Below are positions 1 to 64,000 of a stretch of 64,000 nt of DNA, in pieces. The first letter of the stretch is position 1. Every line of letters starts with the position of its first letter. Both the position numbers and the translations under genes were made by a program. Source of the DNA: Streptomyces sp. SCL15-4. GTDB lineage: Bacteria; Actinomycetota; Actinomycetes; Streptomycetales; Streptomycetaceae. The DNA is taken from positions 5,456,001 through 5,520,000 of the forward strand of contig NZ_JAOBTQ010000001.1 of assembly GCF_033366695.1 (NCBI RefSeq). Direction: 5' to 3'. The notes beneath the pieces are model-generated. The model was not told the origin of the DNA. It saw only the letters and a list, made by a program, of their open reading frames with translations, and did not search any database.

Positions 1-50
1 CGTCGTCCGGGGCCGGCCTTCCCACTTCTCCGAGCAGGAAGACCACGAAA

Positions 51-875
51 TTGCGACACACTCTCAGCAAAGGCATGGCCGTGGCCGCCGCCGCGACGGG
101 CGTGCTGTCCTTGTACGGCGGCTCAGCGCTCGCCGACACCCACGCGCACGGCACGGCCCAGGGCTCGCCCGGTGTGCTGTCCGGCAACACCGTCCAGGTC
201 CCGGTGAACGTCCCGGTCAACATCTGCGGCAACTCCGTCGACGTGGCCGCCGCGCTGAACCCGGCGTTCGGCAACTCCTGCGCCAACGTGGCCTCCCGGC
301 CGAAGCCGCAGGAGTCCGACCACCACCAGGACGGGTACGGCGACGACTCCGACGACTCGGGCTACGGCACCCGGCCGAGCCCCGGCGGCACGCCCGCCAC
401 CACACCCCCGTACGGCGGCGAGGAGACGACGTCACCTCCGTACGGCGGCGGCGAGACGACGTCACCTCCGAAGGACGGCGGCGAGACGACTTCGCCTCCG
501 TACGGTGGTGAGGAGACCACGTCGCCTCCGTACGGTGGTGAGGAGACGACTTCGCCTCCCTACGGCGGTGACGAGACCACGTCGCCTCCCTACGGTGGTG
601 AGGAGACGACCTCGCCTCCCTACGGTGGTGAGGAGACCACCTCGCCTCCCTACGGTGGTGAGGAGACCACCTCGCCTCCCTACGGTGGTGAGGAGACGAC
701 CCCGCCGCGCGGAGGGGACAGCACGCCCCCGGACACCGTCCACACCACGCCTCCCGTGCTCGCGCAGACCGGTGGCGAGTCCCGGACCATGTTCGCGGCC
801 TCGGGTGCCGGTGCCCTGCTGATCGGAGCGGGGACGGTCCTGTACCGACGCGGCCGGGCCGCCTGCCGTCACTAG
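51..875 (+). CDS. chpA: Long chaplin with LAxTG sortase signal (ChpA/B/C type)
   Basis: This is a secreted, cell-wall-anchored chaplin of the aerial hyphal surface. The 274-aa product has a signal peptide (about residues 1-28) and a single chaplin domain (about 34-80) with the family motif GNxxQVPVxVPVNxCGN and two cysteines. A long Thr/Pro/Gly/Tyr repeat spacer follows, then LAQTG at about 237-241, a hydrophobic segment and an Arg-rich tail, which is a sortase E-type signal. The start is TTG at 51, chosen because AGGAAG lies about 9 nt upstream and MRHTLSKGM resembles chaplin N termini; ATG at 75 is the alternative. Classical ChpA-C proteins carry two chaplin domains, so one domain here is a difference. 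The symbol rests on position and domain layout, so the exact paralogue is uncertain. Confidence 0.85.
   Translation: MRHTLSKGMAVAAAATGVLSLYGGSALADTHAHGTAQGSPGVLSGNTVQVPVNVPVNICGNSVDVAAALNPAFGNSCANVASRPKPQESDHHQDGYGDDSDDSGYGTRPSPGGTPATTPPYGGEETTSPPYGGGETTSPPKDGGETTSPPYGGEETTSPPYGGEETTSPPYGGDETTSPPYGGEETTSPPYGGEETTSPPYGGEETTSPPYGGEETTPPRGGDSTPPDTVHTTPPVLAQTGGESRTMFAASGAGALLIGAGTVLYRRGRAACRH
405..704 (+). repeat. Ten tandem 30-nt units encoding the chaplin spacer
   Basis: Ten in-frame units each encode a variant of PPYGGEETTS. The third unit reads PPKDGGETTS and the sixth has Asp for Glu. The last four to five units are nearly identical at the nucleotide level, which suggests recent expansion by slippage or unequal crossover. 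The repeat would set the distance between the chaplin domain and the wall anchor. Confidence 0.95.
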
Positions 876-881
876 CGCACC

Positions 882-908
882 GGGTGCCGGACCGAGCGCC
901 CGGCACCC
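882..908 (+). terminator. Hairpin after the long chaplin gene
   Basis: GGGTGCCGG at 882-890 pairs perfectly with CCGGCACCC at 900-908 around a 9-nt loop, 7 nt after the chaplin stop codon. No T-run follows, as is usual for Streptomyces terminators. Confidence 0.7.
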
Positions 909-1058
909 CGCGGCGCCCACCCCGCCCCCGCCCCGCGCGTTGGACCGTGCGAGGGGTTCCGAGGGCGGACGCGGCGACCGGACTGGCGTTTTTCCTATTG
1001 ATGTGACTGAGTGTCAGGAGACCGGAACGTGTCGTGACGTGGAGAAGGAGCGGTGGAC

Positions 1059-2180
1059 ATGGCCTCACAGCGGCACCGGGCGACAGCCCTCCGCATGGCA
1101 TCGGCCATCGCGTCGTTCGTCGCGTTCGTCGTCCCGGCGCTCGTCGGGGCCGGCCCCGGTTTCGCCGCGGACGGCCCCGGGACTCCCGCCTCGGAGCGCT
1201 CCCTCCCGGTCTTCGGCGCGTTTCTCGACTCCGGGCCCGCCGGTGTCGCGCGGATGGCGGAGCTGAGCCGCTGGCTCGGCGGAGCCGAGGTGAAGGTCGC
1301 CCACACCTATCTGCCCGGCGGTCTCTGGCAGGACATCGAGGGGCCGCCCGGCTTCCTGGACGCCTGGGCCGGCTGGCGGCGCGAGCAGGCGGACCGGACG
1401 CTCGTCCTGAACGTGCCGATGCAGGAACGCAACGAGGAGGACGTCCCGGACGAGGAGGTGCGCGAACTGCTGCGGCAGGGCGCGTCCGGCGCGTTCGACG
1501 GGCACTTCCGGACCCTGGCCGAGCGGCTGGTGGCGCTCGGGGTGCCGGACACGGTCCTCGTGCTGGGCTGGGAGATGAACGGCATCACCTACACCCACCG
1601 CTGCGCACCGGACCCGGCGGCCTGGAAGACGTACTGGAACAGGATCGTCACCACCATGCGCGCGGTGCCGGGCCAGCGGTTCCGGTTCGACTTCGCGCCG
1701 AGCCGCGGCCGGGACGCCGTGCCCTGGACCGAGTGCTATCCCGGGGACGACACGGTCGACATCATCGGCATGGACTCCTACGACCAGCCGGCCGGAGTGA
1801 CCTTCGACGAGCAGGTGAGCGAGCCCTACGGACTCCAGCGGCACGTGGACTTCGCCGCGGCCCACGGCAAGCCGGTGTCGTACCCGGAATGGGGCCTGTT
1901 CCGCAACGGCGACAACGCCGAGTACATGCGGCGCATGCTCGCCTGGATCGACGAGCACCGGCCGGTGTACAACACGCTGACCGACTACTGCCCGCACGGT
2001 GTCTGGCAGTGCCCGGCCAACCCCCGCTCGGCGCTGGTCTACCGGACCGCACTGTACGGCCGTCCCGAGGGCCCGCCCCTGCCGCCGCCCGCCTGTCCGC
2101 TGAGCCTCGGCGACTGGGCCGCGTACTGGTTCGGCCGCGAGATGTGCCTCCGCTTCGACCGGTGGCCGCGGATGCGCTAG
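1059..2180 (+). CDS. Secreted GH26-like glycoside hydrolase (mannanase family)
   Basis: A 373-aa secreted protein with an N-terminal signal peptide ending near AGPGFAAD, followed by a TIM-barrel-like domain. The likely catalytic glutamates of the GH26 pattern are seen in VLGWEMNG (about E172, acid/base) and YPEWGLF (about E277, nucleophile). ATG at 1059 is preferred over GTG at 1053 because AGGAG lies 8 nt before the ATG but only 2 nt before the GTG. It converges on the polysaccharide operon, and the two stop codons overlap at 2177-2180. It could trim the polysaccharide made by that operon; this is inference from position. The substrate cannot be read from the sequence. Confidence 0.75.
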   Translation: MASQRHRATALRMASAIASFVAFVVPALVGAGPGFAADGPGTPASERSLPVFGAFLDSGPAGVARMAELSRWLGGAEVKVAHTYLPGGLWQDIEGPPGFLDAWAGWRREQADRTLVLNVPMQERNEEDVPDEEVRELLRQGASGAFDGHFRTLAERLVALGVPDTVLVLGWEMNGITYTHRCAPDPAAWKTYWNRIVTTMRAVPGQRFRFDFAPSRGRDAVPWTECYPGDDTVDIIGMDSYDQPAGVTFDEQVSEPYGLQRHVDFAAAHGKPVSYPEWGLFRNGDNAEYMRRMLAWIDEHRPVYNTLTDYCPHGVWQCPANPRSALVYRTALYGRPEGPPLPPPACPLSLGDWAAYWFGREMCLRFDRWPRMR

Positions 2181-3310
2181 GACCGGTCCCGGCCGCGTTC
2201 CCGCCACCGGTGCCGCACCGTTCTGCCCCGCTGCCGGGCGACCGCCTCGTACAGCGCGGCCGTCAGCAGCGGAGCGGTGGGCCCGCGGGCCATCAGCAGA
2301 CGCCGGCTGACGACGCGTTCGGGATGCCAGTGCCGCTTGTACGGCTCGTCGCCGCGCAGCAGGCTCAGCGTGCCGTGCCCGCCGCCGACCGTCAGCTCAG
2401 AGCAGGCGTCCAGCAGCATCACCGCCACGTCCGCTCGGCGTTCCCGCAGATCCGGATGGGCGCCGTAGAGGTAGCCGCCGGCCATGCCGTCCGAGAGCAG
2501 GGTCAGATCGACGGCCACCACCTCGTCGCCGATCCGGAACTCGGTGACCACCGCGTTTCCCGAGCGCACCATCGAGCCCACCGCGCGCAGCAGATGCTCG
2601 CGGAACCGGGGCCGCAGATGCTCGCCCGTCACGTCCCGGCCCTGCCACTGCAACCGGTGCAGCGCCAGCAGCCGGACGAGGGCCGTCTCGACCTCCGCCG
2701 GGCCCACCGTCCGCCGCCGCACGCCCAGCGCGGCCAGCCGGCGCAGCTGGGCCCGCGCCCGCTGGCCGGACTTGGCCGACGGCAGGCGGGCGATCAGTCC
2801 CTCCATGGGCAGCGCGGGCAGCTCCAGGCACGGCGAGTCGGGAACCGTGCGGCACGGCCCGGGCCAGCGTTCGTAGACCCGTTCCATGGCTCCGCCCGGG
2901 CGCACCTCGCGGAAGTCGACCAGGGCCGTGCGGGCCGCGTCCGCGAGCGCCGTGGTGAGCGCGTCGGCCACCGGCCCGTCGTCGGCGTCGTCCAGCAGCA
3001 CGTCCGCGTAGTCGGAGATCCCCGTGCCGAGCGGCAGCAGCGCGGGCAGCGGCCGGCGGACCAGCATCAGCGGCGCGGCGGCCACCAGGTCGCGGCCGGC
3101 CCGCACCACCAGCAGCCGCAGCCGCCCCGGCCGGCCGTACGACAGCCACCACGAGTGCAGCCAGGCGTGGCTCTGGAACGGGGTCGCGGCGGCGCACCGG
3201 CCGAACAGCCGCTCCCAGGCCGGCGCCAGGGCGGCGAACGCGTGGGCGTCGGTGACGAGGTCGGCGGTGAGGCGGACGCTGCGGGCGCGCGCCGTGACGG
3301 TGGCGGTCAC
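2177..3310 (-). CDS. GNAT-type acyltransferase (CelD/BioF2-like), last gene of the polysaccharide operon
   Basis: The 377-aa product resembles the GNAT/FemAB-like acyltransferases often annotated as CelD-like or involved in cellulose biosynthesis. Recognisable parts are the N-terminal PFQSHAWLHSWWLSYG block and, near the C terminus, a GTLSLLRGDEPYKRHW stretch typical of this family. Such enzymes probably transfer an acyl or aminoacyl group to a sugar or lipid-linked precursor; the substrate is not known here. The start is GTG at 3310, overlapping the stop codon of the upstream gene by 4 nt (GTGA), so translation is coupled. Confidence 0.75.
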   Translation of the reverse strand: MTATVTARARSVRLTADLVTDAHAFAALAPAWERLFGRCAAATPFQSHAWLHSWWLSYGRPGRLRLLVVRAGRDLVAAAPLMLVRRPLPALLPLGTGISDYADVLLDDADDGPVADALTTALADAARTALVDFREVRPGGAMERVYERWPGPCRTVPDSPCLELPALPMEGLIARLPSAKSGQRARAQLRRLAALGVRRRTVGPAEVETALVRLLALHRLQWQGRDVTGEHLRPRFREHLLRAVGSMVRSGNAVVTEFRIGDEVVAVDLTLLSDGMAGGYLYGAHPDLRERRADVAVMLLDACSELTVGGGHGTLSLLRGDEPYKRHWHPERVVSRRLLMARGPTAPLLTAALYEAVARQRGRTVRHRWRERGRDRS

Positions 3311-3963
3311 CGCCGGCCGCGCGCGTCGGCGGCGACGGCCGGTCCGGGCAGCGGGGCCGGTCGCGGCACCTCCGTCCCGGGCCTGCGGCCCGGCCGCACC
3401 AGCAGCGCCAGCCCGCCGAGCAGCCCGCCCCCGCTCGCCCCGACCAGCCCGGTCAGCCCGGCGGACGGCGAGGACGGCTCGGCCGGCCGTACCGCGCGGG
3501 TGAACGGGACCAGGGACACCCGGGTGTCGGCGCGGACCGCGCCGGCGCGCCGGGTCAGCGCCCCGGCGACCGCGTTGGCCATGGCGGCGGCCTCGGCCGG
3601 GCGCGGCGAGGTGGCGGAGACGGCGACCATGGGCGCGTCCGGCGAGGTCGCGGTGCGCACTCCGGCGTGCAGCGCGTCCGCCGGCACCCCGGCGTGCGCT
3701 TGGGCGTCGGCGAGCACCGCGGGCTGTGTGGCGATACGGCCGTAGGCCTGCGCGAAGCCGAGCGCGGTGGCGGTGTCGGACCGGTCGCCGGGTACGGCGA
3801 GCAGATAGCTGGTGGCCGTGTACTGGACGGGCCGCAGCATCCCGTACCCGCCGCCCAGCAGCCCGCCCGCGAGGACCCCGGCCGCCACCAGCGACCAGGG
3901 CGGGAGCGGGCCGGGGCGGGTGAGGCGGGTGCCGCGGTGGCGCCGGGTGTGGTTCTCGGTCAT
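3307..3963 (-). CDS. Wzz-like polysaccharide co-polymerase / chain-length determinant
   Basis: A 218-aa membrane protein with one hydrophobic segment near residues 24-45 (LVAAGVLAGGLLGGGYGML) and a second near 175-195 (GLTGLVGASGGGLLGGLALL). Between them lies an extracytoplasmic domain with the TATSYLLAVPGD and FAQAYGRIATQPAVL elements seen in actinobacterial Wzz/YveK-type proteins. No cytoplasmic kinase domain is present. ATG at 3963 overlaps the preceding glycosyltransferase stop (ATGA). It probably controls chain length or export of the polymer made by the neighbouring polymerase. Confidence 0.7.
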   Translation of the reverse strand: MTENHTRRHRGTRLTRPGPLPPWSLVAAGVLAGGLLGGGYGMLRPVQYTATSYLLAVPGDRSDTATALGFAQAYGRIATQPAVLADAQAHAGVPADALHAGVRTATSPDAPMVAVSATSPRPAEAAAMANAVAGALTRRAGAVRADTRVSLVPFTRAVRPAEPSSPSAGLTGLVGASGGGLLGGLALLVRPGRRPGTEVPRPAPLPGPAVAADARGRR

Positions 3964-5117
3964 GAGAGGACGGCTTTCTGCGGGGAGCGGGACGTCGGGG
4001 CCGGGTGGGCGAGCGCCGCCGCGTAGACGTCCAGGAGCCGGGCGGCGCTGCGGGTGACGCAGTAGTGGCGGGCCGCCTCGGCGGCGGCCCGCGGACCGGG
4101 ACCGGCGGCGCGGACCTCGGCGAGCGCGCGGGCGTACGCGCCGGCGTCGCACGGGATGCGCGCCGCGTCGGGAGCGGCCCCGGGCGGCAGGTCCTGGAGG
4201 GCCGGGCAGGAGGTGTAGCGCACCGGCAGTCCGGCCGCGAGCGCCTCCACCACCGCCAGTCCGAACGCCTCCTCGGGCGAGGGGGCGGCGAGCACGTCCA
4301 TCGCCGAGGCCAGCGCGGGCAGCAGGGGGCCGGGCGAGCCGTCGGGCGGATACGGCCGCTCTCCGGTGAACAGCACCCGCCCGGCGACCCCCGCCCGGTG
4401 CGCGGCCCGCCGCAGCGCGCCCTCCTGCGGGCCGCCGCCGACCAGCAGCAGCCGGCAGTCGGCGGGCAGCCCGGCGAGTGCGTGGACCAGGACGTCGAAG
4501 CGTTTGCCGGGGACGAGCCGGCCGATGCCGCCGATCACGAACGCGTCCTCGTCCAGTCCCAGCGCGGCCCTGGTGCGGCGGCGGGCCGCCGGGTCGTAGG
4601 CGAACGGCGCGGGCTCGATGCCGTTGGGCACGACCGTGATGCGCGGCTCGGGCACGCCCCAGCGGGCCAGCCGGGCGGCGACGGCCGGGGAGACCGCGAC
4701 GGTGGTCCGGCCGAGCCGCTCGCCCAGCAGGTACAGCGCGCGGACCCCGGCGGTGAGCGGCCGGCCCTCCGTCTGGGTGTCGCCGAGGGAGTGCTCGGTG
4801 GCGACGACGGCGCGGACCCCGGCCAGCCGGGCGGCGATCCGGCCGTACAGGCAGGCCCGGTAGAGATGGGTGTGCACCAGGTCGTACCGGCCGTGCCGGA
4901 TGAGCCGGGCCAGCCGGGGCAGCGCGCCCAGATCGCGGTTGCCGGCCATCTCGAGGTGGGTCACCCGCACCCCGTCGGCCACCAGCCCGGCGGCGACCGG
5001 CCCCGGCTCGGTCAGTGTCACCACCTCGCACTCCACCGGAAGATGCCGCAGCAGCAGCCGCAGCTGGGTCTCGGCACCGCCCACGCCGAGCCCGGTGATG
5101 ACGTGCAGGACCCTCAC
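3960..5117 (-). CDS. Family 4-type glycosyltransferase
   Basis: A 385-aa GT-B glycosyltransferase of the GT4 type. The N-terminal Rossmann half begins VRVLHVITGLGVGGAETQL, a diagnostic opening. The C-terminal half has VVPNGIE, IGRLVPGKRFD and the donor-binding segment SPEEAFGLAVVEALAAGLPV, whose EAFG..VVEA is the E-x7-E motif. It should transfer a nucleotide-activated sugar to the lipid-linked repeat unit at the inner membrane face. GTG at 5117 overlaps the deacetylase stop (GTGA), and its own stop overlaps the Wzz-like ATG. Both overlaps support these boundaries. Confidence 0.88.
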   Translation of the reverse strand: MRVLHVITGLGVGGAETQLRLLLRHLPVECEVVTLTEPGPVAAGLVADGVRVTHLEMAGNRDLGALPRLARLIRHGRYDLVHTHLYRACLYGRIAARLAGVRAVVATEHSLGDTQTEGRPLTAGVRALYLLGERLGRTTVAVSPAVAARLARWGVPEPRITVVPNGIEPAPFAYDPAARRRTRAALGLDEDAFVIGGIGRLVPGKRFDVLVHALAGLPADCRLLLVGGGPQEGALRRAAHRAGVAGRVLFTGERPYPPDGSPGPLLPALASAMDVLAAPSPEEAFGLAVVEALAAGLPVRYTSCPALQDLPPGAAPDAARIPCDAGAYARALAEVRAAGPGPRAAAEAARHYCVTRSAARLLDVYAAALAHPAPTSRSPQKAVLS

Positions 5118-5857
5118 CGCAGTCCCTCCACCGGCCGTCGGCGCAGCCGGTGCAGCCGGCGCTTCAGGAACAGGCGTACGGCGGTGTCGTCCTGCCCGAT
5201 GTGCACCCGGGGCAGGACGTGCCGGCCGCTCAGCGCGCCGGGGTCGATGGCGCAGCCGTAGGCGTAACCGGCCTCCCGCACGGCCGCCACGACACGCCGG
5301 TCGACCGTGCCGTACGGATAGCAGAACCCGGTGACCGGGGTGCCGGTCAGCTCCTCCAGCACGGCGCGGCTCTCGGCGGTCTCGGCCTTCAGCCGGATGT
5401 CGTCGATGCGGGTGAGATCGATGTGGGCGAGTCCGTGGGAGCCGATCTCCACACCCCGGTCGGCGGCCCGCCGGACGCCCTCGGCGGTCAGCAGCGGCTT
5501 GCGCGGACCCAGCGGATCCCAGGCGTTGTCGCCGCCGAACCGGCCGGGCAGCACGAACAGCGTGGCCGTGCACCCCCAGCGGTCCAGCACGGGAAGGGCG
5601 TTGCCGAGGAAGTCGGCGTACCCGTCGTCGAAGGTGAGACCCACCAGGTCCCGGCCGCCGCCCCGGTCCCGGGCGGCCAGCAGCTCGGCCACCGACACTC
5701 CGCGCAGGCCCCGCCGGCACAGCCAGCGCAGCTGCCGCTCCAGCCGGTCGGGGGAGACCGTGACGCGGTAGGGGTCGTCGGAGCAGTCGCCGACCGAGTG
5801 GTACATGGCGATCCACGGGGCCGGGCCGGCCGCCGGGGACTTAACGGGTGAGGGCAT
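5114..5857 (-). CDS. NodB-type polysaccharide deacetylase (CE4)
   Basis: A 247-aa protein of the carbohydrate esterase 4 family. The NodB motifs are visible: TFDDGY (the metal/catalytic Asp pair) at about residue 74, then SHGLAHIDLT with the two metal-binding His, then CYPYG. No clear signal peptide is present, so it may act on cytoplasmic lipid-linked sugars or be exported in another way. It probably removes acetyl groups from N-acetylated sugars of the polymer. ATG at 5857 lies inside the end of the flippase gene (17-nt overlap). Confidence 0.85.
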   Translation of the reverse strand: MPSPVKSPAAGPAPWIAMYHSVGDCSDDPYRVTVSPDRLERQLRWLCRRGLRGVSVAELLAARDRGGGRDLVGLTFDDGYADFLGNALPVLDRWGCTATLFVLPGRFGGDNAWDPLGPRKPLLTAEGVRRAADRGVEIGSHGLAHIDLTRIDDIRLKAETAESRAVLEELTGTPVTGFCYPYGTVDRRVVAAVREAGYAYGCAIDPGALSGRHVLPRVHIGQDDTAVRLFLKRRLHRLRRRPVEGLR

Positions 5858-7571
5858 GGGCGAGCCTTCGGGGCAGGGAACGGACGGGACGGAGGGCGGG
5901 GAGCAGGCCGCGGGCGCCCGGCGCCCCGCCGAGCAGGACGAAGACGACGGTCACCGTGACCGCGCCGGCGGCGAGCCCGGCCGGCGCCGCCGCCGGCAGG
6001 CCCGCCGCCGGACCGCCCGCCACGGCGGCGGCACCGGCCGCCCGCAGCGGCCGGCCCAGCCCGCGCAGCACGGCACGGGCCCGCAGCGGCACACCGCGGC
6101 GGCCGGTGCCCGCGAGGAGCAGTACGGCGGTGAGACTGATCCCGGCGGCGTTGGCGGCGGCGATCCCCGCCGCCCCCCGGGAACCGGCCGTCCACGCGCC
6201 GATTCCCCAGGTCGCCGCGATCCCCGCGGCCATCGCGGCCAGCGGGTACCAGGTGGCGCGGCCCGCCGAGAAGTACGAGCGGACCAGGACACCGGTCAGC
6301 GTCTGGCCGAGCAGCCCGAGCGCGTAGACCCGCATCACCCCGGCCGTCGCCGAGGTGTCGCCGGCCGTGAACGCGCCCCGCTGGAACAGCACGGCGATCA
6401 GCTGCGGGGCGCAGGCCACGACGACGGCCGTGCCGAACAGCACCAGGCGGGCGGCCACCGCCACGTCCCGCTCCACCCGGCCCCGGGCCCGCTCGGTGTC
6501 GCCGTCGGCCAGCGCCCGCGCCACCACCGGGAAGGTGACCGTGGACAGCATCATGGACAGCGTCATCGGGATCTGCGCGACCTTCTGCGCGTAGTTCAGG
6601 TGCGAGATGGCCCCGGCGGGCAGCCCGGAGGCCCAGAACCGCTCGATGAGCACCTGCGACTGCCGGCACAGCGCGAACAGCAGCACGGTGGCCAGCAGCG
6701 GCACGTCCAGCGGGGGCGCCGCGGCGGCGGGCCGCGCCTTTGTACGGCCGTGTCCGCGGCGGCGCAACAGGACGGCCAGGGACGGGACTTGCAGCGCCAC
6801 CATCAGCAAGCCGCCCACCGCGACCCCGAACGCGGCCGACCGTACGCCCCAGCGGCCGCCGAGCGCGTACATCGCGGTGATGATGGCGACGTTGTGCGCG
6901 ATGTAGATCGCGGCCGGTGCCAGGAAGCGGCGGTGTGCCCGCAGGGCCGCGCTGCAGTACCCGGCGAGACCGAAGCTCAGCACGCAACTCGCGGTCATCC
7001 GGGTGCAGTCCACGGCCAGGGCCGGATCGGGCAGGCCCGGCGCGAGCACCGCGACGCACCACGGCGCGGCCAGCGCGAGCAGCGCCCCGGCCGCCGTGAA
7101 CGCCAGCGCCAGCCGGGGCAGGGTGCCGGCCACCAGCGAGCGCACCGGGTCCCCGGCGGCGCCCCGCGCACGGCGGGCCAGGGCCGCGCTGAACGCCGGG
7201 ATCAGCGCGAACGCCAGCCCGTCCTCGATGAGCAGCGTGGCCGCGAACTCCGGTACCGTCCAGGCGACCAGGAAGGCGTCCGTGTCCCGTCCGGCCCCGA
7301 ACAGCCGCGCCAGCGACTGGTCCCGCACCAGCCCGAGCAACGCCGCCGCGACGGAGAGGGACGCGGTGAGGAACGCGGCCCGGGCCAGGAGCCGCGGGGC
7401 GACGGCGGAGGATTCCCCGGGGTCCGCGGCCGGCCGCGGTGCCGTGCCGGTTCCTGGTTCCGGTGTGCCGTCGGTCGGGGCGGAGGGGTCCGGGGCGGAG
7501 GGTTCCGGGGCGGTGGCCGGCTGTGGTGCCGTGCCCGGTCCCGGTGGTCCGCCGGTCGTGCGGCTCGTCAT
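5841..7571 (-). CDS. MurJ/MviN-like MOP-superfamily lipid-linked glycan flippase
   Basis: A 576-aa integral membrane protein. After a Pro/Thr/Ser-rich cytoplasmic N terminus of about 60 residues come many hydrophobic segments with MurJ-family features: GLVRDQSLARLFGAGRDTDAFLVAWTVPEF near the start and RALADGDTERARGRVERD in a cytoplasmic loop. In this operon it takes the place of a Wzx flippase, moving undecaprenyl-linked repeat units outward. It is more likely an accessory paralogue than the essential cell-wall MurJ, because it lies among exopolysaccharide genes. ATG at 7571 overlaps the polymerase stop codon (ATGA). Confidence 0.82.
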   Translation of the reverse strand: MTSRTTGGPPGPGTAPQPATAPEPSAPDPSAPTDGTPEPGTGTAPRPAADPGESSAVAPRLLARAAFLTASLSVAAALLGLVRDQSLARLFGAGRDTDAFLVAWTVPEFAATLLIEDGLAFALIPAFSAALARRARGAAGDPVRSLVAGTLPRLALAFTAAGALLALAAPWCVAVLAPGLPDPALAVDCTRMTASCVLSFGLAGYCSAALRAHRRFLAPAAIYIAHNVAIITAMYALGGRWGVRSAAFGVAVGGLLMVALQVPSLAVLLRRRGHGRTKARPAAAAPPLDVPLLATVLLFALCRQSQVLIERFWASGLPAGAISHLNYAQKVAQIPMTLSMMLSTVTFPVVARALADGDTERARGRVERDVAVAARLVLFGTAVVVACAPQLIAVLFQRGAFTAGDTSATAGVMRVYALGLLGQTLTGVLVRSYFSAGRATWYPLAAMAAGIAATWGIGAWTAGSRGAAGIAAANAAGISLTAVLLLAGTGRRGVPLRARAVLRGLGRPLRAAGAAAVAGGPAAGLPAAAPAGLAAGAVTVTVVFVLLGGAPGARGLLPALRPVRSLPRRLAHALTR

Positions 7572-8929
7572 CGCACGGCCGCCTCTCGTGGTGCCGCCTC
7601 GGTGGCGAGGAAGTGTTCCGCTTCGCCGGCGTGGACGGTGGCCGGCAGGGCCCACCAGGCGGTCAGGCCCAGGGACACCGCCGTCAGGACGGTCGACGGG
7701 CCGCCGATGTCGGCGTAGACGAAGTCCACGAGCTGCCAGACCAGCAGCCCGCAGGCGATCAGCGCGCAGTCCAGGTCCCGGCCGCCGGCCGCCCGGGTCC
7801 GGCGCAGGCCGCGCAGGGCGCACACCAGCAGGGCCAGCCAGCCGCCCGCGAGGCACAGCAGACCGATCAGCCCCTGCTCGCCGAGAACGAGCAGGTACAT
7901 GTTGTGCGGGGAGAGCAGCGGCTGCCGGCGGAAGGCGGCGCCCGCGCCCTCGGTGTCGCTGCCCGAGGACAGCGCGAGCGAGGCGTGCCCGTCGCGGTAC
8001 TCCGGGAACGCCTTCAGGCCGACGCCGGTCAGCGGCCGGTCCCGCCACATGCCGGCCGCCGCCGCCCACATCGTGTACCGGTCGGTGACCGACTGGTCCG
8101 GCGCGTCGGCGACCCGCGCGATGCTGTCGATCCGCTCCCGGAGCATCACCGTCCCCACACCCAGCCCGCCCACCAGCACCACGCCCGCCGCCAGCACGGC
8201 CGCCGCGACCCGCGCCGCCCGGCGCACCCCGGCCAGCAGGAGCTGGACGACGAGGGTGACGGCGGTGGCGATCCAGGCGCCCCGGCTGAACGACAGGGCG
8301 AGCGGCACCGGCAGGACCAGCGCGCAGACGACGGCGACCGCCCGCTCCCGGGGAGCGGTACGGCCCAGCGCCAGGCCCACCGCGCACACCAGCCCGCAGG
8401 ACACCACCGTGGCCATGCCCATCACGTCCGCGACCCCGAAGGTGCCGACCGCCCGGACGTCCTGGCCCTGGTAGGAGGCCCCGGTCCGGGTGACGTACTG
8501 GTGCGCGCCCACCGCACCCTGCCAGAGCGCGAGCGCCACGAACGACCAGGCCAGCAGCCGGAAGTCGGCCCGGCCCCGGAGCAGGAGCACCACGGCGGCC
8601 GGGACCAGGACGAAGATTTGGAGATAGCGGCCCAGGCCGGTGATCGCGGCGTCGGCCGAGGCGGCGTGCAGCGCGGCCGGCACCAGTCCGGCCACCGGCA
8701 GGCCGAGGATCACCGCGGCGGCCGGGGTGAGCGGGCGGCGGCGCGCGCGCAGCAGCCGTACCGCGCAGCAGACGACCACCAGCGCGGACAGCGCGTCGGC
8801 GGGGCCCGCGTTGGTGGCGCCGCCGGGCGCGACCGGCAGCGCGAGCAGCGCCACCACGGCCACCGGCGGCAGGACGGGCAGTATCGCGGTGAGCCGCGCG
8901 GGGCGGCGCGGCGGCGGGGCGAGGGCCAT
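7568..8929 (-). CDS. O-antigen ligase/Wzy-like polysaccharide polymerase
   Basis: A 453-aa multi-pass membrane protein with about ten hydrophobic segments. The Wzy_C/WaaL hallmarks are LSFSRGAWIA in the middle and, after a large outside loop, SPHNMYLLVLGEQGLIGL with the conserved His. It should polymerise or ligate lipid-linked repeat units on the outer membrane face. ATG at 8929 follows the stop of the priming transferase by 3 nt. Confidence 0.82.
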   Translation of the reverse strand: MALAPPPRRPARLTAILPVLPPVAVVALLALPVAPGGATNAGPADALSALVVVCCAVRLLRARRRPLTPAAAVILGLPVAGLVPAALHAASADAAITGLGRYLQIFVLVPAAVVLLLRGRADFRLLAWSFVALALWQGAVGAHQYVTRTGASYQGQDVRAVGTFGVADVMGMATVVSCGLVCAVGLALGRTAPRERAVAVVCALVLPVPLALSFSRGAWIATAVTLVVQLLLAGVRRAARVAAAVLAAGVVLVGGLGVGTVMLRERIDSIARVADAPDQSVTDRYTMWAAAAGMWRDRPLTGVGLKAFPEYRDGHASLALSSGSDTEGAGAAFRRQPLLSPHNMYLLVLGEQGLIGLLCLAGGWLALLVCALRGLRRTRAAGGRDLDCALIACGLLVWQLVDFVYADIGGPSTVLTAVSLGLTAWWALPATVHAGEAEHFLATEAAPREAAVR

Positions 8930-8932
8930 CGG

Positions 8933-10352
8933 TCAGCTCCCCGTGGACCGCACGACCGCGGCGGCGGTGCGCAGCAGGATGCAGATGTCCTGCCACAGCG
9001 ACCAGTTGTCGATGTAGGCGTTGTCGAAGCGGGCCCGGTCCTCGATGGAGGTGTCCCCGCGCAACCCGTTGACCTGGGCCAGCCCGGTGATGCCCGTGCG
9101 CATGCGGTGACGGGCCGCGTAGCCGGGGTGGAGACGGCTGAACCGGTCGACGAAGTACGGGCGTTCGGGACGCGGGCCGACCAGGCTCATGTCGCCCCGG
9201 AAGACGTTCCACAGCTGGAGCAGCTCGTCCATCGAGGTCTGCCGCAGCAGCCGGCAGAAGGGGTTCATCCGCGCCTCGCCGGCCACGCTCCACCGGGTGG
9301 CCGCCTCGCGCTCGTCGGCCGGGCGGTGGGTGCGGAACTTCAGCATGGTGAAGGGACGGCCGTCCTGGCCGACGCGCTCCTGCCGGAACACCACACCGGG
9401 ACCGCCGGTGAGCCGCAGCACCGCCGCGCACACCAGCAGCAGCGGGCCGGCCAGCACCAGCAGCGTCCCGGACACCACCACGTCCAGCAGCCGCTTGGCG
9501 GCACTTCCGCGCCGGCGCGCGCAGTGGTCCAGGCGGCGCACGGCGAACCCGGCGAGCTGGTCGCGCGCCTCGTACGCCGAGGTGTCCGCCTCCACCTCCC
9601 ACAGCGCGCAGCCCGCCCCGGCGAGCGCCCGCAGCAGCGGTGCCCGCTCGGTGCGCACGGCCGGGTGGACGGTGAGGACGACCCGCACCCCGTGCCGGAC
9701 GAGCGCCCGCTCCACCTCCTCGCCGCCGGTGAGAACCGGCAACCCGGCGGCGCCCTCCGGACGCTCGGCGACCACGCCCACCGGCCGCACGCCGCAGCGG
9801 GGATGGCGCAACAGCGCGGCGGCCACCCGCTGCGCGGTCGCGGCCGCCCGATCACGAGCGCGGTCCGCGGGTGCCGCAGCAGCGCGACCCGGCGCCGCCA
9901 GTACACCGCGCCCCGGCCGGCCCCGGCCGCCGCCGCGTGCAGGGCGCAGCCCAGCAGCAGGGTCCGGGCGGTCAGGGCGCGCCCGGGGTCGTAGGCGGCG
10001 AGCAGCGCGGCCAGGCCCAGCCAGGTCACGGCGATCCGCCCGCACACGGCGGGCAGTTCGTCGAGGACGGCGGGCACCGGCCGGGCGGCGGGCGGACGCA
10101 GCAGCAGCGCGCCGGCGACCAGCGCGGCGACCGGCACCGGCCGGCCGGCGGCCTCCGCCGGGACGGCCGCGCCCGCCAGCGCGGCGAGCAGATCGGCGGC
10201 GAGCAGCGACAGCGGCGAGGCGGACCGCGCGGGCGGCGGCGCGAGGGGAACCGGAAGCCGCCGGCAGGACGCGCCGGCCGGACCGGGCCGGGCGGGACCC
10301 CGGGCGCCCACGGCTGCGTGCCGGACGAGGGAACGGTGGTTTCCGCGGTCAC
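8933..10352 (-). pseudogene. Polyprenyl-phosphate priming sugar transferase (WcaJ/WbaP type), broken by two frameshifts
   Basis: Its family starts polysaccharide assembly by loading sugar-1-phosphate onto undecaprenyl phosphate. The start is GTG at 10352, overlapping the upstream stop (GTGA) with GGGAG 11 nt before. That frame gives a plausible N terminus (MTAETTVPSSGTQPW) but loses coherence near 10250-10300. The hydrophobic N-terminal domain (SASPLSLLAADLLAAL through RTALVIG) continues in a second frame. Near 9841-9850 it passes to a third frame (ATAQRVAAALLRHP), which holds the catalytic domain: VFRQERVGQDGRPFTMLKFRT, DELLQLWNVFRGDMSLVGPRP, GITGLAQVNG. Each change fits loss of one base in a G/C run. 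The second shift is clear; the first is less certain because the N terminus is low complexity. Sequencing error is the alternative. Confidence 0.72.
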
Positions 10353-11818
10353 GGGCGACTGGACTCCCTGCACTGGGCGGGCACGGGCCGCCGGGGCGCG
10401 CTGCCGTCGGCGGGCGCGGGCCGGCCCGCCGTGCCACGCTCGGCGGATGTGGACCGGCCCGCCTCGCCGCGCTCGGCGGACGGGGGCCGGTGTGTGGCGC
10501 CGGGGTCGGGTCCGGGTGGTGCGGGGCGGCCGGCCGGGCCGGGTTCGGTGGGGGCGGGGTGGTGGGGTCCGCCGCTGCGCGGGGGCGTGCGCCCGGCGGG
10601 TGCGGGGCGGCGCGTCCCGCTGTCCCGCACCCGCGCGGACCCGTCCGCCGTGCCGCTGCGAGCCAGGGGTGGGCGGCCCGGTCCGGCGCTCGGCTTCGTG
10701 GCGGGCGCGAGGAGTCCGGCGTAGACGGTCGTGATCCGTGCGGCGGTCTGCCGCACGTCGTGCCGGGAGACTACGTGCCGGCGCCCCTGGTCGCCGAGCG
10801 CCGCGCGCAGCGGCGGGTCGGACAGCAGGGCCGTGATCACCCGGGCCAGTGACCCGGCATCCTCCGGCGGTACCAGGCAGCGCTCGGCGAGCGCGGGCGG
10901 CAGGCTCTCCCGCGCGCCGTCGACGTCGGTGAGGACGACGGGCCGTCCGCAGCCCAGCGCCTCCAGCGGCGCGAGCGCCATCCCCTCCCAGCGCGACGGC
11001 AGCACCACCAGGTCGGCGGCCCGGTACCAGGGCACGACGTCGGCGACGGCACCGGCGAACTCCACCGAGGGATGCGCCCGGAGCCGTAGCGCCTCGCGGT
11101 CCGGGCCGTCGCCGACGAGTGCGAGCCGGGCCCGGGGCAGCGTGGCGAGCACCGTGTCCCAGGCGCGCAGCAGCACGTCCTGGCCCTTCTGCCGGCAGAG
11201 CCGGCCCACGCACACGACGAGGGGCCGGTCCGGTCGGCCGGCGGCGCGGGGCGACGGGGGCGCCACGGGGCCCGGCGCGAAGCGCGCCGTGTCGACGCCG
11301 TTCGGGACGACCGCGTACGCGGCGCGCACCCCGGCGCGGACTCCGGTCACGCGCTCCGCCTCGCTGACGCACACCACCCGATCCGCCCAGCGCGCCCCCC
11401 ACCGCTCCCAGCGCAGGGCCAGCGCCCCGGTGAGTCCGCCGGCCGCCTCGAAGGACCACGCGTGCGGCTGGTACACCGTCGGTACCCGCCCGCGCAGGGC
11501 GAGCCGCGCGGCCAGGCCGGCCTTCGCGCTGTGCGCGTGCACCAGTTCGGGCCGCACCTCCGCCACCAGGCGCGCCAACCGCCGTACCTCGCCCGGCAGT
11601 CCGGGCCCCGGGGACCGGCGCGCGGGCCAGTCGCGGACCTCGGCGCCCAGCTCCCGCAGGTCCGCGGCGAGCACGCCACCGGGACAGCCGACCGTGACCG
11701 GCAGACCCGCCGCGAGCTGGGCCCGTACCAGGTCGCGCACGACCCGGGCCACACCTCCGTCGACGGGTTGCGCGAGGTGCAGGACCCGGGGCCGGACGGA
11801 GGGGGCTGACTGGTGCAT
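10349..11818 (-). CDS. Family 4-type glycosyltransferase with long disordered tail, first gene of the operon
   Basis: A 489-aa GT-B enzyme. The N-terminal half has RVLHLAQPVDGGVARVV and ELVHAHSAKAGLAARLA. The C-terminal half has VVPNGVDTARF, VCVGRLCRQKGQDVLL and the donor-binding PSRWEGMALAPLEALGCGRPVV. About 120 residues of Pro/Arg/Gly-rich low-complexity sequence follow the catalytic region. ATG at 11818 is chosen because GCGAGG lies about 11 nt upstream and homology-like sequence starts just after it; extension to 11914 adds only Arg-rich shadow sequence. It is the first gene of the minus-strand operon, so the promoter should lie in 11819-12176. Confidence 0.85.
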   Translation of the reverse strand: MHQSAPSVRPRVLHLAQPVDGGVARVVRDLVRAQLAAGLPVTVGCPGGVLAADLRELGAEVRDWPARRSPGPGLPGEVRRLARLVAEVRPELVHAHSAKAGLAARLALRGRVPTVYQPHAWSFEAAGGLTGALALRWERWGARWADRVVCVSEAERVTGVRAGVRAAYAVVPNGVDTARFAPGPVAPPSPRAAGRPDRPLVVCVGRLCRQKGQDVLLRAWDTVLATLPRARLALVGDGPDREALRLRAHPSVEFAGAVADVVPWYRAADLVVLPSRWEGMALAPLEALGCGRPVVLTDVDGARESLPPALAERCLVPPEDAGSLARVITALLSDPPLRAALGDQGRRHVVSRHDVRQTAARITTVYAGLLAPATKPSAGPGRPPLARSGTADGSARVRDSGTRRPAPAGRTPPRSGGPHHPAPTEPGPAGRPAPPGPDPGATHRPPSAERGEAGRSTSAERGTAGRPAPADGSAPRRPVPAQCRESSRP

Positions 11819-12176
11819 GCGCGGGGTACCTCGCTCACGGGGCGCTCGGGACTGCGGTCGTGAACGCGCCCACGGCTCGGGGCGTACACGGCGGCGCAGA
11901 GCGCGCGGGCCCACGCCGCGTCCGCGTGGCCAACGAGCCGGGAGGCCGGCGGGTCACCGCCGCGCCGGGTGAGCCGGACCCGATCGGGCGGATCGCCGGC
12001 CCTGCCGAGCGGATCGGCGTAGGCGCGCCTCGGCAGGCGCCGGTATGCCATCCGGTGCGCCGGGCTGCGCGCGCTACGCCAGGTGAGGGAGCGGCCGGGT
12101 CCCGGGCGCGCGCCCGCCGTGGTGCGACCCCTCCGGTGACTTCACTCCTTTGGCGGCACAACTCCCGGCAGCGCCA
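11819..12176. other. Divergent intergenic region between the polysaccharide operon and the short chaplin
   Basis: No coding region is convincing here on either strand; the open frames are Arg/Ala/Gly-rich shadows. By arrangement the promoters of both divergent units must lie here. I could not identify -35/-10 elements with confidence. Confidence 0.5.
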
Positions 12177-12217
12177 GGCGTTGACACAACGCCGGGTATC
12201 CGCCCGGATGTTGTGTC
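12177..12217 (+). promoter_or_regulatory. Overlapping inverted repeats in the chaplin 5' region
   Basis: Two alternative hairpins share sequence. GGCGTTG (12177-12183) pairs with CAACGCC (12187-12193) around ACA. GACACAAC (12183-12190) pairs with GTTGTGTC (12210-12217), with an inner CCGGG/CCCGG pairing. They cannot form together. The second ends 6 nt before the AAGGAG ribosome-binding site at 12224. They could be a protein-binding operator, a transcript-stabilising 5' hairpin or a switch. Confidence 0.55.
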
Positions 12218-12238
12218 GATCCCAAGGAGCACCTCTCC

Positions 12239-12478
12239 ATGTCGCGTATTGCGAAGGGTCTGGTTCTGACCACCGCCGCCGCCGCGGCCGTCGCCGGCGG
12301 TGCCGGTGTGGCGTCCGCCAGTGCCGGTGCGGGTGGCGCCGCTGTCGGCTCGCCGGGTGTCATCTCCGGCAACGTCATCCAGGTGCCGATCCACGTGCCG
12401 ATCAACCTGTGCGGCAACACCATTGACATCATCGGCCTGCTGAACCCGGCCTTCGGCAACACCTGCGTCAACGGCTGA
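12239..12478 (+). CDS. chpF: Short chaplin (ChpF-like)
   Basis: A 79-aa secreted amphipathic protein that would assemble into the hydrophobic amyloid-like coat of aerial hyphae and spores. It has an Ala-rich signal peptide (cleavage near residue 28) and one chaplin domain with GSPGVISGNVIQVPIHVPIN and the two conserved cysteines C58 and C76. There is no sortase signal. AAGGAG ends 9 nt before the ATG. Position downstream of the polysaccharide operon and before the melC genes fits ChpF of S. coelicolor; that assignment is by synteny and could be another short paralogue. Confidence 0.92.
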   Translation: MSRIAKGLVLTTAAAAAVAGGAGVASASAGAGGAAVGSPGVISGNVIQVPIHVPINLCGNTIDIIGLLNPAFGNTCVNG

Positions 12479-12651
12479 CGCCGGCAGCGCACTCCCCTTC
12501 GGCCGGCCGTCCGTCCCGCGTTCGTGGCGCGGAGCGGACGGCCGGTTCGCGCTCCCTCGTACGGATCACGGTCGGTGGACGAGCGGTTGCGCGGTGCCAT
12601 CGGTGAACAGACGGTGGGCTCAGGTCCCACCGTTCACCGAAAGGAATCCCC

Positions 12652-13458
12652 ATGCGTGATCTGCCCGTCCGGCGTCTCGCGTCCACCGTCCTCTGCGCGT
12701 CCGTCCTCGTCGGCATCACCGGCCCGGTGGCGCTCGCCGCCGACACGGCCGGGGAGCACGGGCGTACCGCGTCCCGGGCGTCCGTCCCGGCGGCGGAGAA
12801 GGACAGGCTGCTCACCCGGGCCAGGGCCCTCGGCCGTACGCACCCGGAACTGGGTCCGGTCGCCGAACTCCTCAGCCGGTCGCTGGAGGAGGGCAGACTC
12901 CCCGCCGGCGAGGCCGCAAGGCTGGGCGAGGCGGCGAAGGAGGCGATCACCAGGGCCGCCGGGACCGCCGGGGTCCCGAGGCCGGTCGCCCCGGCCGAAC
13001 CGGCCGCGCAGCCGCAACCGGCCCCGGCGGTGAAGCCCGCCGCCCCCGCGTCCCCCGCCGGCCCCGCGAGCCCGGCCGCCCCGGTGACCGTCCGCCACGC
13101 GAGCGCCGGTGCCCCCATGGCCCGGGATGTCCTCGACGACACGATCGGCGCGCTGCTGACCGCGATCGACGATCTGGTGAAGTCGATCACCGACGAGGCA
13201 GCCGCGGCCCAGACGGCCGCCGACCAGATCACCGCCGATCAGACCGCCGCCGATCAGACCGCCGCCGACCAGACCGCCGCCGATCAGACGGCCGCCGACG
13301 AGTCCGACCAGATGCTGCCGTCCTTCGACGGCCTGCTGTCCGGGCTGTTCGATCTGCTGACGGGTCTCTTCGGCACCGGCGGTTCCGGACTCGCCGTGTC
13401 CGAGCTGCCCACGACGGCCACGCCCGCTCTCGTACCCGGCCTGGCCCCGACCGGCTGA
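12652..13458 (+). CDS. Secreted Ala/Pro-rich protein of unknown function with TAADQ repeats
   Basis: A 268-aa protein with a signal peptide (cleavage near VALAAD, residue 30). It has a helical region of about 70 residues with regularly spaced Glu/Arg/Leu, then a Pro/Ala linker (about 108-145). A second helical region contains six TAADQ-type repeats, and the C terminus is Gly/Leu-rich. AAAGGAA precedes the ATG by about 7 nt. I do not recognise the family. It lies between chaplin genes with other small secreted proteins, so a role at the cell surface is possible but unproved. Confidence 0.8.
   Translation: MRDLPVRRLASTVLCASVLVGITGPVALAADTAGEHGRTASRASVPAAEKDRLLTRARALGRTHPELGPVAELLSRSLEEGRLPAGEAARLGEAAKEAITRAAGTAGVPRPVAPAEPAAQPQPAPAVKPAAPASPAGPASPAAPVTVRHASAGAPMARDVLDDTIGALLTAIDDLVKSITDEAAAAQTAADQITADQTAADQTAADQTAADQTAADESDQMLPSFDGLLSGLFDLLTGLFGTGGSGLAVSELPTTATPALVPGLAPTG
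13210..13299 (+). repeat. Six tandem 15-nt units (QTAAD)
   Basis: In-frame units based on cagaccgccgccgat encode QTAAD six times; the second unit reads QITAD. Near-identical third-position choices point to recent duplication. The heptad-unlike period of five suggests a rigid helical spacer. Confidence 0.9.
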
Positions 13459-13591
13459 CACGGCGGACCCCGGCCATGTCCCCGGGGGATCTCATATGTC
13501 TTCCCAAGGCGGGGTTTCCGGCCCGCCCGGACCTCGTTGAACAGGGCGTCCGCATTCCCTGGGTGACGTGAGTTGCCAAGAAAGGAACACG

Positions 13592-13876
13592 ATGAAGTCC
13601 CTCAAGGCCGCCGCCGTTGTCGCCGGTTCCGTGGCCCTCGCCGGCGTCACCGCACCCGCGTTCGCCTACGACGCCCAGCACCTGCCGCCCATGAGCCTCA
13701 ACGGCGGCATCAACCACCTGCTCGCACACCCGCCCACCGCCAAGGACCTGATGCCGCTCCGGCACCAGTCGGACGCGCTCGACACCGAGAACAAGGACTC
13801 CGTGCTGAGCGGTGTCAAGGGCGCCACCGCGTCGCTCAACCAACGGCTGCTCGGCGGTCTGCCCCTGCGGCACTGA
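13592..13876 (+). CDS. Small secreted protein of unknown function
   Basis: A 94-aa protein with a clear signal peptide (MKSLKAAAVVAGSVALAGVTAPAFA, cleaved near residue 25). The mature part of about 69 residues has an MSLNGGINHLL segment and a C-terminal GVKGATASLNQRLLGGLPLRH stretch of amphipathic character, and no cysteine. ATG at 13592 is used because AAAGGA lies 6-8 nt upstream; the in-frame start at 13568 adds a short hydrophilic leader and lacks a ribosome site. I do not recognise the family. The setting next to chaplins suggests a surface protein made during development. Confidence 0.8.
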   Translation: MKSLKAAAVVAGSVALAGVTAPAFAYDAQHLPPMSLNGGINHLLAHPPTAKDLMPLRHQSDALDTENKDSVLSGVKGATASLNQRLLGGLPLRH

Positions 13877-14002
13877 CGTCCCGTCCCCGTCCCCGGCGCG
13901 TCCGGGACCCCGTCGCCCGATCGTGTGGCCGGGTCCCGGACGCTGCTCCGGATGGGTGAGAAGCCGCCGGGCCGCGCCCCGGCCCGTCGGTATGGTCGCG
14001 CG

Positions 14003-14506
14003 ATGACCTCAGCATCAAGCGAAACCCGCCCCTTCCGCGCCGCCGACCTAGGCACGCTCGCGCTGCTCGCCTGGATGGCCCGGAACGAGGAGGGCACCGG
14101 CCGGACCCCTTGTCTGCTCGCCTGCTCCCTGGGCGACGGCCCGGGCGGCCCGGAGGTCGCGTCCGCCGCCGTCGCCCGGCTCCTCGACGACATGGACCTG
14201 CCCGTGGGCGGCGAGCCCGTGATCGGCATGGACCGGCCGAGCCTGAAGGTCCGCATGCTGGTCGTCGCCGGGCAGATCGTCCTGCAGATGCCGCAGATCA
14301 GCCGCCAGTGCACCCCGCCGGCGGACTGGCTGGGGGCGGTCGGCGAACTCGGCTACGCCTACTTCATGTTCACCACCCGGATCTGCCCGTCGGCCGGCCC
14401 GCGCCGCTCGGCCGAGGGACCGGAGCTGGCCGCGTTCGCCGGTTCACCCGAGACCACCAACGCCGCCGCACACGTCTATCTGCCCGCCGGCGGCCTGCGC
14501 GCCTGA
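14003..14506 (+). CDS. DUF5949-like cytoplasmic protein
   Basis: A 167-aa soluble protein with no signal peptide. It resembles Streptomyces proteins I know as DUF5949: an opening FRAADLGTLALLAWM, then LLACSLGDGPGGPE, LPVGGEPVIG and a C-terminal AAAHVYLPAGGLR. Its function is unknown. ATG at 14003 is preferred over the upstream in-frame start at 13925, which would add Arg/Pro-rich sequence lacking the family look. There is no strong Shine-Dalgarno sequence. Confidence 0.72.
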   Translation: MTSASSETRPFRAADLGTLALLAWMARNEEGTGRTPCLLACSLGDGPGGPEVASAAVARLLDDMDLPVGGEPVIGMDRPSLKVRMLVVAGQIVLQMPQISRQCTPPADWLGAVGELGYAYFMFTTRICPSAGPRRSAEGPELAAFAGSPETTNAAAHVYLPAGGLRA

Positions 14507-14687
14507 CACCCCGGCACCCCGGCAGGGCACTTCCGCCGGATTCTGCGCACCGCCCGGCGTCGGCGATGGGACTTCTGGACGAGCTGACTATTACGGCACC
14601 CGGGGGAATTGTGAGATGCGGGCCTTTTCCGCTCGTTACGCGGTACAGACGTCGAACCCCCGCATTCCGAAAGGCCCCGTACCCGAC

Positions 14688-15191
14688 ATGAAACCGACCA
14701 CCCTCGCCGCCGTCGTCACAGGCCTCGCGGCCACCGTGGGAGCCGCCGGCCCCGCCGCCGCGGCCGGCACCGTCCCCGTCTCCCTGCCCCTGGGCGGCGT
14801 CTCCCGGGCCCTCGACATGGAGGTGCCCAGGCTCCGCGCCGAGGTGCCGCTGGTGAAGCCCGGCGTCCCCGACGGGCCCCGGTACGTCACCGGCCGCCTC
14901 TTCCCCGAGCGGACCCTGCCCCAGCTTCCGGTGCGCGGCGGGCTGCCCGGCCTGGACGGCAGGGCCCCGCTGCCGCGCCTCCTGGGCGACGACTTCGACC
15001 ACCTCGACGTCCGGTCACCGGCCGGCGACGTACGGGCCCTCACTCCCGGCCTGGCCGTGGACCCTCCGCTGACCGCGCCCGACCCGGGCCGCTCCGGACT
15101 CCCGGCCACCAAGCTGCCCGAGGCCGGCCTCGTCGCCCCGGTCCTGCGGACCGTCGCCGACGGCACCCTGGCCACCGGCCCGGGCCGGTGA
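14688..15191 (+). CDS. Secreted protein of unknown function
   Basis: A 167-aa protein with a signal peptide (about residues 1-25, ending AAAAG) and a mature region rich in Pro, Leu, Arg and Asp without cysteine. It repeatedly uses short PLVxP- or LPxLP-like elements and looks extended rather than globular. ATG at 14688 follows a GAAAGG element 13 nt upstream; the longer frame from 14616 would place the signal peptide internally. Unrecognised family; the third small secreted protein in this inter-chaplin block. Confidence 0.72.
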   Translation: MKPTTLAAVVTGLAATVGAAGPAAAAGTVPVSLPLGGVSRALDMEVPRLRAEVPLVKPGVPDGPRYVTGRLFPERTLPQLPVRGGLPGLDGRAPLPRLLGDDFDHLDVRSPAGDVRALTPGLAVDPPLTAPDPGRSGLPATKLPEAGLVAPVLRTVADGTLATGPGR

Positions 15192-15348
15192 CCAAGCCCC
15201 CCACGGCCCGCTCCGCCCCGCCCGCGGTGCCCGCACGACTCGTACGGCCCGCACGACTCGTATGGCTCGTATGGCGCTACGGCGGTGACCCCGCGCGCCC
15301 TCGGCCGGTTAGCCGGTACGGACATCAGCACCCGGACGAGGAGCGAAC

Positions 15349-15876
15349 ATGGTCGTCGGTGTCGGCGAAGTGGCAATGGGTCGGCGGGAGGCCGGGGCGG
15401 GGCCGGGCGGACGGTCCCGCAGAGAGGTGGCGCGGGGGCTGCTGGCCTCCGCCGCCGCGCTGGCGCTGACCCCGGTGGTGGCCGCCTCCCGGCCCGCGCG
15501 GCCGGCCGGCGGCGGCGCCTTCGACGAGACCTACCGGGGCCGCCGCATCCAGGGCGTGCCGGTGCCGGCGGCGGGGCGCGGCGTGGCCGCCGGCACGTGG
15601 CGGATCACCGTGGACGGCCGGCCGCTGCACCTGATGCGCCGGGCCGACGGCACCTGGCTCAGCATGGTCGACCACTACACGTCGTACCGGACACCGCTGG
15701 AGGCGACCCGGGCGGCCGTGGACGAGATGGGTCCCGGCCGGCGGCTGCGCGACCTGACGGCGACCACGGACGCCGCCGGACACTCCGGTGCCGGACACTC
15801 CGGTGCCGGACATTCCGGTGCCGGGCACTCCGGCGGCCACGCGGCGGCGGAGGGACGGCATGGCGTACGTGCGTAA
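15349..15876 (+). CDS. melC1: Tyrosinase co-factor / copper chaperone MelC1
   Basis: MelC1 binds apo-tyrosinase, helps load copper and carries it out through the Tat pathway. The 175-aa product has an RR-containing leader (RSRREVARGLLASAAALAL) and a conserved core with FDETYRGRRIQG, WRITVDGRPLHLMRRADGTWLSMVDHY and TPLEATRAAVDEM. The tail is four GHSGA-type repeats plus more His, a plausible copper-handling tail longer than usual. ATG at 15349 follows GAGGAGC. Its end overlaps the start of melC2 by 17 nt, so the two are cotranslated. Confidence 0.93.
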   Translation: MVVGVGEVAMGRREAGAGPGGRSRREVARGLLASAAALALTPVVAASRPARPAGGGAFDETYRGRRIQGVPVPAAGRGVAAGTWRITVDGRPLHLMRRADGTWLSMVDHYTSYRTPLEATRAAVDEMGPGRRLRDLTATTDAAGHSGAGHSGAGHSGAGHSGGHAAAEGRHGVRA

Positions 15877-16726
15877 GAACGTCGGCGCGCTCACCGCCGG
15901 GGAGCGGCGGCGGTTCGTGAACGCGCTGCTGGCGCTCAAGCGGCGCGGCGAGTACGACGAGTTCGTCCGGATGCACATCGACTACTACAGCGCCGACGGG
16001 GAGGCGGCCCTGCGCAGCGCCCACATGGCACCGTCCTTCCTGCCCTGGCACCGCCGGTTCCTGCTGGAACTGGAGCGGGCCCTGCGCCGGATCGACTCCT
16101 CGGTGACCGTGCCGTACTGGGACTGGACCCGGGACCGTACGACGACCTCCGTGCCGTGGACCAAGGACCTGCTCGGCGGCAACGGGCGCCGCTCCGACCG
16201 GCAGGTGACGACCGGGCCGTTCGCCTACGCGGCGGGCCACTGGACCATCAGGGAGGGCGTCACCGACGGCCGGTTCCTCACCCGGGACCTGGGCCGCTCG
16301 GCCGCGCCCCTCCAGCTGCCCACCCGGAGCGAGCTGCAGTGGGCCCTCGACGACCCCGTCTACGACGCCTGGCCCTGGGACTCGACCGTCCGCAAGGGCT
16401 TCCGCAACAAGCTGGAGGGCTGGGGGAGCGGCCGGGGCAGCGCCTCCTGGCACAACCACAACCGGGTGCACCGCTGGGTCGGCGGCGCCATGCTCGGCGG
16501 CGCGTCCGTCAACGACCCGGTGTTCTGGCTGCACCACGCCTTCCTGGACCTCCAGTGGCAGCGCTGGCAGCGGGCCCACCGCGGCCACCGCTATCTGCCG
16601 GCCGAACCGCCCCGGGCCGGCGACGCCCAGCACGGCCGGGTCGTGGCCCGGCACCAGAGGCTTCCGCCGTGGGACGAGACACCGGACCAGCTGGAGGACA
16701 TGAGCCGGGTCTACCGGTACGCGTGA
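15860..16726 (+). CDS. melC2: Tyrosinase MelC2
   Basis: A type-3 copper monophenol/diphenol oxidase that makes melanin precursors outside the cell. The 288-aa product has no signal of its own and would leave bound to MelC1. CuA ligands are seen at about H39, H55 and H64 (VRMHI, SAHMAPS, PWHRRF). CuB ligands lie at about H200 and H204 (NHNRVHRW) and in FWLHHAF (about 225). All six are intact. ATG at 15860, inside melC1, is preceded by GGAGGGA; the earlier in-frame start at 15788 lies within the melC1 repeat tail. Confidence 0.95.
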   Translation: MAYVRKNVGALTAGERRRFVNALLALKRRGEYDEFVRMHIDYYSADGEAALRSAHMAPSFLPWHRRFLLELERALRRIDSSVTVPYWDWTRDRTTTSVPWTKDLLGGNGRRSDRQVTTGPFAYAAGHWTIREGVTDGRFLTRDLGRSAAPLQLPTRSELQWALDDPVYDAWPWDSTVRKGFRNKLEGWGSGRGSASWHNHNRVHRWVGGAMLGGASVNDPVFWLHHAFLDLQWQRWQRAHRGHRYLPAEPPRAGDAQHGRVVARHQRLPPWDETPDQLEDMSRVYRYA

Positions 16727-16751
16727 GCACGCGTGGCCAGGACACGGCAAG

Positions 16752-16776
16752 GCCCCGGCGCTCGGAGTGCCGGGGC
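16752..16776. terminator. Bidirectional terminator between melC2 and the tailed chaplin
   Basis: GCCCCGGC at 16752-16759 pairs with GCCGGGGC at 16769-16776 around a 9-nt loop and is followed by TCTT. It lies between two convergent genes and can serve both. Confidence 0.8.
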
Positions 16777-16801
16777 TCTTGTCCGCGGGGTGCCGGGCAG
16801 T

Positions 16802-17104
16802 TCAGCGGCTGTAGCCGTTGTCGCCGTACCCGCCGTTGTCGTGGTGGCCGGGCTTGACCTCCTTGCTCACGTTGGCGCAGGTGTTGCCGAAGGCCGGGTT
16901 GAGCAGGCCGACGATGTCGATGGTGTTGCCGCACACGTTGATCGGGATGCCGATCGGGACCTGGATGACGTTGCCGGACACCACGCCCGGCGAGCTGACG
17001 GCCGCGCCGTGGGCGTCCGCGTCGGCCAGGGCCAGTCCGGACCCGCTGACCACCACGGCGCCGGCGCCGAGGGCGACGGCGGCCGCCTTCGTGATGCGAG
17101 ACAT
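16802..17104 (-). CDS. chpG: Chaplin with short Gly/Tyr/His tail (ChpG-like)
   Basis: A 100-aa secreted chaplin with signal peptide (cleavage near LALADA, residue 28). It has one chaplin domain (SSPGVVSGNVIQVPIGIPIN, C58 and C76) and a hydrophilic tail ending GGYGDNGYSR. The tail and the place beside melC match my recollection of ChpG. AAGGAG lies 6 nt before ATG 17104; the upstream in-frame start at 17173 would bury the signal peptide. It runs opposite to the tyrosinase operon. Confidence 0.9.
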   Translation of the reverse strand: MSRITKAAAVALGAGAVVVSGSGLALADADAHGAAVSSPGVVSGNVIQVPIGIPINVCGNTIDIVGLLNPAFGNTCANVSKEVKPGHHDNGGYGDNGYSR

Positions 17105-17370
17105 CACGTTCTCCTTCTGTAGCTGAGGCTGGGATGTGCGCGACGGCAGCAGGCCGCCGCACTTCCCGTTCAACGGCGTCGCGCGGGGCGGGTCACGGTG
17201 ATCGGCGGGGGATCACTCTTTCAACGGCAGGGCGCGGGGCCGCACCGCCGTCCCGGCGGCCGTGCACGGCGAAGCGCCGGCCTGAGGCGGCCGGACGGGA
17301 AGATGGGCTGTTCGTGTGAGGCCCGGACGGCGTGGTGTTGACCCGCGTGCGGTGCCCGCCGCGCCGGACC

Positions 17371-18330
17371 TCAGGGGAGCCGTCGTAGCGGGGAGCCCGC
17401 CAGGTACGCCTGGATGTTCTCCACGGCCTGGCCGTAGTACGTCGTGTAGTTGGCGCGGGAGACGTAGCCGAGGTGGGGTGTGGCCAGGAGGCGGGGCGCG
17501 GTGCGCATCGGGTGGCCGGCGGGCAGCGGTTCGATGTCGAAGACGTCCACGCCGGCCCCGGCGATCCGGCCCTCGCGCAGCGCGGCCAGCAGCGCGTCCT
17601 GGTCGACGATGGCCGCGCGGGAGGTGTTGACCAGATAGGCGGTCGGCTTCATCAGGGCGAGTTCGGCGGCGCCGACGAGACCGCGGGTGCGGTCGCCGAG
17701 GGCCAGGTGGACGGAGACGAAGTCGCTGCCGGCGAGCAGTTCCTCCTTGGAGGCGGCCAGTTCGACACCGGCCTCGTCGGCGCGCTCCTCGGTGAGGTTC
17801 CGGCTCCACGCGCAGACCCGCATCCCGAAGGCGAGCCCGACCCGTGCCACCCGGCTGCCGATCCTGCCCAGCCCGAGCAGCCCCAGCCGGCGGCCGTGCA
17901 GATCGGCGCCGACGGTCGACTGCCAGGGGCCGCCCGCGCGCAGCGCGTTGTTCTCCTGCACGATCCCGCGGGCGAGGCCGAGCAGCAGCGCCCAGGTCAG
18001 CTCGACCGGCGGGGTGCCCGAACTCTCCGTACCGCACACGGTGACGCCCTGCGCCTCGGCGGCGGCGTAGTCGATGACGCCGTTGCGCATCCCGGAGGCG
18101 ATGAGCAGCTTCAGCCGCGGCAGACGGGTGATCAGGGAGGCGGGGAAAGGGACGCGTTCGCGCAGGGTGACGACGATGTCGTAGTCGGCGAGGGCCGCGG
18201 CGAGGGCGTCCTCGCCGTCCAGGTGCTCGCGCAGCGCGACGACCTCCACCCGGTCCCCGAGCCCCGACCAGTCGGCCATCTCGGCGGCCACCTGCTGGAA
18301 GTCGTCCAGCACCGCGCAACGAAGCCGCAC
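17371..18330 (-). CDS. D-2-hydroxyacid dehydrogenase family protein
   Basis: A 319-aa NAD(P)-dependent oxidoreductase of the D-isomer-specific 2-hydroxyacid dehydrogenase family. The nucleotide-binding GLLGLGRIGSRVARVGLAFGM is near residue 150. Catalytic residues are visible as Arg in VNTSRAAIVDQ, Glu in FDIEPLP and His in TPHLGY. It would reduce a 2-keto acid or oxidise the D-hydroxyacid; the substrate cannot be told. GTG at 18330 is preceded by a G-rich GAGGGGGG element. No operon partner is seen. Confidence 0.9.
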   Translation of the reverse strand: MRLRCAVLDDFQQVAAEMADWSGLGDRVEVVALREHLDGEDALAAALADYDIVVTLRERVPFPASLITRLPRLKLLIASGMRNGVIDYAAAEAQGVTVCGTESSGTPPVELTWALLLGLARGIVQENNALRAGGPWQSTVGADLHGRRLGLLGLGRIGSRVARVGLAFGMRVCAWSRNLTEERADEAGVELAASKEELLAGSDFVSVHLALGDRTRGLVGAAELALMKPTAYLVNTSRAAIVDQDALLAALREGRIAGAGVDVFDIEPLPAGHPMRTAPRLLATPHLGYVSRANYTTYYGQAVENIQAYLAGSPLRRLP

Positions 18331-18589
18331 GCTGTCACCCCCCTCTTCCGGAGCACGACTCTACCGATCACCGGGACTGCGCCGCCGACGCACCCGCCAA
18401 CCACCGCGGCAGGCAGGTCAGTTGGTGCACGAACAGTGGCACGTTCCACCGAAGTGAGGGATGCTGGAGGGGCCCCAGCTGACCAGCGGAAACATCGCGT
18501 GTCCCGGCTCTGCTCACCGAGCCGGGCGTTTTGCCGGCCGGGCGGCAGGTCGTGATCCATGGACAGGGTGACTTCTCAAAGGGGGAGCC

Positions 18590-19069
18590 ATGGAAGAAGC
18601 GCGTCCGCAGCGGCTGGTGTTCGCCGTCGAGGTGCACCGCAGGAGCGCGGGTGACTGGCGCGTGCAGGCCGTCACCCCGAGCTGGTTCTACGGCTACCAC
18701 GCCGCCGACGCCGCCGTGCAGGCCTTCGACCGCTACATGGCCCACTACCGGCAGACGGTGGCGGACCTGGTCGCTCCCGGGGCACCCGCCCTGCGCATTC
18801 TCGTCCGGGTGCAGGGCGCCGACGGCCGGCCCGTGGTGTTCATCCTGCGCAGCGTCCTGGAGCACAAGGTGCGCAGGGACGCCGGCCGCCGCCGCGAGGC
18901 CCTGGCCCGGCTGGAGGAGGCGACGGAGGCGCTCCAGTCCTCGCTGCGCGACGCGGCCGCGGCCGGCGTCCGCCAGGCGGACCTGGCCCGTATCTCCGGC
19001 TGGAGCAGGGAGACGCTGCGGAAGCTGAACCGCGGCGAGCGGCCCGAGGAGGCGGGCCAGGGGTCGTAG
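18590..19069 (+). CDS. Conserved hypothetical with C-terminal helix-turn-helix-like segment
   Basis: A 159-aa soluble protein. The first 80 residues are mixed alpha/beta (LVFAVEVHRRSAGDWRVQAV). The C-terminal third is helical and ends with QADLARISGWSRETLRKLNRGE, which looks like a short DNA-binding helix-turn-helix. A GGGGGAGCC ribosome site precedes ATG 18590. I do not know the family; a small regulator is the best guess. It is transcribed away from the dehydrogenase across a shared region of about 260 nt. Confidence 0.7.
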   Translation: MEEARPQRLVFAVEVHRRSAGDWRVQAVTPSWFYGYHAADAAVQAFDRYMAHYRQTVADLVAPGAPALRILVRVQGADGRPVVFILRSVLEHKVRRDAGRRREALARLEEATEALQSSLRDAAAAGVRQADLARISGWSRETLRKLNRGERPEEAGQGS

Positions 19070-19378
19070 CGCGTCGGAGTCCTGGCCGAGCGGCCCCCAT
19101 GCCCCGGCCGGCCGCGCCCGGCGGAGCGGTACCCCGGTGCGAGGGCTGGAGCATCGTGCCCGGGCTCACCGTGTGCGTCGTGGACCGGCCCGCCCTGCTC
19201 TCCTCGGACACGACCCGCGGCGGGTTCCTGCCGACTGCAGGCTGATCGCCGTAGAGCCGTGAAGCCGTGAGCCGCAGAGGGGTGGAGGCCGGCGGGTGGC
19301 GAGGCGCTTGGCCCGGGTGCGACGCGTGTCGGGCCGGAAGGGAAATGACCAGCGTTCGCGCTGGTCAGTGGATGTGAG
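19070..19378. other. Intergenic region before tRNA-Arg
   Basis: I see no supportable gene in these 309 nt. Open frames here are Arg/Pro-rich and lack ribosome sites. The tRNA is read from the other strand, so this is its downstream flank. Confidence 0.5.
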
Positions 19379-19451
19379 CGCCCCCGGCAGGACTCGAACC
19401 TGCGGCCAAGCGCTTAGAAGGCGCCTGCTCTATCCACTGAGCTACGGGGGC
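19379..19451 (-). tRNA. tRNA-Arg (anticodon UCU)
   Basis: On the minus strand the acceptor stem GCCCCCG pairs with CGGGGGC, followed by discriminator G. The D-arm (GCTCAGTGGATAGAGC), the anticodon loop in GCCTTCTAAGC with anticodon TCT, and the T-arm (CAGGTTCGAGTCCTG) are all standard. CCA is not encoded. It reads AGA codons, which are rare in this genome's own genes. Confidence 0.96.
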
Positions 19452-19772
19452 CGGGTGGGGTGGCCTCGTGCCTGGTGGCCTGGTGGGGGCCGATCCGTGA
19501 CGTTGCCGGGGTCAAGGATAGGGCTCCCGGTTCCTTGACCCTGTCGCCTCGCCTCCGTGGCTCGATGTGGAGGTTCGGTGAAGCGGTCCTGATAATCGCA
19601 GGCAGGTACGAATCGTGCATCGCTTTTGGCCCCTGAGGCGCCGGGTGTTGTGCACTCGTTATGCCTGGACTGTGCCAGTGTCCCACTCGTCCCTTCTGCC
19701 CGTTCTGTTCCGTCGGCGCGCAGACATGTCCATATGCTTCAGAATTCCCCTAAAATTGGGCATTCTTCGCAT

Positions 19773-21380
19773 GTGGTGACCTTGGACGTACGGCCTCAGC
19801 TGCTCGACACACTCTCCGCACTGCGCGACCGTGTTGCCGCCGCACGCTTTCCGCTGCCCCTGGCCGGGGCGCCACGCGCGCGCGCCAACCGCGACGAACT
19901 CCTCGCGCAGCTCGACGACTATCTCGTACCCCGATTGCGGCACCCCGAGGCGCCGTTGCTCGCCGTCATCGGCGGCTCCACCGGGGCGGGAAAGTCGACG
20001 CTGGTCAACTCCCTCGTCGGCCGGCGGGTGAGCGAGGCGGGCGTGCTCCGGCCGACCACCCGGACACCGGTCCTCGTCTGCCATCCGGAGGATCATCACT
20101 GGTTCAGCGGCATGCGCGTGCTCCCCGCCCTCACCCGCGTATGGACCCCCGACCGGGACCCGGCCGAGGAGTTTCCGCCCACCGAGGACGACCACGCGCG
20201 CGTACTGCGCGTCGAGACGGCCGACACCCTCCCGCGCGGCCTCGCCCTCCTCGACGCCCCCGACGTCGACTCCCTCATCGCGGACAACCGCGTCCTCGCC
20301 GCGCAGCTGATCTGCGCCGCCGACATCTGGATCATGGTCACCACGGCCGCCCGCTACGCCGACGCCGTCCCCTGGCACCTGCTGCGCACCGCCAAGGAGT
20401 ACGACGCGACCCTCGTCACCGTCCTGGACCGGGTGCCCCACCAGGTCGTCTCCGAGGTCTCCCGGCAGTACGGCGCCCTGCTCACCAAGGCCGGGCTCGG
20501 CGACGTACCCCGCTTCACCGTGCCCGAGCTGCCGGAGTCCGCCTGGGGTGCCGGACTGCTGCCCGCCACCGCCGTCGCGCCCCTGAAGAGCTGGCTCGCC
20601 CACCACGCCCAGGACCCCGCCGCCCGCCAGCACGTCATGGCCCGCACCGCCTACGGCCTCCTCGACTCGCTGAAGGCCCGCATGCCCGAGCTGGCCGGCG
20701 CCGCCGCGGCCCAGTACGCGGCGGCCCTCCGGCTCACCTCCGCCGTGGACGCCGCCTACGACAGCGAGCACGCGCGCGTGCGCAGCCGCCTGCAGTCCGG
20801 CGCCGTCCTCGCCGGCGACGCCCTCAAGCGCTGGCGCGCCTTCCCCCTGGACTGCACCGCCGGCGAACTACTCGACGCCCTCGTGGAGAGCCTGGCCGCG
20901 CTGCTGCTGTGCGCCGTCACCGCCGCCGACGAGCGCGTGGACGACGCCTGGCGGCGCGAACCCGCCGCCCGCGCCCCCGAGCTGACCCCCCGCGGCACCT
21001 CCCTGCAGAGCGCCGAGCACCGCATCGGGCTCGCGGCCCGGCGCTGGCGGCGCGAGCTGGAGGAGTACGCCGAGGACGAGGTACGGGTCCTGGAACGCAC
21101 CGGCGCCCCCGATCCCGAGGTCGTCGCCGCCCTCGTCGCCACGGCGGTACTGGGCGGGCGCCGGGCGCGTACCGCCGGCGAGGGGCTCGCCGAGCGGCTC
21201 GGCGCACACGGTGTGCTCCGGCTGCGCGACCGGGCCGGACGGCTGCTCGCCGACCACGTGGACCGCGTCATGCACACCGAACGCGAGCGGCGCCTCGCCC
21301 CGCTCGACGCCCTGGACGTCCATCCCGAGCCCCAGGCCGAACTCATCGCCGCGCTGTCCGTACTGCAGAAGGAGAGGTGA
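19773..21380 (+). CDS. dynA: Dynamin-like GTPase (DynA-like)
   Basis: A 535-aa protein of the bacterial dynamin-like pair that stabilises FtsZ rings during sporulation septation in Streptomyces. The P-loop [10 protein letters not shown] lies near residues 67-76, a switch-type LLDAPDVDS near 154-162 and a VTVLDRVPH segment at the G4 position. The rest is helical, with no transmembrane span. GTG at 19773 (or 19776) is chosen because family-like sequence ([10 protein letters not shown]) begins there and the upstream sequence is A/T-rich and untranslated in character; ATG 19734 is possible. It is followed 3 nt later by the partner gene. Assignment as DynA rests on order and lack of membrane spans. 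Confidence 0.82.
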
Positions 21381-21383
21381 CCG

Positions 21384-23960
21384 ATGACCGCCGTCACTGA
21401 CCAGGACCACACGGAGCACACCGACCACATGAGGCGCACCGACAGCGGCAGCGGCGACACCGGGTCCCTGGAGCACGGCGGTCGCGCCGGCGCGGGCCCC
21501 GCGGACGGCACCGGGCGCGCGCGCCTGAACCCGGTGAAGGAGGCAGGCGGGGACGACGCCCTCCCCGCGCCCCAGGGCAACGGCGAGGACGACGGGGGCG
21601 GGGGCGGAGGCGGAGGCGGCGGTGCGGGCGTCCTGCACGCGCGCGTGCGGGACGAGCACGGCGACGGCGGCCCGACCACCGGCCGGGAGGGTCCCGCGCG
21701 CGTACGGGACGACAACGCCGACCGCGAGCAGGACCAGCCGGACCAGCCGGACCAGCCGGACCAGCAGGACCAGCAGGACCAGCAGGACCAGCAGGACAGC
21801 ACCGACCACGACCACGGCCGTGGCGCCGAGCAGGACGGCGGTCGTGGCGCCGAGCACGACGGTGGCCGTGGCGCCGAGCACGACGGTGGCCGTGGCGCCG
21901 AGCGTGAACACAGCCGTAGCGCGGACCGTGAACACAGCCGTGACCGTGACCGCGATCGCGGTCACGGTCTCGGTCGGGAGGCCGACCGTGAGCGGGACGG
22001 TCACGCCGTACGGGACCCCGACCGCGACCGTGACCGGCGCGCCGTACAGGAGCGTGACCGGCGTGCCGAGCACGGCGGCAGCGCGGACCCGGACCGTCCC
22101 GCGCGCGGCCGTGGCGCCGGGCAGGGCGTCTCGGTGCCCCGTCCCCACCCCCCGCACTCCGCGAAGCCCGGCGGTGCCACGCCTCCCAAGACGGCCGCCA
22201 CCGCGGGCGCCGCCACGGACGGCGACTCCGCCACCCCCACGGAGACCTGGGACGACGGTCTCATCGCCCGGCGCGTCACCGAGGCCGGCTCCGCCGCCCT
22301 CGCCGCCGAACGCGCCTCCGCCGCGGAGCAGCCGCACCGCGGGCCGGGCGCGCACGTCCCGGTCCCGCTGGCGTACGACGGCCCGCTGCGGTCCCGGCTG
22401 AACGCCCTGCGTGAACTCGTGGGACTGTCCAGGACCCGGCTGGACAGCCACACGCTCGCCGAGGCGGGCCGGGTCCTGGACGAGGCCGCCGCCCGCCGCA
22501 AGCTCTCCGGCCGGCACACCGTCGTCGCCCTGGCCGGTGCCACCGGCAGCGGCAAGTCCCAGCTGTTCAACGCGCTCGCCGGGGTGGCCATCTCGGAGAC
22601 CGGCGTACGCCGTCCGACCACCGCCGCGCCCATCGCGTGCAGCTGGAGCGACGGCGCGGCGAGCCTCATCGACCGGCTGGGCATCCCGGGCCGGCTGCGC
22701 CGCCGCCCCATGCACAGCCCGGACAACGAGGGGCAGTTGCGCGGGCTGGTCCTGGTCGACCTGCCCGACCACGACTCCGCCGCCGTACAGCACCGCGAAC
22801 AGGTCGACCGGATCCTGAAGCTCGTCGACGCGGTGATCTGGGTGGTCGACCCCGAGAAGTACGCCGACGCCATGCTGCACGAGCGCTATCTGCGGCCGAT
22901 GGCCGGTCACGCGGAGGTCATGTTCATCGTCCTCAACCAGGTGGACCGGCTGCCCGGTGACGCCGCCGACCAGGTCCTGGACGACCTGCGGCGGCTGCTG
23001 GACGAGGACGGCATCGCGCTCGGCGAGCACGGCGAACCGGGCGCCACCGTGCTCGCGCTGTCCGCGCTCACCGGCGAGGGCGTCGGCGAACTGCGCGAGA
23101 CGCTCGGCCAGTTCGTGGCGGAGCGCGGCGCGGCGGCCCGCCGGGTGGCAGCCGACCTGGACGCCGCCGCGGTCGGACTGCGGCCCGTGTACGCCACCGG
23201 GCGGCGGGCCGGCCTCACCGAGGAGGCGCGCGAGGAGTTCGCCGCGCGGCTGGCGGACGCGGTGGGCGCCACGGCGGCGGGCGAGGCCGCCGAACGGGCG
23301 TGGCTGCGCAACGCCAACCGCGCCTGCGGCACGCCCTGGCTGCGGCTGTGGCGCTGGTACCAGGGCCGCGGCGAGGCCACGACGGGCCGCCACGCGGCCC
23401 GTACCCAGGCCGACGAGGAGGCGACGGCCCGCCAGCGGGTGGAGCAGGCGGTCCGTACGGTCTCCGACCGGGCCTCGGCCGGGCTGCCCGCGCCGTGGGC
23501 GCAGGCGGTGCGCGAGGCGGCCGTACGCGGCTCCCAGGGGCTGTCCGAGGCGCTGGACGCCCTGGTGGCGCGGGCCGGGCTGCCGCCGGGCCGCCCGCCG
23601 CGGCCGGGCTGGTGGCCGGCGGCGGTACTGGTCCAGGCGGCGATGACGCTGCTGCAGATCGTGGGCGGCGGATGGCTCACGGGACAGATCGCCGGGCTGA
23701 TGGCACCCAACCTGGGCGTTCCGGTGCTGCTGATGGTGTGCGGGATCGTCGGCGGGCCACTGGTGGAGTGGGGGTGCCGGATCGCGGCCCGGGGGCCCGC
23801 CCGGCGCTACGGCCAGGAGGCGGAACGGCGCTTGCGGGAGGCGGCGGCGAGCTGCGGCCGGGCCCGGGTGCTCGATCCGGTGGCGGCGGAGCTGCTGCGG
23901 TACCGGGAGGTGCGGGAGCAGTACGGGAGGGTCGCCCGGAGCAGGGCCGGGGTGGTGTGA
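21384..23960 (+). CDS. dynB: Membrane-bound dynamin-like GTPase (DynB-like)
   Basis: An 858-aa partner of the preceding GTPase. The first ~280 residues are disordered and highly charged, with DQPDQQ and GRGAEHDG/DRDR tracts. The GTPase domain has GATGSGKSQLFNALAG (G1), VDLPDHDS (G3) and NQVDRLPG (G4). Two hydrophobic stretches near residues 745-795 would anchor it in the membrane. ATG at 21384 with GGAGAGG just upstream follows the dynA stop by 3 nt, so the two are cotranslated. The unusually long repetitive N terminus may be species-specific. Confidence 0.82.
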   Translation: MTAVTDQDHTEHTDHMRRTDSGSGDTGSLEHGGRAGAGPADGTGRARLNPVKEAGGDDALPAPQGNGEDDGGGGGGGGGGAGVLHARVRDEHGDGGPTTGREGPARVRDDNADREQDQPDQPDQPDQQDQQDQQDQQDSTDHDHGRGAEQDGGRGAEHDGGRGAEHDGGRGAEREHSRSADREHSRDRDRDRGHGLGREADRERDGHAVRDPDRDRDRRAVQERDRRAEHGGSADPDRPARGRGAGQGVSVPRPHPPHSAKPGGATPPKTAATAGAATDGDSATPTETWDDGLIARRVTEAGSAALAAERASAAEQPHRGPGAHVPVPLAYDGPLRSRLNALRELVGLSRTRLDSHTLAEAGRVLDEAAARRKLSGRHTVVALAGATGSGKSQLFNALAGVAISETGVRRPTTAAPIACSWSDGAASLIDRLGIPGRLRRRPMHSPDNEGQLRGLVLVDLPDHDSAAVQHREQVDRILKLVDAVIWVVDPEKYADAMLHERYLRPMAGHAEVMFIVLNQVDRLPGDAADQVLDDLRRLLDEDGIALGEHGEPGATVLALSALTGEGVGELRETLGQFVAERGAAARRVAADLDAAAVGLRPVYATGRRAGLTEEAREEFAARLADAVGATAAGEAAERAWLRNANRACGTPWLRLWRWYQGRGEATTGRHAARTQADEEATARQRVEQAVRTVSDRASAGLPAPWAQAVREAAVRGSQGLSEALDALVARAGLPPGRPPRPGWWPAAVLVQAAMTLLQIVGGGWLTGQIAGLMAPNLGVPVLLMVCGIVGGPLVEWGCRIAARGPARRYGQEAERRLREAAASCGRARVLDPVAAELLRYREVREQYGRVARSRAGVV
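21729..21795 (+). repeat. Tandem 9-nt repeats in the dynB N-terminal tract
   Basis: Seven consecutive copies of gaccagccg or gaccagcag encode DQP then DQQ units. They are followed by longer GRGAEHDG units at about 21820-21900. Exact copies at nucleotide level suggest length variation between strains. Confidence 0.85.
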
Positions 23961-24122
23961 GCGGCCTGGGGGTGGTGTGGGGCCGGGATGGAGCGGGGGC
24001 TGGGGGAGAGCGGCTCGGGTGGTGCGGGGCCTGTTGGCCTGTTGAGGGGGCTGCGGGAGTGGGTTCCGGGTGGTGCGGGGGCCGGGGGAACGGCTGGGGT
24101 CTCACCCGTGCGGGTGGCGGAG
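23961..24122. other. G-rich intergenic stretch after dynB
   Basis: G-rich sequence with repeated ggtggtg/ggggctg words and no supportable gene. With the DnaA boxes it forms a 405-nt gap upstream of ssb. Confidence 0.4.
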
Positions 24123-24149
24123 TTGTCCACAGGCGGGCGGCCGTCCACA
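24123..24149 (+). promoter_or_regulatory. Pair of DnaA boxes upstream of ssb
   Basis: TTGTCCACA at 24123-24131 matches the preferred Streptomyces DnaA box exactly. CCGTCCACA at 24141-24149 is a variant in the same orientation, 18 bp away start to start. They lie about 217 nt before the ssb start codon in non-coding DNA. They may place ssb under DnaA or act as a small DnaA-titration site. Confidence 0.6.
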
Positions 24150-24365
24150 GCGCCCGGCGGTCTCGGCCCGGCGGAGGCAGTCTGAGGGCACGGCGATCGC
24201 GGGGCGGTCCGGCCGCACAGGCGGCGGGCGGTTCCGGTGATCGGCGGGACGTGCGGGCGCGTACGGCAGTCGTACGCGCCGGCACGGCAGACGCAGCCGT
24301 ACGGGACGGGCCCGTACGTGTGTCCGCCCGGCCGGAAGCGCGCGGGCGGGGGAGGGGAGCGAGAC

Positions 24366-24842
24366 ATGAACGAGACCATCGTCTGTGTGGTGGGCAACGT
24401 GGCGACCCAGCCGGTCTACCGCGAGTCGGCGGCGGGTCCGTCGGCCCGGTTCCGGCTGGCGGTGACCGCGCGGTACTGGGACCGGGAGAAGAGCGCCTGG
24501 ACGGACGGGCACACCAACTTCTTCACGGTGTGGACCAACCGCCAGCTCGCGGTCAACGTGGCCGCGTGCGTGGAGGTGGGCCAGCCGGTCGTCGTGCAGG
24601 GCCGGCTGAAGGTGCGCACGGAGACACGGGAGGGACAGCAGCCGTGGGCCTCCGCCGACATCGACGCCGTGGCGATGGGCCACGACCTGACGCGCGGTAC
24701 GGCGCTCTTCCAGCGCGCGGCCAGGCCGGACGCACCGCCCGCGGCGACCCGCCCGGAACCGAACTGGGAGACACCGCGCCCACCGGACCCCAGGGAAGAA
24801 CAAACGGACCAACAGGCGCCTGATCCGGTATCGGTGACGTGA
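24366..24842 (+). CDS. ssbB: Single-stranded DNA-binding protein (SsbB type)
   Basis: A 158-aa OB-fold SSB. The fold spans about residues 1-110, starting NETIVCVVGNVATQPVYRES with typical aromatic positions (ARFRLAVTARYWDREK, TNFFTVWTNRQLA, VVVQGRLKV). The C-terminal linker is short and lacks the acidic DDIPF tip, so it is not the main replication SSB. S. coelicolor SsbB has the same property and serves chromosome segregation at sporulation. Position beside dynAB fits that role. GGAGGGGAGC precedes ATG 24366. Confidence 0.88.
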   Translation: MNETIVCVVGNVATQPVYRESAAGPSARFRLAVTARYWDREKSAWTDGHTNFFTVWTNRQLAVNVAACVEVGQPVVVQGRLKVRTETREGQQPWASADIDAVAMGHDLTRGTALFQRAARPDAPPAATRPEPNWETPRPPDPREEQTDQQAPDPVSVT

Positions 24843-25174
24843 CGTCAGGTGTGTCGATGACGGTGCGTCACGTGCCGTCGGTGATGTGCCGTCATGTGCC
24901 GCAGGTGACGTGTGCGCCAAGCCACCGGAATCGCTTCCGCCGCTTGCCGAACTGCCCGAACGTGCCGTGGGAAGCGGTGGATTTGTCGATATGGCCAGCT
25001 CGTGGACGGGGCCGGCGATAACGATTGCGGATCGGATCGGCCATCGGATGATCAGACCGACGGGTCGGACTCCGAGTGATCCATAGGATGCCGGGCGTGC
25101 CCCTAGGGGGCTGCCGATTTCTGCTGGTGGGACCGTCCCCCACGTCCAACGGGTCCTGCTCGAAGGGGAATTCT
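24843..25174 (+). promoter_or_regulatory. Upstream region of the thioester-domain gene
   Basis: A 332-nt gap. TGACGTCA at 24839-24846 overlaps the ssb stop. Three or four loose copies of a gtgccgtc/atgtgccg word follow at 24860-24910. A promoter must lie here, but I cannot name its elements. Confidence 0.35.
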
Positions 25175-26581
25175 GTGCTTGCTGCGCTCTCTGGGCTGTG
25201 CCGGTCCACCGGAACGGCCCGCCTGGCCGCCGCCGCCACGGTGTCCGGCCTCATGGCGGCCGGTGTGCTGTCCGGCGCCGGTACGGCGGTGGCCGACGAG
25301 GCGCCGCGGTCCGGAGGCGGGGCGACGGCCACCAACAACGGCCTGAAGACCTACGGCGAGGCCGTGATCCACGAGGACGGCGGCGACCGGCGGGTCTCGG
25401 CGGGCCTGTTCGAGATGTCCGTGGACGGCGGCGGCACGCTCCAGACGTACTGCGTCGACCTGCGCAACCCGACCCAGCGTGACGCCCGCTACCAGGAGAC
25501 GTCCTGGAGCGGCACCTCGCTGGGCACCAACAAGGACGCGGGCCGGATCCGCTGGATACTCCAGCACTCCTACCCCCAGGTCAACGACCTCGCCGCACTG
25601 GCCCGGAAGGCGGGCACGCACGGGCTGACCGAGCAGGACGCGGCGGCCGGCACCCAGGTGGCCATCTGGCGCTACTCCGACGGCGCCGACGTCGACGCCG
25701 TTGACCCGCAGGCCGAGAAACTGGCCGACTACCTCCAGAAGAGCGCCCGGCGCGTCGCCGAACCACGGGCCTCGCTCACCCTGGACCCGCCCGCGGTCGC
25801 CGGCCGGCCGGGTGAACGGCTCGGCCCGGTCACCGTGCACACCGGCGCGAGCGCGGTCACGGTGAGCCCGTCGGCGGACGCGGCCACCAGCGGAGTGCGG
25901 ATCGTCGACAAGAACGGCAAGGCGATCACCGCGGCGAGGAACGGCAGCCGGCTGTACTTCGACATCCCCGAGGACGCGGCGGACAGCACGGCCGAGCTGA
26001 CCGTGCAGGCGTCCACGACCGTGCCGGTGGGCCGGGCGTTCGCCTCCGAGAGCCGCAGCCAGACGCAGATCCTGGCCGGCTCCAGCGAGTCGACCGTCTC
26101 CGCCACCGCGACGGCCGACTGGGCCGCCGAGGGCGCGATACCGGCGGTGTCGGCCCGCGAGAACTGCGCCAAGGGCGGGGTGGACATCACCGCGGTCAAC
26201 AAGGGCGACCAGCCGTTCACGTTCCAGCTGATGGGTGCCGTCCACACGATCCCCGCGGGCGCGACCCGCACGGTGACCGTGCCGCTCCAGGAGGACCAGG
26301 CCTACGATTTCACGATCACCGGCCCCCACGGACTCAGCCGCCGCTTCACCGGCGTCCTGGACTGCAAGATCCAGGGCGCGGTCACGACCCAGACGGCCCG
26401 GCTCCCCAACGAGCCCGGCCCGGCCTCGGTCGGCGGCAGCGCCGTGGAGACCACCGACCTGGCCGCGACCGGCGGCTCCGCCATCACTCCGCTGATCGCC
26501 GGAGTGGCCATCGGCCTGGTGGTGATCGGCGGCGCGGTCCTGGTCGTCCTGCGCAGGAAGGACACGACGCCGGAGGCGTGA
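25175..26581 (+). CDS. Thioester-domain (TED) surface protein with LAxTG sortase anchor
   Basis: A 468-aa secreted and wall-anchored protein. A signal peptide ends near TAVADE (residue 40). The thioester domain covers about 55-175; C93 in TYCVDL and Q161 in GTQVAIW are the pair expected to form the internal Cys-Gln thioester, which can bond covalently to a target surface. Two beta-sandwich-like regions follow. LAATG near 430 is followed by a hydrophobic segment and RRKDTTPEA, a sortase E signal. GTG at 25175 has GAAGGGG 6 nt before it. It is the second LAxTG protein of the window. Confidence 0.88.
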   Translation: MLAALSGLCRSTGTARLAAAATVSGLMAAGVLSGAGTAVADEAPRSGGGATATNNGLKTYGEAVIHEDGGDRRVSAGLFEMSVDGGGTLQTYCVDLRNPTQRDARYQETSWSGTSLGTNKDAGRIRWILQHSYPQVNDLAALARKAGTHGLTEQDAAAGTQVAIWRYSDGADVDAVDPQAEKLADYLQKSARRVAEPRASLTLDPPAVAGRPGERLGPVTVHTGASAVTVSPSADAATSGVRIVDKNGKAITAARNGSRLYFDIPEDAADSTAELTVQASTTVPVGRAFASESRSQTQILAGSSESTVSATATADWAAEGAIPAVSARENCAKGGVDITAVNKGDQPFTFQLMGAVHTIPAGATRTVTVPLQEDQAYDFTITGPHGLSRRFTGVLDCKIQGAVTTQTARLPNEPGPASVGGSAVETTDLAATGGSAITPLIAGVAIGLVVIGGAVLVVLRRKDTTPEA

Positions 26582-26830
26582 GGGGCCGGGCGGGCCGATG
26601 GCGCGGGGCGGAGAAACGGCCCCGCCCCGTGAGTTCGGGCCACCGTGAGTTCGGGCGGCCGTGAGCCCTGGCGACGGTGCGCCCGGCCGCCCGGTATCGA
26701 TCGCGGTGCGCGGGAGATTGAAGCGGCCGGGACCCGGGCCGCTGAGCCGCCGGGACCTCCGGACCGCCGGGACCCCGGGCTGCCGGGATCCCGGCCGTCA
26801 GGATCCCGGTGCATGGGTCCCGGCGCCTCT

Positions 26831-28024
26831 TCAGCAGCCGATCGGTGACGAGCCGACGGCCACGTCGTCGAACCACAGGGTGTCGTCGCCGGTGCCGTAG
26901 CTCTCCCAGCCGAGCCGGAGGGCGGTCGGCCGTGGCGGGGTGGTCCGGGAGAGCCACTGCTGGTCGATGTCCTGGGTCGGTACGCCGTCGGCGTGCAGCC
27001 CGGGCACCTGCTGGTCGCCCAGCCAGGTGTCCAGCTTGGGCGCGGAGGTGTCGACGGCGAACCGCAGGCACTGCCAACTGCCCGTCGGCAGCGGCTTGCT
27101 CAGCGCCACCCCGGCCGGGCTCTGCGCGGGGAGCGTGGCGTCGTCGCTCTCCCGGTTCCACTGCAGGGCGCCGTTCTGACCGCCGACCCTGAGCGCCCGG
27201 CCGCCCTGGGAGCTGTCGGGCATCGAGACGAAGGTGACATGGGAGGAGGGGAGCGCGGTGGTGTGCCGCACCCACATACGGACATACAGCACCGGGCCGG
27301 CCGTCGACAGGTCGGTGGTGGCGGCGACGAAGGCGTGGTTGCAGTAGCCGGCCCGGCCGTCCACCCGGATCGACCTGGTGCCGCTGTGCGCGACGGCCGT
27401 GTCGACGCTGGCCGTGCCCGTGCCCTGGCAGTCGGGCGCGGTGAAGCGCCAGGCGCCGGAGGGTGAGGTGCCGGCCTGGTCCTCGAAGTCGGCGCACAGG
27501 ACGGCGCTGCCGCAGCCGGCCGGCGGCTGGGTGGGCGGCGGGGTGCCCGGTGTGGTGGGCGGTGTGGTCGGCGGCTCGGTGGCGTCACCGCCGCAGGAGA
27601 CGCCGTTGAGGCTGAAGTCGGTGGGCGCCGGGTCGGCGGACTGCCAGGTGCCCTGCACACCGAAGTCGGCGGCGGCACCGCTGGGCAGGGCCGCGTTCCA
27701 GTCCGTGCCGGCGGCGGTCACGGAACGGCCGGTCTGGGTGACGGTGGCGTTCCAGGCGGAGGTGATGCGCTGGTCGCCGCCGTAGGTCCAGGTGAGCCGC
27801 CAGGCGCTGAGGGCGGAGCCGAGGTTGGTGACGCGGATCTGGGCGGTGTAGCCGCCGGACCACTCGTTGACGGTGTAGTCGACCTTGCATCCGGCGGCGG
27901 CTGCGGTGCCGGCGCCACTGGCGGGCGCCGCGACCAGGAGGGACACCGCCAGCCCGATGAGGGCCACGGCTGCCGTCAAGGGTCCGCGCACCCATCGCGG
28001 GCACCGCGCGGGCAGTAGGGGCAT
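26831..28024 (-). CDS. Secreted CBM2 cellulose-binding protein with lectin/lyase-like C-terminal domain
   Basis: A 397-aa secreted protein. A Tat-like or Sec signal ends near ASGAG. A CBM2 domain follows (about 44-145) with CKVDYTVNEWSGGYTAQIRVTN, three exposed Trp and the Cys pair. A Pro/Thr linker leads to a C-terminal domain of about 220 residues that looks like a concanavalin-type beta-sandwich (DFEDQAG, LRLGWESYGTGDDTLWFDDVAV). Its catalytic function, if any, is not known to me. A perfect CebR-type palindrome lies about 60 nt upstream, so it should be induced by cello-oligosaccharides. Confidence 0.8.
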   Translation of the reverse strand: MPLLPARCPRWVRGPLTAAVALIGLAVSLLVAAPASGAGTAAAAGCKVDYTVNEWSGGYTAQIRVTNLGSALSAWRLTWTYGGDQRITSAWNATVTQTGRSVTAAGTDWNAALPSGAAADFGVQGTWQSADPAPTDFSLNGVSCGGDATEPPTTPPTTPGTPPPTQPPAGCGSAVLCADFEDQAGTSPSGAWRFTAPDCQGTGTASVDTAVAHSGTRSIRVDGRAGYCNHAFVAATTDLSTAGPVLYVRMWVRHTTALPSSHVTFVSMPDSSQGGRALRVGGQNGALQWNRESDDATLPAQSPAGVALSKPLPTGSWQCLRFAVDTSAPKLDTWLGDQQVPGLHADGVPTQDIDQQWLSRTTPPRPTALRLGWESYGTGDDTLWFDDVAVGSSPIGC

Positions 28025-28083
28025 GTGCTGCTCCTGGGGAGGTGGGGAGGTGGGGAGGGCGGGGGAGGGGGGAGGGGGAGGGG

Positions 28084-28113
28084 CCCCCGTCTGGGAGCGC
28101 TCCCAGACGGGGG
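28084..28113. promoter_or_regulatory. CebR-type operator within a perfect 30-bp palindrome
   Basis: TGGGAGCGCTCCCA at 28092-28105 equals the CebR operator consensus. The dyad continues perfectly outward through GTC/GAC and five C/G pairs to 28084-28113. CebR is a LacI-family repressor released by cellobiose or cellotriose. The site is upstream of the CBM2 gene and downstream of the LPMO gene; the extra arms could also form a terminator hairpin for the LPMO transcript. Confidence 0.85.
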
Positions 28114-28199
28114 GACGCGACCCGGTCGGCGCCGGGTCGCGTCCGGTGGGGTGGTGAGGCCGGTGAGGGCCGGGATATGGGCCGGGATATGGGCCGGGG

Positions 28200-28874
28200 T
28201 CAGCGGAAGTTCACGTCACTGCACAGGAAGTAGGTCTGGTCCATGTGCGAGGCCTGCCAGATGGTGTAGACGACGTGGCGGCCGGTGTAGCCGGACGTGC
28301 TCACGGGGATCGAGTAGTTCTGGCTGGGCGCGTACCGGCCGGTCTTGGTGACCAGTTGCAGGTCCTGCCAGGTCAGCGGCTGGGTGGTGGGGTCGAAGCC
28401 CTGCCGGGTGACGTAGACCAGGAAGTAGTCGGCGCCGTGGCTGGCCTGGTCGTAGAGCTTCACGGTGAAGTTGGAGCTGATGTCGGTGGTCTTCCAGGGG
28501 CCGACGGCGTCGAGGGCGTTGTAGCGGCCGCTTTCGGTCTGGCCGCCGCTGCACAGCTGTCCGTTGGGGATGACGGCCTGGAAGTTGCCGGCGGAACCGT
28601 TGCGGTACAGGCCGTTCCAGTTCCACATCGCGTTGGGGTTGGCCTGCCAGGCCTGCCAGCACATGGGGTCCTGCTGGGCCATGGCCGGGTTCTGGAAGTC
28701 GCTGCCCCAGCGCTGCCAGCAGCCGTAGTTGCGGGAGGCGGGGTCGATCACCGAGCCGTGCGCGGAGGCGGTGCCGCCCCAGGTGATCAGGCTGATCAGT
28801 ACGCCGACGAGGGTGCTCAGGACGAGCGTGAGCCGACGGCCGGTGCGGTGAGGTGCATGCTCATGACAATGCAT
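28200..28874 (-). CDS. AA10 lytic polysaccharide monooxygenase
   Basis: A 224-aa secreted copper enzyme that cleaves crystalline cellulose or chitin oxidatively. The signal peptide ends TASA and the mature protein starts with the required N-terminal His (HGSVIDPASRNYGC). The second copper ligand is probably the His in DQASHGADYFLVYVT. GRHVVYTIWQASHMDQTYFLCSDV is the conserved C-terminal block. No CBM is fused; the neighbouring CBM2 protein may help on cellulose. ATG at 28874 with AGGAAG about 9 nt upstream is preferred over the frame start at 28991. Confidence 0.93.
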   Translation of the reverse strand: MHCHEHAPHRTGRRLTLVLSTLVGVLISLITWGGTASAHGSVIDPASRNYGCWQRWGSDFQNPAMAQQDPMCWQAWQANPNAMWNWNGLYRNGSAGNFQAVIPNGQLCSGGQTESGRYNALDAVGPWKTTDISSNFTVKLYDQASHGADYFLVYVTRQGFDPTTQPLTWQDLQLVTKTGRYAPSQNYSIPVSTSGYTGRHVVYTIWQASHMDQTYFLCSDVNFR

Positions 28875-28924
28875 TGCGGGTTGCTTCCTGTGGGGGACGT
28901 CTTCGCTGTGGGGGCCGGGATGCG

Positions 28925-28938
28925 TGGGAGCGCTCCCG
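28925..28938. promoter_or_regulatory. CebR-type operator upstream of the LPMO gene
   Basis: TGGGAGCGCTCCCG differs from the CebR consensus at the last base only. It lies 51 nt upstream of the LPMO start codon, the normal place for repression. Confidence 0.75.
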
Positions 28939-29374
28939 CGCATCCAGGCTGCGCGGCCCGCACCAAGGCGGCAACGCCTTGTTTCCGCCAAAACTGAGGC
29001 CTCCGCCCCTGGGGCAAACCTCTATAAATAGCTCGGAATCTCACGCCGCGTCCTCGACTGGGCACACCGAAGCCGTCGGTGAACTCCGTGTGGGAGGCGA
29101 GTGGCGAGTTCGCTTCGGCCGGGAGGGGGGAGGGTACGCATCAGGGGTGTGTGCCGAGTGCGAGTCGGGGTCGAAGCGGGGTGAAACCGACGAGGCCGAG
29201 TGCGAACACGCCAGGCTTGACCGTTGTCACGGTGTGAGCCTTGGGCCTGCCTGCCGTAGTCGTTCGGCTGAGACGGCGTCAGCCGGTGCCTGACCCAGAG
29301 GGAACCGCAACCGAAACAACAGCCGTGAACCGCCATGTCTCCGGCGGCAGACCGGCCGCGGCAGCGTGCTGCTC
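28939..29374. other. Intergenic region upstream of the LPMO gene
   Basis: Less G+C-rich sequence that includes CTATAAATAG at about 29022. The open frames on both strands look like shadows, lacking ribosome sites and family-like sequence. It probably holds the LPMO promoter at its left side. Confidence 0.4.
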
Positions 29375-29917
29375 TCAGTTCGTTTCGTCCTGCCGCTGCC
29401 AGACACGAGGCCAGTTGCCGGACGGTGGAGGGGGCCCCGCGATGCCCAGGTCACGCCGTGCGAGAGCGTAGAAGTCATCACGTGCCCGGCTCATGTGCCC
29501 GACTGCCCTCTCCCAGCCGGCAGGGTCATCCTTCAAACCGCGCGCGTAAAGTTCGACGTTCCACACGGCTTCATGCCACTTGCGAGCTGCCGCGATAGTC
29601 TCCGCATCCCCGACGAGCAGCACCGTTTCCCACTCGGCCGCACGCCGCGCCTCGGCCTCGGCGAGCTGTGCCAGGCCCTGCTCCGGATCCAGCGGGTCCA
29701 CAGCGTGCTGGAACCCCCGTGCGGCCCCTATGCGCTGTGCGATGTTGATCTGATGCTTCAGGCTGTTCGCGTAGGACGCGTAGGTGTCCAGTCTCTTCTG
29801 GTCCCAGCGTTCGGCTCTTGCCCGTCGCCACCTGCTCCGTTCCGTGAGGCTGGTTGCCACGTAGGAGCCGATGGCTCCCACGAGAACGCCGGCCAGAGCA
29901 GGCAACTGCTCCCACAA
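29375..29917 (-). CDS. Membrane-anchored helical protein of unknown function
   Basis: A 180-aa protein with one N-terminal hydrophobic segment (about 5-24, LPALAGVLVGAIGSYVATSL) and then a charged helical cytoplasmic region with RRARAERWDQKRLDTYASY near residue 32-50. GTG at 29917 follows a GGGGGATC element. It has the same layout as the product of 49270-49815, and both have an R-rich element followed by a YASY/YASF motif. Function unknown; such proteins are common near integrated elements. Confidence 0.65.
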   Translation of the reverse strand: MWEQLPALAGVLVGAIGSYVATSLTERSRWRRARAERWDQKRLDTYASYANSLKHQINIAQRIGAARGFQHAVDPLDPEQGLAQLAEAEARRAAEWETVLLVGDAETIAAARKWHEAVWNVELYARGLKDDPAGWERAVGHMSRARDDFYALARRDLGIAGPPPPSGNWPRVWQRQDETN

Positions 29918-30090
29918 CGTTGATCCCCCATCACTGACGCGGACGGTCGGAGAAACAGCGACGCCAAGCAGTCACCGGCAGCGGAGTATCGACCGGCCGG
30001 CGACGCTGACCGGTCGTGGCACGAGTCGACGGCGGCGGCGGGAGCGGGCCCGGACAGGACTCATGAATCGGGTGACGCCGAGGGCCGGCG

Positions 30091-30453
30091 TCATTCCTCG
30101 CGGTGCTGAGCGAACACCCGCTGCTGTTCGTCCCGCCAACTCCAGTCGGCCGGCCGGGAGAAGGGCAGGCTTCGGGCAAGGCCGGAGAACTGGTCGGATG
30201 GCTCGCCGGTGGCCTTGTTCACCACGATCGCCGAAAGCATCGGTGCTCGTCCGTCCTCGTTGTGCCGGAGGCAGACATCCTTGAGCAGATACGTCATGAC
30301 TCCGCGGTGAGGCGGGATGGAGTCGAAGCCTTGTGCCGCCAGTTCGGCGCTCAGTTCCCCGTACGTGATGGTCCGTCCCTGCCGGGCCTGCTTCCGCAGG
30401 ATGTCCACGGCGGCCTCGACCGCTGCCGGGTACTCCGGGTCCTTGATCCTCAC
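30091..30453 (-). CDS. Conserved hypothetical with TYGEL motif
   Basis: A 120-aa soluble protein with VDILRKQARQGRTITYGELSAEL, then VMTYLLKDVCLRHNEDGRAPMLSAIVVNKATGEPSDQF. The GRTITYGEL element recalls the winged-helix part of alkyltransferase-like proteins, but the Pro-Cys-His-Arg methyltransferase signature is absent. GTG at 30453 is used because GGAGG precedes it; upstream frame sequence is Arg/Ser-rich. I cannot assign a function. Confidence 0.7.
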   Translation of the reverse strand: MRIKDPEYPAAVEAAVDILRKQARQGRTITYGELSAELAAQGFDSIPPHRGVMTYLLKDVCLRHNEDGRAPMLSAIVVNKATGEPSDQFSGLARSLPFSRPADWSWRDEQQRVFAQHREE

Positions 30454-30718
30454 GGTCCCTCCCCCATCTGGTGGACACTGGTCAGCCTGCGCATCGTACC
30501 GGCCGGGCACCGTCCCGGTGCGGCTTCGAACAGACGAATAGGCCGACCAGCCCCCGAGCCCGCTCCACCGCACGTCACAGGCTCAGCGACCGTCCGCAGA
30601 CACCAACCCGGGCTTCCCGAGCCGAGAACGAGTCCTGCCTACGGCATCGGCTGCCCGGGCAACGGGCGCGCCCAGACTTCCGACGCCTCTCCGTCGCCTA
30701 ACCAGCCGCACAGAATCC

Positions 30719-30765
30719 GAGCTTCCCAAGCCGAGAGCGCGAGTTCGGTTCTCGGAACCCCCTCC
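30719..30765 (+). other. tRNA-Gly(CCC)-like 3' fragment, probable old attachment site
   Basis: From GAGCTTCCCAAGC through AGAGCGCGAGTTCG, TTCTCG and a final CTCC, this stretch matches my memory of the 3' two thirds of Streptomyces tRNA-Gly with anticodon CCC, with about six differences. No 5' half is present, so it is not a functional tRNA. Integrative elements often carry such 3' fragments as att sites. The intact tRNA is not in the window. Confidence 0.5.
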
Positions 30766-30771
30766 AGAGCG

Positions 30772-30798
30772 AAGGCCCAGTGCAAAGAGCCGGGCCTT
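30772..30798. terminator. Terminator-like hairpin
   Basis: AAGGCCC at 30772-30778 pairs with GGGCCTT at 30792-30798, followed by GTTGTTG. It lies between the tRNA-like fragment and the possible integrase relic. Confidence 0.5.
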
Positions 30799-30811
30799 GT
30801 TGTTGTGGTGA

Positions 30812-30961
30812 TCAGTGGCCGTGTGTCAGATCCGTGGCAGAAGGCTTGTCGGTCGCCTTCTCGGTCGCCTCCGCCCGAGTCTTGCGAACGGTGGCGTCGT
30901 GGTCGGCGAGGGTGGCGCCGGGCCGGGTGGAGAGGATGTGCGCGGTGTGGCGAAGGCCGTA
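30812..30961 (-). pseudogene. Possible C-terminal relic of a tyrosine integrase
   Basis: The last 49 codons of a minus-strand frame read YGLRHTAHIL then ADHDATVRKT and end THGH. YGLRHT resembles the box II H-x-x-R motif and the rest loosely follows the order of box II, the LGH region and the tail, but the Tyr nucleophile is not obvious. Placement just before a tRNA-like att fragment supports the reading. It could still be chance. Confidence 0.3.
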
Positions 30962-31207
30962 GGGCTGGACGTCTTGCGGAGTGCCCGTGGTGTTCCGCGT
31001 CGCGCCGGCCGGCGGGTGACGTCGCGCCGGAGAGCGGCTGTTGCGTGCCCGCCCCGTCGTGCGGGCGCGACGCCTGCGCGATGCGACCGCGGTACTCGAA
31101 GCCGCCTGGTTCCAGCCTGCGCATGATTTCGGCTCGCACATCATGTGAGAGGCATTGACGTCGTTCACCTGATCCTTATCATCCACTCTGCTCGGCATCT
31201 CGATCGT

Positions 31208-31225
31208 TGTTCGTCATATCGAACA
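31208..31225. promoter_or_regulatory. Operator-like palindrome upstream of the GH62 gene
   Basis: TGTTCG-TCATAT-CGAACA, six-base arms around a six-base centre, 67 nt before the GH62 start codon. It looks like a LacI- or GntR-type repressor site, probably responding to arabinoxylan-derived sugars; the regulator is unknown. Confidence 0.5.
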
Positions 31226-31228
31226 TGA

Positions 31229-32716
<1,488 letters not shown>

Positions 32717-33091
32717 CCCGCCCGGTCCACGGTGATCGACGTGGTGCGGTCCGCCGGCGAGTGGACGAGTGGACGAGCGGTCCACGGCGTGGGCGACTCC
32801 ACCCGCTGACCGATACGCACCGGTCCGAGGGAACCCCAGCCGCGCGTCGGCTGGGGTTCCTCTCTTGTCGAGACCTCGTCACCGGGCGAGCCGCAGGAAC
32901 GCGTCGAGCATGTCCTCGCGCGCCGCCCAGCGGGTCCAGGAGCACGGCTGCCGCGCCGCGGAATCCCGGTCGCCGGCCGTGCGGGTGCCGTACGACGGCG
33001 GGCGCACCTGTGACGACACGGCACCACGAGGTGACCGCGGAAAGTTCCCGGCTCGGGGCAACCCTTTGCGGAGCCTGTGACCACAAGGGAT
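32717..33091. other. Intergenic region between GH62 and GH74 genes
   Basis: No gene is supportable here. It holds the GH62 terminator at 32830-32860 and leads into the inverted repeat before the GH74 gene. Confidence 0.5.
32830..32860 (+). terminator. Strong terminator after the GH62 gene
   Basis: A perfect 12-bp stem, GGAACCCCAGCC with GGCTGGGGTTCC, around a 7-nt loop, followed by TCTCTTGT. Confidence 0.92.
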
Positions 33092-33120
33092 CGGACCAGC
33101 CGGTTCCGGTGTCTGGTCCG
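33092..33120. promoter_or_regulatory. Inverted repeat upstream of the GH74 gene
   Basis: CGGACCAG at 33092-33099 and CTGGTCCG at 33113-33120 are perfect 8-bp arms separated by 13 nt, ending 40 nt before the GH74 start codon. It is likely an operator or 5' leader hairpin; the regulator is unknown. Confidence 0.5.
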
Positions 33121-33160
33121 TTCGCCCCTGGTATGAGCTAGGCAAGGAGCACACCTCCCC

Positions 33161-35815
33161 ATGAACCACCCCACGAGCCGCGGGCGCCGCGGGCGTCACC
33201 GCCGGCGCTGGGCCGCGACCGGTCTGCTGCTCGGCGTGCCCGCCATCGTCGTGCCGTTCCTCCTGTTCGCGCAGGAGGACTCGCAGGCCGCGACGGTCGA
33301 CGGCAGGGCCTACTACCGCCTGGTCTCCGTGCGCAGCGGCAAGACGTTGGACGTCAACGGCTTCTCCACCGCCGACGGCACCCGTATCCAGCAGTGGACC
33401 GACCAGAACACCGCCAACCAGCAGTGGAGGCTGAAGCCCGCCGGGGACGGCTACTACGAGCTGGTGAACCGCAACAGCGGCAAAGTGCTGGGCATCAAGG
33501 GCGGTTCCACCGCGGAGGGGGCCGTCGCCGAGCAGCAGACCGACACCTCCTCGCCCTCCCAGGAGTGGAAGATCGAGGAGGCGGGCGGTTCCGGCGCCGT
33601 CACCTTCACCTCCCGCAGGAGCGGCCAGGTCCTGGACGTCTCCGGGGGCTCCACGGCCGACGGCGCGGCGGTCGTCCAGCATCCCGGCACGGGCCGCACC
33701 GAGCAGCAGTGGAAACTGGTGCGAGCGGCCGAGAGCCGGACGGCCGGGACCGGCGGGGCGCGGACCACGGCCGCGGCCGGACCGTATGTGTGGAAGAACA
33801 CCCAGGTGGTGGGCGGCGGTTACGTCACCGGGCTGGTGTTCAACCCGCGCGAGAAGGGTCTGCTGTACGCGCGCACCGACATGGGGGGCGCCTACCGCTG
33901 GGACACCGCGGCCGAGCAGTGGATCCCGCTGACCGACTGGGTCGGCGAGAAGGACTGGAACCTGCTGGGCATCGACTCGCTGGCCACCGACCCCGTCGAC
34001 TCCAAGCGGCTCTACCTCGGGGCGGGCACCTACACCAACGAGTGGGCCGGTAACGGCGCCATCCTGCGCTCCACCGACCGGGGCCGCACCTTCCAGCGCA
34101 TCGATCTGCCCTTCAAGCTGGGCGGCAACGAGGACGGCCGCGGGGCGGGCGAACGGCTCGTGGTCGACCCCGCGGACCATCGCACCCTGCTGCTGGGCAC
34201 CCGTAAGAACGGACTGTGGCGCAGTACCGACTACGGCGGCACCTGGCGCCAGGTCTCCTCGTTCCCCGTCAAGGACGGGGCGGGCAGCGGCGCGGGCATC
34301 TCCTTCGTGACGTACGGCCCGGCCGGCAGCAGGACGGTGTACGTCGGCCTCGCCGACAGGTCCGTCCCCCTGTACCGCTCCACCGACGGCGGCAGCACCT
34401 GGCAGGCCGTGTCCGGTCAGCCCACCGGCCGGCTGCCGCAGCACGGCGTGGTCTCCGGTGACGGCTCGCTGTACCTGACGTACACCGACAACCTCGGACC
34501 CAACGGCGTGACGGCGGGCTCGGTGTGGAAGTACACGCCGGGCAGCGGGACATGGAAGGACGTCTCCCCTTCCCGGGGCTCGTACGGGTTCTCCGGCCTG
34601 GCCGTCGACCCGCGCAAGCCGTCCACGGTGATGGTCACCACCCTTGATCGCTGGTGGCCCGAGGACGAGGTCTACCGGACCACCGACGGCGGTACGACCT
34701 GGAAGGCGCTGGCCCCGATGTCGGTGCGGGACGCCTCCGCCGCCCCTTACGTCGGCACCCACACCGGGCACTGGATGACCGCCCTGGCCATCGACCCCTT
34801 CGACTCCGGGCATGTGCTGTACGGCACCGGCAACGGCATCTGGCGCAGCGAGGACGCCAACGCCACCGACAGCGGCGGCACCAGCCACTGGAGCGTGGGG
34901 GCCAGGGGACTGGAGGAGACCGCGCTGGCGGACGCGATCGCCCCGCCCGGCGGCGCCACCGTCATCACCTCGATGGGCGACCAGGGCGGTTTCCGTCACG
35001 GCTCCCTGGCCGAGGTGCCCGCCGGGCGCCTGAAGAACCCGCTGATGAGTAACAGCAGCGACATCGATTTCGCCCAGTCCAAGCCCTCGGTGATGGTCCG
35101 TGTCGGCCGGGGCGGCGCGCAGGACGGCGCCTACTCCACTGACGGCGGCGGCAGCTGGAAGGGCTTCCCGGCGGAGCCGGTGGCCGGCGCGGACAGCGGC
35201 CACGTCGCGCTCGCGGCGGACGGCTCCGCCATCGTCTGGACGGAGGCCGGCCAGGCCCCGTACCGCTCGACCGACAAGGGCGCGAGCTGGTCCAAGGTCA
35301 GCGGCCTGGGAACCGGTGCCGTGGTCGTCGCCGACCGCTCCTCGGCCAGTACCTTCTACTCACTGGCCGGCGGCACGCTCTACGCCAGCACCGACGGCGG
35401 CGCGAGCTTCACCGCCCGCGCCACCGGCCTGCCCGCCGCCGGCCGGCTCTCGGCCGTCCCCGGTGTCGCCGGGGACCTGTGGATCGCCGGCGACGGCAAG
35501 GGGCTGCTGCACTCCACCGACGGCGGCCGCACCTTCACCACGCTCACCGGGGTGCGGTCCGCCTCCGCCCTCGGCTTCGGCAAGGCCAAGCCAGGCGCCT
35601 CCTACCAGGCCCTCTACCTGATCGGCACCGTCAAGAACGTCACCGGGGTCTTCCGCTCCACCGACAAGGGCGCCACCTGGCTCCGCGTCAACGACGACGC
35701 CCACCAGTGGGGCGGCATCGGCGCCGCCGGCATCATCACCGGCGACCCCGACACCTACGGCCGCGTCTACATCGGTACCAACGGACGCGGCCTCCAGTAC
35801 GGCGACCCGTCCTGA
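33161..35815 (+). CDS. Secreted GH74 xyloglucanase with N-terminal ricin-type lectin domain
   Basis: An 884-aa secreted enzyme predicted to cut xyloglucan. A basic leader and hydrophobic segment end near SQAATV (residue 46). A ricin-like trefoil (about 48-190) has three YYRLVSVRSGKTLDV-type repeats. The GH74 double beta-propeller fills the rest, opening PYVWKNTQVVGGGYVTGLVFNP and containing many STDGG/STDRG BNR-type turns. The first catalytic Asp is probably in YARTDMGGAYRWD. An N-terminal rather than C-terminal binding module is notable. Terminators lie on both sides. Confidence 0.92.
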   Translation: MNHPTSRGRRGRHRRRWAATGLLLGVPAIVVPFLLFAQEDSQAATVDGRAYYRLVSVRSGKTLDVNGFSTADGTRIQQWTDQNTANQQWRLKPAGDGYYELVNRNSGKVLGIKGGSTAEGAVAEQQTDTSSPSQEWKIEEAGGSGAVTFTSRRSGQVLDVSGGSTADGAAVVQHPGTGRTEQQWKLVRAAESRTAGTGGARTTAAAGPYVWKNTQVVGGGYVTGLVFNPREKGLLYARTDMGGAYRWDTAAEQWIPLTDWVGEKDWNLLGIDSLATDPVDSKRLYLGAGTYTNEWAGNGAILRSTDRGRTFQRIDLPFKLGGNEDGRGAGERLVVDPADHRTLLLGTRKNGLWRSTDYGGTWRQVSSFPVKDGAGSGAGISFVTYGPAGSRTVYVGLADRSVPLYRSTDGGSTWQAVSGQPTGRLPQHGVVSGDGSLYLTYTDNLGPNGVTAGSVWKYTPGSGTWKDVSPSRGSYGFSGLAVDPRKPSTVMVTTLDRWWPEDEVYRTTDGGTTWKALAPMSVRDASAAPYVGTHTGHWMTALAIDPFDSGHVLYGTGNGIWRSEDANATDSGGTSHWSVGARGLEETALADAIAPPGGATVITSMGDQGGFRHGSLAEVPAGRLKNPLMSNSSDIDFAQSKPSVMVRVGRGGAQDGAYSTDGGGSWKGFPAEPVAGADSGHVALAADGSAIVWTEAGQAPYRSTDKGASWSKVSGLGTGAVVVADRSSASTFYSLAGGTLYASTDGGASFTARATGLPAAGRLSAVPGVAGDLWIAGDGKGLLHSTDGGRTFTTLTGVRSASALGFGKAKPGASYQALYLIGTVKNVTGVFRSTDKGATWLRVNDDAHQWGGIGAAGIITGDPDTYGRVYIGTNGRGLQYGDPS

Positions 35816-35830
35816 CACAGGCGCCCCGGC

Positions 35831-35861
35831 GGGGCCGCAGGCACCGACCGCCTGCGGCCCC
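35831..35861 (+). terminator. Strong terminator after the GH74 gene
   Basis: Perfect 12-bp stem GGGGCCGCAGGC / GCCTGCGGCCCC with a 7-nt loop, 15 nt after the stop codon. Confidence 0.92.
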
Positions 35862-36000
35862 GGCACGGACCTGCGCGCGGAGGGGGCCGGGTCCGCGACG
35901 GCGGTGCCAACGCGTGCCCGGCCGGCCGGCGCGTTCGCCGTCGTCGCCGACAGCGGCCGGGGTTCGTGCGGCCCGTCCGGCGGTGGCCGACGTCCGCCGA

Positions 36001-36165
36001 TGGCCGGTTCCCGGTGATCTGCGCCGAGTCGTCCCCGGGTCCCGCGAGGTCGCACGAGACGGGCCAGCGCCGACCGACAGTGACCGGTGCGCCACTGCAG
36101 TCAGTGGAGAAGGCCCAGGTCACAGGCCCCGGATGATACGGGTTAACACCCAAGGCTGGCGTTCA
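36001..36165 (+). promoter_or_regulatory. Left flank of the element, probably the original ettA upstream region
   Basis: This non-coding stretch ends at the 15-bp core repeat and is similar over its whole length to 50188-50351 on the other side of the element. On excision it would join directly to the ettA coding region. TTAACA at 36143 and CAAGAT at 36168 are a possible but widely spaced promoter. Confidence 0.5.
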
Positions 36166-36180
36166 GGCAAGATGGGGTGT
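36166..36180 (+). repeat. attL core candidate (15-bp direct repeat)
   Basis: GGCAAGATGGGGTGT occurs here and again at 50352-50366 in the same orientation. This copy lies 66 nt beyond the integrase stop codon, the usual place for an att core. Confidence 0.78.
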
Positions 36181-36206
36181 TACTTGCCAGGGGAGGGCAC
36201 GAAAAG

Positions 36207-36243
36207 GGCCCCTCACCAGCGGTTTCTTCGCCAATGAGGGGCC
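36207..36243. terminator. Terminator after int
   Basis: GGCCCCTCA at 36207-36215 pairs with TGAGGGGCC at 36235-36243, just past the integrase stop codon. On the minus strand it is followed by CTTTTC. Confidence 0.85.
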
Positions 36244-36246
36244 GTG

Positions 36247-37527
36247 TCAGGCGACTCGGGCCGTCTCTGGGCCGTCGTCCGCCTCCCGGCCGTCGTGAGC
36301 GTGACCGGCCGCCCGGTACATCGCGGAGATGGCCTTCCGGGTCCGGGTCTCACTCGACGGCATGAGGTGCGTGTAGACGCGGAGGGTGAACCCTGGGTCG
36401 CTGTGGCCGAGGTAGAGACTCAGGGCCTTGATGCTCTCCCCGGCGTCCAGGAGGACCGAGGCGTAGAAGTGGCGGAGCGCGTGCATCCCGTGCTCACGGG
36501 CAGATGCGTAACGCTCACCCTTCTCCGGCACCGGGATGATGCCGGCGGAGGCCAGCGCAGGCTTCCATGCCTGGTCGTTGAACCCCTGGCTCCAGATGGC
36601 GGCGCCGATGCCGCTCGTGAAGACGAGACGGTGTGTGACCTTGGGGCCGGTCGGCGTCAGCCAGGGCAAGTTCACCTCGACGGGCGGGAAGTGCTCCATG
36701 TGCTGGCGGAGGGCGGCCGACACCTCGGGGTCGAGGGGGACGTCACGGAGCTTGCCGCGCTTGGGCGGGGCGAAGACGAGCGTGCCGCGAACCTTCTTCA
36801 CCTGTTGGCGGACGTACAGCCAGCCCAGATCCCCGATGTTGTCGACGGCCAGGCCGAAGATCTCCCCCTGCCGCAGGCCGCATCCGGCGCCCAGGTCGAC
36901 CATGGCCCGGTACCGGTCAGGCAATCCGGCCCGCACACCGAAGACCTCTTCCACGGACCACGGACGGACGCGTGTAGGCGCGGGACGAGGTGCCTTGACT
37001 GATCGGACCCTGCACGGGTTCGAGGCCAGCAGACGGTCATCCACGGCCGCGTTCAGCACGGAGGACACCGCGTCGAAGATGAGGCGCCGGTACTGGGGCG
37101 AGGCCACGGCCTCTTCCAACCGGCGGTTCCAGTCGCGGATGTGTTCGGGCTGGAAAGAGCCGATGGGGCGAGAGCCGAGGTACGGCAGGGCGTGAAGACG
37201 TAACCTCCCTTCGACGGCTGCCCGGCTGGTCAGGTCAGTGGTGAGCGCGGCGATCCACCGTTCCGTGTACTCCCGGAAGGTGATCCGCGCGGCTCGCGGG
37301 TCGATGTACTGCCCGCGCGCCATGTCCGCTTCGATGTTGGTCAACCACTGGTCGGCAAGCCGCTTCTGTTTGTCTGGAAAGCTCTTGGACTTCTCCGTGC
37401 CGTCTGGGGCGACGTAGCGAGCGCGATAGCGCATGCCCGTGCCGTAGCGCTCGGTCTTGACCTTGTGCGGCTTGCCGTCCGGGCCCTTCTCGACCCTGAA
37501 CCAACGATCTTGGATATGTCCGGCCAT
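36247..37527 (-). CDS. int: Tyrosine-type site-specific integrase
   Basis: A 426-aa recombinase that integrates and excises the element. An N-terminal arm-binding region and a SAM-like core-binding domain (about 84-175) precede the catalytic domain. Catalytic residues can be placed: R219 (GCGLRQGEI), K256 (PPKRGKL), H349 and R352 (HGMHALRHFYA), H375 (LGHSDP) and the nucleophile Y385 (RVYTHL). All are intact. ATG at 37527 shares one base with the xis stop (TGATG). The int end faces the left att core, as in other AICEs. Confidence 0.96.
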   Translation of the reverse strand: MAGHIQDRWFRVEKGPDGKPHKVKTERYGTGMRYRARYVAPDGTEKSKSFPDKQKRLADQWLTNIEADMARGQYIDPRAARITFREYTERWIAALTTDLTSRAAVEGRLRLHALPYLGSRPIGSFQPEHIRDWNRRLEEAVASPQYRRLIFDAVSSVLNAAVDDRLLASNPCRVRSVKAPRPAPTRVRPWSVEEVFGVRAGLPDRYRAMVDLGAGCGLRQGEIFGLAVDNIGDLGWLYVRQQVKKVRGTLVFAPPKRGKLRDVPLDPEVSAALRQHMEHFPPVEVNLPWLTPTGPKVTHRLVFTSGIGAAIWSQGFNDQAWKPALASAGIIPVPEKGERYASAREHGMHALRHFYASVLLDAGESIKALSLYLGHSDPGFTLRVYTHLMPSSETRTRKAISAMYRAAGHAHDGREADDGPETARVA

Positions 37528-37760
37528 CAGGCAGCAGCTCCCTTGATCTGGGACTCGACCCATGCGCGTACGTCGTCCGGGTCGAAGCGGAGATGCCGGC
37601 CGACCCGGAATCCTCGCGGACCGGTGCGCTTGCGGCGCCACTGGTAGACCGTCTCGACGCTGGGCAGCTCGAACATCTCCACCAGGTCGTCAGGAGTGAG
37701 GAACCGCGAGGGCAGGGCGCGCGGTTCGGCTTCCGCCTTCGCGTTGCGTCGGTCAGCCAC
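37527..37760 (-). CDS. xis: Excisionase (Xis), AlpA/MerR-like winged helix
   Basis: A 77-aa DNA-binding protein with the excisionase pattern: RFLTPDDLVEMFELPSVETVYQWRRKRTGP then FRVGRHLRFDPDDVRAWVE. It bends att DNA so that the integrase excises the element. GTG at 37760 overlaps the rep end by 8 nt, and its stop overlaps the int ATG, so rep-xis-int form one unit as in pSAM2. Confidence 0.92.
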   Translation of the reverse strand: MADRRNAKAEAEPRALPSRFLTPDDLVEMFELPSVETVYQWRRKRTGPRGFRVGRHLRFDPDDVRAWVESQIKGAAA

Positions 37761-39096
37761 GAGTGGGTTCTCCTTCCGTTCCGGGGGCGGGGTCGAGGGA
37801 TGCGGCGAGCCAGGCTTCGGTGTCGGACAGGCCGGTGCCGGCGAAGACCCAGTGGGCGAGGACGTACGTCGTGTCTGCCGGGCGTTCGTCGGTTGTTGCT
37901 TGGGCGCGGCGCCATGCGGCGCGGGCGTCGCGGAGGGCGCCGAGGGTGGTGGAGTAGCGGCGGGACTTGGTGGAGAAGTGGCCGCGGAATCCGAGCATGT
38001 GGGCCCAGGCGCGCAGGCGGAGGTGTTCGAGGTCCTTGCGGGCGCCGAGGGTCCAGGCGGTGCGGATGAGGCGGCGGGCGTGGTCGCTGATGTCGAGCTG
38101 GGCGAGTTCGGCGGCGAACTTGAGTGGCCGGTCGAGGGCGCCCGTCGCGGTTTCGGCGCCCTTGGTGGCGTACTTGGCGATGTACGCCGCCACGGCGCGC
38201 TCGGTCAGCTCCTGGCCGTCGTTGAAGTCGGCGGAGCGGATGGTGCGTATGTCGAGCTGACGGCCGAAGGTGAAGGTGTGGGCGCGGCCGTCGATGACCG
38301 GGCCGTCGACGCGTGCCCTGGTGGCTGCCGCGTGGATGGCGTCGGTGAGGAGTTCGGCGGTGGCCCAGGGCGGGGGCGGGGTGTCGGCGCCGCCGGGGCC
38401 GTCGAGGCGGATGACCGCGTGGAAGTGGACCGCTCCACGCTTCTGGTACTCGGCGACCTTGGCGAAGGACACGCGGGCGTGGTCGCGGAACCGGCGCTGT
38501 GACAGGCCCGCGCTCTTGGCGACCTCCCGGCGGAGGTGGATGGAGAAGCGGCGCCAGAGCTGTCCGGCGTGGGCGTTCCAGAGGACGGCGGCTTCGTAGT
38601 CGTAGGTGTCCGGGTCGAGTGGGGTGCCGAGTGTGGTGTCGACCTGGTCGTGGTGGGTGCCGCAGCGGCAGGGGCGGCCGTCGGTGCGGCGGTTGTGGAC
38701 CGGGCCGAAGCCGGGGGCGGTGAAGGTAGCGAAGACGCGGGGGTGCGCGGCGACGTGTTCGGGGGTGCCTTTGCCGCCGCGCAGCCCGGCGGTGATCAGG
38801 TGGAAGGTGTCTCGGCGGTAGACCTCGGCGCAGGCCGGGCAGCGGGTGGTGCGGCGGTTGTTGCAGCGAACGAGGAGTTGGCCGGCCGGGAGGGTGGTCG
38901 AGTCGAGGTGGTGGAGGACGCGGCCGATCTCTCCGGTGGTGGTGTCGATGTCGTACTCGGTGCGGTGGCCGTCGAGGCGGATCGGGTGGGTGCAGCCGCC
39001 GAGCCCGGAGAGCTGCCGCAGGATGCCCGGCAGGTTGCCGTTTTCGGCCAGCCTCGCGAGTTCCGGGAGCGGGGGCGGGGTGGTGCGGGTGAAGAT
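37753..39096 (-). CDS. Replication initiator (RepSA-like, HUH type) with probable ATC start codon
   Basis: A 447-aa rolling-circle initiator. The frame is open from 39192 to 37753, but no ATG, GTG or TTG occurs upstream of 38472, which lies mid-protein. Family-like sequence begins FTRTTPPPLPELARLAENGN, immediately after AAGGAG-ACCGCC-ATC, so ATC at 39096 with a 6-nt spacer is the probable start. Visible features are a Cys pair (TRCPACAEVYRR), WNAHAGQLWRRF, the HUH motif in RGAVHFHAVIRLDG and the tyrosine motif AAYIAKYATKG. If only the GTG at 38472 were used, the N-terminal 208 residues would be lost. Loss of a normal start by mutation is the alternative. Confidence 0.8.
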   Translation of the reverse strand: MFTRTTPPPLPELARLAENGNLPGILRQLSGLGGCTHPIRLDGHRTEYDIDTTTGEIGRVLHHLDSTTLPAGQLLVRCNNRRTTRCPACAEVYRRDTFHLITAGLRGGKGTPEHVAAHPRVFATFTAPGFGPVHNRRTDGRPCRCGTHHDQVDTTLGTPLDPDTYDYEAAVLWNAHAGQLWRRFSIHLRREVAKSAGLSQRRFRDHARVSFAKVAEYQKRGAVHFHAVIRLDGPGGADTPPPPWATAELLTDAIHAAATRARVDGPVIDGRAHTFTFGRQLDIRTIRSADFNDGQELTERAVAAYIAKYATKGAETATGALDRPLKFAAELAQLDISDHARRLIRTAWTLGARKDLEHLRLRAWAHMLGFRGHFSTKSRRYSTTLGALRDARAAWRRAQATTDERPADTTYVLAHWVFAGTGLSDTEAWLAASLDPAPGTEGEPTRG

Positions 39097-39192
39097 GGCG
39101 GTCTCCTTCTGACTGGATCGGTCAGGGGTGATGGGCCCGGGGCGGCCGGATGCTTGGCCGTGTCGCGGCCGTCCCGGGTGCGGTCGGACGGG

Positions 39193-39438
39193 TCAGCGCC
39201 GGTGCTGCTCGCGGAGCAGGGAGCGCAGGACGACGGTGGCGACGGCCACGGAGATGGCCGTGACGGCGACGGCGGCCAGGAGCGCGGTGAGGACGACTCC
39301 GCCGACGAGCAGGGCCACGACCGTCTTCTGGTCGACGGGAAGGGACGCGAGGCCGCGTCGGGCGGGCGCCGGGTCGGTGGGCGCGTCGATGTGGGTGGAC
39401 GGCGGGGTCGGGTTCTCCGGGTACTTGGGCAGGAACAC
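39193..39438 (-). CDS. Small membrane protein (Spd-like)
   Basis: An 81-aa protein with a hydrophilic Pro-rich N terminus and one long hydrophobic segment (about 39-72, VVALLVGGVVLTALLAAVAV). It matches the small membrane proteins of the spd region of AICEs, which help plasmid spread within the mycelium. GTG at 39438 lies just downstream of an operator-like site, so it may begin the spd-rep-xis-int transcript. Confidence 0.72.
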   Translation of the reverse strand: MFLPKYPENPTPPSTHIDAPTDPAPARRGLASLPVDQKTVVALLVGGVVLTALLAAVAVTAISVAVATVVLRSLLREQHRR

Positions 39439-39452
39439 GGCTTGGCCTTACT

Positions 39453-39466
39453 TATCTACTCGTCTA
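39453..39466 (-). promoter_or_regulatory. KorSA-type operator candidate 1
   Basis: TATCTACTCGTCTA is identical to 42282-42295 in the traB promoter region. It lies 15 nt before the 81-aa membrane protein gene, overlapping the stop codon of the gene upstream. Confidence 0.6.
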
Positions 39467-39658
39467 GTCATGTGAGCCGTTTACGACGCCGACGCCGGAC
39501 CGGGTGCCGGACTCGATGGCGGGGGCGAGGAAGGTGTGCGAAAGCCAGAAACCGAACAGCGCGATGAGGACGACGATCCAGGGGCGGACGCCGAGGAACT
39601 TGATCGCTCCCCAGGCGAAGAACCCGAGGATGAGGACGAGCGGCAGGCTGACGGTCAC
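39464..39658 (-). CDS. Small two-span membrane protein (Spd-like)
   Basis: A 64-aa protein beginning VTVSLPLVLILGFFAWG, with two hydrophobic segments separated by LGVRPW. GTG at 39658 is preferred to the frame start at 39787, whose leader is Pro/Ala-rich shadow of the next gene. It probably helps intramycelial spread of the element. Confidence 0.68.
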   Translation of the reverse strand: MTVSLPLVLILGFFAWGAIKFLGVRPWIVVLIALFGFWLSHTFLAPAIESGTRSGVGVVNGSHD

Positions 39659-39674
39659 GGTGGTCCGGGGCCTT

Positions 39675-39866
39675 TCAGCGGACGGGGCAGCGGTGGGTGC
39701 GGGCGGCCAGTTCGGCGGCGGCGCGGCTGTCGTAGTCGGCGGAGAAGCCGCAGCGCGGGGCGGTGCAGGCGGCGGTGTGCTTCTCACGGCCCCGGTTGTC
39801 GTAGGAGGTGCCGACCTGGACGGGGCCGATGCGGGTGACGTTGCGGAAGCTGCGGTTGGCGGACAC
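39675..39866 (-). CDS. Mobile element transfer protein (small conserved AICE protein)
   Basis: A 63-aa protein with the pattern I know from Streptomyces elements: SANRSFRNVTRIGPVQVGT, then HTAACTAPRCGFSADYDSRAAAELAARTH. The two Cys and two His suggest a zinc site. GTG at 39866 follows GAGGAGA. Function in transfer is inferred from constant presence beside traB and rep. Confidence 0.85.
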   Translation of the reverse strand: MSANRSFRNVTRIGPVQVGTSYDNRGREKHTAACTAPRCGFSADYDSRAAAELAARTHRCPVR

Positions 39867-39877
39867 GTGGTCTCCTC

Positions 39878-40504
39878 TCAGAGGTGGGCGGCGATGGCTT
39901 CGGCCATCGGAGCGGGGACGCCGAGGCGGGCGCGGAGGGTCGGGGTGTCGATCGGGGCGCCGGTACGGGCGTGGTGCTCGGCGGCGACCTTGCGGGCGTG
40001 GTCGATCAGGGCGGACGGGACGGTCACGGGTGTCGGTCGCGGCGGTGGCTCGATGGTGGGTGAGACAGGCGCTTCCGGTTCGGGGGCGGTTTCCGGCTTG
40101 TCCACCTGGTCCTCGGTGACTTCCGCCTCGGGGTCCGGCTTGGGTGCGGAGTGGGCGAGGAGGGTCCCGCCGAGGAAGGCGAGGGCGGGCCAGCCCGCGA
40201 CGAGGATGCGCAGCCAGGCCGGGACGTTGCCGAGGTCGAGGAGGCCGGCGGTGGCGACGTTGGCGCCGAGGGAGGCGGCGAGGGCGACGACGAACCAGCA
40301 CCAGGCCGCGGCTTTGCCGTTGCCGGAGCGCAGTCGACGCCAGGCGGCGACGAGCAGCAGGTCGACGGAGACGGGATAGGCCCACGCTTTCCATCCGTCC
40401 TGCCCGGCCGCCACGGCGACATCGTGCAGGTGTGCGAAGGACAGCGCGGCGGCGATGAGCGCCTGGACGAGCACCGCGTCGACACGGGCCAGGTGGGCGC
40501 GCAT
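39878..40504 (-). CDS. DUF2637 membrane protein (SpdB-like)
   Basis: A 208-aa protein with four hydrophobic segments in the first 120 residues (VLVQALIAAALSFAHLHDVA, YPVSVDLLLVAAW, WCWFVVALAASLGANVA, LVAGWPALAFLGGTLL), the DUF2637 pattern of AICE spread proteins. An acidic Pro/Glu linker and a helical C-terminal DNA-binding-like segment follow. GGAAGGAG precedes ATG 40504. Confidence 0.85.
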   Translation of the reverse strand: MRAHLARVDAVLVQALIAAALSFAHLHDVAVAAGQDGWKAWAYPVSVDLLLVAAWRRLRSGNGKAAAWCWFVVALAASLGANVATAGLLDLGNVPAWLRILVAGWPALAFLGGTLLAHSAPKPDPEAEVTEDQVDKPETAPEPEAPVSPTIEPPPRPTPVTVPSALIDHARKVAAEHHARTGAPIDTPTLRARLGVPAPMAEAIAAHL

Positions 40505-40538
40505 GATGCGGCTCCTTCCGGAGTCGGGCGGGGGTAGG

Positions 40539-41915
40539 TCAGTCGGTTACCGGGTGGGGCAGGACGACCGGGGCCGCGTGCTCGACCGGACGCTCGGGCA
40601 AGTCGGGGCGGAAGGGGGCCAGCGCGGGCAGGTCGGGCACCAGTCCGGCGGACGTGCGGCAGGTCTCGGCCGCGTCGGTGAGGGAGAGGTACGGCGTGCG
40701 GATGCGGGACCAGCCGCCGGAGGTGTCACCCGCCACGGCCAGGCCGGGCCGTTCAGGGGCGATGGAGCAGGCGGCCATGACCGCCTCGGGGGCGATGTCG
40801 CCGAGGGCCATCTTGGCGGAGGCTTCGTCGTTGACGCGGTGGCAGACGCGGCCGGTGAGCTGGGCGCGGAGCATGGTGGCGCCCTTGCCGAGTTCGGCGC
40901 CAAAGCGCTGCCCGCAGACCTCCAGGTACATGCCGGCCGCGCGGCCGAGCTGGGCGAGCCGGATGAGCTGGGTGACCATCTCGTCCCGGCGTTCCTCGTC
41001 CTTCTTCGTGGCGACCAGGAAGAGTTCGGCCACCTCGTCCACGAACAGCACGACGGGCACGGGTCGCTCGTGCTCGGGCAGTCCCCAGATGTCGGAGGTG
41101 ATCTCCTCGTCCGGGGTGCCGGGGGCGATGCCCTGCCGGGTCTTGATCAGGTCGTATCGGTCCTCCATTTCCTTGACCAGGACGGGCAGCAGTTCGGCCG
41201 CCTGCTCCGGGTCGGTGGCCAGCGCGGAGAGCCGGGGTGCGAAGGGGGCCAGTTCGACGCCCCGCTTGCAATCGATGCCGACCAGGGCGACCGGCTGAGG
41301 GGCGAGGCCGGCGAGGAGGTGGCGCAGGTACATGGACTTGCCGGACAGGGTGGCGCCGAGGGTGAGCTGGTGGGGGATGGTGCGGTAGTCGCGTACGAAC
41401 GGTGTTGCGTCCTCGCGCAGGGCAACCGGCACCTGGAGGAAGCCGCCCGGGACCTTGCGCGGCATGCGGACCCGCCGTAAGACGTCGTAGCCGACGAGCC
41501 GCAGCTCGATGACACCCGGCTTGACCGGGGTGACGTAGACGGCGTGGACGCCCCAGGCGTGCCGCAGCCGTTCGGCCGAGGCGGCGAAGTCGGCGGGTTC
41601 CTGGCCAGGGGCCAGGCGGAGGCGTATCCGCAGCCCGGTCGTGGTGGGCCGGAGCAGGCCCCGGCGAGGCGGTACGGGCCGCACCTCACGCCGGGTCATC
41701 GCCTTGGCGGCGAGCACCCGGAGCCGGGACGGCGCCACGGTGAGGCCGCACGCCTCCATCACCGAGCCGTACGTGCTGAGCAGCCGGACCGTGGACACCG
41801 GGAGGCCGACCGTGGACCAGTACGCCGCCGGGTGCTTGGCCCGGGCGTAGGCGGCCCCGCCGCCGAGCGCAGCGACAGGACCACCCACTTCCAGAAGCGT
41901 CGTCAGGTCGGACAT
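40539..41915 (-). CDS. Conjugal DNA translocase TraB (FtsK/SpoIIIE family)
   Basis: A 458-aa ATPase that alone moves double-stranded element DNA between hyphae. The Walker A motif is GATLSGKS (187-194) and Walker B is VPVVLFVDEVAELF near 275-288. RRDEMVTQLIRLAQLGRAAGMYLEVCGQR is the conserved post-Walker B segment. Membrane association would be by the N terminus (EVGGPVAALGGGAAYA). ATG at 41915 overlaps the preceding stop (TGATG). Confidence 0.95.
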   Translation of the reverse strand: MSDLTTLLEVGGPVAALGGGAAYARAKHPAAYWSTVGLPVSTVRLLSTYGSVMEACGLTVAPSRLRVLAAKAMTRREVRPVPPRRGLLRPTTTGLRIRLRLAPGQEPADFAASAERLRHAWGVHAVYVTPVKPGVIELRLVGYDVLRRVRMPRKVPGGFLQVPVALREDATPFVRDYRTIPHQLTLGATLSGKSMYLRHLLAGLAPQPVALVGIDCKRGVELAPFAPRLSALATDPEQAAELLPVLVKEMEDRYDLIKTRQGIAPGTPDEEITSDIWGLPEHERPVPVVLFVDEVAELFLVATKKDEERRDEMVTQLIRLAQLGRAAGMYLEVCGQRFGAELGKGATMLRAQLTGRVCHRVNDEASAKMALGDIAPEAVMAACSIAPERPGLAVAGDTSGGWSRIRTPYLSLTDAAETCRTSAGLVPDLPALAPFRPDLPERPVEHAAPVVLPHPVTD

Positions 41916-42271
41916 CAGGCAGCGGCCCCGGTGGCGGCCGGGAAGACGGCGGGGGTGACGGCGGCGGCGCGGTAGGCGATGCCGTGGCGCTGCTGACCGT
42001 TGAAGACGGACTCCCACGGCCGGGCGACCAGGCCCGGCAGCGAGACCGGCGCCCCAAGGGTCAGCCCCTCGGAGATGCCACCCTCCGGAACGGTGACCTT
42101 GATCAGCGAGGACTCGCCGTCCTCGATGTAGACGACGCCGATGGTCATCAGCGCCTCACCGCTGTTGGCGTCCTTGGCGATCTCGCCGGTCTGCCGGTCG
42201 CGGACCTTCGGTTCGGGGGCCTCGGTGAGAAGGATCGTGGCGCCAGAGGTCTCCACGCGGATGGTGCGCAA
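41915..42271 (-). CDS. Conserved AICE protein encoded upstream of traB
   Basis: A 118-aa soluble protein, mainly beta, with MRTIRVETSGATILLTEAPEP, YIEDGESSLIKVTVPEGG and GLVARPWESV. It is translationally coupled to traB. The start is TTG at 42271, supported by AGGAG 8 nt before it. It is a common gene in this position but I do not know its role; a small nucleic-acid-binding fold is possible. Confidence 0.75.
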   Translation of the reverse strand: MRTIRVETSGATILLTEAPEPKVRDRQTGEIAKDANSGEALMTIGVVYIEDGESSLIKVTVPEGGISEGLTLGAPVSLPGLVARPWESVFNGQQRHGIAYRAAAVTPAVFPAATGAAA

Positions 42272-42281
42272 GACACACTCC

Positions 42282-42299
42282 TATCTACTCGTCTATACA
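42282..42299 (-). promoter_or_regulatory. KorSA-type operator candidate 2
   Basis: TATCTACTCGTCTATACA lies 10 nt upstream of the TTG start of the traB transcription unit. It shares 14 nt exactly with the site at 39453. Confidence 0.62.
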
Positions 42300-42352
42300 A
42301 GATGGGTCCTGCGAACCCCTTGATCGGGATCGCGGAATCACCTTGCCACACA

Positions 42353-42377
42353 ACTCGCCCACTCGTCTATACGAGTA
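42353..42377 (-). promoter_or_regulatory. KorSA-type operator candidate 3
   Basis: ACTCGCCCACTCGTCTA at 42353-42369 is repeated exactly, inverted, at 43249-43265. Within it ACTCGT-CTAT-ACGAGT (42361-42376) is a palindrome with 6-bp arms. It lies between gntR and the traB unit. Confidence 0.65.
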
Positions 42378-42438
42378 AGCGTGTTGGGGTGTACGAGTTC
42401 GGGAGAACGTCCCCGCGCACCACCGCAAATCGTGACGA

Positions 42439-43227
42439 TCAGGTCGCCGGAAGCTGGTACGAGAGGACGTAGGCGTCCGCCGCCATCACCGTGTCGCAGA
42501 CCTCCACGGCCCGACCCTCGGTGTCGAAGGCGGTTCGGATGAGGTGGATGACCGGGACGCCAGCCGCGAGTCGCAGCGTCTTCACCTCGGCGGGCGAGGG
42601 CATCCGGGCACGGATCTCCTCGTCGAAGTGGTCGAGGCGGTGGCCCAGCTCTTCCAGGCGGGCGTAGATGCCGCCGGGGCCGGGGTTGGGTTCGGCGATG
42701 GGGGTCCCGCGGGCGATGTCGAGCGGGAGGTAGGAGGTGGCGAACTCGACCGGCCGCCCGTCGAGCAGGTACCGGCGCCGACGGGCCAGCACGCGCCGCA
42801 CGGAGCCGAGCCGGGTGGAGATGTCCTGGCTGGCCTTCTCCTCCTTGACCTCCAGGCTGTCGACCTGGGGGTGGCCGCCGGCCGCGTCGGCTTCCACGAT
42901 GAACGCGGACTTGCCCTGCTCCCTGTGCCGCCGGGCGAAGCGGTCCGAGGCGAGCCGCCGCACGGGCGGTCGCGGTCGCACGAAGACGCCCCTGCCGTGC
43001 TCGGCGTGCACCAGGCCCTCGCCCTGGAGGATGGAGAAGGCGTTGCGGACCGTCATCCGGGACACCCCGAAGTGGTCCACGAGGTCGGCTTCGGAGGGCA
43101 GCTTTTCGCCCTCGCGGAATCGCCCACGGTCGATGGCCTCGCGCAGCTGGTCGGCGATCTGCCTAAAGACCGCACGATCGCTCGTGGGGTCGAGATCACC
43201 GAGGAGGCCCGAAGAAAGAGGGCTCAC
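42439..43227 (-). CDS. GntR-family repressor with UTRA domain (KorSA-like)
   Basis: A 262-aa regulator. The winged helix occupies about residues 15-80 (AVFRQIADQLREAIDRGRF, LPSEADLVDHFGVSRMTVRNA, GLVHAEHGRGVFV). The UTRA ligand-binding domain covers about 100-255. In pSAM2 KorSA represses the activator and transfer genes and itself. Repeated operator-like motifs beside its own start and the traB unit support that role here. AAGGAG precedes GTG 43227; it is divergent from the Nudix gene. Confidence 0.9.
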   Translation of the reverse strand: MSPLSSGLLGDLDPTSDRAVFRQIADQLREAIDRGRFREGEKLPSEADLVDHFGVSRMTVRNAFSILQGEGLVHAEHGRGVFVRPRPPVRRLASDRFARRHREQGKSAFIVEADAAGGHPQVDSLEVKEEKASQDISTRLGSVRRVLARRRRYLLDGRPVEFATSYLPLDIARGTPIAEPNPGPGGIYARLEELGHRLDHFDEEIRARMPSPAEVKTLRLAAGVPVIHLIRTAFDTEGRAVEVCDTVMAADAYVLSYQLPAT

Positions 43228-43244
43228 GTGAATACTCCTTTAGG

Positions 43245-43266
43245 TATCTAGACGAGTGGGCGAGTG
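43245..43266 (+). promoter_or_regulatory. KorSA-type operator candidate 4, divergent gntR/nudix promoter
   Basis: The exact inverse of the 17-nt motif at 42353-42369 lies at 43249-43265, in the 85-nt space between the divergent gntR and Nudix genes. Autoregulation of gntR is the likely meaning. Confidence 0.65.
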
Positions 43267-43312
43267 CTGTTGCTACGGTGGAGAGCCTAGCCATCCGAGA
43301 GGGCCGAGGAAC

Positions 43313-43744
43313 GTGAGCACTGAACGCCCGCACTCCGTGAGCGTCGCCGGGGTCGTCGTGGACGACCAGGGCCGGGCCCTCCTGATCCAGCGCCGGGACA
43401 ACGGTCACTGGGAGCCGCCGGGCGGTGTCCTCGAACGCGAGGAGACCATCCCGGAAGCCCTCCAGCGCGAAGTCCTCGAAGAGACCGGCATCAAGATCGC
43501 GCTTCCCGCGACCCTGACCGGCGTCTACAAGAACATGAAGGGCCTGATCGTCTCGCTGGTCTTCCGCTGTGAAGCCGCCAACGGTGTGCCCACCACCGGT
43601 GACGAGACCCGCGCACTGCGCTGGGCCACCCGCGAAGAGGTCACCGAGCTTGCCGACGAGGCGTACGCGATACGCGTGCTCGACGCACTCGACGCGGCGA
43701 CCCCGCCGGCCGTTCGCGCCCACGACGGCGTGAAACTCGTCTAG
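43313..43744 (+). CDS. Nudix hydrolase (Pif-like)
   Basis: A 143-aa Nudix protein. The Nudix box is complete: GGVLEREETIPEALQREVLEETG with Gly, the REVLEE core and the following hydrophobic residue. Of known AICE proteins, Pif of pSAM2 has a Nudix motif and gives immunity against redundant transfer; this gene holds the comparable place beside korSA. Nucleotide-pool cleaning is the alternative. GTG at 43313 with GAGGA just upstream is chosen over the frame start at 43256, which lies inside the operator. Confidence 0.85.
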   Translation: MSTERPHSVSVAGVVVDDQGRALLIQRRDNGHWEPPGGVLEREETIPEALQREVLEETGIKIALPATLTGVYKNMKGLIVSLVFRCEAANGVPTTGDETRALRWATREEVTELADEAYAIRVLDALDAATPPAVRAHDGVKLV

Positions 43745-43789
43745 CCCGAACCCGCTGCACATGGCGGCCTACCAGCACGAAGGAACTTG

Positions 43790-43811
43790 TATGCACGAGT
43801 ATACGAGTACG
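43790..43811 (+). promoter_or_regulatory. KorSA-type operator candidate 5 over a start codon
   Basis: CACGAGTATACGAGTAC repeats ACGAGT twice and shares TATACGAGTA (43800-43809) with 42368-42377. It covers the start codon and first codons of the ATP-binding regulator gene, so repressor binding could block it directly. Some similarity may be coding constraint. Confidence 0.45.
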
Positions 43812-44219
43812 GCCCGGGTCTGGGAGCTGAGTTGCCCAGGATTCCCGGAAGAAGTGAGCCGGGCCCGCCGCTGGACCCGGGACATCCTGCGCGACTCCCC
43901 TCTGGCCGACGACGCCGAGCTGATCGTGAGCGAGCTGAGCACCAACGCGATCCGCCACACGGCCAGCGGCTGGGAGCCCGGCAGCTTCCACCTGGCCGTC
44001 GCGGTCTCGGCCCAGGTGGTCGCGGTCTCGGTCACGGACGACGGCGGCGCGGCCACGGCCCCCAAGGTCGAGCACCAGGACCACGAGGCCGAGCACGGCC
44101 GGGGCCTGGGCATGGTGAGCGCCCTCGCCCACCGGGTCGTCGTCCACGACACCGACCAGGGCCACACGGTCACCGCGGAGCTATACGCCGACGCACGGCT
44201 GGGAGGCCAGCGATGCTGA
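43791..44219 (+). CDS. HATPase_c-type ATP-binding regulator (anti-sigma-factor-like)
   Basis: A 142-aa protein of the RsbW/SpoIIAB-like ATPase fold common in Streptomyces. The N-box ELIVSELSTNAIRHT, the G1 box VSVTDDGG and the G2 box GRGLGMVSALA are intact. It could bind a sigma factor or other partner; the target is unknown. AAGGA lies 7 nt before ATG 43791. Its stop overlaps the next gene. Confidence 0.85.
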   Translation: MHEYTSTARVWELSCPGFPEEVSRARRWTRDILRDSPLADDAELIVSELSTNAIRHTASGWEPGSFHLAVAVSAQVVAVSVTDDGGAATAPKVEHQDHEAEHGRGLGMVSALAHRVVVHDTDQGHTVTAELYADARLGGQRC

Positions 44220-44596
44220 TGAAGCTGCCCCGGTGGGGTTTCTGGTGCGAGTGCTGGACGGAGAGCCTGACCGAGCAGGGCCCGCCGGCACTGGTGGCAT
44301 CGTTCGACGCCTACTCCGCTCCACAGGCAGACCGTTGGGTAGCGGTCGCCCTCGAAACGATCTCCCCGGCACTGGACGCGGACGCCTCCAGCGCAGCGTG
44401 GGAGTGGATGTATGACGGCCGGATCGCCACCCGACGAGCCCTGCTGCGGGCCGAGCCCTGCACGGTGTCCCTGACCCACGCCGGCACCCGCATCACCTGG
44501 ACGATCCGGCCAGCGTTCTTCCTGCCCCTCGCGCACCGCCAGGGCACCGAACTCCCGGCATGCACGCACGGCTTCACGCCCCGCCCAGAAGAGTGA
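44213..44596 (+). CDS. Hypothetical AICE protein
   Basis: A 127-aa protein beginning MLMKLPRWGFWCECWTES, rich in Trp and Cys, with a hydrophilic middle and the C-terminal LTHAGTRITWTIRPAFFLPLAH. GGGAGG lies 6 nt before ATG 44213; the gene overlaps the ATPase gene by 7 nt and is cotranslated. I do not recognise it. Similar small genes follow such ATPases in other Streptomyces elements. Confidence 0.68.
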   Translation: MLMKLPRWGFWCECWTESLTEQGPPALVASFDAYSAPQADRWVAVALETISPALDADASSAAWEWMYDGRIATRRALLRAEPCTVSLTHAGTRITWTIRPAFFLPLAHRQGTELPACTHGFTPRPEE

Positions 44597-44780
44597 GTTA
44601 CAACTTTCTCTACTGGTTCAAGGCGGCTCGCTCCGCTCACCGCGCGCGGCCCGGCCCCCGGCCGGGCCTGCGCTCCTGTCTCCGCCCCGCTCCAGCCCGG
44701 CCGGCGCCCGTGCCGCGCTCTTGGCGATCAGCCACCTGACGTCAGAGAAAAGGTACGTCGTGGCTGGGGCGGTCGGCTCC
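44597..44780. other. Intergenic region after the 127-aa gene
   Basis: No gene can be supported. The sequence moves from G+C-rich to lower G+C at about 44.75 kb, marking the boundary between AICE backbone and cargo. Confidence 0.45.
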
Positions 44781-44925
44781 ACGGCTTTAGGCAGCCACTT
44801 TGGCGCGAGCCTCGAAGATCATGGCCCCAACGTCGTGCTTTAGCGGGCAGGTCCACAGACTGCCCGACGCGCCGGAAGCTTACGGGGCCATGATCACTCG
44901 CGCCAAAGCAGCTCCAGCCCAAAGC
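44781..44925. repeat. Large imperfect inverted repeat with nested hairpin
   Basis: TTTGGCGCGAG (44799-44809) and GATCATGGCCCC (44817-44828) are mirrored by GGGGCCATGATC (44884-44895) and CTCGCGCCAAA (44897-44908). The left arm has seven extra bases where the right arm has one. The outer parts also match loosely through CGGCTTT. At the centre GGGCAG (44845-44850) pairs with CTGCCC (44860-44865). The axis is near 44856 for all parts, so the 145-nt region can form one long cruciform. It may be a single-strand replication origin, a MITE-like insertion or a bidirectional terminator. Confidence 0.6.
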
Positions 44926-44988
44926 CGCTCCGCCGACCTTCGCTGAGCGCTTGGCGTTGTCTCCTTACTACAGCTGGCTATGTCGTTT

Positions 44989-47900
44989 CTAGTCCCGATA
45001 CCCAGACAGCTCATGCCACAGCTCCTTGCACTGCTTCCCAGTGAGCCGAGACTCAGGGGGCAAGGTGGAGGACCACTCCTGCTCAGTGCGACTCGCGATC
45101 CATTGCCGAAGATCCCTGAAGGTCGTTCCGATCTGCCCAGATCTTTGCCATTCGATTCCCATTCGATGAGCCGCCGCTCGGGGAACACCACCCATGCGCA
45201 TCGCTACTGCCCCAGTAGACGGCACACCATAAAAAACCATGGCTGCAGCGTATGCATTACCGCCTTCCGGACTGCCCGACGCTGAAGTCAATTTCTGCAG
45301 TGCACCCATTCCCCAAGGCACCTGACCTACCAGCCTGCTATGCACGTAAAGTCCAGCCGCCCTAAGGCGTTCCATTGCACCGCCGGGCTCGTGACGGAAC
45401 CATTTATCTGCGATGGTCCGCAAGGATTCCCCATTAACCCAGTCTCGGGTCACGCCCGCCACAGTGCGAGCGTTGAACGGTGCGGATGCGTCTTCAGTCA
45501 CACCAAGTGACAGTTCAGGAATGTCTGCCAGAACCTCAATCACATGCGTCAGCCCCTCCGCGTCGGGGCCGAACAGGTTCTCGGCGTCCCAAAAACCTTC
45601 GCGCCGAAACTCGGGATATTCAGCAGATCGGGCAAACGCATAGTTCACGGAAGGTAGACTAAATCCCGTACCGTCGGCCAGCGCAAGGTATCCGCGATCA
45701 TATTGCTCAAGTTCCGCCATGAACGTTCTGGCAATAGAAATAAGTTGATCCGCAAGCTGCCTGTCCGACTCTTGAGTCTGATGATAGACGAGACTCGACC
45801 TAAGAAGTTCCTCGATGTCACGACCAGACTCCTCTGCGCCGGCGACACGGGCCGCATGGGCCAAGTATTGAAGGAATACAGCCAGTGCGGAATTTTGCCT
45901 TACAAAGGAAAGATCGAAACGCTCCACAACATTTGCGAGGTCGTGCGTGGCTTGCATTAGGTGGCTGCAGATGTCGGCAGCTTGCCTACGGAGGAAGCGT
46001 TGCACTTCCTCTCGGTCATCTTTAGAGAGCGTTGGGAAAACCACCAGACCCAGCGAGTCCTGCAAAGCTCGACCGGCCCTACCCGCAATGTTCCAGAACT
46101 CGGCGTAGCTAAGGGGCTTCGTGCCATTTCCGATCCCCTGATACTTGGACATTGTCTCAAGAATGACGCTACTGATAGGAAAATTAAGTCCCTGCGCAAG
46201 CGTAGTTGTCCCGCAGACGATGTCCACATCGCCCTTTTCGATCAATCCTTCGAGCAAGAACCTGAGATCATGAGAAACACCCGCATGATGGTACGTGACT
46301 CCCCGTTCTACGTGTCGCACCAACGGATGTGTTTCCCCATACTCAAGAGCGATGTAGTTCCGAACTGCCTCACCGAACTGCGACATTCTCCTCGGGTGCC
46401 GTAGTGCAGCCACCTCAGCCGCCCGATCTTCGGCTGGTTTACGCCCCCGCACCAGCACTAGTACCGAGCCTTTCTCCGCGAGTTCAACCGCCACATGCGC
46501 ACTTGTTTGTGATTTGGTGCGCTTAATGGAACCAGAGACTCGCAGCAGTTCAACTGTGTGCCCGGCAGCGACGTCGACGTTGTCAGCACTTTCCAACGTG
46601 GTCAGACTTAGGACGTAAGGTCCCTTGCGGATCTTCTTCCACTCCGTACAGGTCACTACCCGCTCGCTGGGACGCCAGTTAACCGAAATTGTGGCGTCGG
46701 CTCCATCCCCCAGCCAGCGTCCCAATTCAGATGCATTGGGAACAAAGGGGGTGAGCATGAGAAAGCGAGTTTCGGGACGTTCCCGCTTTAGAGTACCGAG
46801 AAGAAGCTCCATACGAACTCCCCGGTCCCCGTCCGCCAGATTATGCGCCTCATCGACAACGGCCAATGACAGGTTATGTACCGCGTCGTGCCTTGATTTA
46901 ATTAGAAGATCCAACTTCTCTGGTGTGCACACCAACACGTCTATGTGCTGCTGAAGGAGTTGGTCCTCAGTGGGATCTAGCTCGAAGACAGGAGCAGCTG
47001 CTTCAACCACGAGGTTGAGCGGCCTGAAGTCGCGCCTCAGCCGCTGAGTTATCTGATTGACTAAGGCGCGGGTCGGCACGATGTAAGCCACTGTAGAGCT
47101 TCGGTTCAAGGCATGCGCTTGAACGATGCTGAACTCGGCGAGCAATGTCTTGCCGGCCGATGTGGGCATCTCCACTACGATGGCACGTTTCGCCGGATCG
47201 AGCAGATGTTGATCCAGGGCAGTTCGTTGGCTCGGCCAAAGCTCAAGCGTCGGGTGTTTCTGATGGGATGCGAGTGCCGCAACGAACGCCCTGAAATCCT
47301 GACCAAGCAGCCGCGTATTCTTCCAGATACTTGACGAAACAACGGCCCGGCATGCTGCAACGACGGCATGGCAAAGCTCTTCGAATCGCAGATCCGAACG
47401 AATCTTGAATAGATCTCGAAGGTTCCGCTCGTGCCGGTCAATTTGAATTTCGGCGTCCACCGGCTGACCGTTTACTGTATAGCTCGACGCGATCTCGACT
47501 ACCTTGGCAAGGTTGAATCGAGCGATAAGCCTGACTCCAGCCTCAGTCTTATCGTTATAGCGAGTAAGAAAGCTCTCTTGCCCTTCCTGATGATAGTTTC
47601 GCAGATTGGAAATAGCTTGCCTACACGCGTCGAGATCTGCCCACCCGCTACCTCTACGAGCCAGCAGAAGGAAGGCGCGCAGTACATCTTTCTCTAGCTG
47701 TTCATCCAAGGGATCCGCTGATGTGATCAGCTCCTCTCTCGTGGGGATCCCAGACTCCCGCAGAGAGAGCATTACCTCTGGACGGCGAAAAGACAAAATC
47801 CCGTCAGATGCCAGTAGAACCAAATGTCGAAGTTTCTCCGCAGGCTGTTCCGGCGCCTCCTTGCGTCGACATAGAAAGGCATGCTCGTAGAGAAGCGCTT

Positions 47901-48102
47901 GGTCGCTCTGATCTTCCGTATCTGCGGCAATTCCTTCTAGCGACGTAGCCAGGACATCCAACTCAAAATCAAGTTCGGCATCCGCAAGCAGATCCAAGTT
48001 GCTGTGCCCGATGCGAGACAAGAGGTAGGACGCTTTAGATATCCGGGATGCAGTTTCTGCGCCTGTCTCCCGGAGCAGTTGGAGGGCCATCGATTCCGTC
48101 AT
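44989..48102 (-). CDS. hamB: SF2 DEAH-box helicase, Hachiman HamB-like
   Basis: A 1037-aa helicase. An N-terminal region of about 290 residues precedes the motor. Motor motifs are Walker A EMPTSAGKT (311-319), PTRALV near 343, CTPEKLD, Walker B VVDEAH (415-420), the T-T-LAQGLN segment and motif VI NIAGRAGRALQD. This arrangement is Ski2-like. Length, and coupling to a DUF1837-like nuclease gene by an ATGA overlap, fit HamB of Hachiman (or the related AbpB). It would sense or unwind DNA damaged or altered by phage and release HamA. Codon use is more A/T-rich than the backbone, showing separate origin. Confidence 0.82.
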   Translation of the reverse strand: MTESMALQLLRETGAETASRISKASYLLSRIGHSNLDLLADAELDFELDVLATSLEGIAADTEDQSDQALLYEHAFLCRRKEAPEQPAEKLRHLVLLASDGILSFRRPEVMLSLRESGIPTREELITSADPLDEQLEKDVLRAFLLLARRGSGWADLDACRQAISNLRNYHQEGQESFLTRYNDKTEAGVRLIARFNLAKVVEIASSYTVNGQPVDAEIQIDRHERNLRDLFKIRSDLRFEELCHAVVAACRAVVSSSIWKNTRLLGQDFRAFVAALASHQKHPTLELWPSQRTALDQHLLDPAKRAIVVEMPTSAGKTLLAEFSIVQAHALNRSSTVAYIVPTRALVNQITQRLRRDFRPLNLVVEAAAPVFELDPTEDQLLQQHIDVLVCTPEKLDLLIKSRHDAVHNLSLAVVDEAHNLADGDRGVRMELLLGTLKRERPETRFLMLTPFVPNASELGRWLGDGADATISVNWRPSERVVTCTEWKKIRKGPYVLSLTTLESADNVDVAAGHTVELLRVSGSIKRTKSQTSAHVAVELAEKGSVLVLVRGRKPAEDRAAEVAALRHPRRMSQFGEAVRNYIALEYGETHPLVRHVERGVTYHHAGVSHDLRFLLEGLIEKGDVDIVCGTTTLAQGLNFPISSVILETMSKYQGIGNGTKPLSYAEFWNIAGRAGRALQDSLGLVVFPTLSKDDREEVQRFLRRQAADICSHLMQATHDLANVVERFDLSFVRQNSALAVFLQYLAHAARVAGAEESGRDIEELLRSSLVYHQTQESDRQLADQLISIARTFMAELEQYDRGYLALADGTGFSLPSVNYAFARSAEYPEFRREGFWDAENLFGPDAEGLTHVIEVLADIPELSLGVTEDASAPFNARTVAGVTRDWVNGESLRTIADKWFRHEPGGAMERLRAAGLYVHSRLVGQVPWGMGALQKLTSASGSPEGGNAYAAAMVFYGVPSTGAVAMRMGGVPRAAAHRMGIEWQRSGQIGTTFRDLRQWIASRTEQEWSSTLPPESRLTGKQCKELWHELSGYRD

Positions 48103-48935
48103 GCCACTTCCCTCGCCCTCGCATAGACACGTTCAGCGAAGTCTTCGAGGGTCCCCGGGATACGTATGATAGAAAACCGAACTTGCGCAGGCCCGTACTC
48201 TTCGGGAGCTTCCTTGAAGCATCCGAAATCGTCTACCCCATGCTTATCCATTGGTCTTACCAGTACAGGCGCGGCGATAGGCGGTTCGGCATCCTTCCGA
48301 GAAAGTAGGATAAGAGCCCTGGCTACCTCGCCGCGCAGGTTAGCCGTCGTATGTTTGTGCGCCCAGGCGAGTTCAGCCAGCAAGCCTTTCTGATCTTTGA
48401 GGCGCTTTTTAGTCTGCGCATGCATGCTATCATCCCCGCCCCCTACAACCGCAGGGGGGCTAGCCGAGGAAGAGGAGGCCTTCACTTCACAAATGACGGC
48501 TCGAACCTTCGGCGTCATCAAGAGAGCGAAAATATCCAAACCTCGCGTGGGGGCCTGAGATATCTCCTTCTCTCGTATACGGGAAGCCGGTATTAGAAAC
48601 TTGTGAATCTGTCGCAGAACGTCAAAGGCAAGGATCTCCGCGACCTCGTTACGGGGCGTCTGGAGATGCACTCGTTCCGCATCCAGATCCATTTGTGGAA
48701 TAACGGCGGACGCTACCTCGCTCATCAGGCTTGCTAGCTCACCGGATGAAGCAACACTGTCAAGGTCAGCGCTCGCGCGGCGTAGCGAATCCATAAGAGT
48801 GTCTGGGTCGACGTATAACTCAGCGACTATTCGTGCGACTTCGTCTATCACGTCATCGTCTGCTGTTACGTCGTAGCACTCAAATGTGTGCTCGCCCACG
48901 ACTGTCGAGCTCACGAGTTCGTAGCGACTAGGCAC
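48099..48935 (-). CDS. hamA: DUF1837-like nuclease, Hachiman HamA-like
   Basis: A 278-aa soluble protein. The C-terminal part has a PD-(D/E)xK-type pattern: GLDIFAL (D135), then RAVICEVKAS with E151 and K153, preceded by a helix with RNEVAEILAFDVLR. The EVK element agrees with the HamA active site as I know it. The family assignment is by motif, size and its helicase partner, not by search. GTG at 48935 is chosen: it has a G-rich element about 10 nt upstream and the sequence before it is Cys/Arg-rich shadow. The helicase ATG overlaps its stop (ATGA). Confidence 0.75.
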   Translation of the reverse strand: MPSRYELVSSTVVGEHTFECYDVTADDDVIDEVARIVAELYVDPDTLMDSLRRASADLDSVASSGELASLMSEVASAVIPQMDLDAERVHLQTPRNEVAEILAFDVLRQIHKFLIPASRIREKEISQAPTRGLDIFALLMTPKVRAVICEVKASSSSASPPAVVGGGDDSMHAQTKKRLKDQKGLLAELAWAHKHTTANLRGEVARALILLSRKDAEPPIAAPVLVRPMDKHGVDDFGCFKEAPEEYGPAQVRFSIIRIPGTLEDFAERVYARAREVA

Positions 48936-49269
48936 GACCGGCCCGCCCCCCTCTGCACTGTTGTCGCCGCAGCCGAGGCCCCTCCCCCTGCGCCGATAGG
49001 TGGACAGTACCGATAAGTGCCGGATCCTGCCTAGACCGCGGACGCACACCCGCGGTGAGCACATGCAGTCGAAAGGCCAGCAGGTACCTGAGGCACCACT
49101 GAGTGCCGCGCTAGAACTACACGGTAGGCAACAGCACCTTCGCATCTGATTCCAGCACGCCGAGCCTCACGTCGAGCGCTACGGCTGTGCAGCTCAAGCC
49201 GAGCAACCCGTGTCCAGCGCCGGCAACGAGCTGTAGCCGTTGCTCATCGACACGTGCTATGCCCTCCAT
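48936..49269. promoter_or_regulatory. Divergent promoter region of the defence genes
   Basis: 334 nt between hamA (minus) and the membrane protein gene (plus). No gene is supportable. Both promoters should lie here; I could not define operators. Confidence 0.45.
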
Positions 49270-49815
49270 ATGGATCAAGGTGTAGCCGCGTTCGTCGCCG
49301 GCATAGCTGGCATGGTCGGCGCTCTCGGCGGAGCAGTAGCCGGCGGAATAGCAGCTGTTCGAGGAGCTCGTATCGGTGCGGAGAGGACTGCTGAAGCCAC
49401 GCGTCAGGCCGTCCAGGACCAAGCCGCTGCAGAGCACGGACATTGGCTGCGTGAACAGCGGCGTGATGCGTATGCATCGTTCATCACAGCCACACAAGCG
49501 GTCACGGATGCCGCCAAAGCTGTGACAACCATGCAACATGACCAGCTCATCGCTCTCAACCAGGCAGTGCAGGACCTCATCAAGATCAGTAGCCTCATCA
49601 CTTTGATGGGCCCCGAAGAGGTCATCGCCGCAGCTGGGCGCGTCATAGGCGCTGCGGAGAACTTCAGGGGGTGCCTATGGGACGAGTCACGCATCACCGA
49701 CCATAGGTCGCAGGAGTCGATCGACGCCTCTGACAGGACGGATGAGGCTGCCGATGGCTACGCCGAGATGGTGCAGCACTTCATTGCCATAGCCCAAGGA
49801 GTGCTGGGCAGATGA
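49270..49815 (+). CDS. Membrane-anchored helical protein of unknown function
   Basis: A 181-aa protein with an N-terminal hydrophobic segment (AAFVAGIAGMVGALGGAVAGGIAAV), a basic patch, then a helical cytoplasmic region with REQRRDAYASFITATQAVTDAAKAV. It has the same layout as the 29375-29917 product. ATG at 49270 lacks a clear ribosome site; TTG at 49240 is also possible. It may be cargo joined to the defence module or an unrelated passenger. Confidence 0.62.
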   Translation: MDQGVAAFVAGIAGMVGALGGAVAGGIAAVRGARIGAERTAEATRQAVQDQAAAEHGHWLREQRRDAYASFITATQAVTDAAKAVTTMQHDQLIALNQAVQDLIKISSLITLMGPEEVIAAAGRVIGAAENFRGCLWDESRITDHRSQESIDASDRTDEAADGYAEMVQHFIAIAQGVLGR

Positions 49816-50187
49816 GGTCGTATCTCAGTGGCTCGCACCACCCGCACCACAAGCGCACCAGATCGAGCGGGGAGCCACGGGGAATCACGGTGAAAGCAGG
49901 CGCCTGCGACGAGGCCGCAGCTCGACCGTTTACCCAGGTCAGCGGCCGAACTTGCCACAAGTGATCGCAGCTTCCCAAGCTGAGGGTTCGGGTGCGGTTG
50001 GCTCCGGCTCGTCCCCACGGCCCGGCCGGCGTGGCTGCTCCCGTCGACGGCGCTGCACCGTGGCTGAGGCCGGTGGGGGTGCAGCGAGACATACGCGCGC
50101 CTGGTCGTTCGGCGCGTCCGCCGTCGTGGCTGGCTGTCGGTGGCTTGAGGTTCATACGGCCTGTCGATGGCGCCGCTGTCAACCGAT
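49816..50187. other. Right end of the element, non-coding
   Basis: No gene is supportable. AGCTTCCCAAGCTGAG near 49976 resembles a tRNA-Gly anticodon arm, but the T-arm does not follow, so it is not counted as a tRNA or att site. Confidence 0.4.
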
Positions 50188-50351
50188 GACCGGTTCCTGG
50201 TGATCGACTCTGGGCCGTCCCTGGGCCGTGCGAGGGTGCCCGAAGCTGACCGACGGCGACCGGCAGTGACAGGCGAGACGCGGCGCGCCACAGTGAAACC
50301 CCAGGTCAGGCCCCCCGGACGGAACGGGTTTCCCCGTAGGGGTGGCGGTAC
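50188..50351 (+). promoter_or_regulatory. Element-borne diverged copy of the ettA upstream region
   Basis: By eye about two thirds of positions match 36001-36165, including GTTCCxGGTGATC, a CGACCG/AGTGAC section, CCCAGGTCA and the run into the core repeat. After integration this copy, not the original, lies before ettA. It probably restores expression of the gene. Confidence 0.5.
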
Positions 50352-50366
50352 GGCAAGATGGGGTGT
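50352..50366 (+). repeat. attR core candidate (15-bp direct repeat)
   Basis: GGCAAGATGGGGTGT, exact repeat of 36166-36180, 41 nt before the ettA start codon. Confidence 0.78.
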
Positions 50367-50407
50367 ATCTGCCCACTGCCAGATTTCAAGCTGCCGGACG
50401 GTTTCTC

Positions 50408-52072
<1,665 letters not shown>

Positions 52073-52078
52073 TCGGTC

Positions 52079-52510
52079 TTGCGCCACATCTACCGCTGCC
52101 CGCTGCGCTGGGCGGACATGGACGCGTACGGCCACGTCAACAACGTGGTGTTCCTCCGCTATCTGGAGGAGGCCCGGATCGACTTCCTGTTCCGCCCGGA
52201 CAAGGACTTCAAGCAGGGGTCCGTGGTGGCGCGCCACGAGATCGACTACAAGCGGCAGCTCCTGCACCGGCACGAGCCGGTGACCATCGAGCTGTGGGTC
52301 AGCGAGATCAGGGCCGCCTCCTTCACCCTCGCCTACGAGGTGAAGGACGGCGATCTCGTCTACGCCCGGGCGTCGACGGTCATCGTCCCGTTCGACTTCG
52401 CCGCCCAGCGCCCGCGGCGGATCACCGCGGAGGAGCGTGACTTCCTCCAGGAGTACGCGGACGGCGGCGAGGGCGCGGCGGAGTCCGAGGGGGAGGCCGT
52501 CGCCGCATGA
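52079..52510 (+). CDS. Hotdog-fold acyl-CoA thioesterase (4HBT)
   Basis: A 143-aa thioesterase. The family signature is WADMDAYGHVNNVVFLRYLEEARIDF, with the catalytic Asp, followed by VVARHEIDYKRQLLHRHEPVTIELWV. It hydrolyses an acyl-CoA; the substrate is unknown. The start is TTG at 52079, 7 nt after the ettA stop. Probably cotranscribed with ettA and the next gene (4-nt overlap). Confidence 0.9.
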   Translation: MRHIYRCPLRWADMDAYGHVNNVVFLRYLEEARIDFLFRPDKDFKQGSVVARHEIDYKRQLLHRHEPVTIELWVSEIRAASFTLAYEVKDGDLVYARASTVIVPFDFAAQRPRRITAEERDFLQEYADGGEGAAESEGEAVAA

Positions 52511-53187
52511 CGGTGCTGCACCTGGCCGACGAGACGGAGGCGGCGGACCTCGCCGCCTTCCTCTCCCGGCTGCTCCACTACGACCGTGGGGCCGCGGTGC
52601 GCCTCCAGGCGGCCGGCACCGCGCTGGCCGTCTTCGGCCGGCCGCCGTCCTTCGAGGTGCTGGCCATTCGCGCGGTGCGGCTGGCGAAGCCGTACGAGGA
52701 CGGGCTCGACGTCACCCTCGACACGACCGTCTCCGCCGGCGAGTTCCTGGAGCTGGTGGACGAGCGGGCGGCCACCGCCGGTGTGCCGGGTGCGGTCACC
52801 GGACCGCCGTGGGCCGGGCTGCTGCCCCCGCGCACCGGCTGGCGGCCCGAACCGGGGCTGCCCGCGCGGGACGCGCTGCGCGCCACCGTCGCCGCCGCGG
52901 TGGCCGAATTCCGCTCCCGCACCGAGGAACTGGCGCCCGAGGCCCGTACCCGTGCGGAGCTGGACCGGATCGGGCGGGACATCTGGTCCCGGCGGATCGG
53001 GGACACCGGGCTGCCGGTGCGGGCCGTGCACGCGGCCCAGTCCCTGGGCTTCCTGCGGCCCGGCGGCGGAGCCGACGACACCGGGCTGTTCTCCTCGGGC
53101 GCGTGGCTGCGGCTGCGTACGCCGTACGGCTCGGTGGCCGTACGGCGGGCGGGCCCGCTCGGGGGCCTCGGGGTCAGCGTGCGCTGA
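52507..53187 (+). CDS. Conserved actinobacterial hypothetical
   Basis: A 226-aa soluble protein. It begins MTVLHLADETEAADLAAFLSRLLHYDRGAAVRLQ and contains a YEDGLDVTLDTTVSAGEFLEL block and a FRSRTEELAPEARTRAELDRIGRDIWSR helix. It often follows ettA and a thioesterase gene in Streptomyces, as here with an ATGA overlap. Function unknown. Confidence 0.8.
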   Translation: MTVLHLADETEAADLAAFLSRLLHYDRGAAVRLQAAGTALAVFGRPPSFEVLAIRAVRLAKPYEDGLDVTLDTTVSAGEFLELVDERAATAGVPGAVTGPPWAGLLPPRTGWRPEPGLPARDALRATVAAAVAEFRSRTEELAPEARTRAELDRIGRDIWSRRIGDTGLPVRAVHAAQSLGFLRPGGGADDTGLFSSGAWLRLRTPYGSVAVRRAGPLGGLGVSVR

Positions 53188-53209
53188 GCCCGGCTCGCGT
53201 GCCGTGGCG

Positions 53210-53614
53210 TCAGTCGGGAGTGTTCACCATCGACGCGGCGGCGTACGTCAGGTAGTTCCACAGCGTGCGTTCGTGCTCCTCGGACAGCCCGAGGTCGTCC
53301 ACGGCCGCCCGCATGTGCTTCAGCCAGGCGTCGTGCGCCGCCCGGTCCACGGTGAACGGCGCGTGCCGCATGCGCAGCCGGGGGTGGCCGCGGTTGTCGC
53401 TGTAGGTCGTGGGTCCGCCCCAGTACTGCATCAGGAACAGGGCCAGCCGCTCCTCGGCCGGGCCCAGGTCCTCCTCCGGGTACATCGGCCGCAGAAGCGG
53501 GTCCTGGGCGACCCCTTCGTAGAAACGGTGGACGAGCCGGCGGAAGATCTCCTCACCGCCGACCTGCTCGTAGAAGGTCTGCTCCTGTAGCGTGCCGCGC
53601 CGAATCTCATTCAC
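53210..53614 (-). CDS. Group II truncated haemoglobin (GlbO/trHbO)
   Basis: A 134-aa haem protein. It matches GlbO closely: FYEQVGGEEIFRRLVHRFYEGV, MYPEEDLGPAEERLALFLMQYWGGPTTY, then RGHPRLRMRHAPF with the proximal His. It binds O2 and probably deals with NO or peroxide stress. GTG at 53614 is the only start that keeps the frame. It converges with the gene before it. Confidence 0.93.
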   Translation of the reverse strand: MNEIRRGTLQEQTFYEQVGGEEIFRRLVHRFYEGVAQDPLLRPMYPEEDLGPAEERLALFLMQYWGGPTTYSDNRGHPRLRMRHAPFTVDRAAHDAWLKHMRAAVDDLGLSEEHERTLWNYLTYAAASMVNTPD

Positions 53615-53699
53615 CCGTCCATCGTCTCAGACCCGGTGACCCAGGACGGAAGACTTAGGACCGCTCCGGGCGGGGGCCGTCCGCCCCTACTGTGGACGT

Positions 53700-54677
53700 A
53701 TGGGCGCCTACGACACCGAGACCGAGGCTCTCGCCGACGCGGCGCGGGCCGAACTGGTGCGGGAGATCGACGCCGACGGCGCCTGGGCCGGGGACCCGGT
53801 GTGGCGGGAGGCGTTCGCGGCGGTGCCCCGGCACCTGTTCGTGCCGTACTACTACGTCCCCGGGCCGCGCGGCTACGAACGCCGCTGGGGCGAGAGCCCC
53901 GGACCGGCGGCCCGGGAGCGCTGGGTGCGCGGCGCCTACGCGGACGTGCCGCTGGCCACCCGGCTGCGCGACGGCGAGCTGGTCTCCTCCAGCAGCCAGC
54001 CCTCCCTGATGGCCCGGATGCTGGTCGCCCTGCGGGTCGAGGACGGTCACCGGGTGCTGGAGGTGGGCGCCGGCACCGGCTACAACGCGGCCCTGCTCGC
54101 CCGCCGGCTCGGCGCCGACGACCTGGTGACCACGGTCGACCTGGAACCGGAGATCACCGAGTCGGCCCGGCGGCACCTCGCGGCGGCCGGCTTCCGGCCC
54201 GTCGTCGTCACCGGCGACGGCGCGCGCGGCGTGCCCGAACACGCTCCCTTCGACCGGATCATCGCCACCTGCGAGCTGTGCACGGTGCCGCGCGCCTGGC
54301 TCGCCCAGTGCCGTCCGGGCGGGCGCGTGCTCGCTCCGCTCGCCACCGGTCTGCTGGCGCTGACCGTGCGGGACGCCGGGCACGCCGAGGGCCGCTTCCT
54401 GCCCGGGGCCGTCTTCTTCGTCCCGCTGCGCGGCCAGGGCGGGACGGAGGCCGGGAGCGTCAGCCTGGCCGGACTGCCCGCCCGGGCCCGCGCGCAGGAG
54501 CCGTTCCGCTTCCTGCTCGCGCTGGCCCGTGGCGCTCTCGGCCCCCGGGACGCCTACGCGCTGTGGGAGCGCGAGGGCGAGCCGGGCCACGGCCGCTACG
54601 GCGTCACGGTCCGCGGCGAGCACGCCTGGGCCTGGCTGGACGACCCGGAGGGGCCGTACGCCTGGCCGCTGTCCTGA
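53700..54677 (+). CDS. SAM-dependent methyltransferase of the PIMT (L-isoaspartate) family
   Basis: A 325-aa enzyme. The PIMT pre-motif SSSSQPSLMARML and motif I RVLEVGAGTGYNAALLA are clear, with FDRIIATCEL and PGGRVLAPL further on. The C-terminal 110 residues extend beyond the classical PIMT core, as in actinobacterial variants. It may repair isoaspartyl residues or methylate another carboxyl group. ATG 53700 has only a weak GGA element before it. Confidence 0.85.
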   Translation: MGAYDTETEALADAARAELVREIDADGAWAGDPVWREAFAAVPRHLFVPYYYVPGPRGYERRWGESPGPAARERWVRGAYADVPLATRLRDGELVSSSSQPSLMARMLVALRVEDGHRVLEVGAGTGYNAALLARRLGADDLVTTVDLEPEITESARRHLAAAGFRPVVVTGDGARGVPEHAPFDRIIATCELCTVPRAWLAQCRPGGRVLAPLATGLLALTVRDAGHAEGRFLPGAVFFVPLRGQGGTEAGSVSLAGLPARARAQEPFRFLLALARGALGPRDAYALWEREGEPGHGRYGVTVRGEHAWAWLDDPEGPYAWPLS

Positions 54678-54683
54678 GCGCGG

Positions 54684-56366
54684 TCAGCCCCGGCGGACGG
54701 TGATCGTCGTCCAGGCGCCGACGTGCACCCGGTCGCCGTCCTGGAGCGGGACCGGCACGAACGGCTGGATCGGCTCCTCGGACATGTTGACCGTGGTGCC
54801 GTTGGTCGAGTTCTGGTCGACGACCGCCCAGCTGCCGTCCGGCTGCTGCACCAGCACCGCGTGCTGGTGCGAGACGCCCGGGTCCTCCGGCGGCACCGAC
54901 AGGTCGATGTCCGGTGTGTCGCCGGTGGAGTGCCGGCGGCGGCCGATGGTCAGCTGGTTGCCGGTGAGCGTGCGCTGCTGCTCGGGCGAGTACGCGGGCA
55001 GGTTCAGGCCCGCGGCCTCGGGGCCGGAGCGCTGCATCATCGCCATGAAGTACTCGCGGTCCGGACCGATGGTCGCGGTCCAGGTGGCCGGCCCGGTGCT
55101 CCGGGGCTGGTGCGGGGCCTGGGGCGGCTGCGAGCCCTGGGGTGCCTGCGGGAAGCCGCCGGGGCCGCCCGGTCCGGGCGGTGCCTGGGTGGCGCCGGGG
55201 TGCGGGTAGCCGTAGCCGCCGTCCTGGCCGCCGGGGTCCTGGCCCGGGCCGCCGGACGACGGAGGGGAGATCACCCAGTCGTCCTCGCCGGCCGGGGGCC
55301 GGCGGTTGCCGCGCGGGAACGCGGGCGGAGCCGGGGCCCCGGCCTGCTGGAACGCCTGCGGGGCACCGCCGGGGCCACCGGGCCCGGCGGGCGGCGTCGG
55401 ACCCGGCGGCGGCGGAACGGGCCGCGAGGGGTCGCCACCGAAGCCGGACGGGCCGGGACCACCGGGCGCACCCGGACCGGACGGACCGCCGGGGCCCTGC
55501 CCCGGACCACCACCGAACCCGGGACCCTGTCCCGGCCCACCGCCGAAACCGGACGGCGGACCGGACGGACCACCGGCGCCGGGCCCCTGTCCGGGCCCTC
55601 CGCCGAAGCCGGACGGCGGCCCGGCCGGACGACCGGCACCAGGACCACCAGGACCACCGGGACCGCCGTGACCACCCGGGCCACCGGGCCCACCGGCTCC
55701 CGGGCCACCGGCCCTGGGACCGCCGGAGGTCTGGCCCATGCCCTGCCGGCCCTGGCCCGGGAACCCGCCCGGACCGGACGCGCCGCCGGGGCCACCGGGA
55801 CCACTCGGGCCGCCGGGGCCCTGTCCGAAGTTCTGCGGGGGTGTGGGCGGGCGGCGGTTGCCGGGCGGGAAGGGGGGTGCGCCGGCGGGGCCGGGAGGTG
55901 CCGGCGGGGTGGAGGGGGCGCGGTCGGCGCCGAACGGGGTCGGGCCCGACGGCTCGCTGCCGAAGGACGGGATCGGCTCGGCGGGCCGGTTCACCTGCGA
56001 GGGCCGCGAGCCCTGGTACTCGTACCCGTCACCGCCGCCGTACGTCGCGCTCGGCGGCTGGAACCGCGGCTGCGGCGGGCGCGGGGCGGCCGGGGTGTAC
56101 GAGGTCGCCGTGTTGGTCAGGAAGTTCCACCGGCACTCCTCGCAGAAGGGCGCGCCGCCCTCGCGGGGCGTACGGCACTGCGGGCACAGCTCCGCTTCGG
56201 CGCCGGCCGCGGCGGGCCGGCCGCCGCTCGCGGGCGGCGGGAAGCCGTAGCCGCCGGCGCCCGGGGGCGGCGGCGGGGGCGGAGGTACGGCACCGGCCAT
56301 GCGGTGACCGCAGACCTCGCACCAGTCGTCGGAACCCGACTGGTGTCCGTTCGGGCAGGTCGGCAT
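54684..56366 (-). CDS. FHA-domain protein with double zinc-ribbon N terminus
   Basis: A 560-aa signalling adaptor. Residues 1-90 hold two zinc-ribbon-like Cys pairs of pairs (CPNGH..WCEVCG and CPQCRTP..FCEECRW). A very long Gly/Pro/Gln-rich disordered region follows. The C-terminal FHA domain (about 465-560) has LTIGRRRHS, the phosphothreonine-binding VSHQHAVLV and DQNSTNGT. It should read threonine phosphorylation by the PknG-like kinase upstream; partners are unknown. It is the last gene of the signalling operon. Confidence 0.9.
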   Translation of the reverse strand: MPTCPNGHQSGSDDWCEVCGHRMAGAVPPPPPPPPGAGGYGFPPPASGGRPAAAGAEAELCPQCRTPREGGAPFCEECRWNFLTNTATSYTPAAPRPPQPRFQPPSATYGGGDGYEYQGSRPSQVNRPAEPIPSFGSEPSGPTPFGADRAPSTPPAPPGPAGAPPFPPGNRRPPTPPQNFGQGPGGPSGPGGPGGASGPGGFPGQGRQGMGQTSGGPRAGGPGAGGPGGPGGHGGPGGPGGPGAGRPAGPPSGFGGGPGQGPGAGGPSGPPSGFGGGPGQGPGFGGGPGQGPGGPSGPGAPGGPGPSGFGGDPSRPVPPPPGPTPPAGPGGPGGAPQAFQQAGAPAPPAFPRGNRRPPAGEDDWVISPPSSGGPGQDPGGQDGGYGYPHPGATQAPPGPGGPGGFPQAPQGSQPPQAPHQPRSTGPATWTATIGPDREYFMAMMQRSGPEAAGLNLPAYSPEQQRTLTGNQLTIGRRRHSTGDTPDIDLSVPPEDPGVSHQHAVLVQQPDGSWAVVDQNSTNGTTVNMSEEPIQPFVPVPLQDGDRVHVGAWTTITVRRG

Positions 56367-56423
56367 GTCGGTGCTTCCCCTTCTCCTGAAGGTCCGTTCT
56401 CGTGCCCGCCGGTGACGGCGGGG

Positions 56424-57743
56424 TCACTTCTTTACACGAACAGTCTTGGTGGACCGGGTCTCCAGAGTCATCTCGTCGGCCTCCGTGACCCTCGTCTTCA
56501 ACCGCACAGTACCTGTCGAGGCGTCGACCACGTCCACCACCTTCGCAAGCAGTTTCGCAGTATCCGCGTTCCCCGAGGCGTTCGCGAGCTGAACGGCCCG
56601 GCCCAGTTTGGCCGTTGCTCCATCGAAATCGCCCGCTTTGCGCAGATCGATGCCCTGCTGGATGGCTTGTGCCAGTTCGGCCTGGCCGGTGTAGTGGGCG
56701 ACTTGGGGGCTCATGGCGGTGGAGGCGGCCACGTCGTCGGTCCACACGGCCCGCACGAGGCCCTGCGCGCCCGCGTTCTGTACCGATCCGTCCGGTTGCG
56801 GGACCACCAGGGAGACCCGGGCGGCCAGCATCTCCCGGCCCAGCCCGGCCGGCGGGACCGTCACGCACAGGTGGTAGTCGCGGGACTCGTCGCCCCAGGA
56901 GCCGGTCGGATAGTCCCCGGCGCGCGGCCCGGCCTCGGTGCGCCGGCCGGTCAAGTCCTCGACGGCGGGCGCGACTTGCTTGACGAACCGGATGGCCGCC
57001 CCGACCGGCGTCCACACCCGCAGCGCGACGTCGGCGACCTCCTTGTCCATCGCCGTCTCCATCATCCGCGTGAAGTCGTCGGCGAGACGGGCCGGGTCGG
57101 CGACGATGTCGGCGGTGCCGAGCAGCGCCGAGGCGATGCCTGTGACTTCTTTCACGTCCCAGTCCGTGCCCACGCCGCGCGCGTCACAGGTGAACCGGCC
57201 CGCGCAGGCGTCCAGGGTGGCCCGCAGGTCCTGCGGCGACTCGTGTTCGTTGCGGCCGTCGGTGAGCAGGATGCCGTGCCGGATCGTGACGTCCGCCGAG
57301 GACAGCAGCCGGTCGGCGAGCCGCAGCCAGGTGCCGATGGCCGTGCCGCCGCCCGCGCCCAGCCGGCGCAGCGCCTGCTTGGCCTGCTCGCGGGTGGTGG
57401 CATCGGCGACCGCGAGCCGCCCGCCGCCCGGATAGACCTCCCGGGCGACGTGGGTGCCGCCGATCACCGCGAAGCGGGTGCCGTCGCGCAGGGTGTCGAT
57501 GGCGGCGGCCGTGGCCTCCCGGGCGCCGCGCATCTTGGCCGGCGGGTAGTCCATGGAGCCCGAGCAGTCGACCATGACCGCCACCGCGGCGGAGGGCGGA
57601 CGCACCGCCGCGGTCGCGGCGCCGCCGCCGGTCGCGGTCACCGTCACTATGGCGTCGACCTCGCTGCCGCCCTCGGGCAGGTACTCGTTCTGGTAGACGT
57701 CCACCGAGAACCGCGGCGCGTCCGACTTCGCGAAATTCGCCAT
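56424..57743 (-). CDS. von Willebrand factor A domain protein
   Basis: A 439-aa cytoplasmic protein. The VWA domain spans about 50-220, with MIDAS residues in VDCSGSM (DxSxS), a Thr in the middle and LTDGRNEHES. Beta-sandwich and helical regions follow, ending with a VTEADEMTLETRSTKTVRV segment. It probably serves as a metal-dependent scaffold for the kinase/phosphatase system. ATG at 57743 is chosen with GAGGGGG 11 nt upstream; another in-frame ATG lies 12 nt earlier. Confidence 0.85.
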   Translation of the reverse strand: MANFAKSDAPRFSVDVYQNEYLPEGGSEVDAIVTVTATGGGAATAAVRPPSAAVAVMVDCSGSMDYPPAKMRGAREATAAAIDTLRDGTRFAVIGGTHVAREVYPGGGRLAVADATTREQAKQALRRLGAGGGTAIGTWLRLADRLLSSADVTIRHGILLTDGRNEHESPQDLRATLDACAGRFTCDARGVGTDWDVKEVTGIASALLGTADIVADPARLADDFTRMMETAMDKEVADVALRVWTPVGAAIRFVKQVAPAVEDLTGRRTEAGPRAGDYPTGSWGDESRDYHLCVTVPPAGLGREMLAARVSLVVPQPDGSVQNAGAQGLVRAVWTDDVAASTAMSPQVAHYTGQAELAQAIQQGIDLRKAGDFDGATAKLGRAVQLANASGNADTAKLLAKVVDVVDASTGTVRLKTRVTEADEMTLETRSTKTVRVKK

Positions 57744-57857
57744 GCTGTGACGCATCCCCCTCAAGCGCCTCGCCCGCGCGAGGCGCCGGCCGTGAGCGGA
57801 CCGGTCCCCTCCGGTCCGCCCTGCTTCCCCGTGCCGCCGTCCCGTCGGACGCGGCCT

Positions 57858-59108
57858 TCAGGCCGATCCTGCCCCTCGCGGCGGCACGGGGAACGGCAGT
57901 ACCGCCACTGTTACGTTGTCGTGGCCCCCGCCGTCCAGTGCGTGGCCGACCAGCACCTGGGCGCCGTGCAGCGGGCGGGTTGCCGCGTCCGGCGGGACGA
58001 CCTCGGACATCTCCCGGGCCGTCTCGGCGTAGTTCCACAGTCCGTCGGTGCACACCACCACCGCGCCGGGCCGGTCCGGGCGGAAGGAGGCGGTGTGCGG
58101 CTCCAGTTCGTAGGCGTCCGCGCCGAGCCAGCCGGTGATCGCGTGGGCGCGCTCGTCGGCGTACGCCTCGGCCTCGCTCATCAGTCCGGCGGCGACCATC
58201 TGCGCGGCCCAGGAGTCGTCCTCGGTGAGCCGCGCGGGCGGCGCGGCGCGGTCGGTGGGCACCCAGTAGACCCGGCTGTCGCCGACCCAGCCGACGACCA
58301 GCAGCTCGGAGGTGACCACCGCGCCGACGATCGTGCAGGCCGGCGCGTTCTGGTGCGGGGCGTGCTCGCGGGCCGTGGCGGGTTCGCCGGCCAGCGCGTT
58401 GACGGCGTGCGCGGCGGCGACGATCGCCTCGTGCATCGCCGTCTGCGGGTGGGTGCCGCGCGGCAGCGCGGCCAGCAGCGTGTCGCTGGCCGCCTGTGAG
58501 GCGGCCAGGGAGGCCTCGTCGGGGCGGGTCGCGGAGGACACGCCGTCGCAGACGATCGCCAGCGCCGCCGGGGTGCCGTCCGGCAGCGTGGTGTGGGCGA
58601 CGGCGAAGGCGTCCTCGTTGCGGTGGTGGCGCAGCCCGCGGTCGCTGACGGCCGCGACCGGGCCCGTCTCCCGCTCCAGGTGGTCGCGTTCGCGGGGCTG
58701 GGCGTGGCCGCAGTTCTCGCAGTAGCCCTCGCCGTCCACCCGGCCGGTGCGGCAGGCTACGCACAGCCGTGCGGGAGCGGCGGGGGCGGCCGGCCTCGGG
58801 TCCGGTGCCTGCAACGGGTACTCCTCGGGCTCGTCCGGCCGGTCGAACCGGACCCCGGTCTCCGGCTGTTCGTTCTCGGGCGGCTGCCCGTGCGGCGGCG
58901 TTCCGCCCGCCGGTGCGGGGGCGGGCCGGTCCGTTCCGGGGCCCGGTGCGGCGGGGCCGGTCAGGGGGAGCGTCGGATGGTCCTGCGGCGGCGCGGGCGC
59001 CACCGACAGGTCGTATCCGCACGCTCCGCAGAACAGGTCACCCGGCTCCACCGGCTCCGCGCAGCTCGGGCACTTCGGCAGTGCGGCCTGCCGGGGCATC
59101 TGCGACAT
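57858..59108 (-). CDS. PP2C-type Ser/Thr phosphatase with zinc-ribbon N terminus
   Basis: A 416-aa metal-dependent phosphatase. The N terminus has zinc-ribbon-like motifs (CPSCAEP..FCGACG and CVACRTG..YCENCG), joined by a Pro-rich linker to the catalytic domain (about 160-410). PP2C motifs: SDRGLRHHRNEDAF, ALAIVCDGVSSA, VGWVGDSRVYW and GGGHDNVTVAV. It should reverse phosphorylation by the PknG-like kinase encoded just upstream. ATG at 59108 lies 4 nt after the kinase stop; longer upstream frame is kinase shadow. Confidence 0.92.
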   Translation of the reverse strand: MSQMPRQAALPKCPSCAEPVEPGDLFCGACGYDLSVAPAPPQDHPTLPLTGPAAPGPGTDRPAPAPAGGTPPHGQPPENEQPETGVRFDRPDEPEEYPLQAPDPRPAAPAAPARLCVACRTGRVDGEGYCENCGHAQPRERDHLERETGPVAAVSDRGLRHHRNEDAFAVAHTTLPDGTPAALAIVCDGVSSATRPDEASLAASQAASDTLLAALPRGTHPQTAMHEAIVAAAHAVNALAGEPATAREHAPHQNAPACTIVGAVVTSELLVVGWVGDSRVYWVPTDRAAPPARLTEDDSWAAQMVAAGLMSEAEAYADERAHAITGWLGADAYELEPHTASFRPDRPGAVVVCTDGLWNYAETAREMSEVVPPDAATRPLHGAQVLVGHALDGGGHDNVTVAVLPFPVPPRGAGSA

Positions 59109-59112
59109 CGAC

Positions 59113-61590
59113 TTACACCCACGTCCGGGGGCGGTAACGGTTGGCCCGTTCCACCAGCTCGATCCTCTCCTTGCCGCCGGGCGCCAGCCGGGCCAGCGCG
59201 CGGTAGGCACGCTCCAGGCCGAAGCGCAGTCCCCGCTCGTCCAGGCCGCTGCCCAGCAGCACCCGGCCCGCGGCGGCGGATCCGGCGCCCTGGCCCCCGG
59301 AGAGTACCCAGTCCAGCGCGCTGCCGAGTACTTCCGCCGACAGCAGTTCACGCCGTGCCGGGTCCAGCCCGTAGGCCTGGAGCGCCTCGACCTGCGCGGC
59401 GGCGGCCGTCAGGTCGTCCACGAACGGTATGTCACCCGGGCCCGGCGCGCGTCCTCTCAGCCGCGCCCGGACGGCGGCGACCCGGGCGGCCGTGTAGTGG
59501 ATGGAGGACTCCGGCACCGACTCCAGCGTCCGTACCGCACCCTGCCGGTCCCCGGCCGCGAGCCGCACCCGGGCCAGCCCGAACGCGGCGCTCACGAAGC
59601 TCCGGTCGGTCGTCCACACCAGCCGGTAGTACTCGGCGGCGTTGTCCGGCTGGCCGAGCACCTCGGCGCACAGGCCGAGGGCCAGCTTGGGCGCGGCCTC
59701 GCCGGGAAAGGCGTCGTAGATCGCGTCGAAGGCCGGCGCGGCGCCCTCGAAGTCGCCGGTGACCAGCGCGGCCACGCCCCGGTGCCACACCACCCGCCAG
59801 TCGTCGGGCCGTTCCTCCTCCAGCTGCGCCAGGCTCGTCAGCGCGCCCTGCCGGTCGCCGTTCTCCAGCCGGGCGCGGATCTGCCGCAGCCGGGTCTCCA
59901 CGGTCTGCGCGGGCGCCGCGGCCAGCGCGCCGATCAGCTCGGCCGGCACGGAGGCCGGCAGGCCCGCCAGGAAGCCGGCGCCGGGGTCGCCGGGGTCGAC
60001 CAGCGGCAGGGGCAGGGCGAGGGCCGCGGCCCGGGTGTCCACGCGCCGGACGAGTGACGCCGGGGCAGGGACGGGCGCGGTGGCCCGCGCGGCGCGGGCC
60101 GGGCGCGCCCCCAGCCGGGACACGTCGCCGTCCAGGGCCGCGAACAGCTCGGTGTCCGTGACCCTCACCTCGGGCCCGAACAGGGTGGACAGCGCGGGCC
60201 GGGGCTGTCCGGTCTGCAGCGCGACGACCTCGCGCAGCACGCCGGTCAGCTGCTCGGCCATCTCCTCGGCCGAGCCGAACCGGCGGCCCGGGTCGGGGTC
60301 GGTGGCGCGCACCAGGAGCCGGTGGAAGGACTCGTAGCGGCGGAACACCTCGAGGGTGTCCGGGTCGGGCAGGCGGTCGGCGTAGACGGTGGTGTAGCCC
60401 TGGAAGTCGAAGGCGAGCACCGCCAGGGTGCGGCCCACCGTGTACAGGTCGCTGGCCACCGACGGGCCGGTCTCGGCGACCTCGGGCGCCTGGTAGCCGA
60501 CCGTGCCGTAGATCGCCGACTCCTCGTCGTCCATCCGGCGGACGGCACCCATGTCGATCAGCTTGAGCTGGTCCTCGGTCTGGATGGCGTTGTCGACCTT
60601 GAAGTCGCAGTACAGCAGGTTCCTGCTGTGCAGGTGGCCGAGCGCCTCCAGGGCCTCGATGCCGTAGGCGCACGCCTGTTCCACCGGCAGCGGGTCGCGG
60701 CGGCCGTCGGGGGCGCGGCGGGCGTTGGCGATCTCCTTCAGGGACTTGCCGCCGACGTACTCCATGACGATGTAGCCGTCGAGGGAGCCGGTGCGCTGGT
60801 CCAGGTGCTCCACGAAGTTGTAGATCCGCACGATGTTGGCGTGCTCGATCTCGGCGAGGAAGCGCCGCTCGGAGATCGCCGCGGCCATCGCGTCCTGGTC
60901 GCCGGTGTCCAGCAGGCCCTTGAGCACCACCCAGCGGTCGGAGACGGCCCGGTCCACGGCGAGGTAGATCCAGCCCAGTCCGCCGTGCGCGAGGCAGCCC
61001 GCGACCTCGTACTGGCCGTGCACGATGTCCCCGGCGCGCAGCTTGGGCACGAAGGAGTACGGGTGCCCGCACTTGGTGCAGAAACCCTCCGTGCGGCCCG
61101 GCCGGTCACCGCGTGCCCGGCCCACCGGCGCCCCGCAGTCCGACCGGGAGCAGAACCGCTTGCGCTCGGGCACCTCCGGGCGTTCCAGCACCATCGCGCG
61201 CGGGTCGGGCCGCGGCACCTGCGGCACGGACACCAGTCCGGCGCCCAGCCGTCCGCGCGCCGAGACACCGGAGGAGGAGCCCGAGCCGCGCACCGACACC
61301 GAGCGGCCCGTGGACCTCCCCGACACCGAACGGGACAGCCGCCCGGACACCGAGCGGCGCGAGCGCGACGACTGCGACGCCGTCCGCGCGCTGCCCGGCC
61401 CCCCGCTGCCGGCGGCCCGGCCGGCGACCCCGGTGGCCGGTGAGACCACCATCCCTCCTGCCGAAGGGGCGCCTCCGGCCGACACCACCGGTGCCAGGCC
61501 GCAGGTGTCGCAGTACAGTTCGCCGCCGCCGACGTCCTCGTAGGCGCCGCCGCACCCCGGCCGCTGACAGGTCTGCCCCGGCCGGCTCAC
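59113..61590 (-). CDS. pknG: PknG-like soluble Ser/Thr protein kinase with zinc-ribbon and TPR domains
   Basis: An 825-aa kinase. The N terminus has Cys motifs (CQRPGC..YCDTCG, then CSRSDC..FCTKCGHPY, rubredoxin-like as in PknG) around a Ser/Arg-rich linker. The kinase domain starts GDIVHGQYEVAGCLAHGGLGWIYLA, with WVVLKGLL (Lys), LLYCDFKVDN (catalytic loop, divergent from HRDLKPEN) and LIDMGAV in place of DFG. A helical TPR region fills the C terminus. In mycobacteria PknG controls 2-oxoglutarate dehydrogenase through GarA/OdhI in response to amino acids. GTG 61590 overlaps the upstream stop. Confidence 0.93.
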   Translation of the reverse strand: MSRPGQTCQRPGCGGAYEDVGGGELYCDTCGLAPVVSAGGAPSAGGMVVSPATGVAGRAAGSGGPGSARTASQSSRSRRSVSGRLSRSVSGRSTGRSVSVRGSGSSSGVSARGRLGAGLVSVPQVPRPDPRAMVLERPEVPERKRFCSRSDCGAPVGRARGDRPGRTEGFCTKCGHPYSFVPKLRAGDIVHGQYEVAGCLAHGGLGWIYLAVDRAVSDRWVVLKGLLDTGDQDAMAAAISERRFLAEIEHANIVRIYNFVEHLDQRTGSLDGYIVMEYVGGKSLKEIANARRAPDGRRDPLPVEQACAYGIEALEALGHLHSRNLLYCDFKVDNAIQTEDQLKLIDMGAVRRMDDEESAIYGTVGYQAPEVAETGPSVASDLYTVGRTLAVLAFDFQGYTTVYADRLPDPDTLEVFRRYESFHRLLVRATDPDPGRRFGSAEEMAEQLTGVLREVVALQTGQPRPALSTLFGPEVRVTDTELFAALDGDVSRLGARPARAARATAPVPAPASLVRRVDTRAAALALPLPLVDPGDPGAGFLAGLPASVPAELIGALAAAPAQTVETRLRQIRARLENGDRQGALTSLAQLEEERPDDWRVVWHRGVAALVTGDFEGAAPAFDAIYDAFPGEAAPKLALGLCAEVLGQPDNAAEYYRLVWTTDRSFVSAAFGLARVRLAAGDRQGAVRTLESVPESSIHYTAARVAAVRARLRGRAPGPGDIPFVDDLTAAAAQVEALQAYGLDPARRELLSAEVLGSALDWVLSGGQGAGSAAAGRVLLGSGLDERGLRFGLERAYRALARLAPGGKERIELVERANRYRPRTWV

Positions 61591-62867
61591 GACGCGTCCC
61601 CCTCGCGGTCCCCGGGCGCGCCCGCGCCGCCGAGCAGTTCGGCCACCGCCCGCTGGTAGCGCAGTACGGCCTGTTCGGCCACGCGCAGGTCGCAGGGCGC
61701 GCTCCACAGCATGCGGCGGGCCGTGTCGTAGCGCTCCGCCAGCAGCGGGTCCTCGGCCAGGCCGTGCCGGGCGACCTTCGCCTTGTAGGCGTCGAGCCGG
61801 CCGCGCAGCTCGGCGCGGACCGCGAGCGGCGCGGTGACCGCGGTCAGCGACTCGCGGGCGCGCAGCAGTTCCTCCTCGGCCTTCACCTCCAAAGCCTCCA
61901 GCAGCGGGGAGAGCCGGTGCCACCGGCCCTGCCTGCGGTACTCGGCGGCGGTCGCCAGCTGCTCCTGGAGCGCGGTGGGCGGGCCGCTGACCACCGGCAC
62001 CTCGGTGGCGGCGATCTTCGCCAGCACCTCGCCGCGCGCGGTCCGGGCCTCGGCGAGCGTACGGTCCGCGCGGGAGAGCACGTCCCGCAGCCGCAGCAGC
62101 CGCGCCTCCGCGTCCTGGCGCACCGTCAGCACCGCCTCGATCTCCCGGCGCACCTCCTCCAGGGCGCGGGCCGCGCGGTCGTACACCGTCGTGTCGGGGC
62201 GTCCGCCGCCGGGTGCGGAACTGCCGTCGGCGGGCACCCAGAACGCGAGCGGGTCGGCGACGACGTCCTCGCGCAGCCGGGACAGGGTGCGGGTGATCCG
62301 CTCCAGGTCGTCGCCGGCCGGGTGCTCGCCCGGGCGCACCCCGGCGGAGTGCGCGAGCTGCCGGGTGCGCTGGAGTTCCGCGGCGAGCAGGTCGATCCGC
62401 GCGGGCAGCGCCGACCACACCGCGTCGGCGGCGACGATCACGTCCAGGCTCGTGGCGTACAGCTCGTTCATCCGCTCCACCAGCGCCGACAGCGTGAACG
62501 TCTCGCTGAGCCGGCCGCTTGCGCCGCCCGGGACGGTCACCGACTCCCCGCGCAGCAGCCCGGTCAGCTCCGCCAGGTCCTCGCGGCTGGACCAGCGGCG
62601 CCGGGCCCGGATCTCACGGGCGCCCCGCAGCGCGGCGGTGTAGGCGTCGAAGTACGACCACAGCAGGGTGATCCGCGCCTCCGCGGCCTGCCAGCGTTCC
62701 CGGGTGACGCCGGTCAGCCCGGCGCCTTCGAGGAGTCTGCGGCCCGCGTGGTCCTGGAGGGCGAGCAGGGAGGTCTCGATCGCCTCGTGCTCCTGGCCGA
62801 GCCGCGCCAGCGCACGGTCCGCCTCGTCCCGGTCCATCACCGGCCCGGCGGGGTCCGTGACGCCCAT
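61587..62867 (-). CDS. Helical coiled-coil protein of the PknG operon
   Basis: A 426-aa soluble, almost wholly helical protein with coiled-coil-like Arg/Glu/Leu stretches (RAARALEEVRREIEAVLTVR) and no membrane span. It lies between the GlnH-like sensor and the kinase with 4-nt overlap to pknG. I do not recognise a domain. By position it may link sensor and kinase, a role played by the membrane protein GlnX in corynebacteria; this is inference. Confidence 0.8.
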   Translation of the reverse strand: MGVTDPAGPVMDRDEADRALARLGQEHEAIETSLLALQDHAGRRLLEGAGLTGVTRERWQAAEARITLLWSYFDAYTAALRGAREIRARRRWSSREDLAELTGLLRGESVTVPGGASGRLSETFTLSALVERMNELYATSLDVIVAADAVWSALPARIDLLAAELQRTRQLAHSAGVRPGEHPAGDDLERITRTLSRLREDVVADPLAFWVPADGSSAPGGGRPDTTVYDRAARALEEVRREIEAVLTVRQDAEARLLRLRDVLSRADRTLAEARTARGEVLAKIAATEVPVVSGPPTALQEQLATAAEYRRQGRWHRLSPLLEALEVKAEEELLRARESLTAVTAPLAVRAELRGRLDAYKAKVARHGLAEDPLLAERYDTARRMLWSAPCDLRVAEQAVLRYQRAVAELLGGAGAPGDREGDAS

Positions 62868-62907
62868 CGATCACCTCTCGCTCGAGTGCTGTTCCGGTCG
62901 GTGCGGC

Positions 62908-63957
62908 TCAACTGCCGCGCAGGTAGCGCGGCGCGGGCGGCTTCGACGCGGCCGGGTCCCTGCCCAGTGTCGCCGACAGCCAGTCGTCGTACGACTGCTG
63001 CCAGCCGTTCGCGCGATAGCCCACCAGAACGCGGTTGACCCGGCGTACCAGATCGTCGGCGTCCTTCTTCATCGCCACGCCGTAGTACTCGGTCGTGAAC
63101 GCCGCACCCTTGAGTTCGACGGTCGGGTCCTGGGCGGCCTGGCTCGCGGCGAGCGCGCCGTCGGTCACCACCGCGTCCGCCTCGCCGAGTTGCAGCCGGA
63201 CCAGGCAGTCCAGCTGGCTGGGGACGGTGGCGGAGATGTCGGCGGAGGCCGGCAGCCGGCCCGCCTTCCGGTCGGCGTCCAGCTTGGCGTGCGCGGTCGA
63301 ACCGGCCGCCGTGCATATCCTCTTGTGCGCCAGGGAGCCGTCGTAGCCGGTGACCGTCGAGGACTTGGGCGCGAGGACCTGCTGGCCGGTGCGGAAGTAG
63401 GGCGCGGAGAAGGCGACCTGGCGCAGCCGGGCACAGGTGATCGTCATCGTGCGGACGACCATGTCCACGCGGCCGTCCTGGATCGCCGGGATGCGCTGGC
63501 TGGTCGGGATCGCCTTGAACTGCACCGCGTCCCGGTCGCCGAGGACGTCCTCGGCGATGCGGTGCACGAGGTCGATGTCGAAGCCCTCCAGCCGGGCGCC
63601 CTCGGTGTTCGGGTTGCGGTAGCCCCAGCGGTAGCTGTTCTGGTCCACGCCGACGACCAGCTTGCGCTTGGCGCCCGTACGGGCCCGGATCGCGTCGATC
63701 GCCGGGCCGTCCGCGCCGGAGGGGGCGAGCGTCCGCTCGTGCGCCTCGGCGTCCACGCAGTCGTCGGCCCGGGCCTGCGCCCCGGCGGCGACCTTCTGCC
63801 CCGCCCGGTGCGGCTCGCCCGGCGCCCGCTGGGTGCACGGCAGCAGCAGCGCGAACGCCAGCGCCAGCGCGCACAGCACCGCCATCGTGGCGACCCCGCC
63901 CCAGCCCCGCAGCGAGGCCCGCGCCCGGTTCGCGTCCATCGCCCCGCCCCCTGTCAC
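62908..63957 (-). CDS. Membrane-tethered solute-binding protein (GlnH/glutamate-binding type)
   Basis: A 349-aa extracytoplasmic sensor. One N-terminal hydrophobic segment (VATMAVLCALALAFALLLP) is followed by a type-II periplasmic binding fold: KLVVGVDQNSYRWGYRNP, EGFDIDLVHRIAEDVLG, IPTSQRIPAIQDGRVDMVVRTMTIT and DCLVRLQLGEADAVVTDG. In mycobacteria and corynebacteria GlnH signals external Asp/Glu to PknG; gene order here agrees. A Cys follows the hydrophobic segment (LLLPCTQ), so a lipoprotein is possible. GTG 63957 has GGAG 5 nt before it and overlaps the upstream stop; ATG 63939 with AGGGGG is the alternative. Confidence 0.87.
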   Translation of the reverse strand: MTGGGAMDANRARASLRGWGGVATMAVLCALALAFALLLPCTQRAPGEPHRAGQKVAAGAQARADDCVDAEAHERTLAPSGADGPAIDAIRARTGAKRKLVVGVDQNSYRWGYRNPNTEGARLEGFDIDLVHRIAEDVLGDRDAVQFKAIPTSQRIPAIQDGRVDMVVRTMTITCARLRQVAFSAPYFRTGQQVLAPKSSTVTGYDGSLAHKRICTAAGSTAHAKLDADRKAGRLPASADISATVPSQLDCLVRLQLGEADAVVTDGALAASQAAQDPTVELKGAAFTTEYYGVAMKKDADDLVRRVNRVLVGYRANGWQQSYDDWLSATLGRDPAASKPPAPRYLRGS

Positions 63958-64000
63958 CGGTACTCCGAAAGCCTGCGGCCTATGCCGGCGACGGCGCCCG
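63954..64000 (-). CDS. C-terminal end of the next operon gene (partial)
   Basis: The frame into the window edge encodes AVAGIGRRLSEYR and stops with TGA overlapping the GTG of the sensor gene. The rest lies outside. A GlnX-like membrane protein would be expected from mycobacterial order, but too little is visible. Confidence 0.5.
   Translation of the reverse strand, partial: GAVAGIGRRLSEYR

Follow-up and report, generated by a model that had tools for sequence, protein, structure and literature searches.

A PDC-M23 nuclease-helicase gene pair related to Hachiman, carried by a pSAM2-type element of Streptomyces

The window, i.e., the whole stretch of DNA that was analysed (64,000 nt), has two overlapping genes that encode a protein of 278 aa and one of 1037 aa. 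The best-matching family of the pair is PDC-M23, an uncharacterised candidate defence family in PADLOC-DB 2.0.0. The proteins show homology to the nuclease and helicase of Hachiman, their catalytic motifs are intact, their genes are coupled, and they are carried by a mobile element (Table 1). Considering all of the analysis, the pair most likely acts as an anti-phage system that is a distant cousin of Hachiman. The full reading, a PDC-M23 system consisting of a HamA-family nuclease of the PD-(D/E)XK type and a Ski2-like helicase related to HamB, borne as cargo by a pSAM2-type AICE and working by a Hachiman-like mechanism, is considered probable with some reserve.

Table 1. Positions of the gene pair, its carrier element and the adjoining gene in the window
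Feature	Position	Strand	Details
Left attachment core	36166..36180	.	GGCAAGATGGGGTGT; 15-base direct repeat
Tyrosine integrase of AICE	36247..37641	-	
RepSA-type replication initiator frame (pSAM2 family)	37753..39192	-	Open throughout; no ATG/GTG/TTG before 38472
DUF2637 protein	39878..40504	-	
FtsK/SpoIIIE-type DNA translocase	40539..42017	-	
GntR/UTRA regulator	42439..43227	-	
NUDIX protein	43256..43744	+	
HATPase_c_2 protein	43761..44219	+	
HamB-like (PDC-M23B) Ski2-type helicase gene	44989..48102	-	1037 aa; Walker A 313-319, DEAH 417-420, motif III LTPFVPN 450-456, motif VI from 671
ATGA stop/start overlap, nuclease and helicase genes	48099..48102	-	4 bases
HamA-like (PDC-M23A) nuclease gene	48099..48935	-	278 aa, GTG start; D134, E150, K152
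191-aa ORF between pair and right end	49240..49815	+	Without Pfam family; may not be a gene
Right attachment core	50352..50366	.	GGCAAGATGGGGTGT; 15-base direct repeat; 41 bases between core and TTG taken as ABC-F start
ABC-F-type ATPase gene	50408..52072	+	Leader is the integration site of the AICE

Both ORFs are without internal stops in a reading-frame check of the window. The gene junction is GGCATGACGG, where the ATG of the helicase gene overlaps the TGA of the upstream small-protein gene. The initial annotation had described two coupled genes of these sizes with an ATGA overlap, and the pair is present as described in both position and strand, and intact. The GTG start is consistent with five homologues, in which the first Met aligns with residue 1 of the 278-aa protein. 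Among the matches listed, homologues of this protein have identities of 87–94%, and the helicase has one homologue at 90% identity over 100% coverage. A search with the helicase alone, from which the best 80 of 230 loci were taken, shows a small-protein profile match in the upstream-side ORF at 74 of the 80 loci, and 46 of these 74 would allow a 4-base overlap. The six loci without the match are L036, L051, L089, L099, L100 and L102; a contig end lies within 150 bases of the start of the helicase match in L089 and L099. A chance pair of ORFs is ruled out because homologues exist and the small-protein gene recurs beside the helicase gene. A promoter scan found no promoter, and terminator-like sites are not above chance.

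The D...EVK nuclease motif reported for the small protein is present, but the residues had been misnumbered as E151 and K153; they are E150 and K152, together with D134. This triad is found in 50/50 members of a close alignment (the window's protein and 49 homologues; of 50 homologues, the partial P0052 was omitted). In a deep alignment D-E-K is present in 67 of 72 ungapped members, and the other five have D-Q-K, without the catalytic E. PADLOC matches, stated as E-values and not against PADLOC's own cut-offs, are 4.6e-9 to PDC-M23A and 5.4e-8 to HamA1. The PDC-M23A profile is matched by all 50 members of the close alignment and, among 75 first-gene proteins (74 of related loci plus that of the window), by 72. 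The Pfam 16 HamA model (DUF1837, PF08878) gives 13.6 bits and E = 0.062, below the cut-off of 25 bits, and NCBIfam gives no match to this protein. PF08878.17 is found in the newer precomputed annotation of 45 of 50 relatives among the matches listed.

Comparison of the small-protein family with a HamA set by hhalign gives a probability of 97.9 (E = 4.7e-13, 230 columns) with the D and E-x-K aligned, and a score of 95.1 versus a best score of 20.4 in 20 column-shuffled controls and one reversed control. The set at first included the upstream proteins of L115, L119 and L121, three of the 13 plasmid comparators; these proteins are without a significant HamA profile match (probability 0.7 against the other ten comparators and 1.0 against the window's family), and a repeat without the three gave the same result. 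Searched against the PDB at E <= 10, the small-protein profile matches only two sequences, both of them solved HamA: 8vxy (E = 0.0076) and 8vx9 (E = 0.01). In the HMMER alignment to solved HamA the E-x-K is offset by two residues. A P0001 search of genome contigs gave 17 pattern matches and 0 confirmed relatives. A PF08878 search of the strain's own genome and 296 genomes of the phylum gave no match but is uninformative, since 14 of 14 control genomes were also silent.

The helicase matches PDC-M23B with E = 1.2e-233 over residues 33–1034 of 1037, and HamB1 with E = 5.1e-69 (231 bits). PADLOC, which had been suggested as a check on both proteins, therefore ranks PDC-M23 highest for each, and HamA1 and HamB1 match more weakly. 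The Walker A, DEAH and GRAGR motifs are conserved; the helicase alignment consists of the window's protein and 73 of 120 listed homologues. Profile comparison of the helicase family with the HamB set gives a probability of 100 (E = 5e-101, 789 columns), and the C-terminal match stops approximately 120 residues short of the end of HamB, which has a C-terminal OB-like region. HamB also has an N-terminal helical extension, and the N-terminal part of the family alone matches HamB over 177 columns with E = 2.4e-4, a probability of 43.9 and a score of 36.3, versus 15.8 in the reversed control. These profile comparisons establish homology between PDC-M23 and Hachiman across much of both proteins, nuclease site included. 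The HamA/HamB assignment of the initial annotation thus stands as that of a related nuclease-helicase pair, but the curated Hachiman models are not reached and PDC-M23 is the best match.

The pair had also been proposed to be cargo of a pSAM2-type AICE, and both the element genes and its direct-repeat ends were located. The integrase, RepSA and FtsK-type translocase lie between the att sites. On one strand of the window the exact 15-base core is found twice, and on the other strand not at all; a repeat search that used 18-base seeds and required at least 25 bases had missed it. Rfam at the gathering threshold finds only a tRNA-Arg in the window (19379–19451), and this gene is ruled out as the attachment site because the exact core occurs only at 36166 and 50352. 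We take the translocase to be TraB/TraSA-like and the GntR/UTRA regulator to be KorSA-like; the NUDIX protein is presumably Pif-like, by its position and on the model of pSAM2, and the ABC-F-type ATPase presumably EttA-like. The initial annotation had suggested that the element could couple conjugal exclusion (Nudix/Pif-like) to phage immunity; the NUDIX gene is there, and the coupling is hypothetical. The same repeat is present at both ends in 7/7 sibling elements fetched. Cargo was sampled in four siblings, and three of these carry other conflict-type genes, i.e., a KAP NTPase, a Schlafen AlbA_2, and an AAA with GT4-conflict. Phage-protection genes (restriction-modification, AIPR), common insertion sites and cargo exchange have already been reported for AICEs in general, according to excerpts of PMC9513070.

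Homology over much of both proteins, an identical gene order with overlap, and the PF08878.17 annotations of the listed relatives would all fit a canonical Hachiman (HamAB) locus. This is nevertheless unlikely, in that the PDC-M23 models fit better, the Pfam and NCBIfam cut-offs are not reached, and the helicases differ in three respects. A tree of 67 sequences without an outgroup (15 of 74, 39 of 77 and 13 of 13 from three sets) parts 54 M23B from the 13 comparison HamB-like helicases with support of 0.948/0.985. At motif III, 150 of 151 family helicases have P-F, with 77 of the 80 loci (best 80 of 230) counted, versus S-A in 13/13 comparison helicases. The C-terminal part is approximately 106 residues shorter than in the comparison helicases after position 720. 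The helicases of L115, L119 and L121 were retained in all three comparisons. By these three measures PDC-M23 is a branch separate from Hachiman. The initial annotation had made its assignment depend on placement in DUF1837/HamA and in the HamB clade; the helicase falls outside the 13 HamB-like helicases in this tree without an outgroup, and the small protein is below the Pfam HamA cut-off but matches HamA by profile comparison. AbpAB, which had been named as the alternative, has a HamA-domain protein, AbpA, and a helicase, AbpB, but the 538-aa AbpA has a Cap4 nuclease at its N-terminus (excerpts of PMC10732053) and a HamA domain whose active-site residues are inactive (excerpts of PMC12278908). 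The window's protein, at 278 aa, has no Cap4-type domain by Pfam and has an intact HamA-type triad; AbpAB is rejected for these reasons, and its probability is negligible.

Another explanation is that the pair serves the element as a weapon of its own against rival plasmids or AICEs, directed at incoming or replicating mobile DNA, with phage defence secondary. The element is of conjugative type and has a NUDIX gene, and its same-site siblings bear conflict-type cargo, all of which is consistent with this. We consider it quite unlikely, as the family is found in many phyla (relatives from the helicase search, best 80 of 230) in which AICEs are not known to us, and it adjoins genes that match phage-defence models. 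The latter are models of type I methyltransferases, BREX helicases, DISARM DrmD and HmaA, in a tally without a control set; one relative adjoins a CBASS operon. A DNA-repair or element-maintenance module with no immune function is very improbable. The Ski2-like core does match the Hel308-type model NCBIfam PRK02362 (191.5 bits) nearly as well as HamB1, but the N-terminal extension is common to the helicase and HamB, the nuclease partner is present at most of the 80 loci, the neighbours match defence models in the same tally, and the family is rare in the genus, with any match in 3 of 392 genomes and two of the three weak.

If the pair works as Hachiman does (mechanism of Tuck et al. 2024, excerpts of PMC12278908), the nuclease and helicase would form a complex in which the helicase patrols DNA and holds the nuclease off until aberrant DNA is met. 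The helicase would be loaded by free single-stranded ends, or by other DNA associated with replication, that a phage or rival element makes, and ATP hydrolysis would release or activate the nuclease, which would destroy both phage and host DNA. We propose that the infected mycelial compartment would therefore die with no phage produced. Given the conserved P-F of motif III and the reduced C-terminal part, ATP use may be coupled to activation in a way that differs in detail from Hachiman, and the Hachiman coupling may not carry over because motif III differs from that of all 13 comparison helicases. A more far-reaching interpretation is tentative and rather doubtful: PDC-M23 would be a second, separately evolved nuclease-helicase immunity branch whose helicase gave up normal motif III coupling (P-F for S-A) and the C-terminal region to become an ATP-driven DNA-end sensor and switch and not an unwinding helicase, spread by AICEs at the ABC-F leader site among several exchangeable immunity cargoes.

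The preferred reading, a PDC-M23 system with a Hachiman-like mechanism, ties an anonymous candidate family to a system of known mechanism. No paper in the library that was searched names PDC-M23, and thus we know of no phage assay of it. The link to Hachiman provides testable predictions, i.e., complex formation, nuclease restraint and activation by DNA ends. Comparing the two systems is also a natural way to learn how ATP use is linked to effector release by motif III. In addition, a small integrating Streptomyces element at a non-tRNA site bears a system of this kind as one of several exchangeable cargoes of conflict type.

PDC-M23 (M23A and M23B) is the best model for both proteins of the window. 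Hachiman, which consists of the HamA nuclease and HamB helicase, is similar in the overlap and order of its two genes, in a D-E-x-K nuclease and in a Ski2-like helicase with a related N-terminal extension. The window's family differs from it in the P-F of motif III, the shorter C-terminal part and the separate helicase branch, and in an S-x(5)-P-P that follows the active site and is absent from comparison HamA. AbpAB also pairs a HamA-domain protein with a related helicase, but the extra Cap4 nuclease and inactive HamA site of AbpA are both absent here. The element resembles pSAM2-type AICEs in its tyrosine integrase, RepSA, DUF2637, FtsK translocase, GntR and NUDIX genes, but its insertion site is an ABC-F gene leader and not a tRNA gene. 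Excerpts of the literature give tRNA genes as the site of the vast majority of tyrosine-integrase AICEs (PMC3218068), and sites in protein genes, e.g., rlmN, are known (PMC9513070).

The two genes of the pair lie where the initial annotation had placed them, as found by an ORF check of the window, and they share an ATGA overlap (see table). The motif numbering proposed earlier for the small protein (E151/K153) is off by one; the residues are D134, E150 and K152. The pair genes have a G+C content of 55.5–55.6% and are compositionally foreign, since G+C at the third codon position is 57%, compared with 84–96% in five other measured genes (integrase, translocase, GntR, NUDIX and ABC-F). The third-position value is 65% in a 191-aa ORF that adjoins the pair. 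Judged by sequence, this is a real, intact and divergent Hachiman-like pair carried on a well-delimited AICE.

Coordinates of the gene pair and of carrier features in the window
Feature	Position	Strand	Remarks
Small-protein ORF	48099–48935	-	278 aa, GTG start
Helicase ORF	44989–48102	-	1037 aa, ATG start
AICE genes: integrase, RepSA, DUF2637, FtsK translocase, GntR, NUDIX	36247 to 43744		
RepSA frame	37753–39192	-	open throughout; no ATG, GTG or TTG before 38472
15-base core, two copies	36166–36180 and 50352–50366		

The initial reading of the pair as Hachiman is close, but the best PADLOC models are those of PDC-M23 and the Pfam 16 HamA match is below its cut-off (E = 0.062, 13.6 bits vs 25). 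The helicase matches PDC-M23B with E = 1.2e-233 (residues 33–1034), far better than HamB1 (5.1e-69), and the small protein matches PDC-M23A (4.6e-9) narrowly better than HamA1 (5.4e-8). These matches assign the pair to an already listed candidate family. The small protein has no NCBIfam match; PF08878.17 is present in 45 of 50 small-protein homologues in newer precomputed annotation. In an alignment of the window's protein and 49 close homologues, all 50 match PDC-M23A, 23 match Pfam HamA, and a HamA1 model is matched by 44 at E ≤ 0.01. When the protein database was searched with the profile, a method that scores only candidates with short words in common, there were 78 matches, none listed being under 37% identical to the window's protein.

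The family is broad. Loci were collected by a helicase-alignment search, and the record titles of the best 80 of 230 include Actinomycetota, Alphaproteobacteria, Bacteroidetes, Chloroflexi, archaea and others. An ORF ending near the helicase start matches the small-protein profile in 74 of these 80 loci, with E values of 1.4e-101 to 4.4e-5 in a small database. Of the 74 paired loci, 46 allow a 4-base overlap and 27 more have a start within 60 bases; one has neither. When the first-gene proteins of the window and of 74 related loci are taken together (75 in all), 72 match PDC-M23A, 31 match one HamA1 model and 18 match Pfam HamA at E ≤ 0.001. The glutamate E150 is replaced by Q (D-Q-K) in 5 of 72 ungapped members of the deep alignment (L039, L050, L054, L063 and L069), possibly a variant or weakened catalytic site. 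The family is rare in the genus, with small-protein matches in 3/392 genomes, two of them weak; in the class, the profile at E ≤ 1e-10 matches one of 394 genomes, the window's own. The two weak matches to the small protein (28–30% identity) are in the Streptomyces loci L002 and L003. Next to each is sequence with about 32% identity to residues 56–383 of the helicase, where the loci end. The relationship of both loci to the pair is probably a more distant one.

On its right side the element is bordered by an ABC-F gene, which we take to be EttA-like and which has a DNA match in 199/199 genus genomes. The upstream region of this gene is present twice in the window, spanning at least 35963–36180 and 50151–50366, and both copies end in the identical 15-mer GGCAAGATGGGGTGT. 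Seven sibling regions (L134–L140) were fetched by a related integrase, 63–89% identical; six were picked for nearby integrase and ABC-F matches and L140 for integrase identity alone. The exact 15-mer is present just outside the integrase in 7/7 siblings, with a second copy 49–88 bases before the ABC-F match in 7/7; L135 has a third copy. Because the same 15-mer is at both ends in the window and in all seven siblings, the AICE extends over 36166–50366, with the pair within it. Other genomes gave 11 loci for comparison; in three of them (L007, L009 and L012), sequence from 25.3–29.0 kb of the window is found within 40–660 bases of the ABC-F upstream match, so that the element and the 29–36 kb stretch are absent; these look like unoccupied integration sites. 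By this evidence, a family of Streptomyces integrating elements uses the 15-base core in the ABC-F gene leader as its attachment site. The right end of the element carries its own diverged version of the leader, so the ABC-F gene would keep an upstream region after insertion, as if the element restores what it displaces. Most tyrosine-integrase AICEs are sited at tRNA genes (PMC3218068), and protein-gene sites such as rlmN are also known (PMC9513070). A narrow literature search found no paper on integration in an ABC-F leader.

Ten of 60 listed cargo-region ORFs, chosen by eye, were scanned from four of the seven siblings (L134, L135, L136 and L140). L134 encodes a KAP NTPase, which matches PADLOC PifA, QatA and PDC-S20 at 9e-12 at best. 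L136 encodes a Schlafen AlbA_2 protein, whose best match to pAgo-related models is at 1.4e-13. L140, an element at the same site, encodes a 1151-aa protein with AAA and GT4-conflict domains (5926–9381, minus strand) that has no PADLOC match. The other seven scanned ORFs show no clear sign of defence: a DUF6414 protein (L135), an HTH protein with a weak restriction-enzyme match (5.9e-5), a GntR regulator and four matchless in both libraries. This small, chosen sample is consistent with an exchangeable slot for conflict genes.

Neighbours of the family were tallied for 116 proteins from 67 M23 loci (E ≤ 1e-15, first 25 of 278 matching models, one protein able to match several). Among the models listed, a type I methyltransferase model is matched by up to 6/116, and BREX helicase, DrmD and HmaA models by 3/116 each. 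The tally, which is without a control set, supports a defence context. A related pair is also located directly downstream of a CBASS operon in Rhizobium etli plasmid pRetMIM1e (L112, 1–6838). The two profiles of the window's family detect it with E = 8e-22 and 2e-209 in a two-sequence search, its motif III is TPF, and its small protein has a single E-x-K by simple pattern search.

The relation to Hachiman was analyzed with 13 plasmid-borne HamA/HamB-type pairs; the first gene carries a Hachiman HamA annotation in 5 of them, is labelled DUF1837 in 2 and hypothetical in 6. In hhalign the small-protein family matches these first genes over 230 columns (probability 97.9, E = 4.7e-13), and G-x-D and E-x-K of M23A align with those of HamA. 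The score is 95.1, compared with at most 16.4 for 20 shuffled profiles and 20.4 for a reversed profile. Removal of three comparators without a significant HamA match leaves the result unchanged (E = 3.7e-13). Against the PDB at E ≤ 10, the profile finds only the solved HamA chains 8vxy_A and 8vx9_A (E = 0.0076 and 0.01), in an alignment that spans only residues 97–175 with E-x-K two residues out of register. The helicase family matches HamB across 789 columns. Taken alone, its N-terminal 284 residues give a weak match to the HamB N-terminus over 177 columns (probability 43.9, E = 2.4e-4), with a score of 36.3 vs 15.8 for a reversed profile. The match of the C-terminal part stops about 120 residues short of the HamB end.

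In the three comparators that were removed (L115, L119 and L121), the HamB-related helicase, borne twice on a Streptomyces plasmid and once on a Deinococcus plasmid, follows an overlapping gene. Profile comparison gave no significant HamA match for the upstream-gene products, which are possibly another effector type that partners this helicase.

In Hachiman, as described by Tuck et al. (2024, PMC12278908), HamB is the sensor of DNA damage, and HamA, once activated by it, degrades all cellular DNA. Both systems have the catalytic residues and the order of the partners in common and, though weakly, the N-terminal region of the helicase, so this logic is the best guess for the PDC-M23 pair. The two proteins would form a complex, the nuclease would be restrained, DNA ends would be sensed, the outcome would be abortive, and host and element would be protected. 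Sequence comparison itself shows homology, motif integrity, pairing and mobility of the carrier family. The novelty is not that such a pair exists; it lies in the separate branch of its helicase and in the site where the element integrates.

The family differs from Hachiman in several respects. In a midpoint-rooted tree of 67 helicase cores, without outgroup, 54 M23B and 13 comparison helicases are fully separate (support 0.948 and 0.985). Motif III has P-F in M23B (74/74 and 76/77), whereas it has S-A in 13/13 comparators; the M23B form is (S/T)-P-F in 149/151, with one M-P-F and one S-P-A. After residue 720, M23B falls short of the comparators by about 106 residues (medians of 318 and 317 vs 424). 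M23A has a signature after the active site, S154 and P160-P161, that is present in 50/50 close and 70–71 of 72 ungapped deep members, but is unseen in the comparison HamA alignment.
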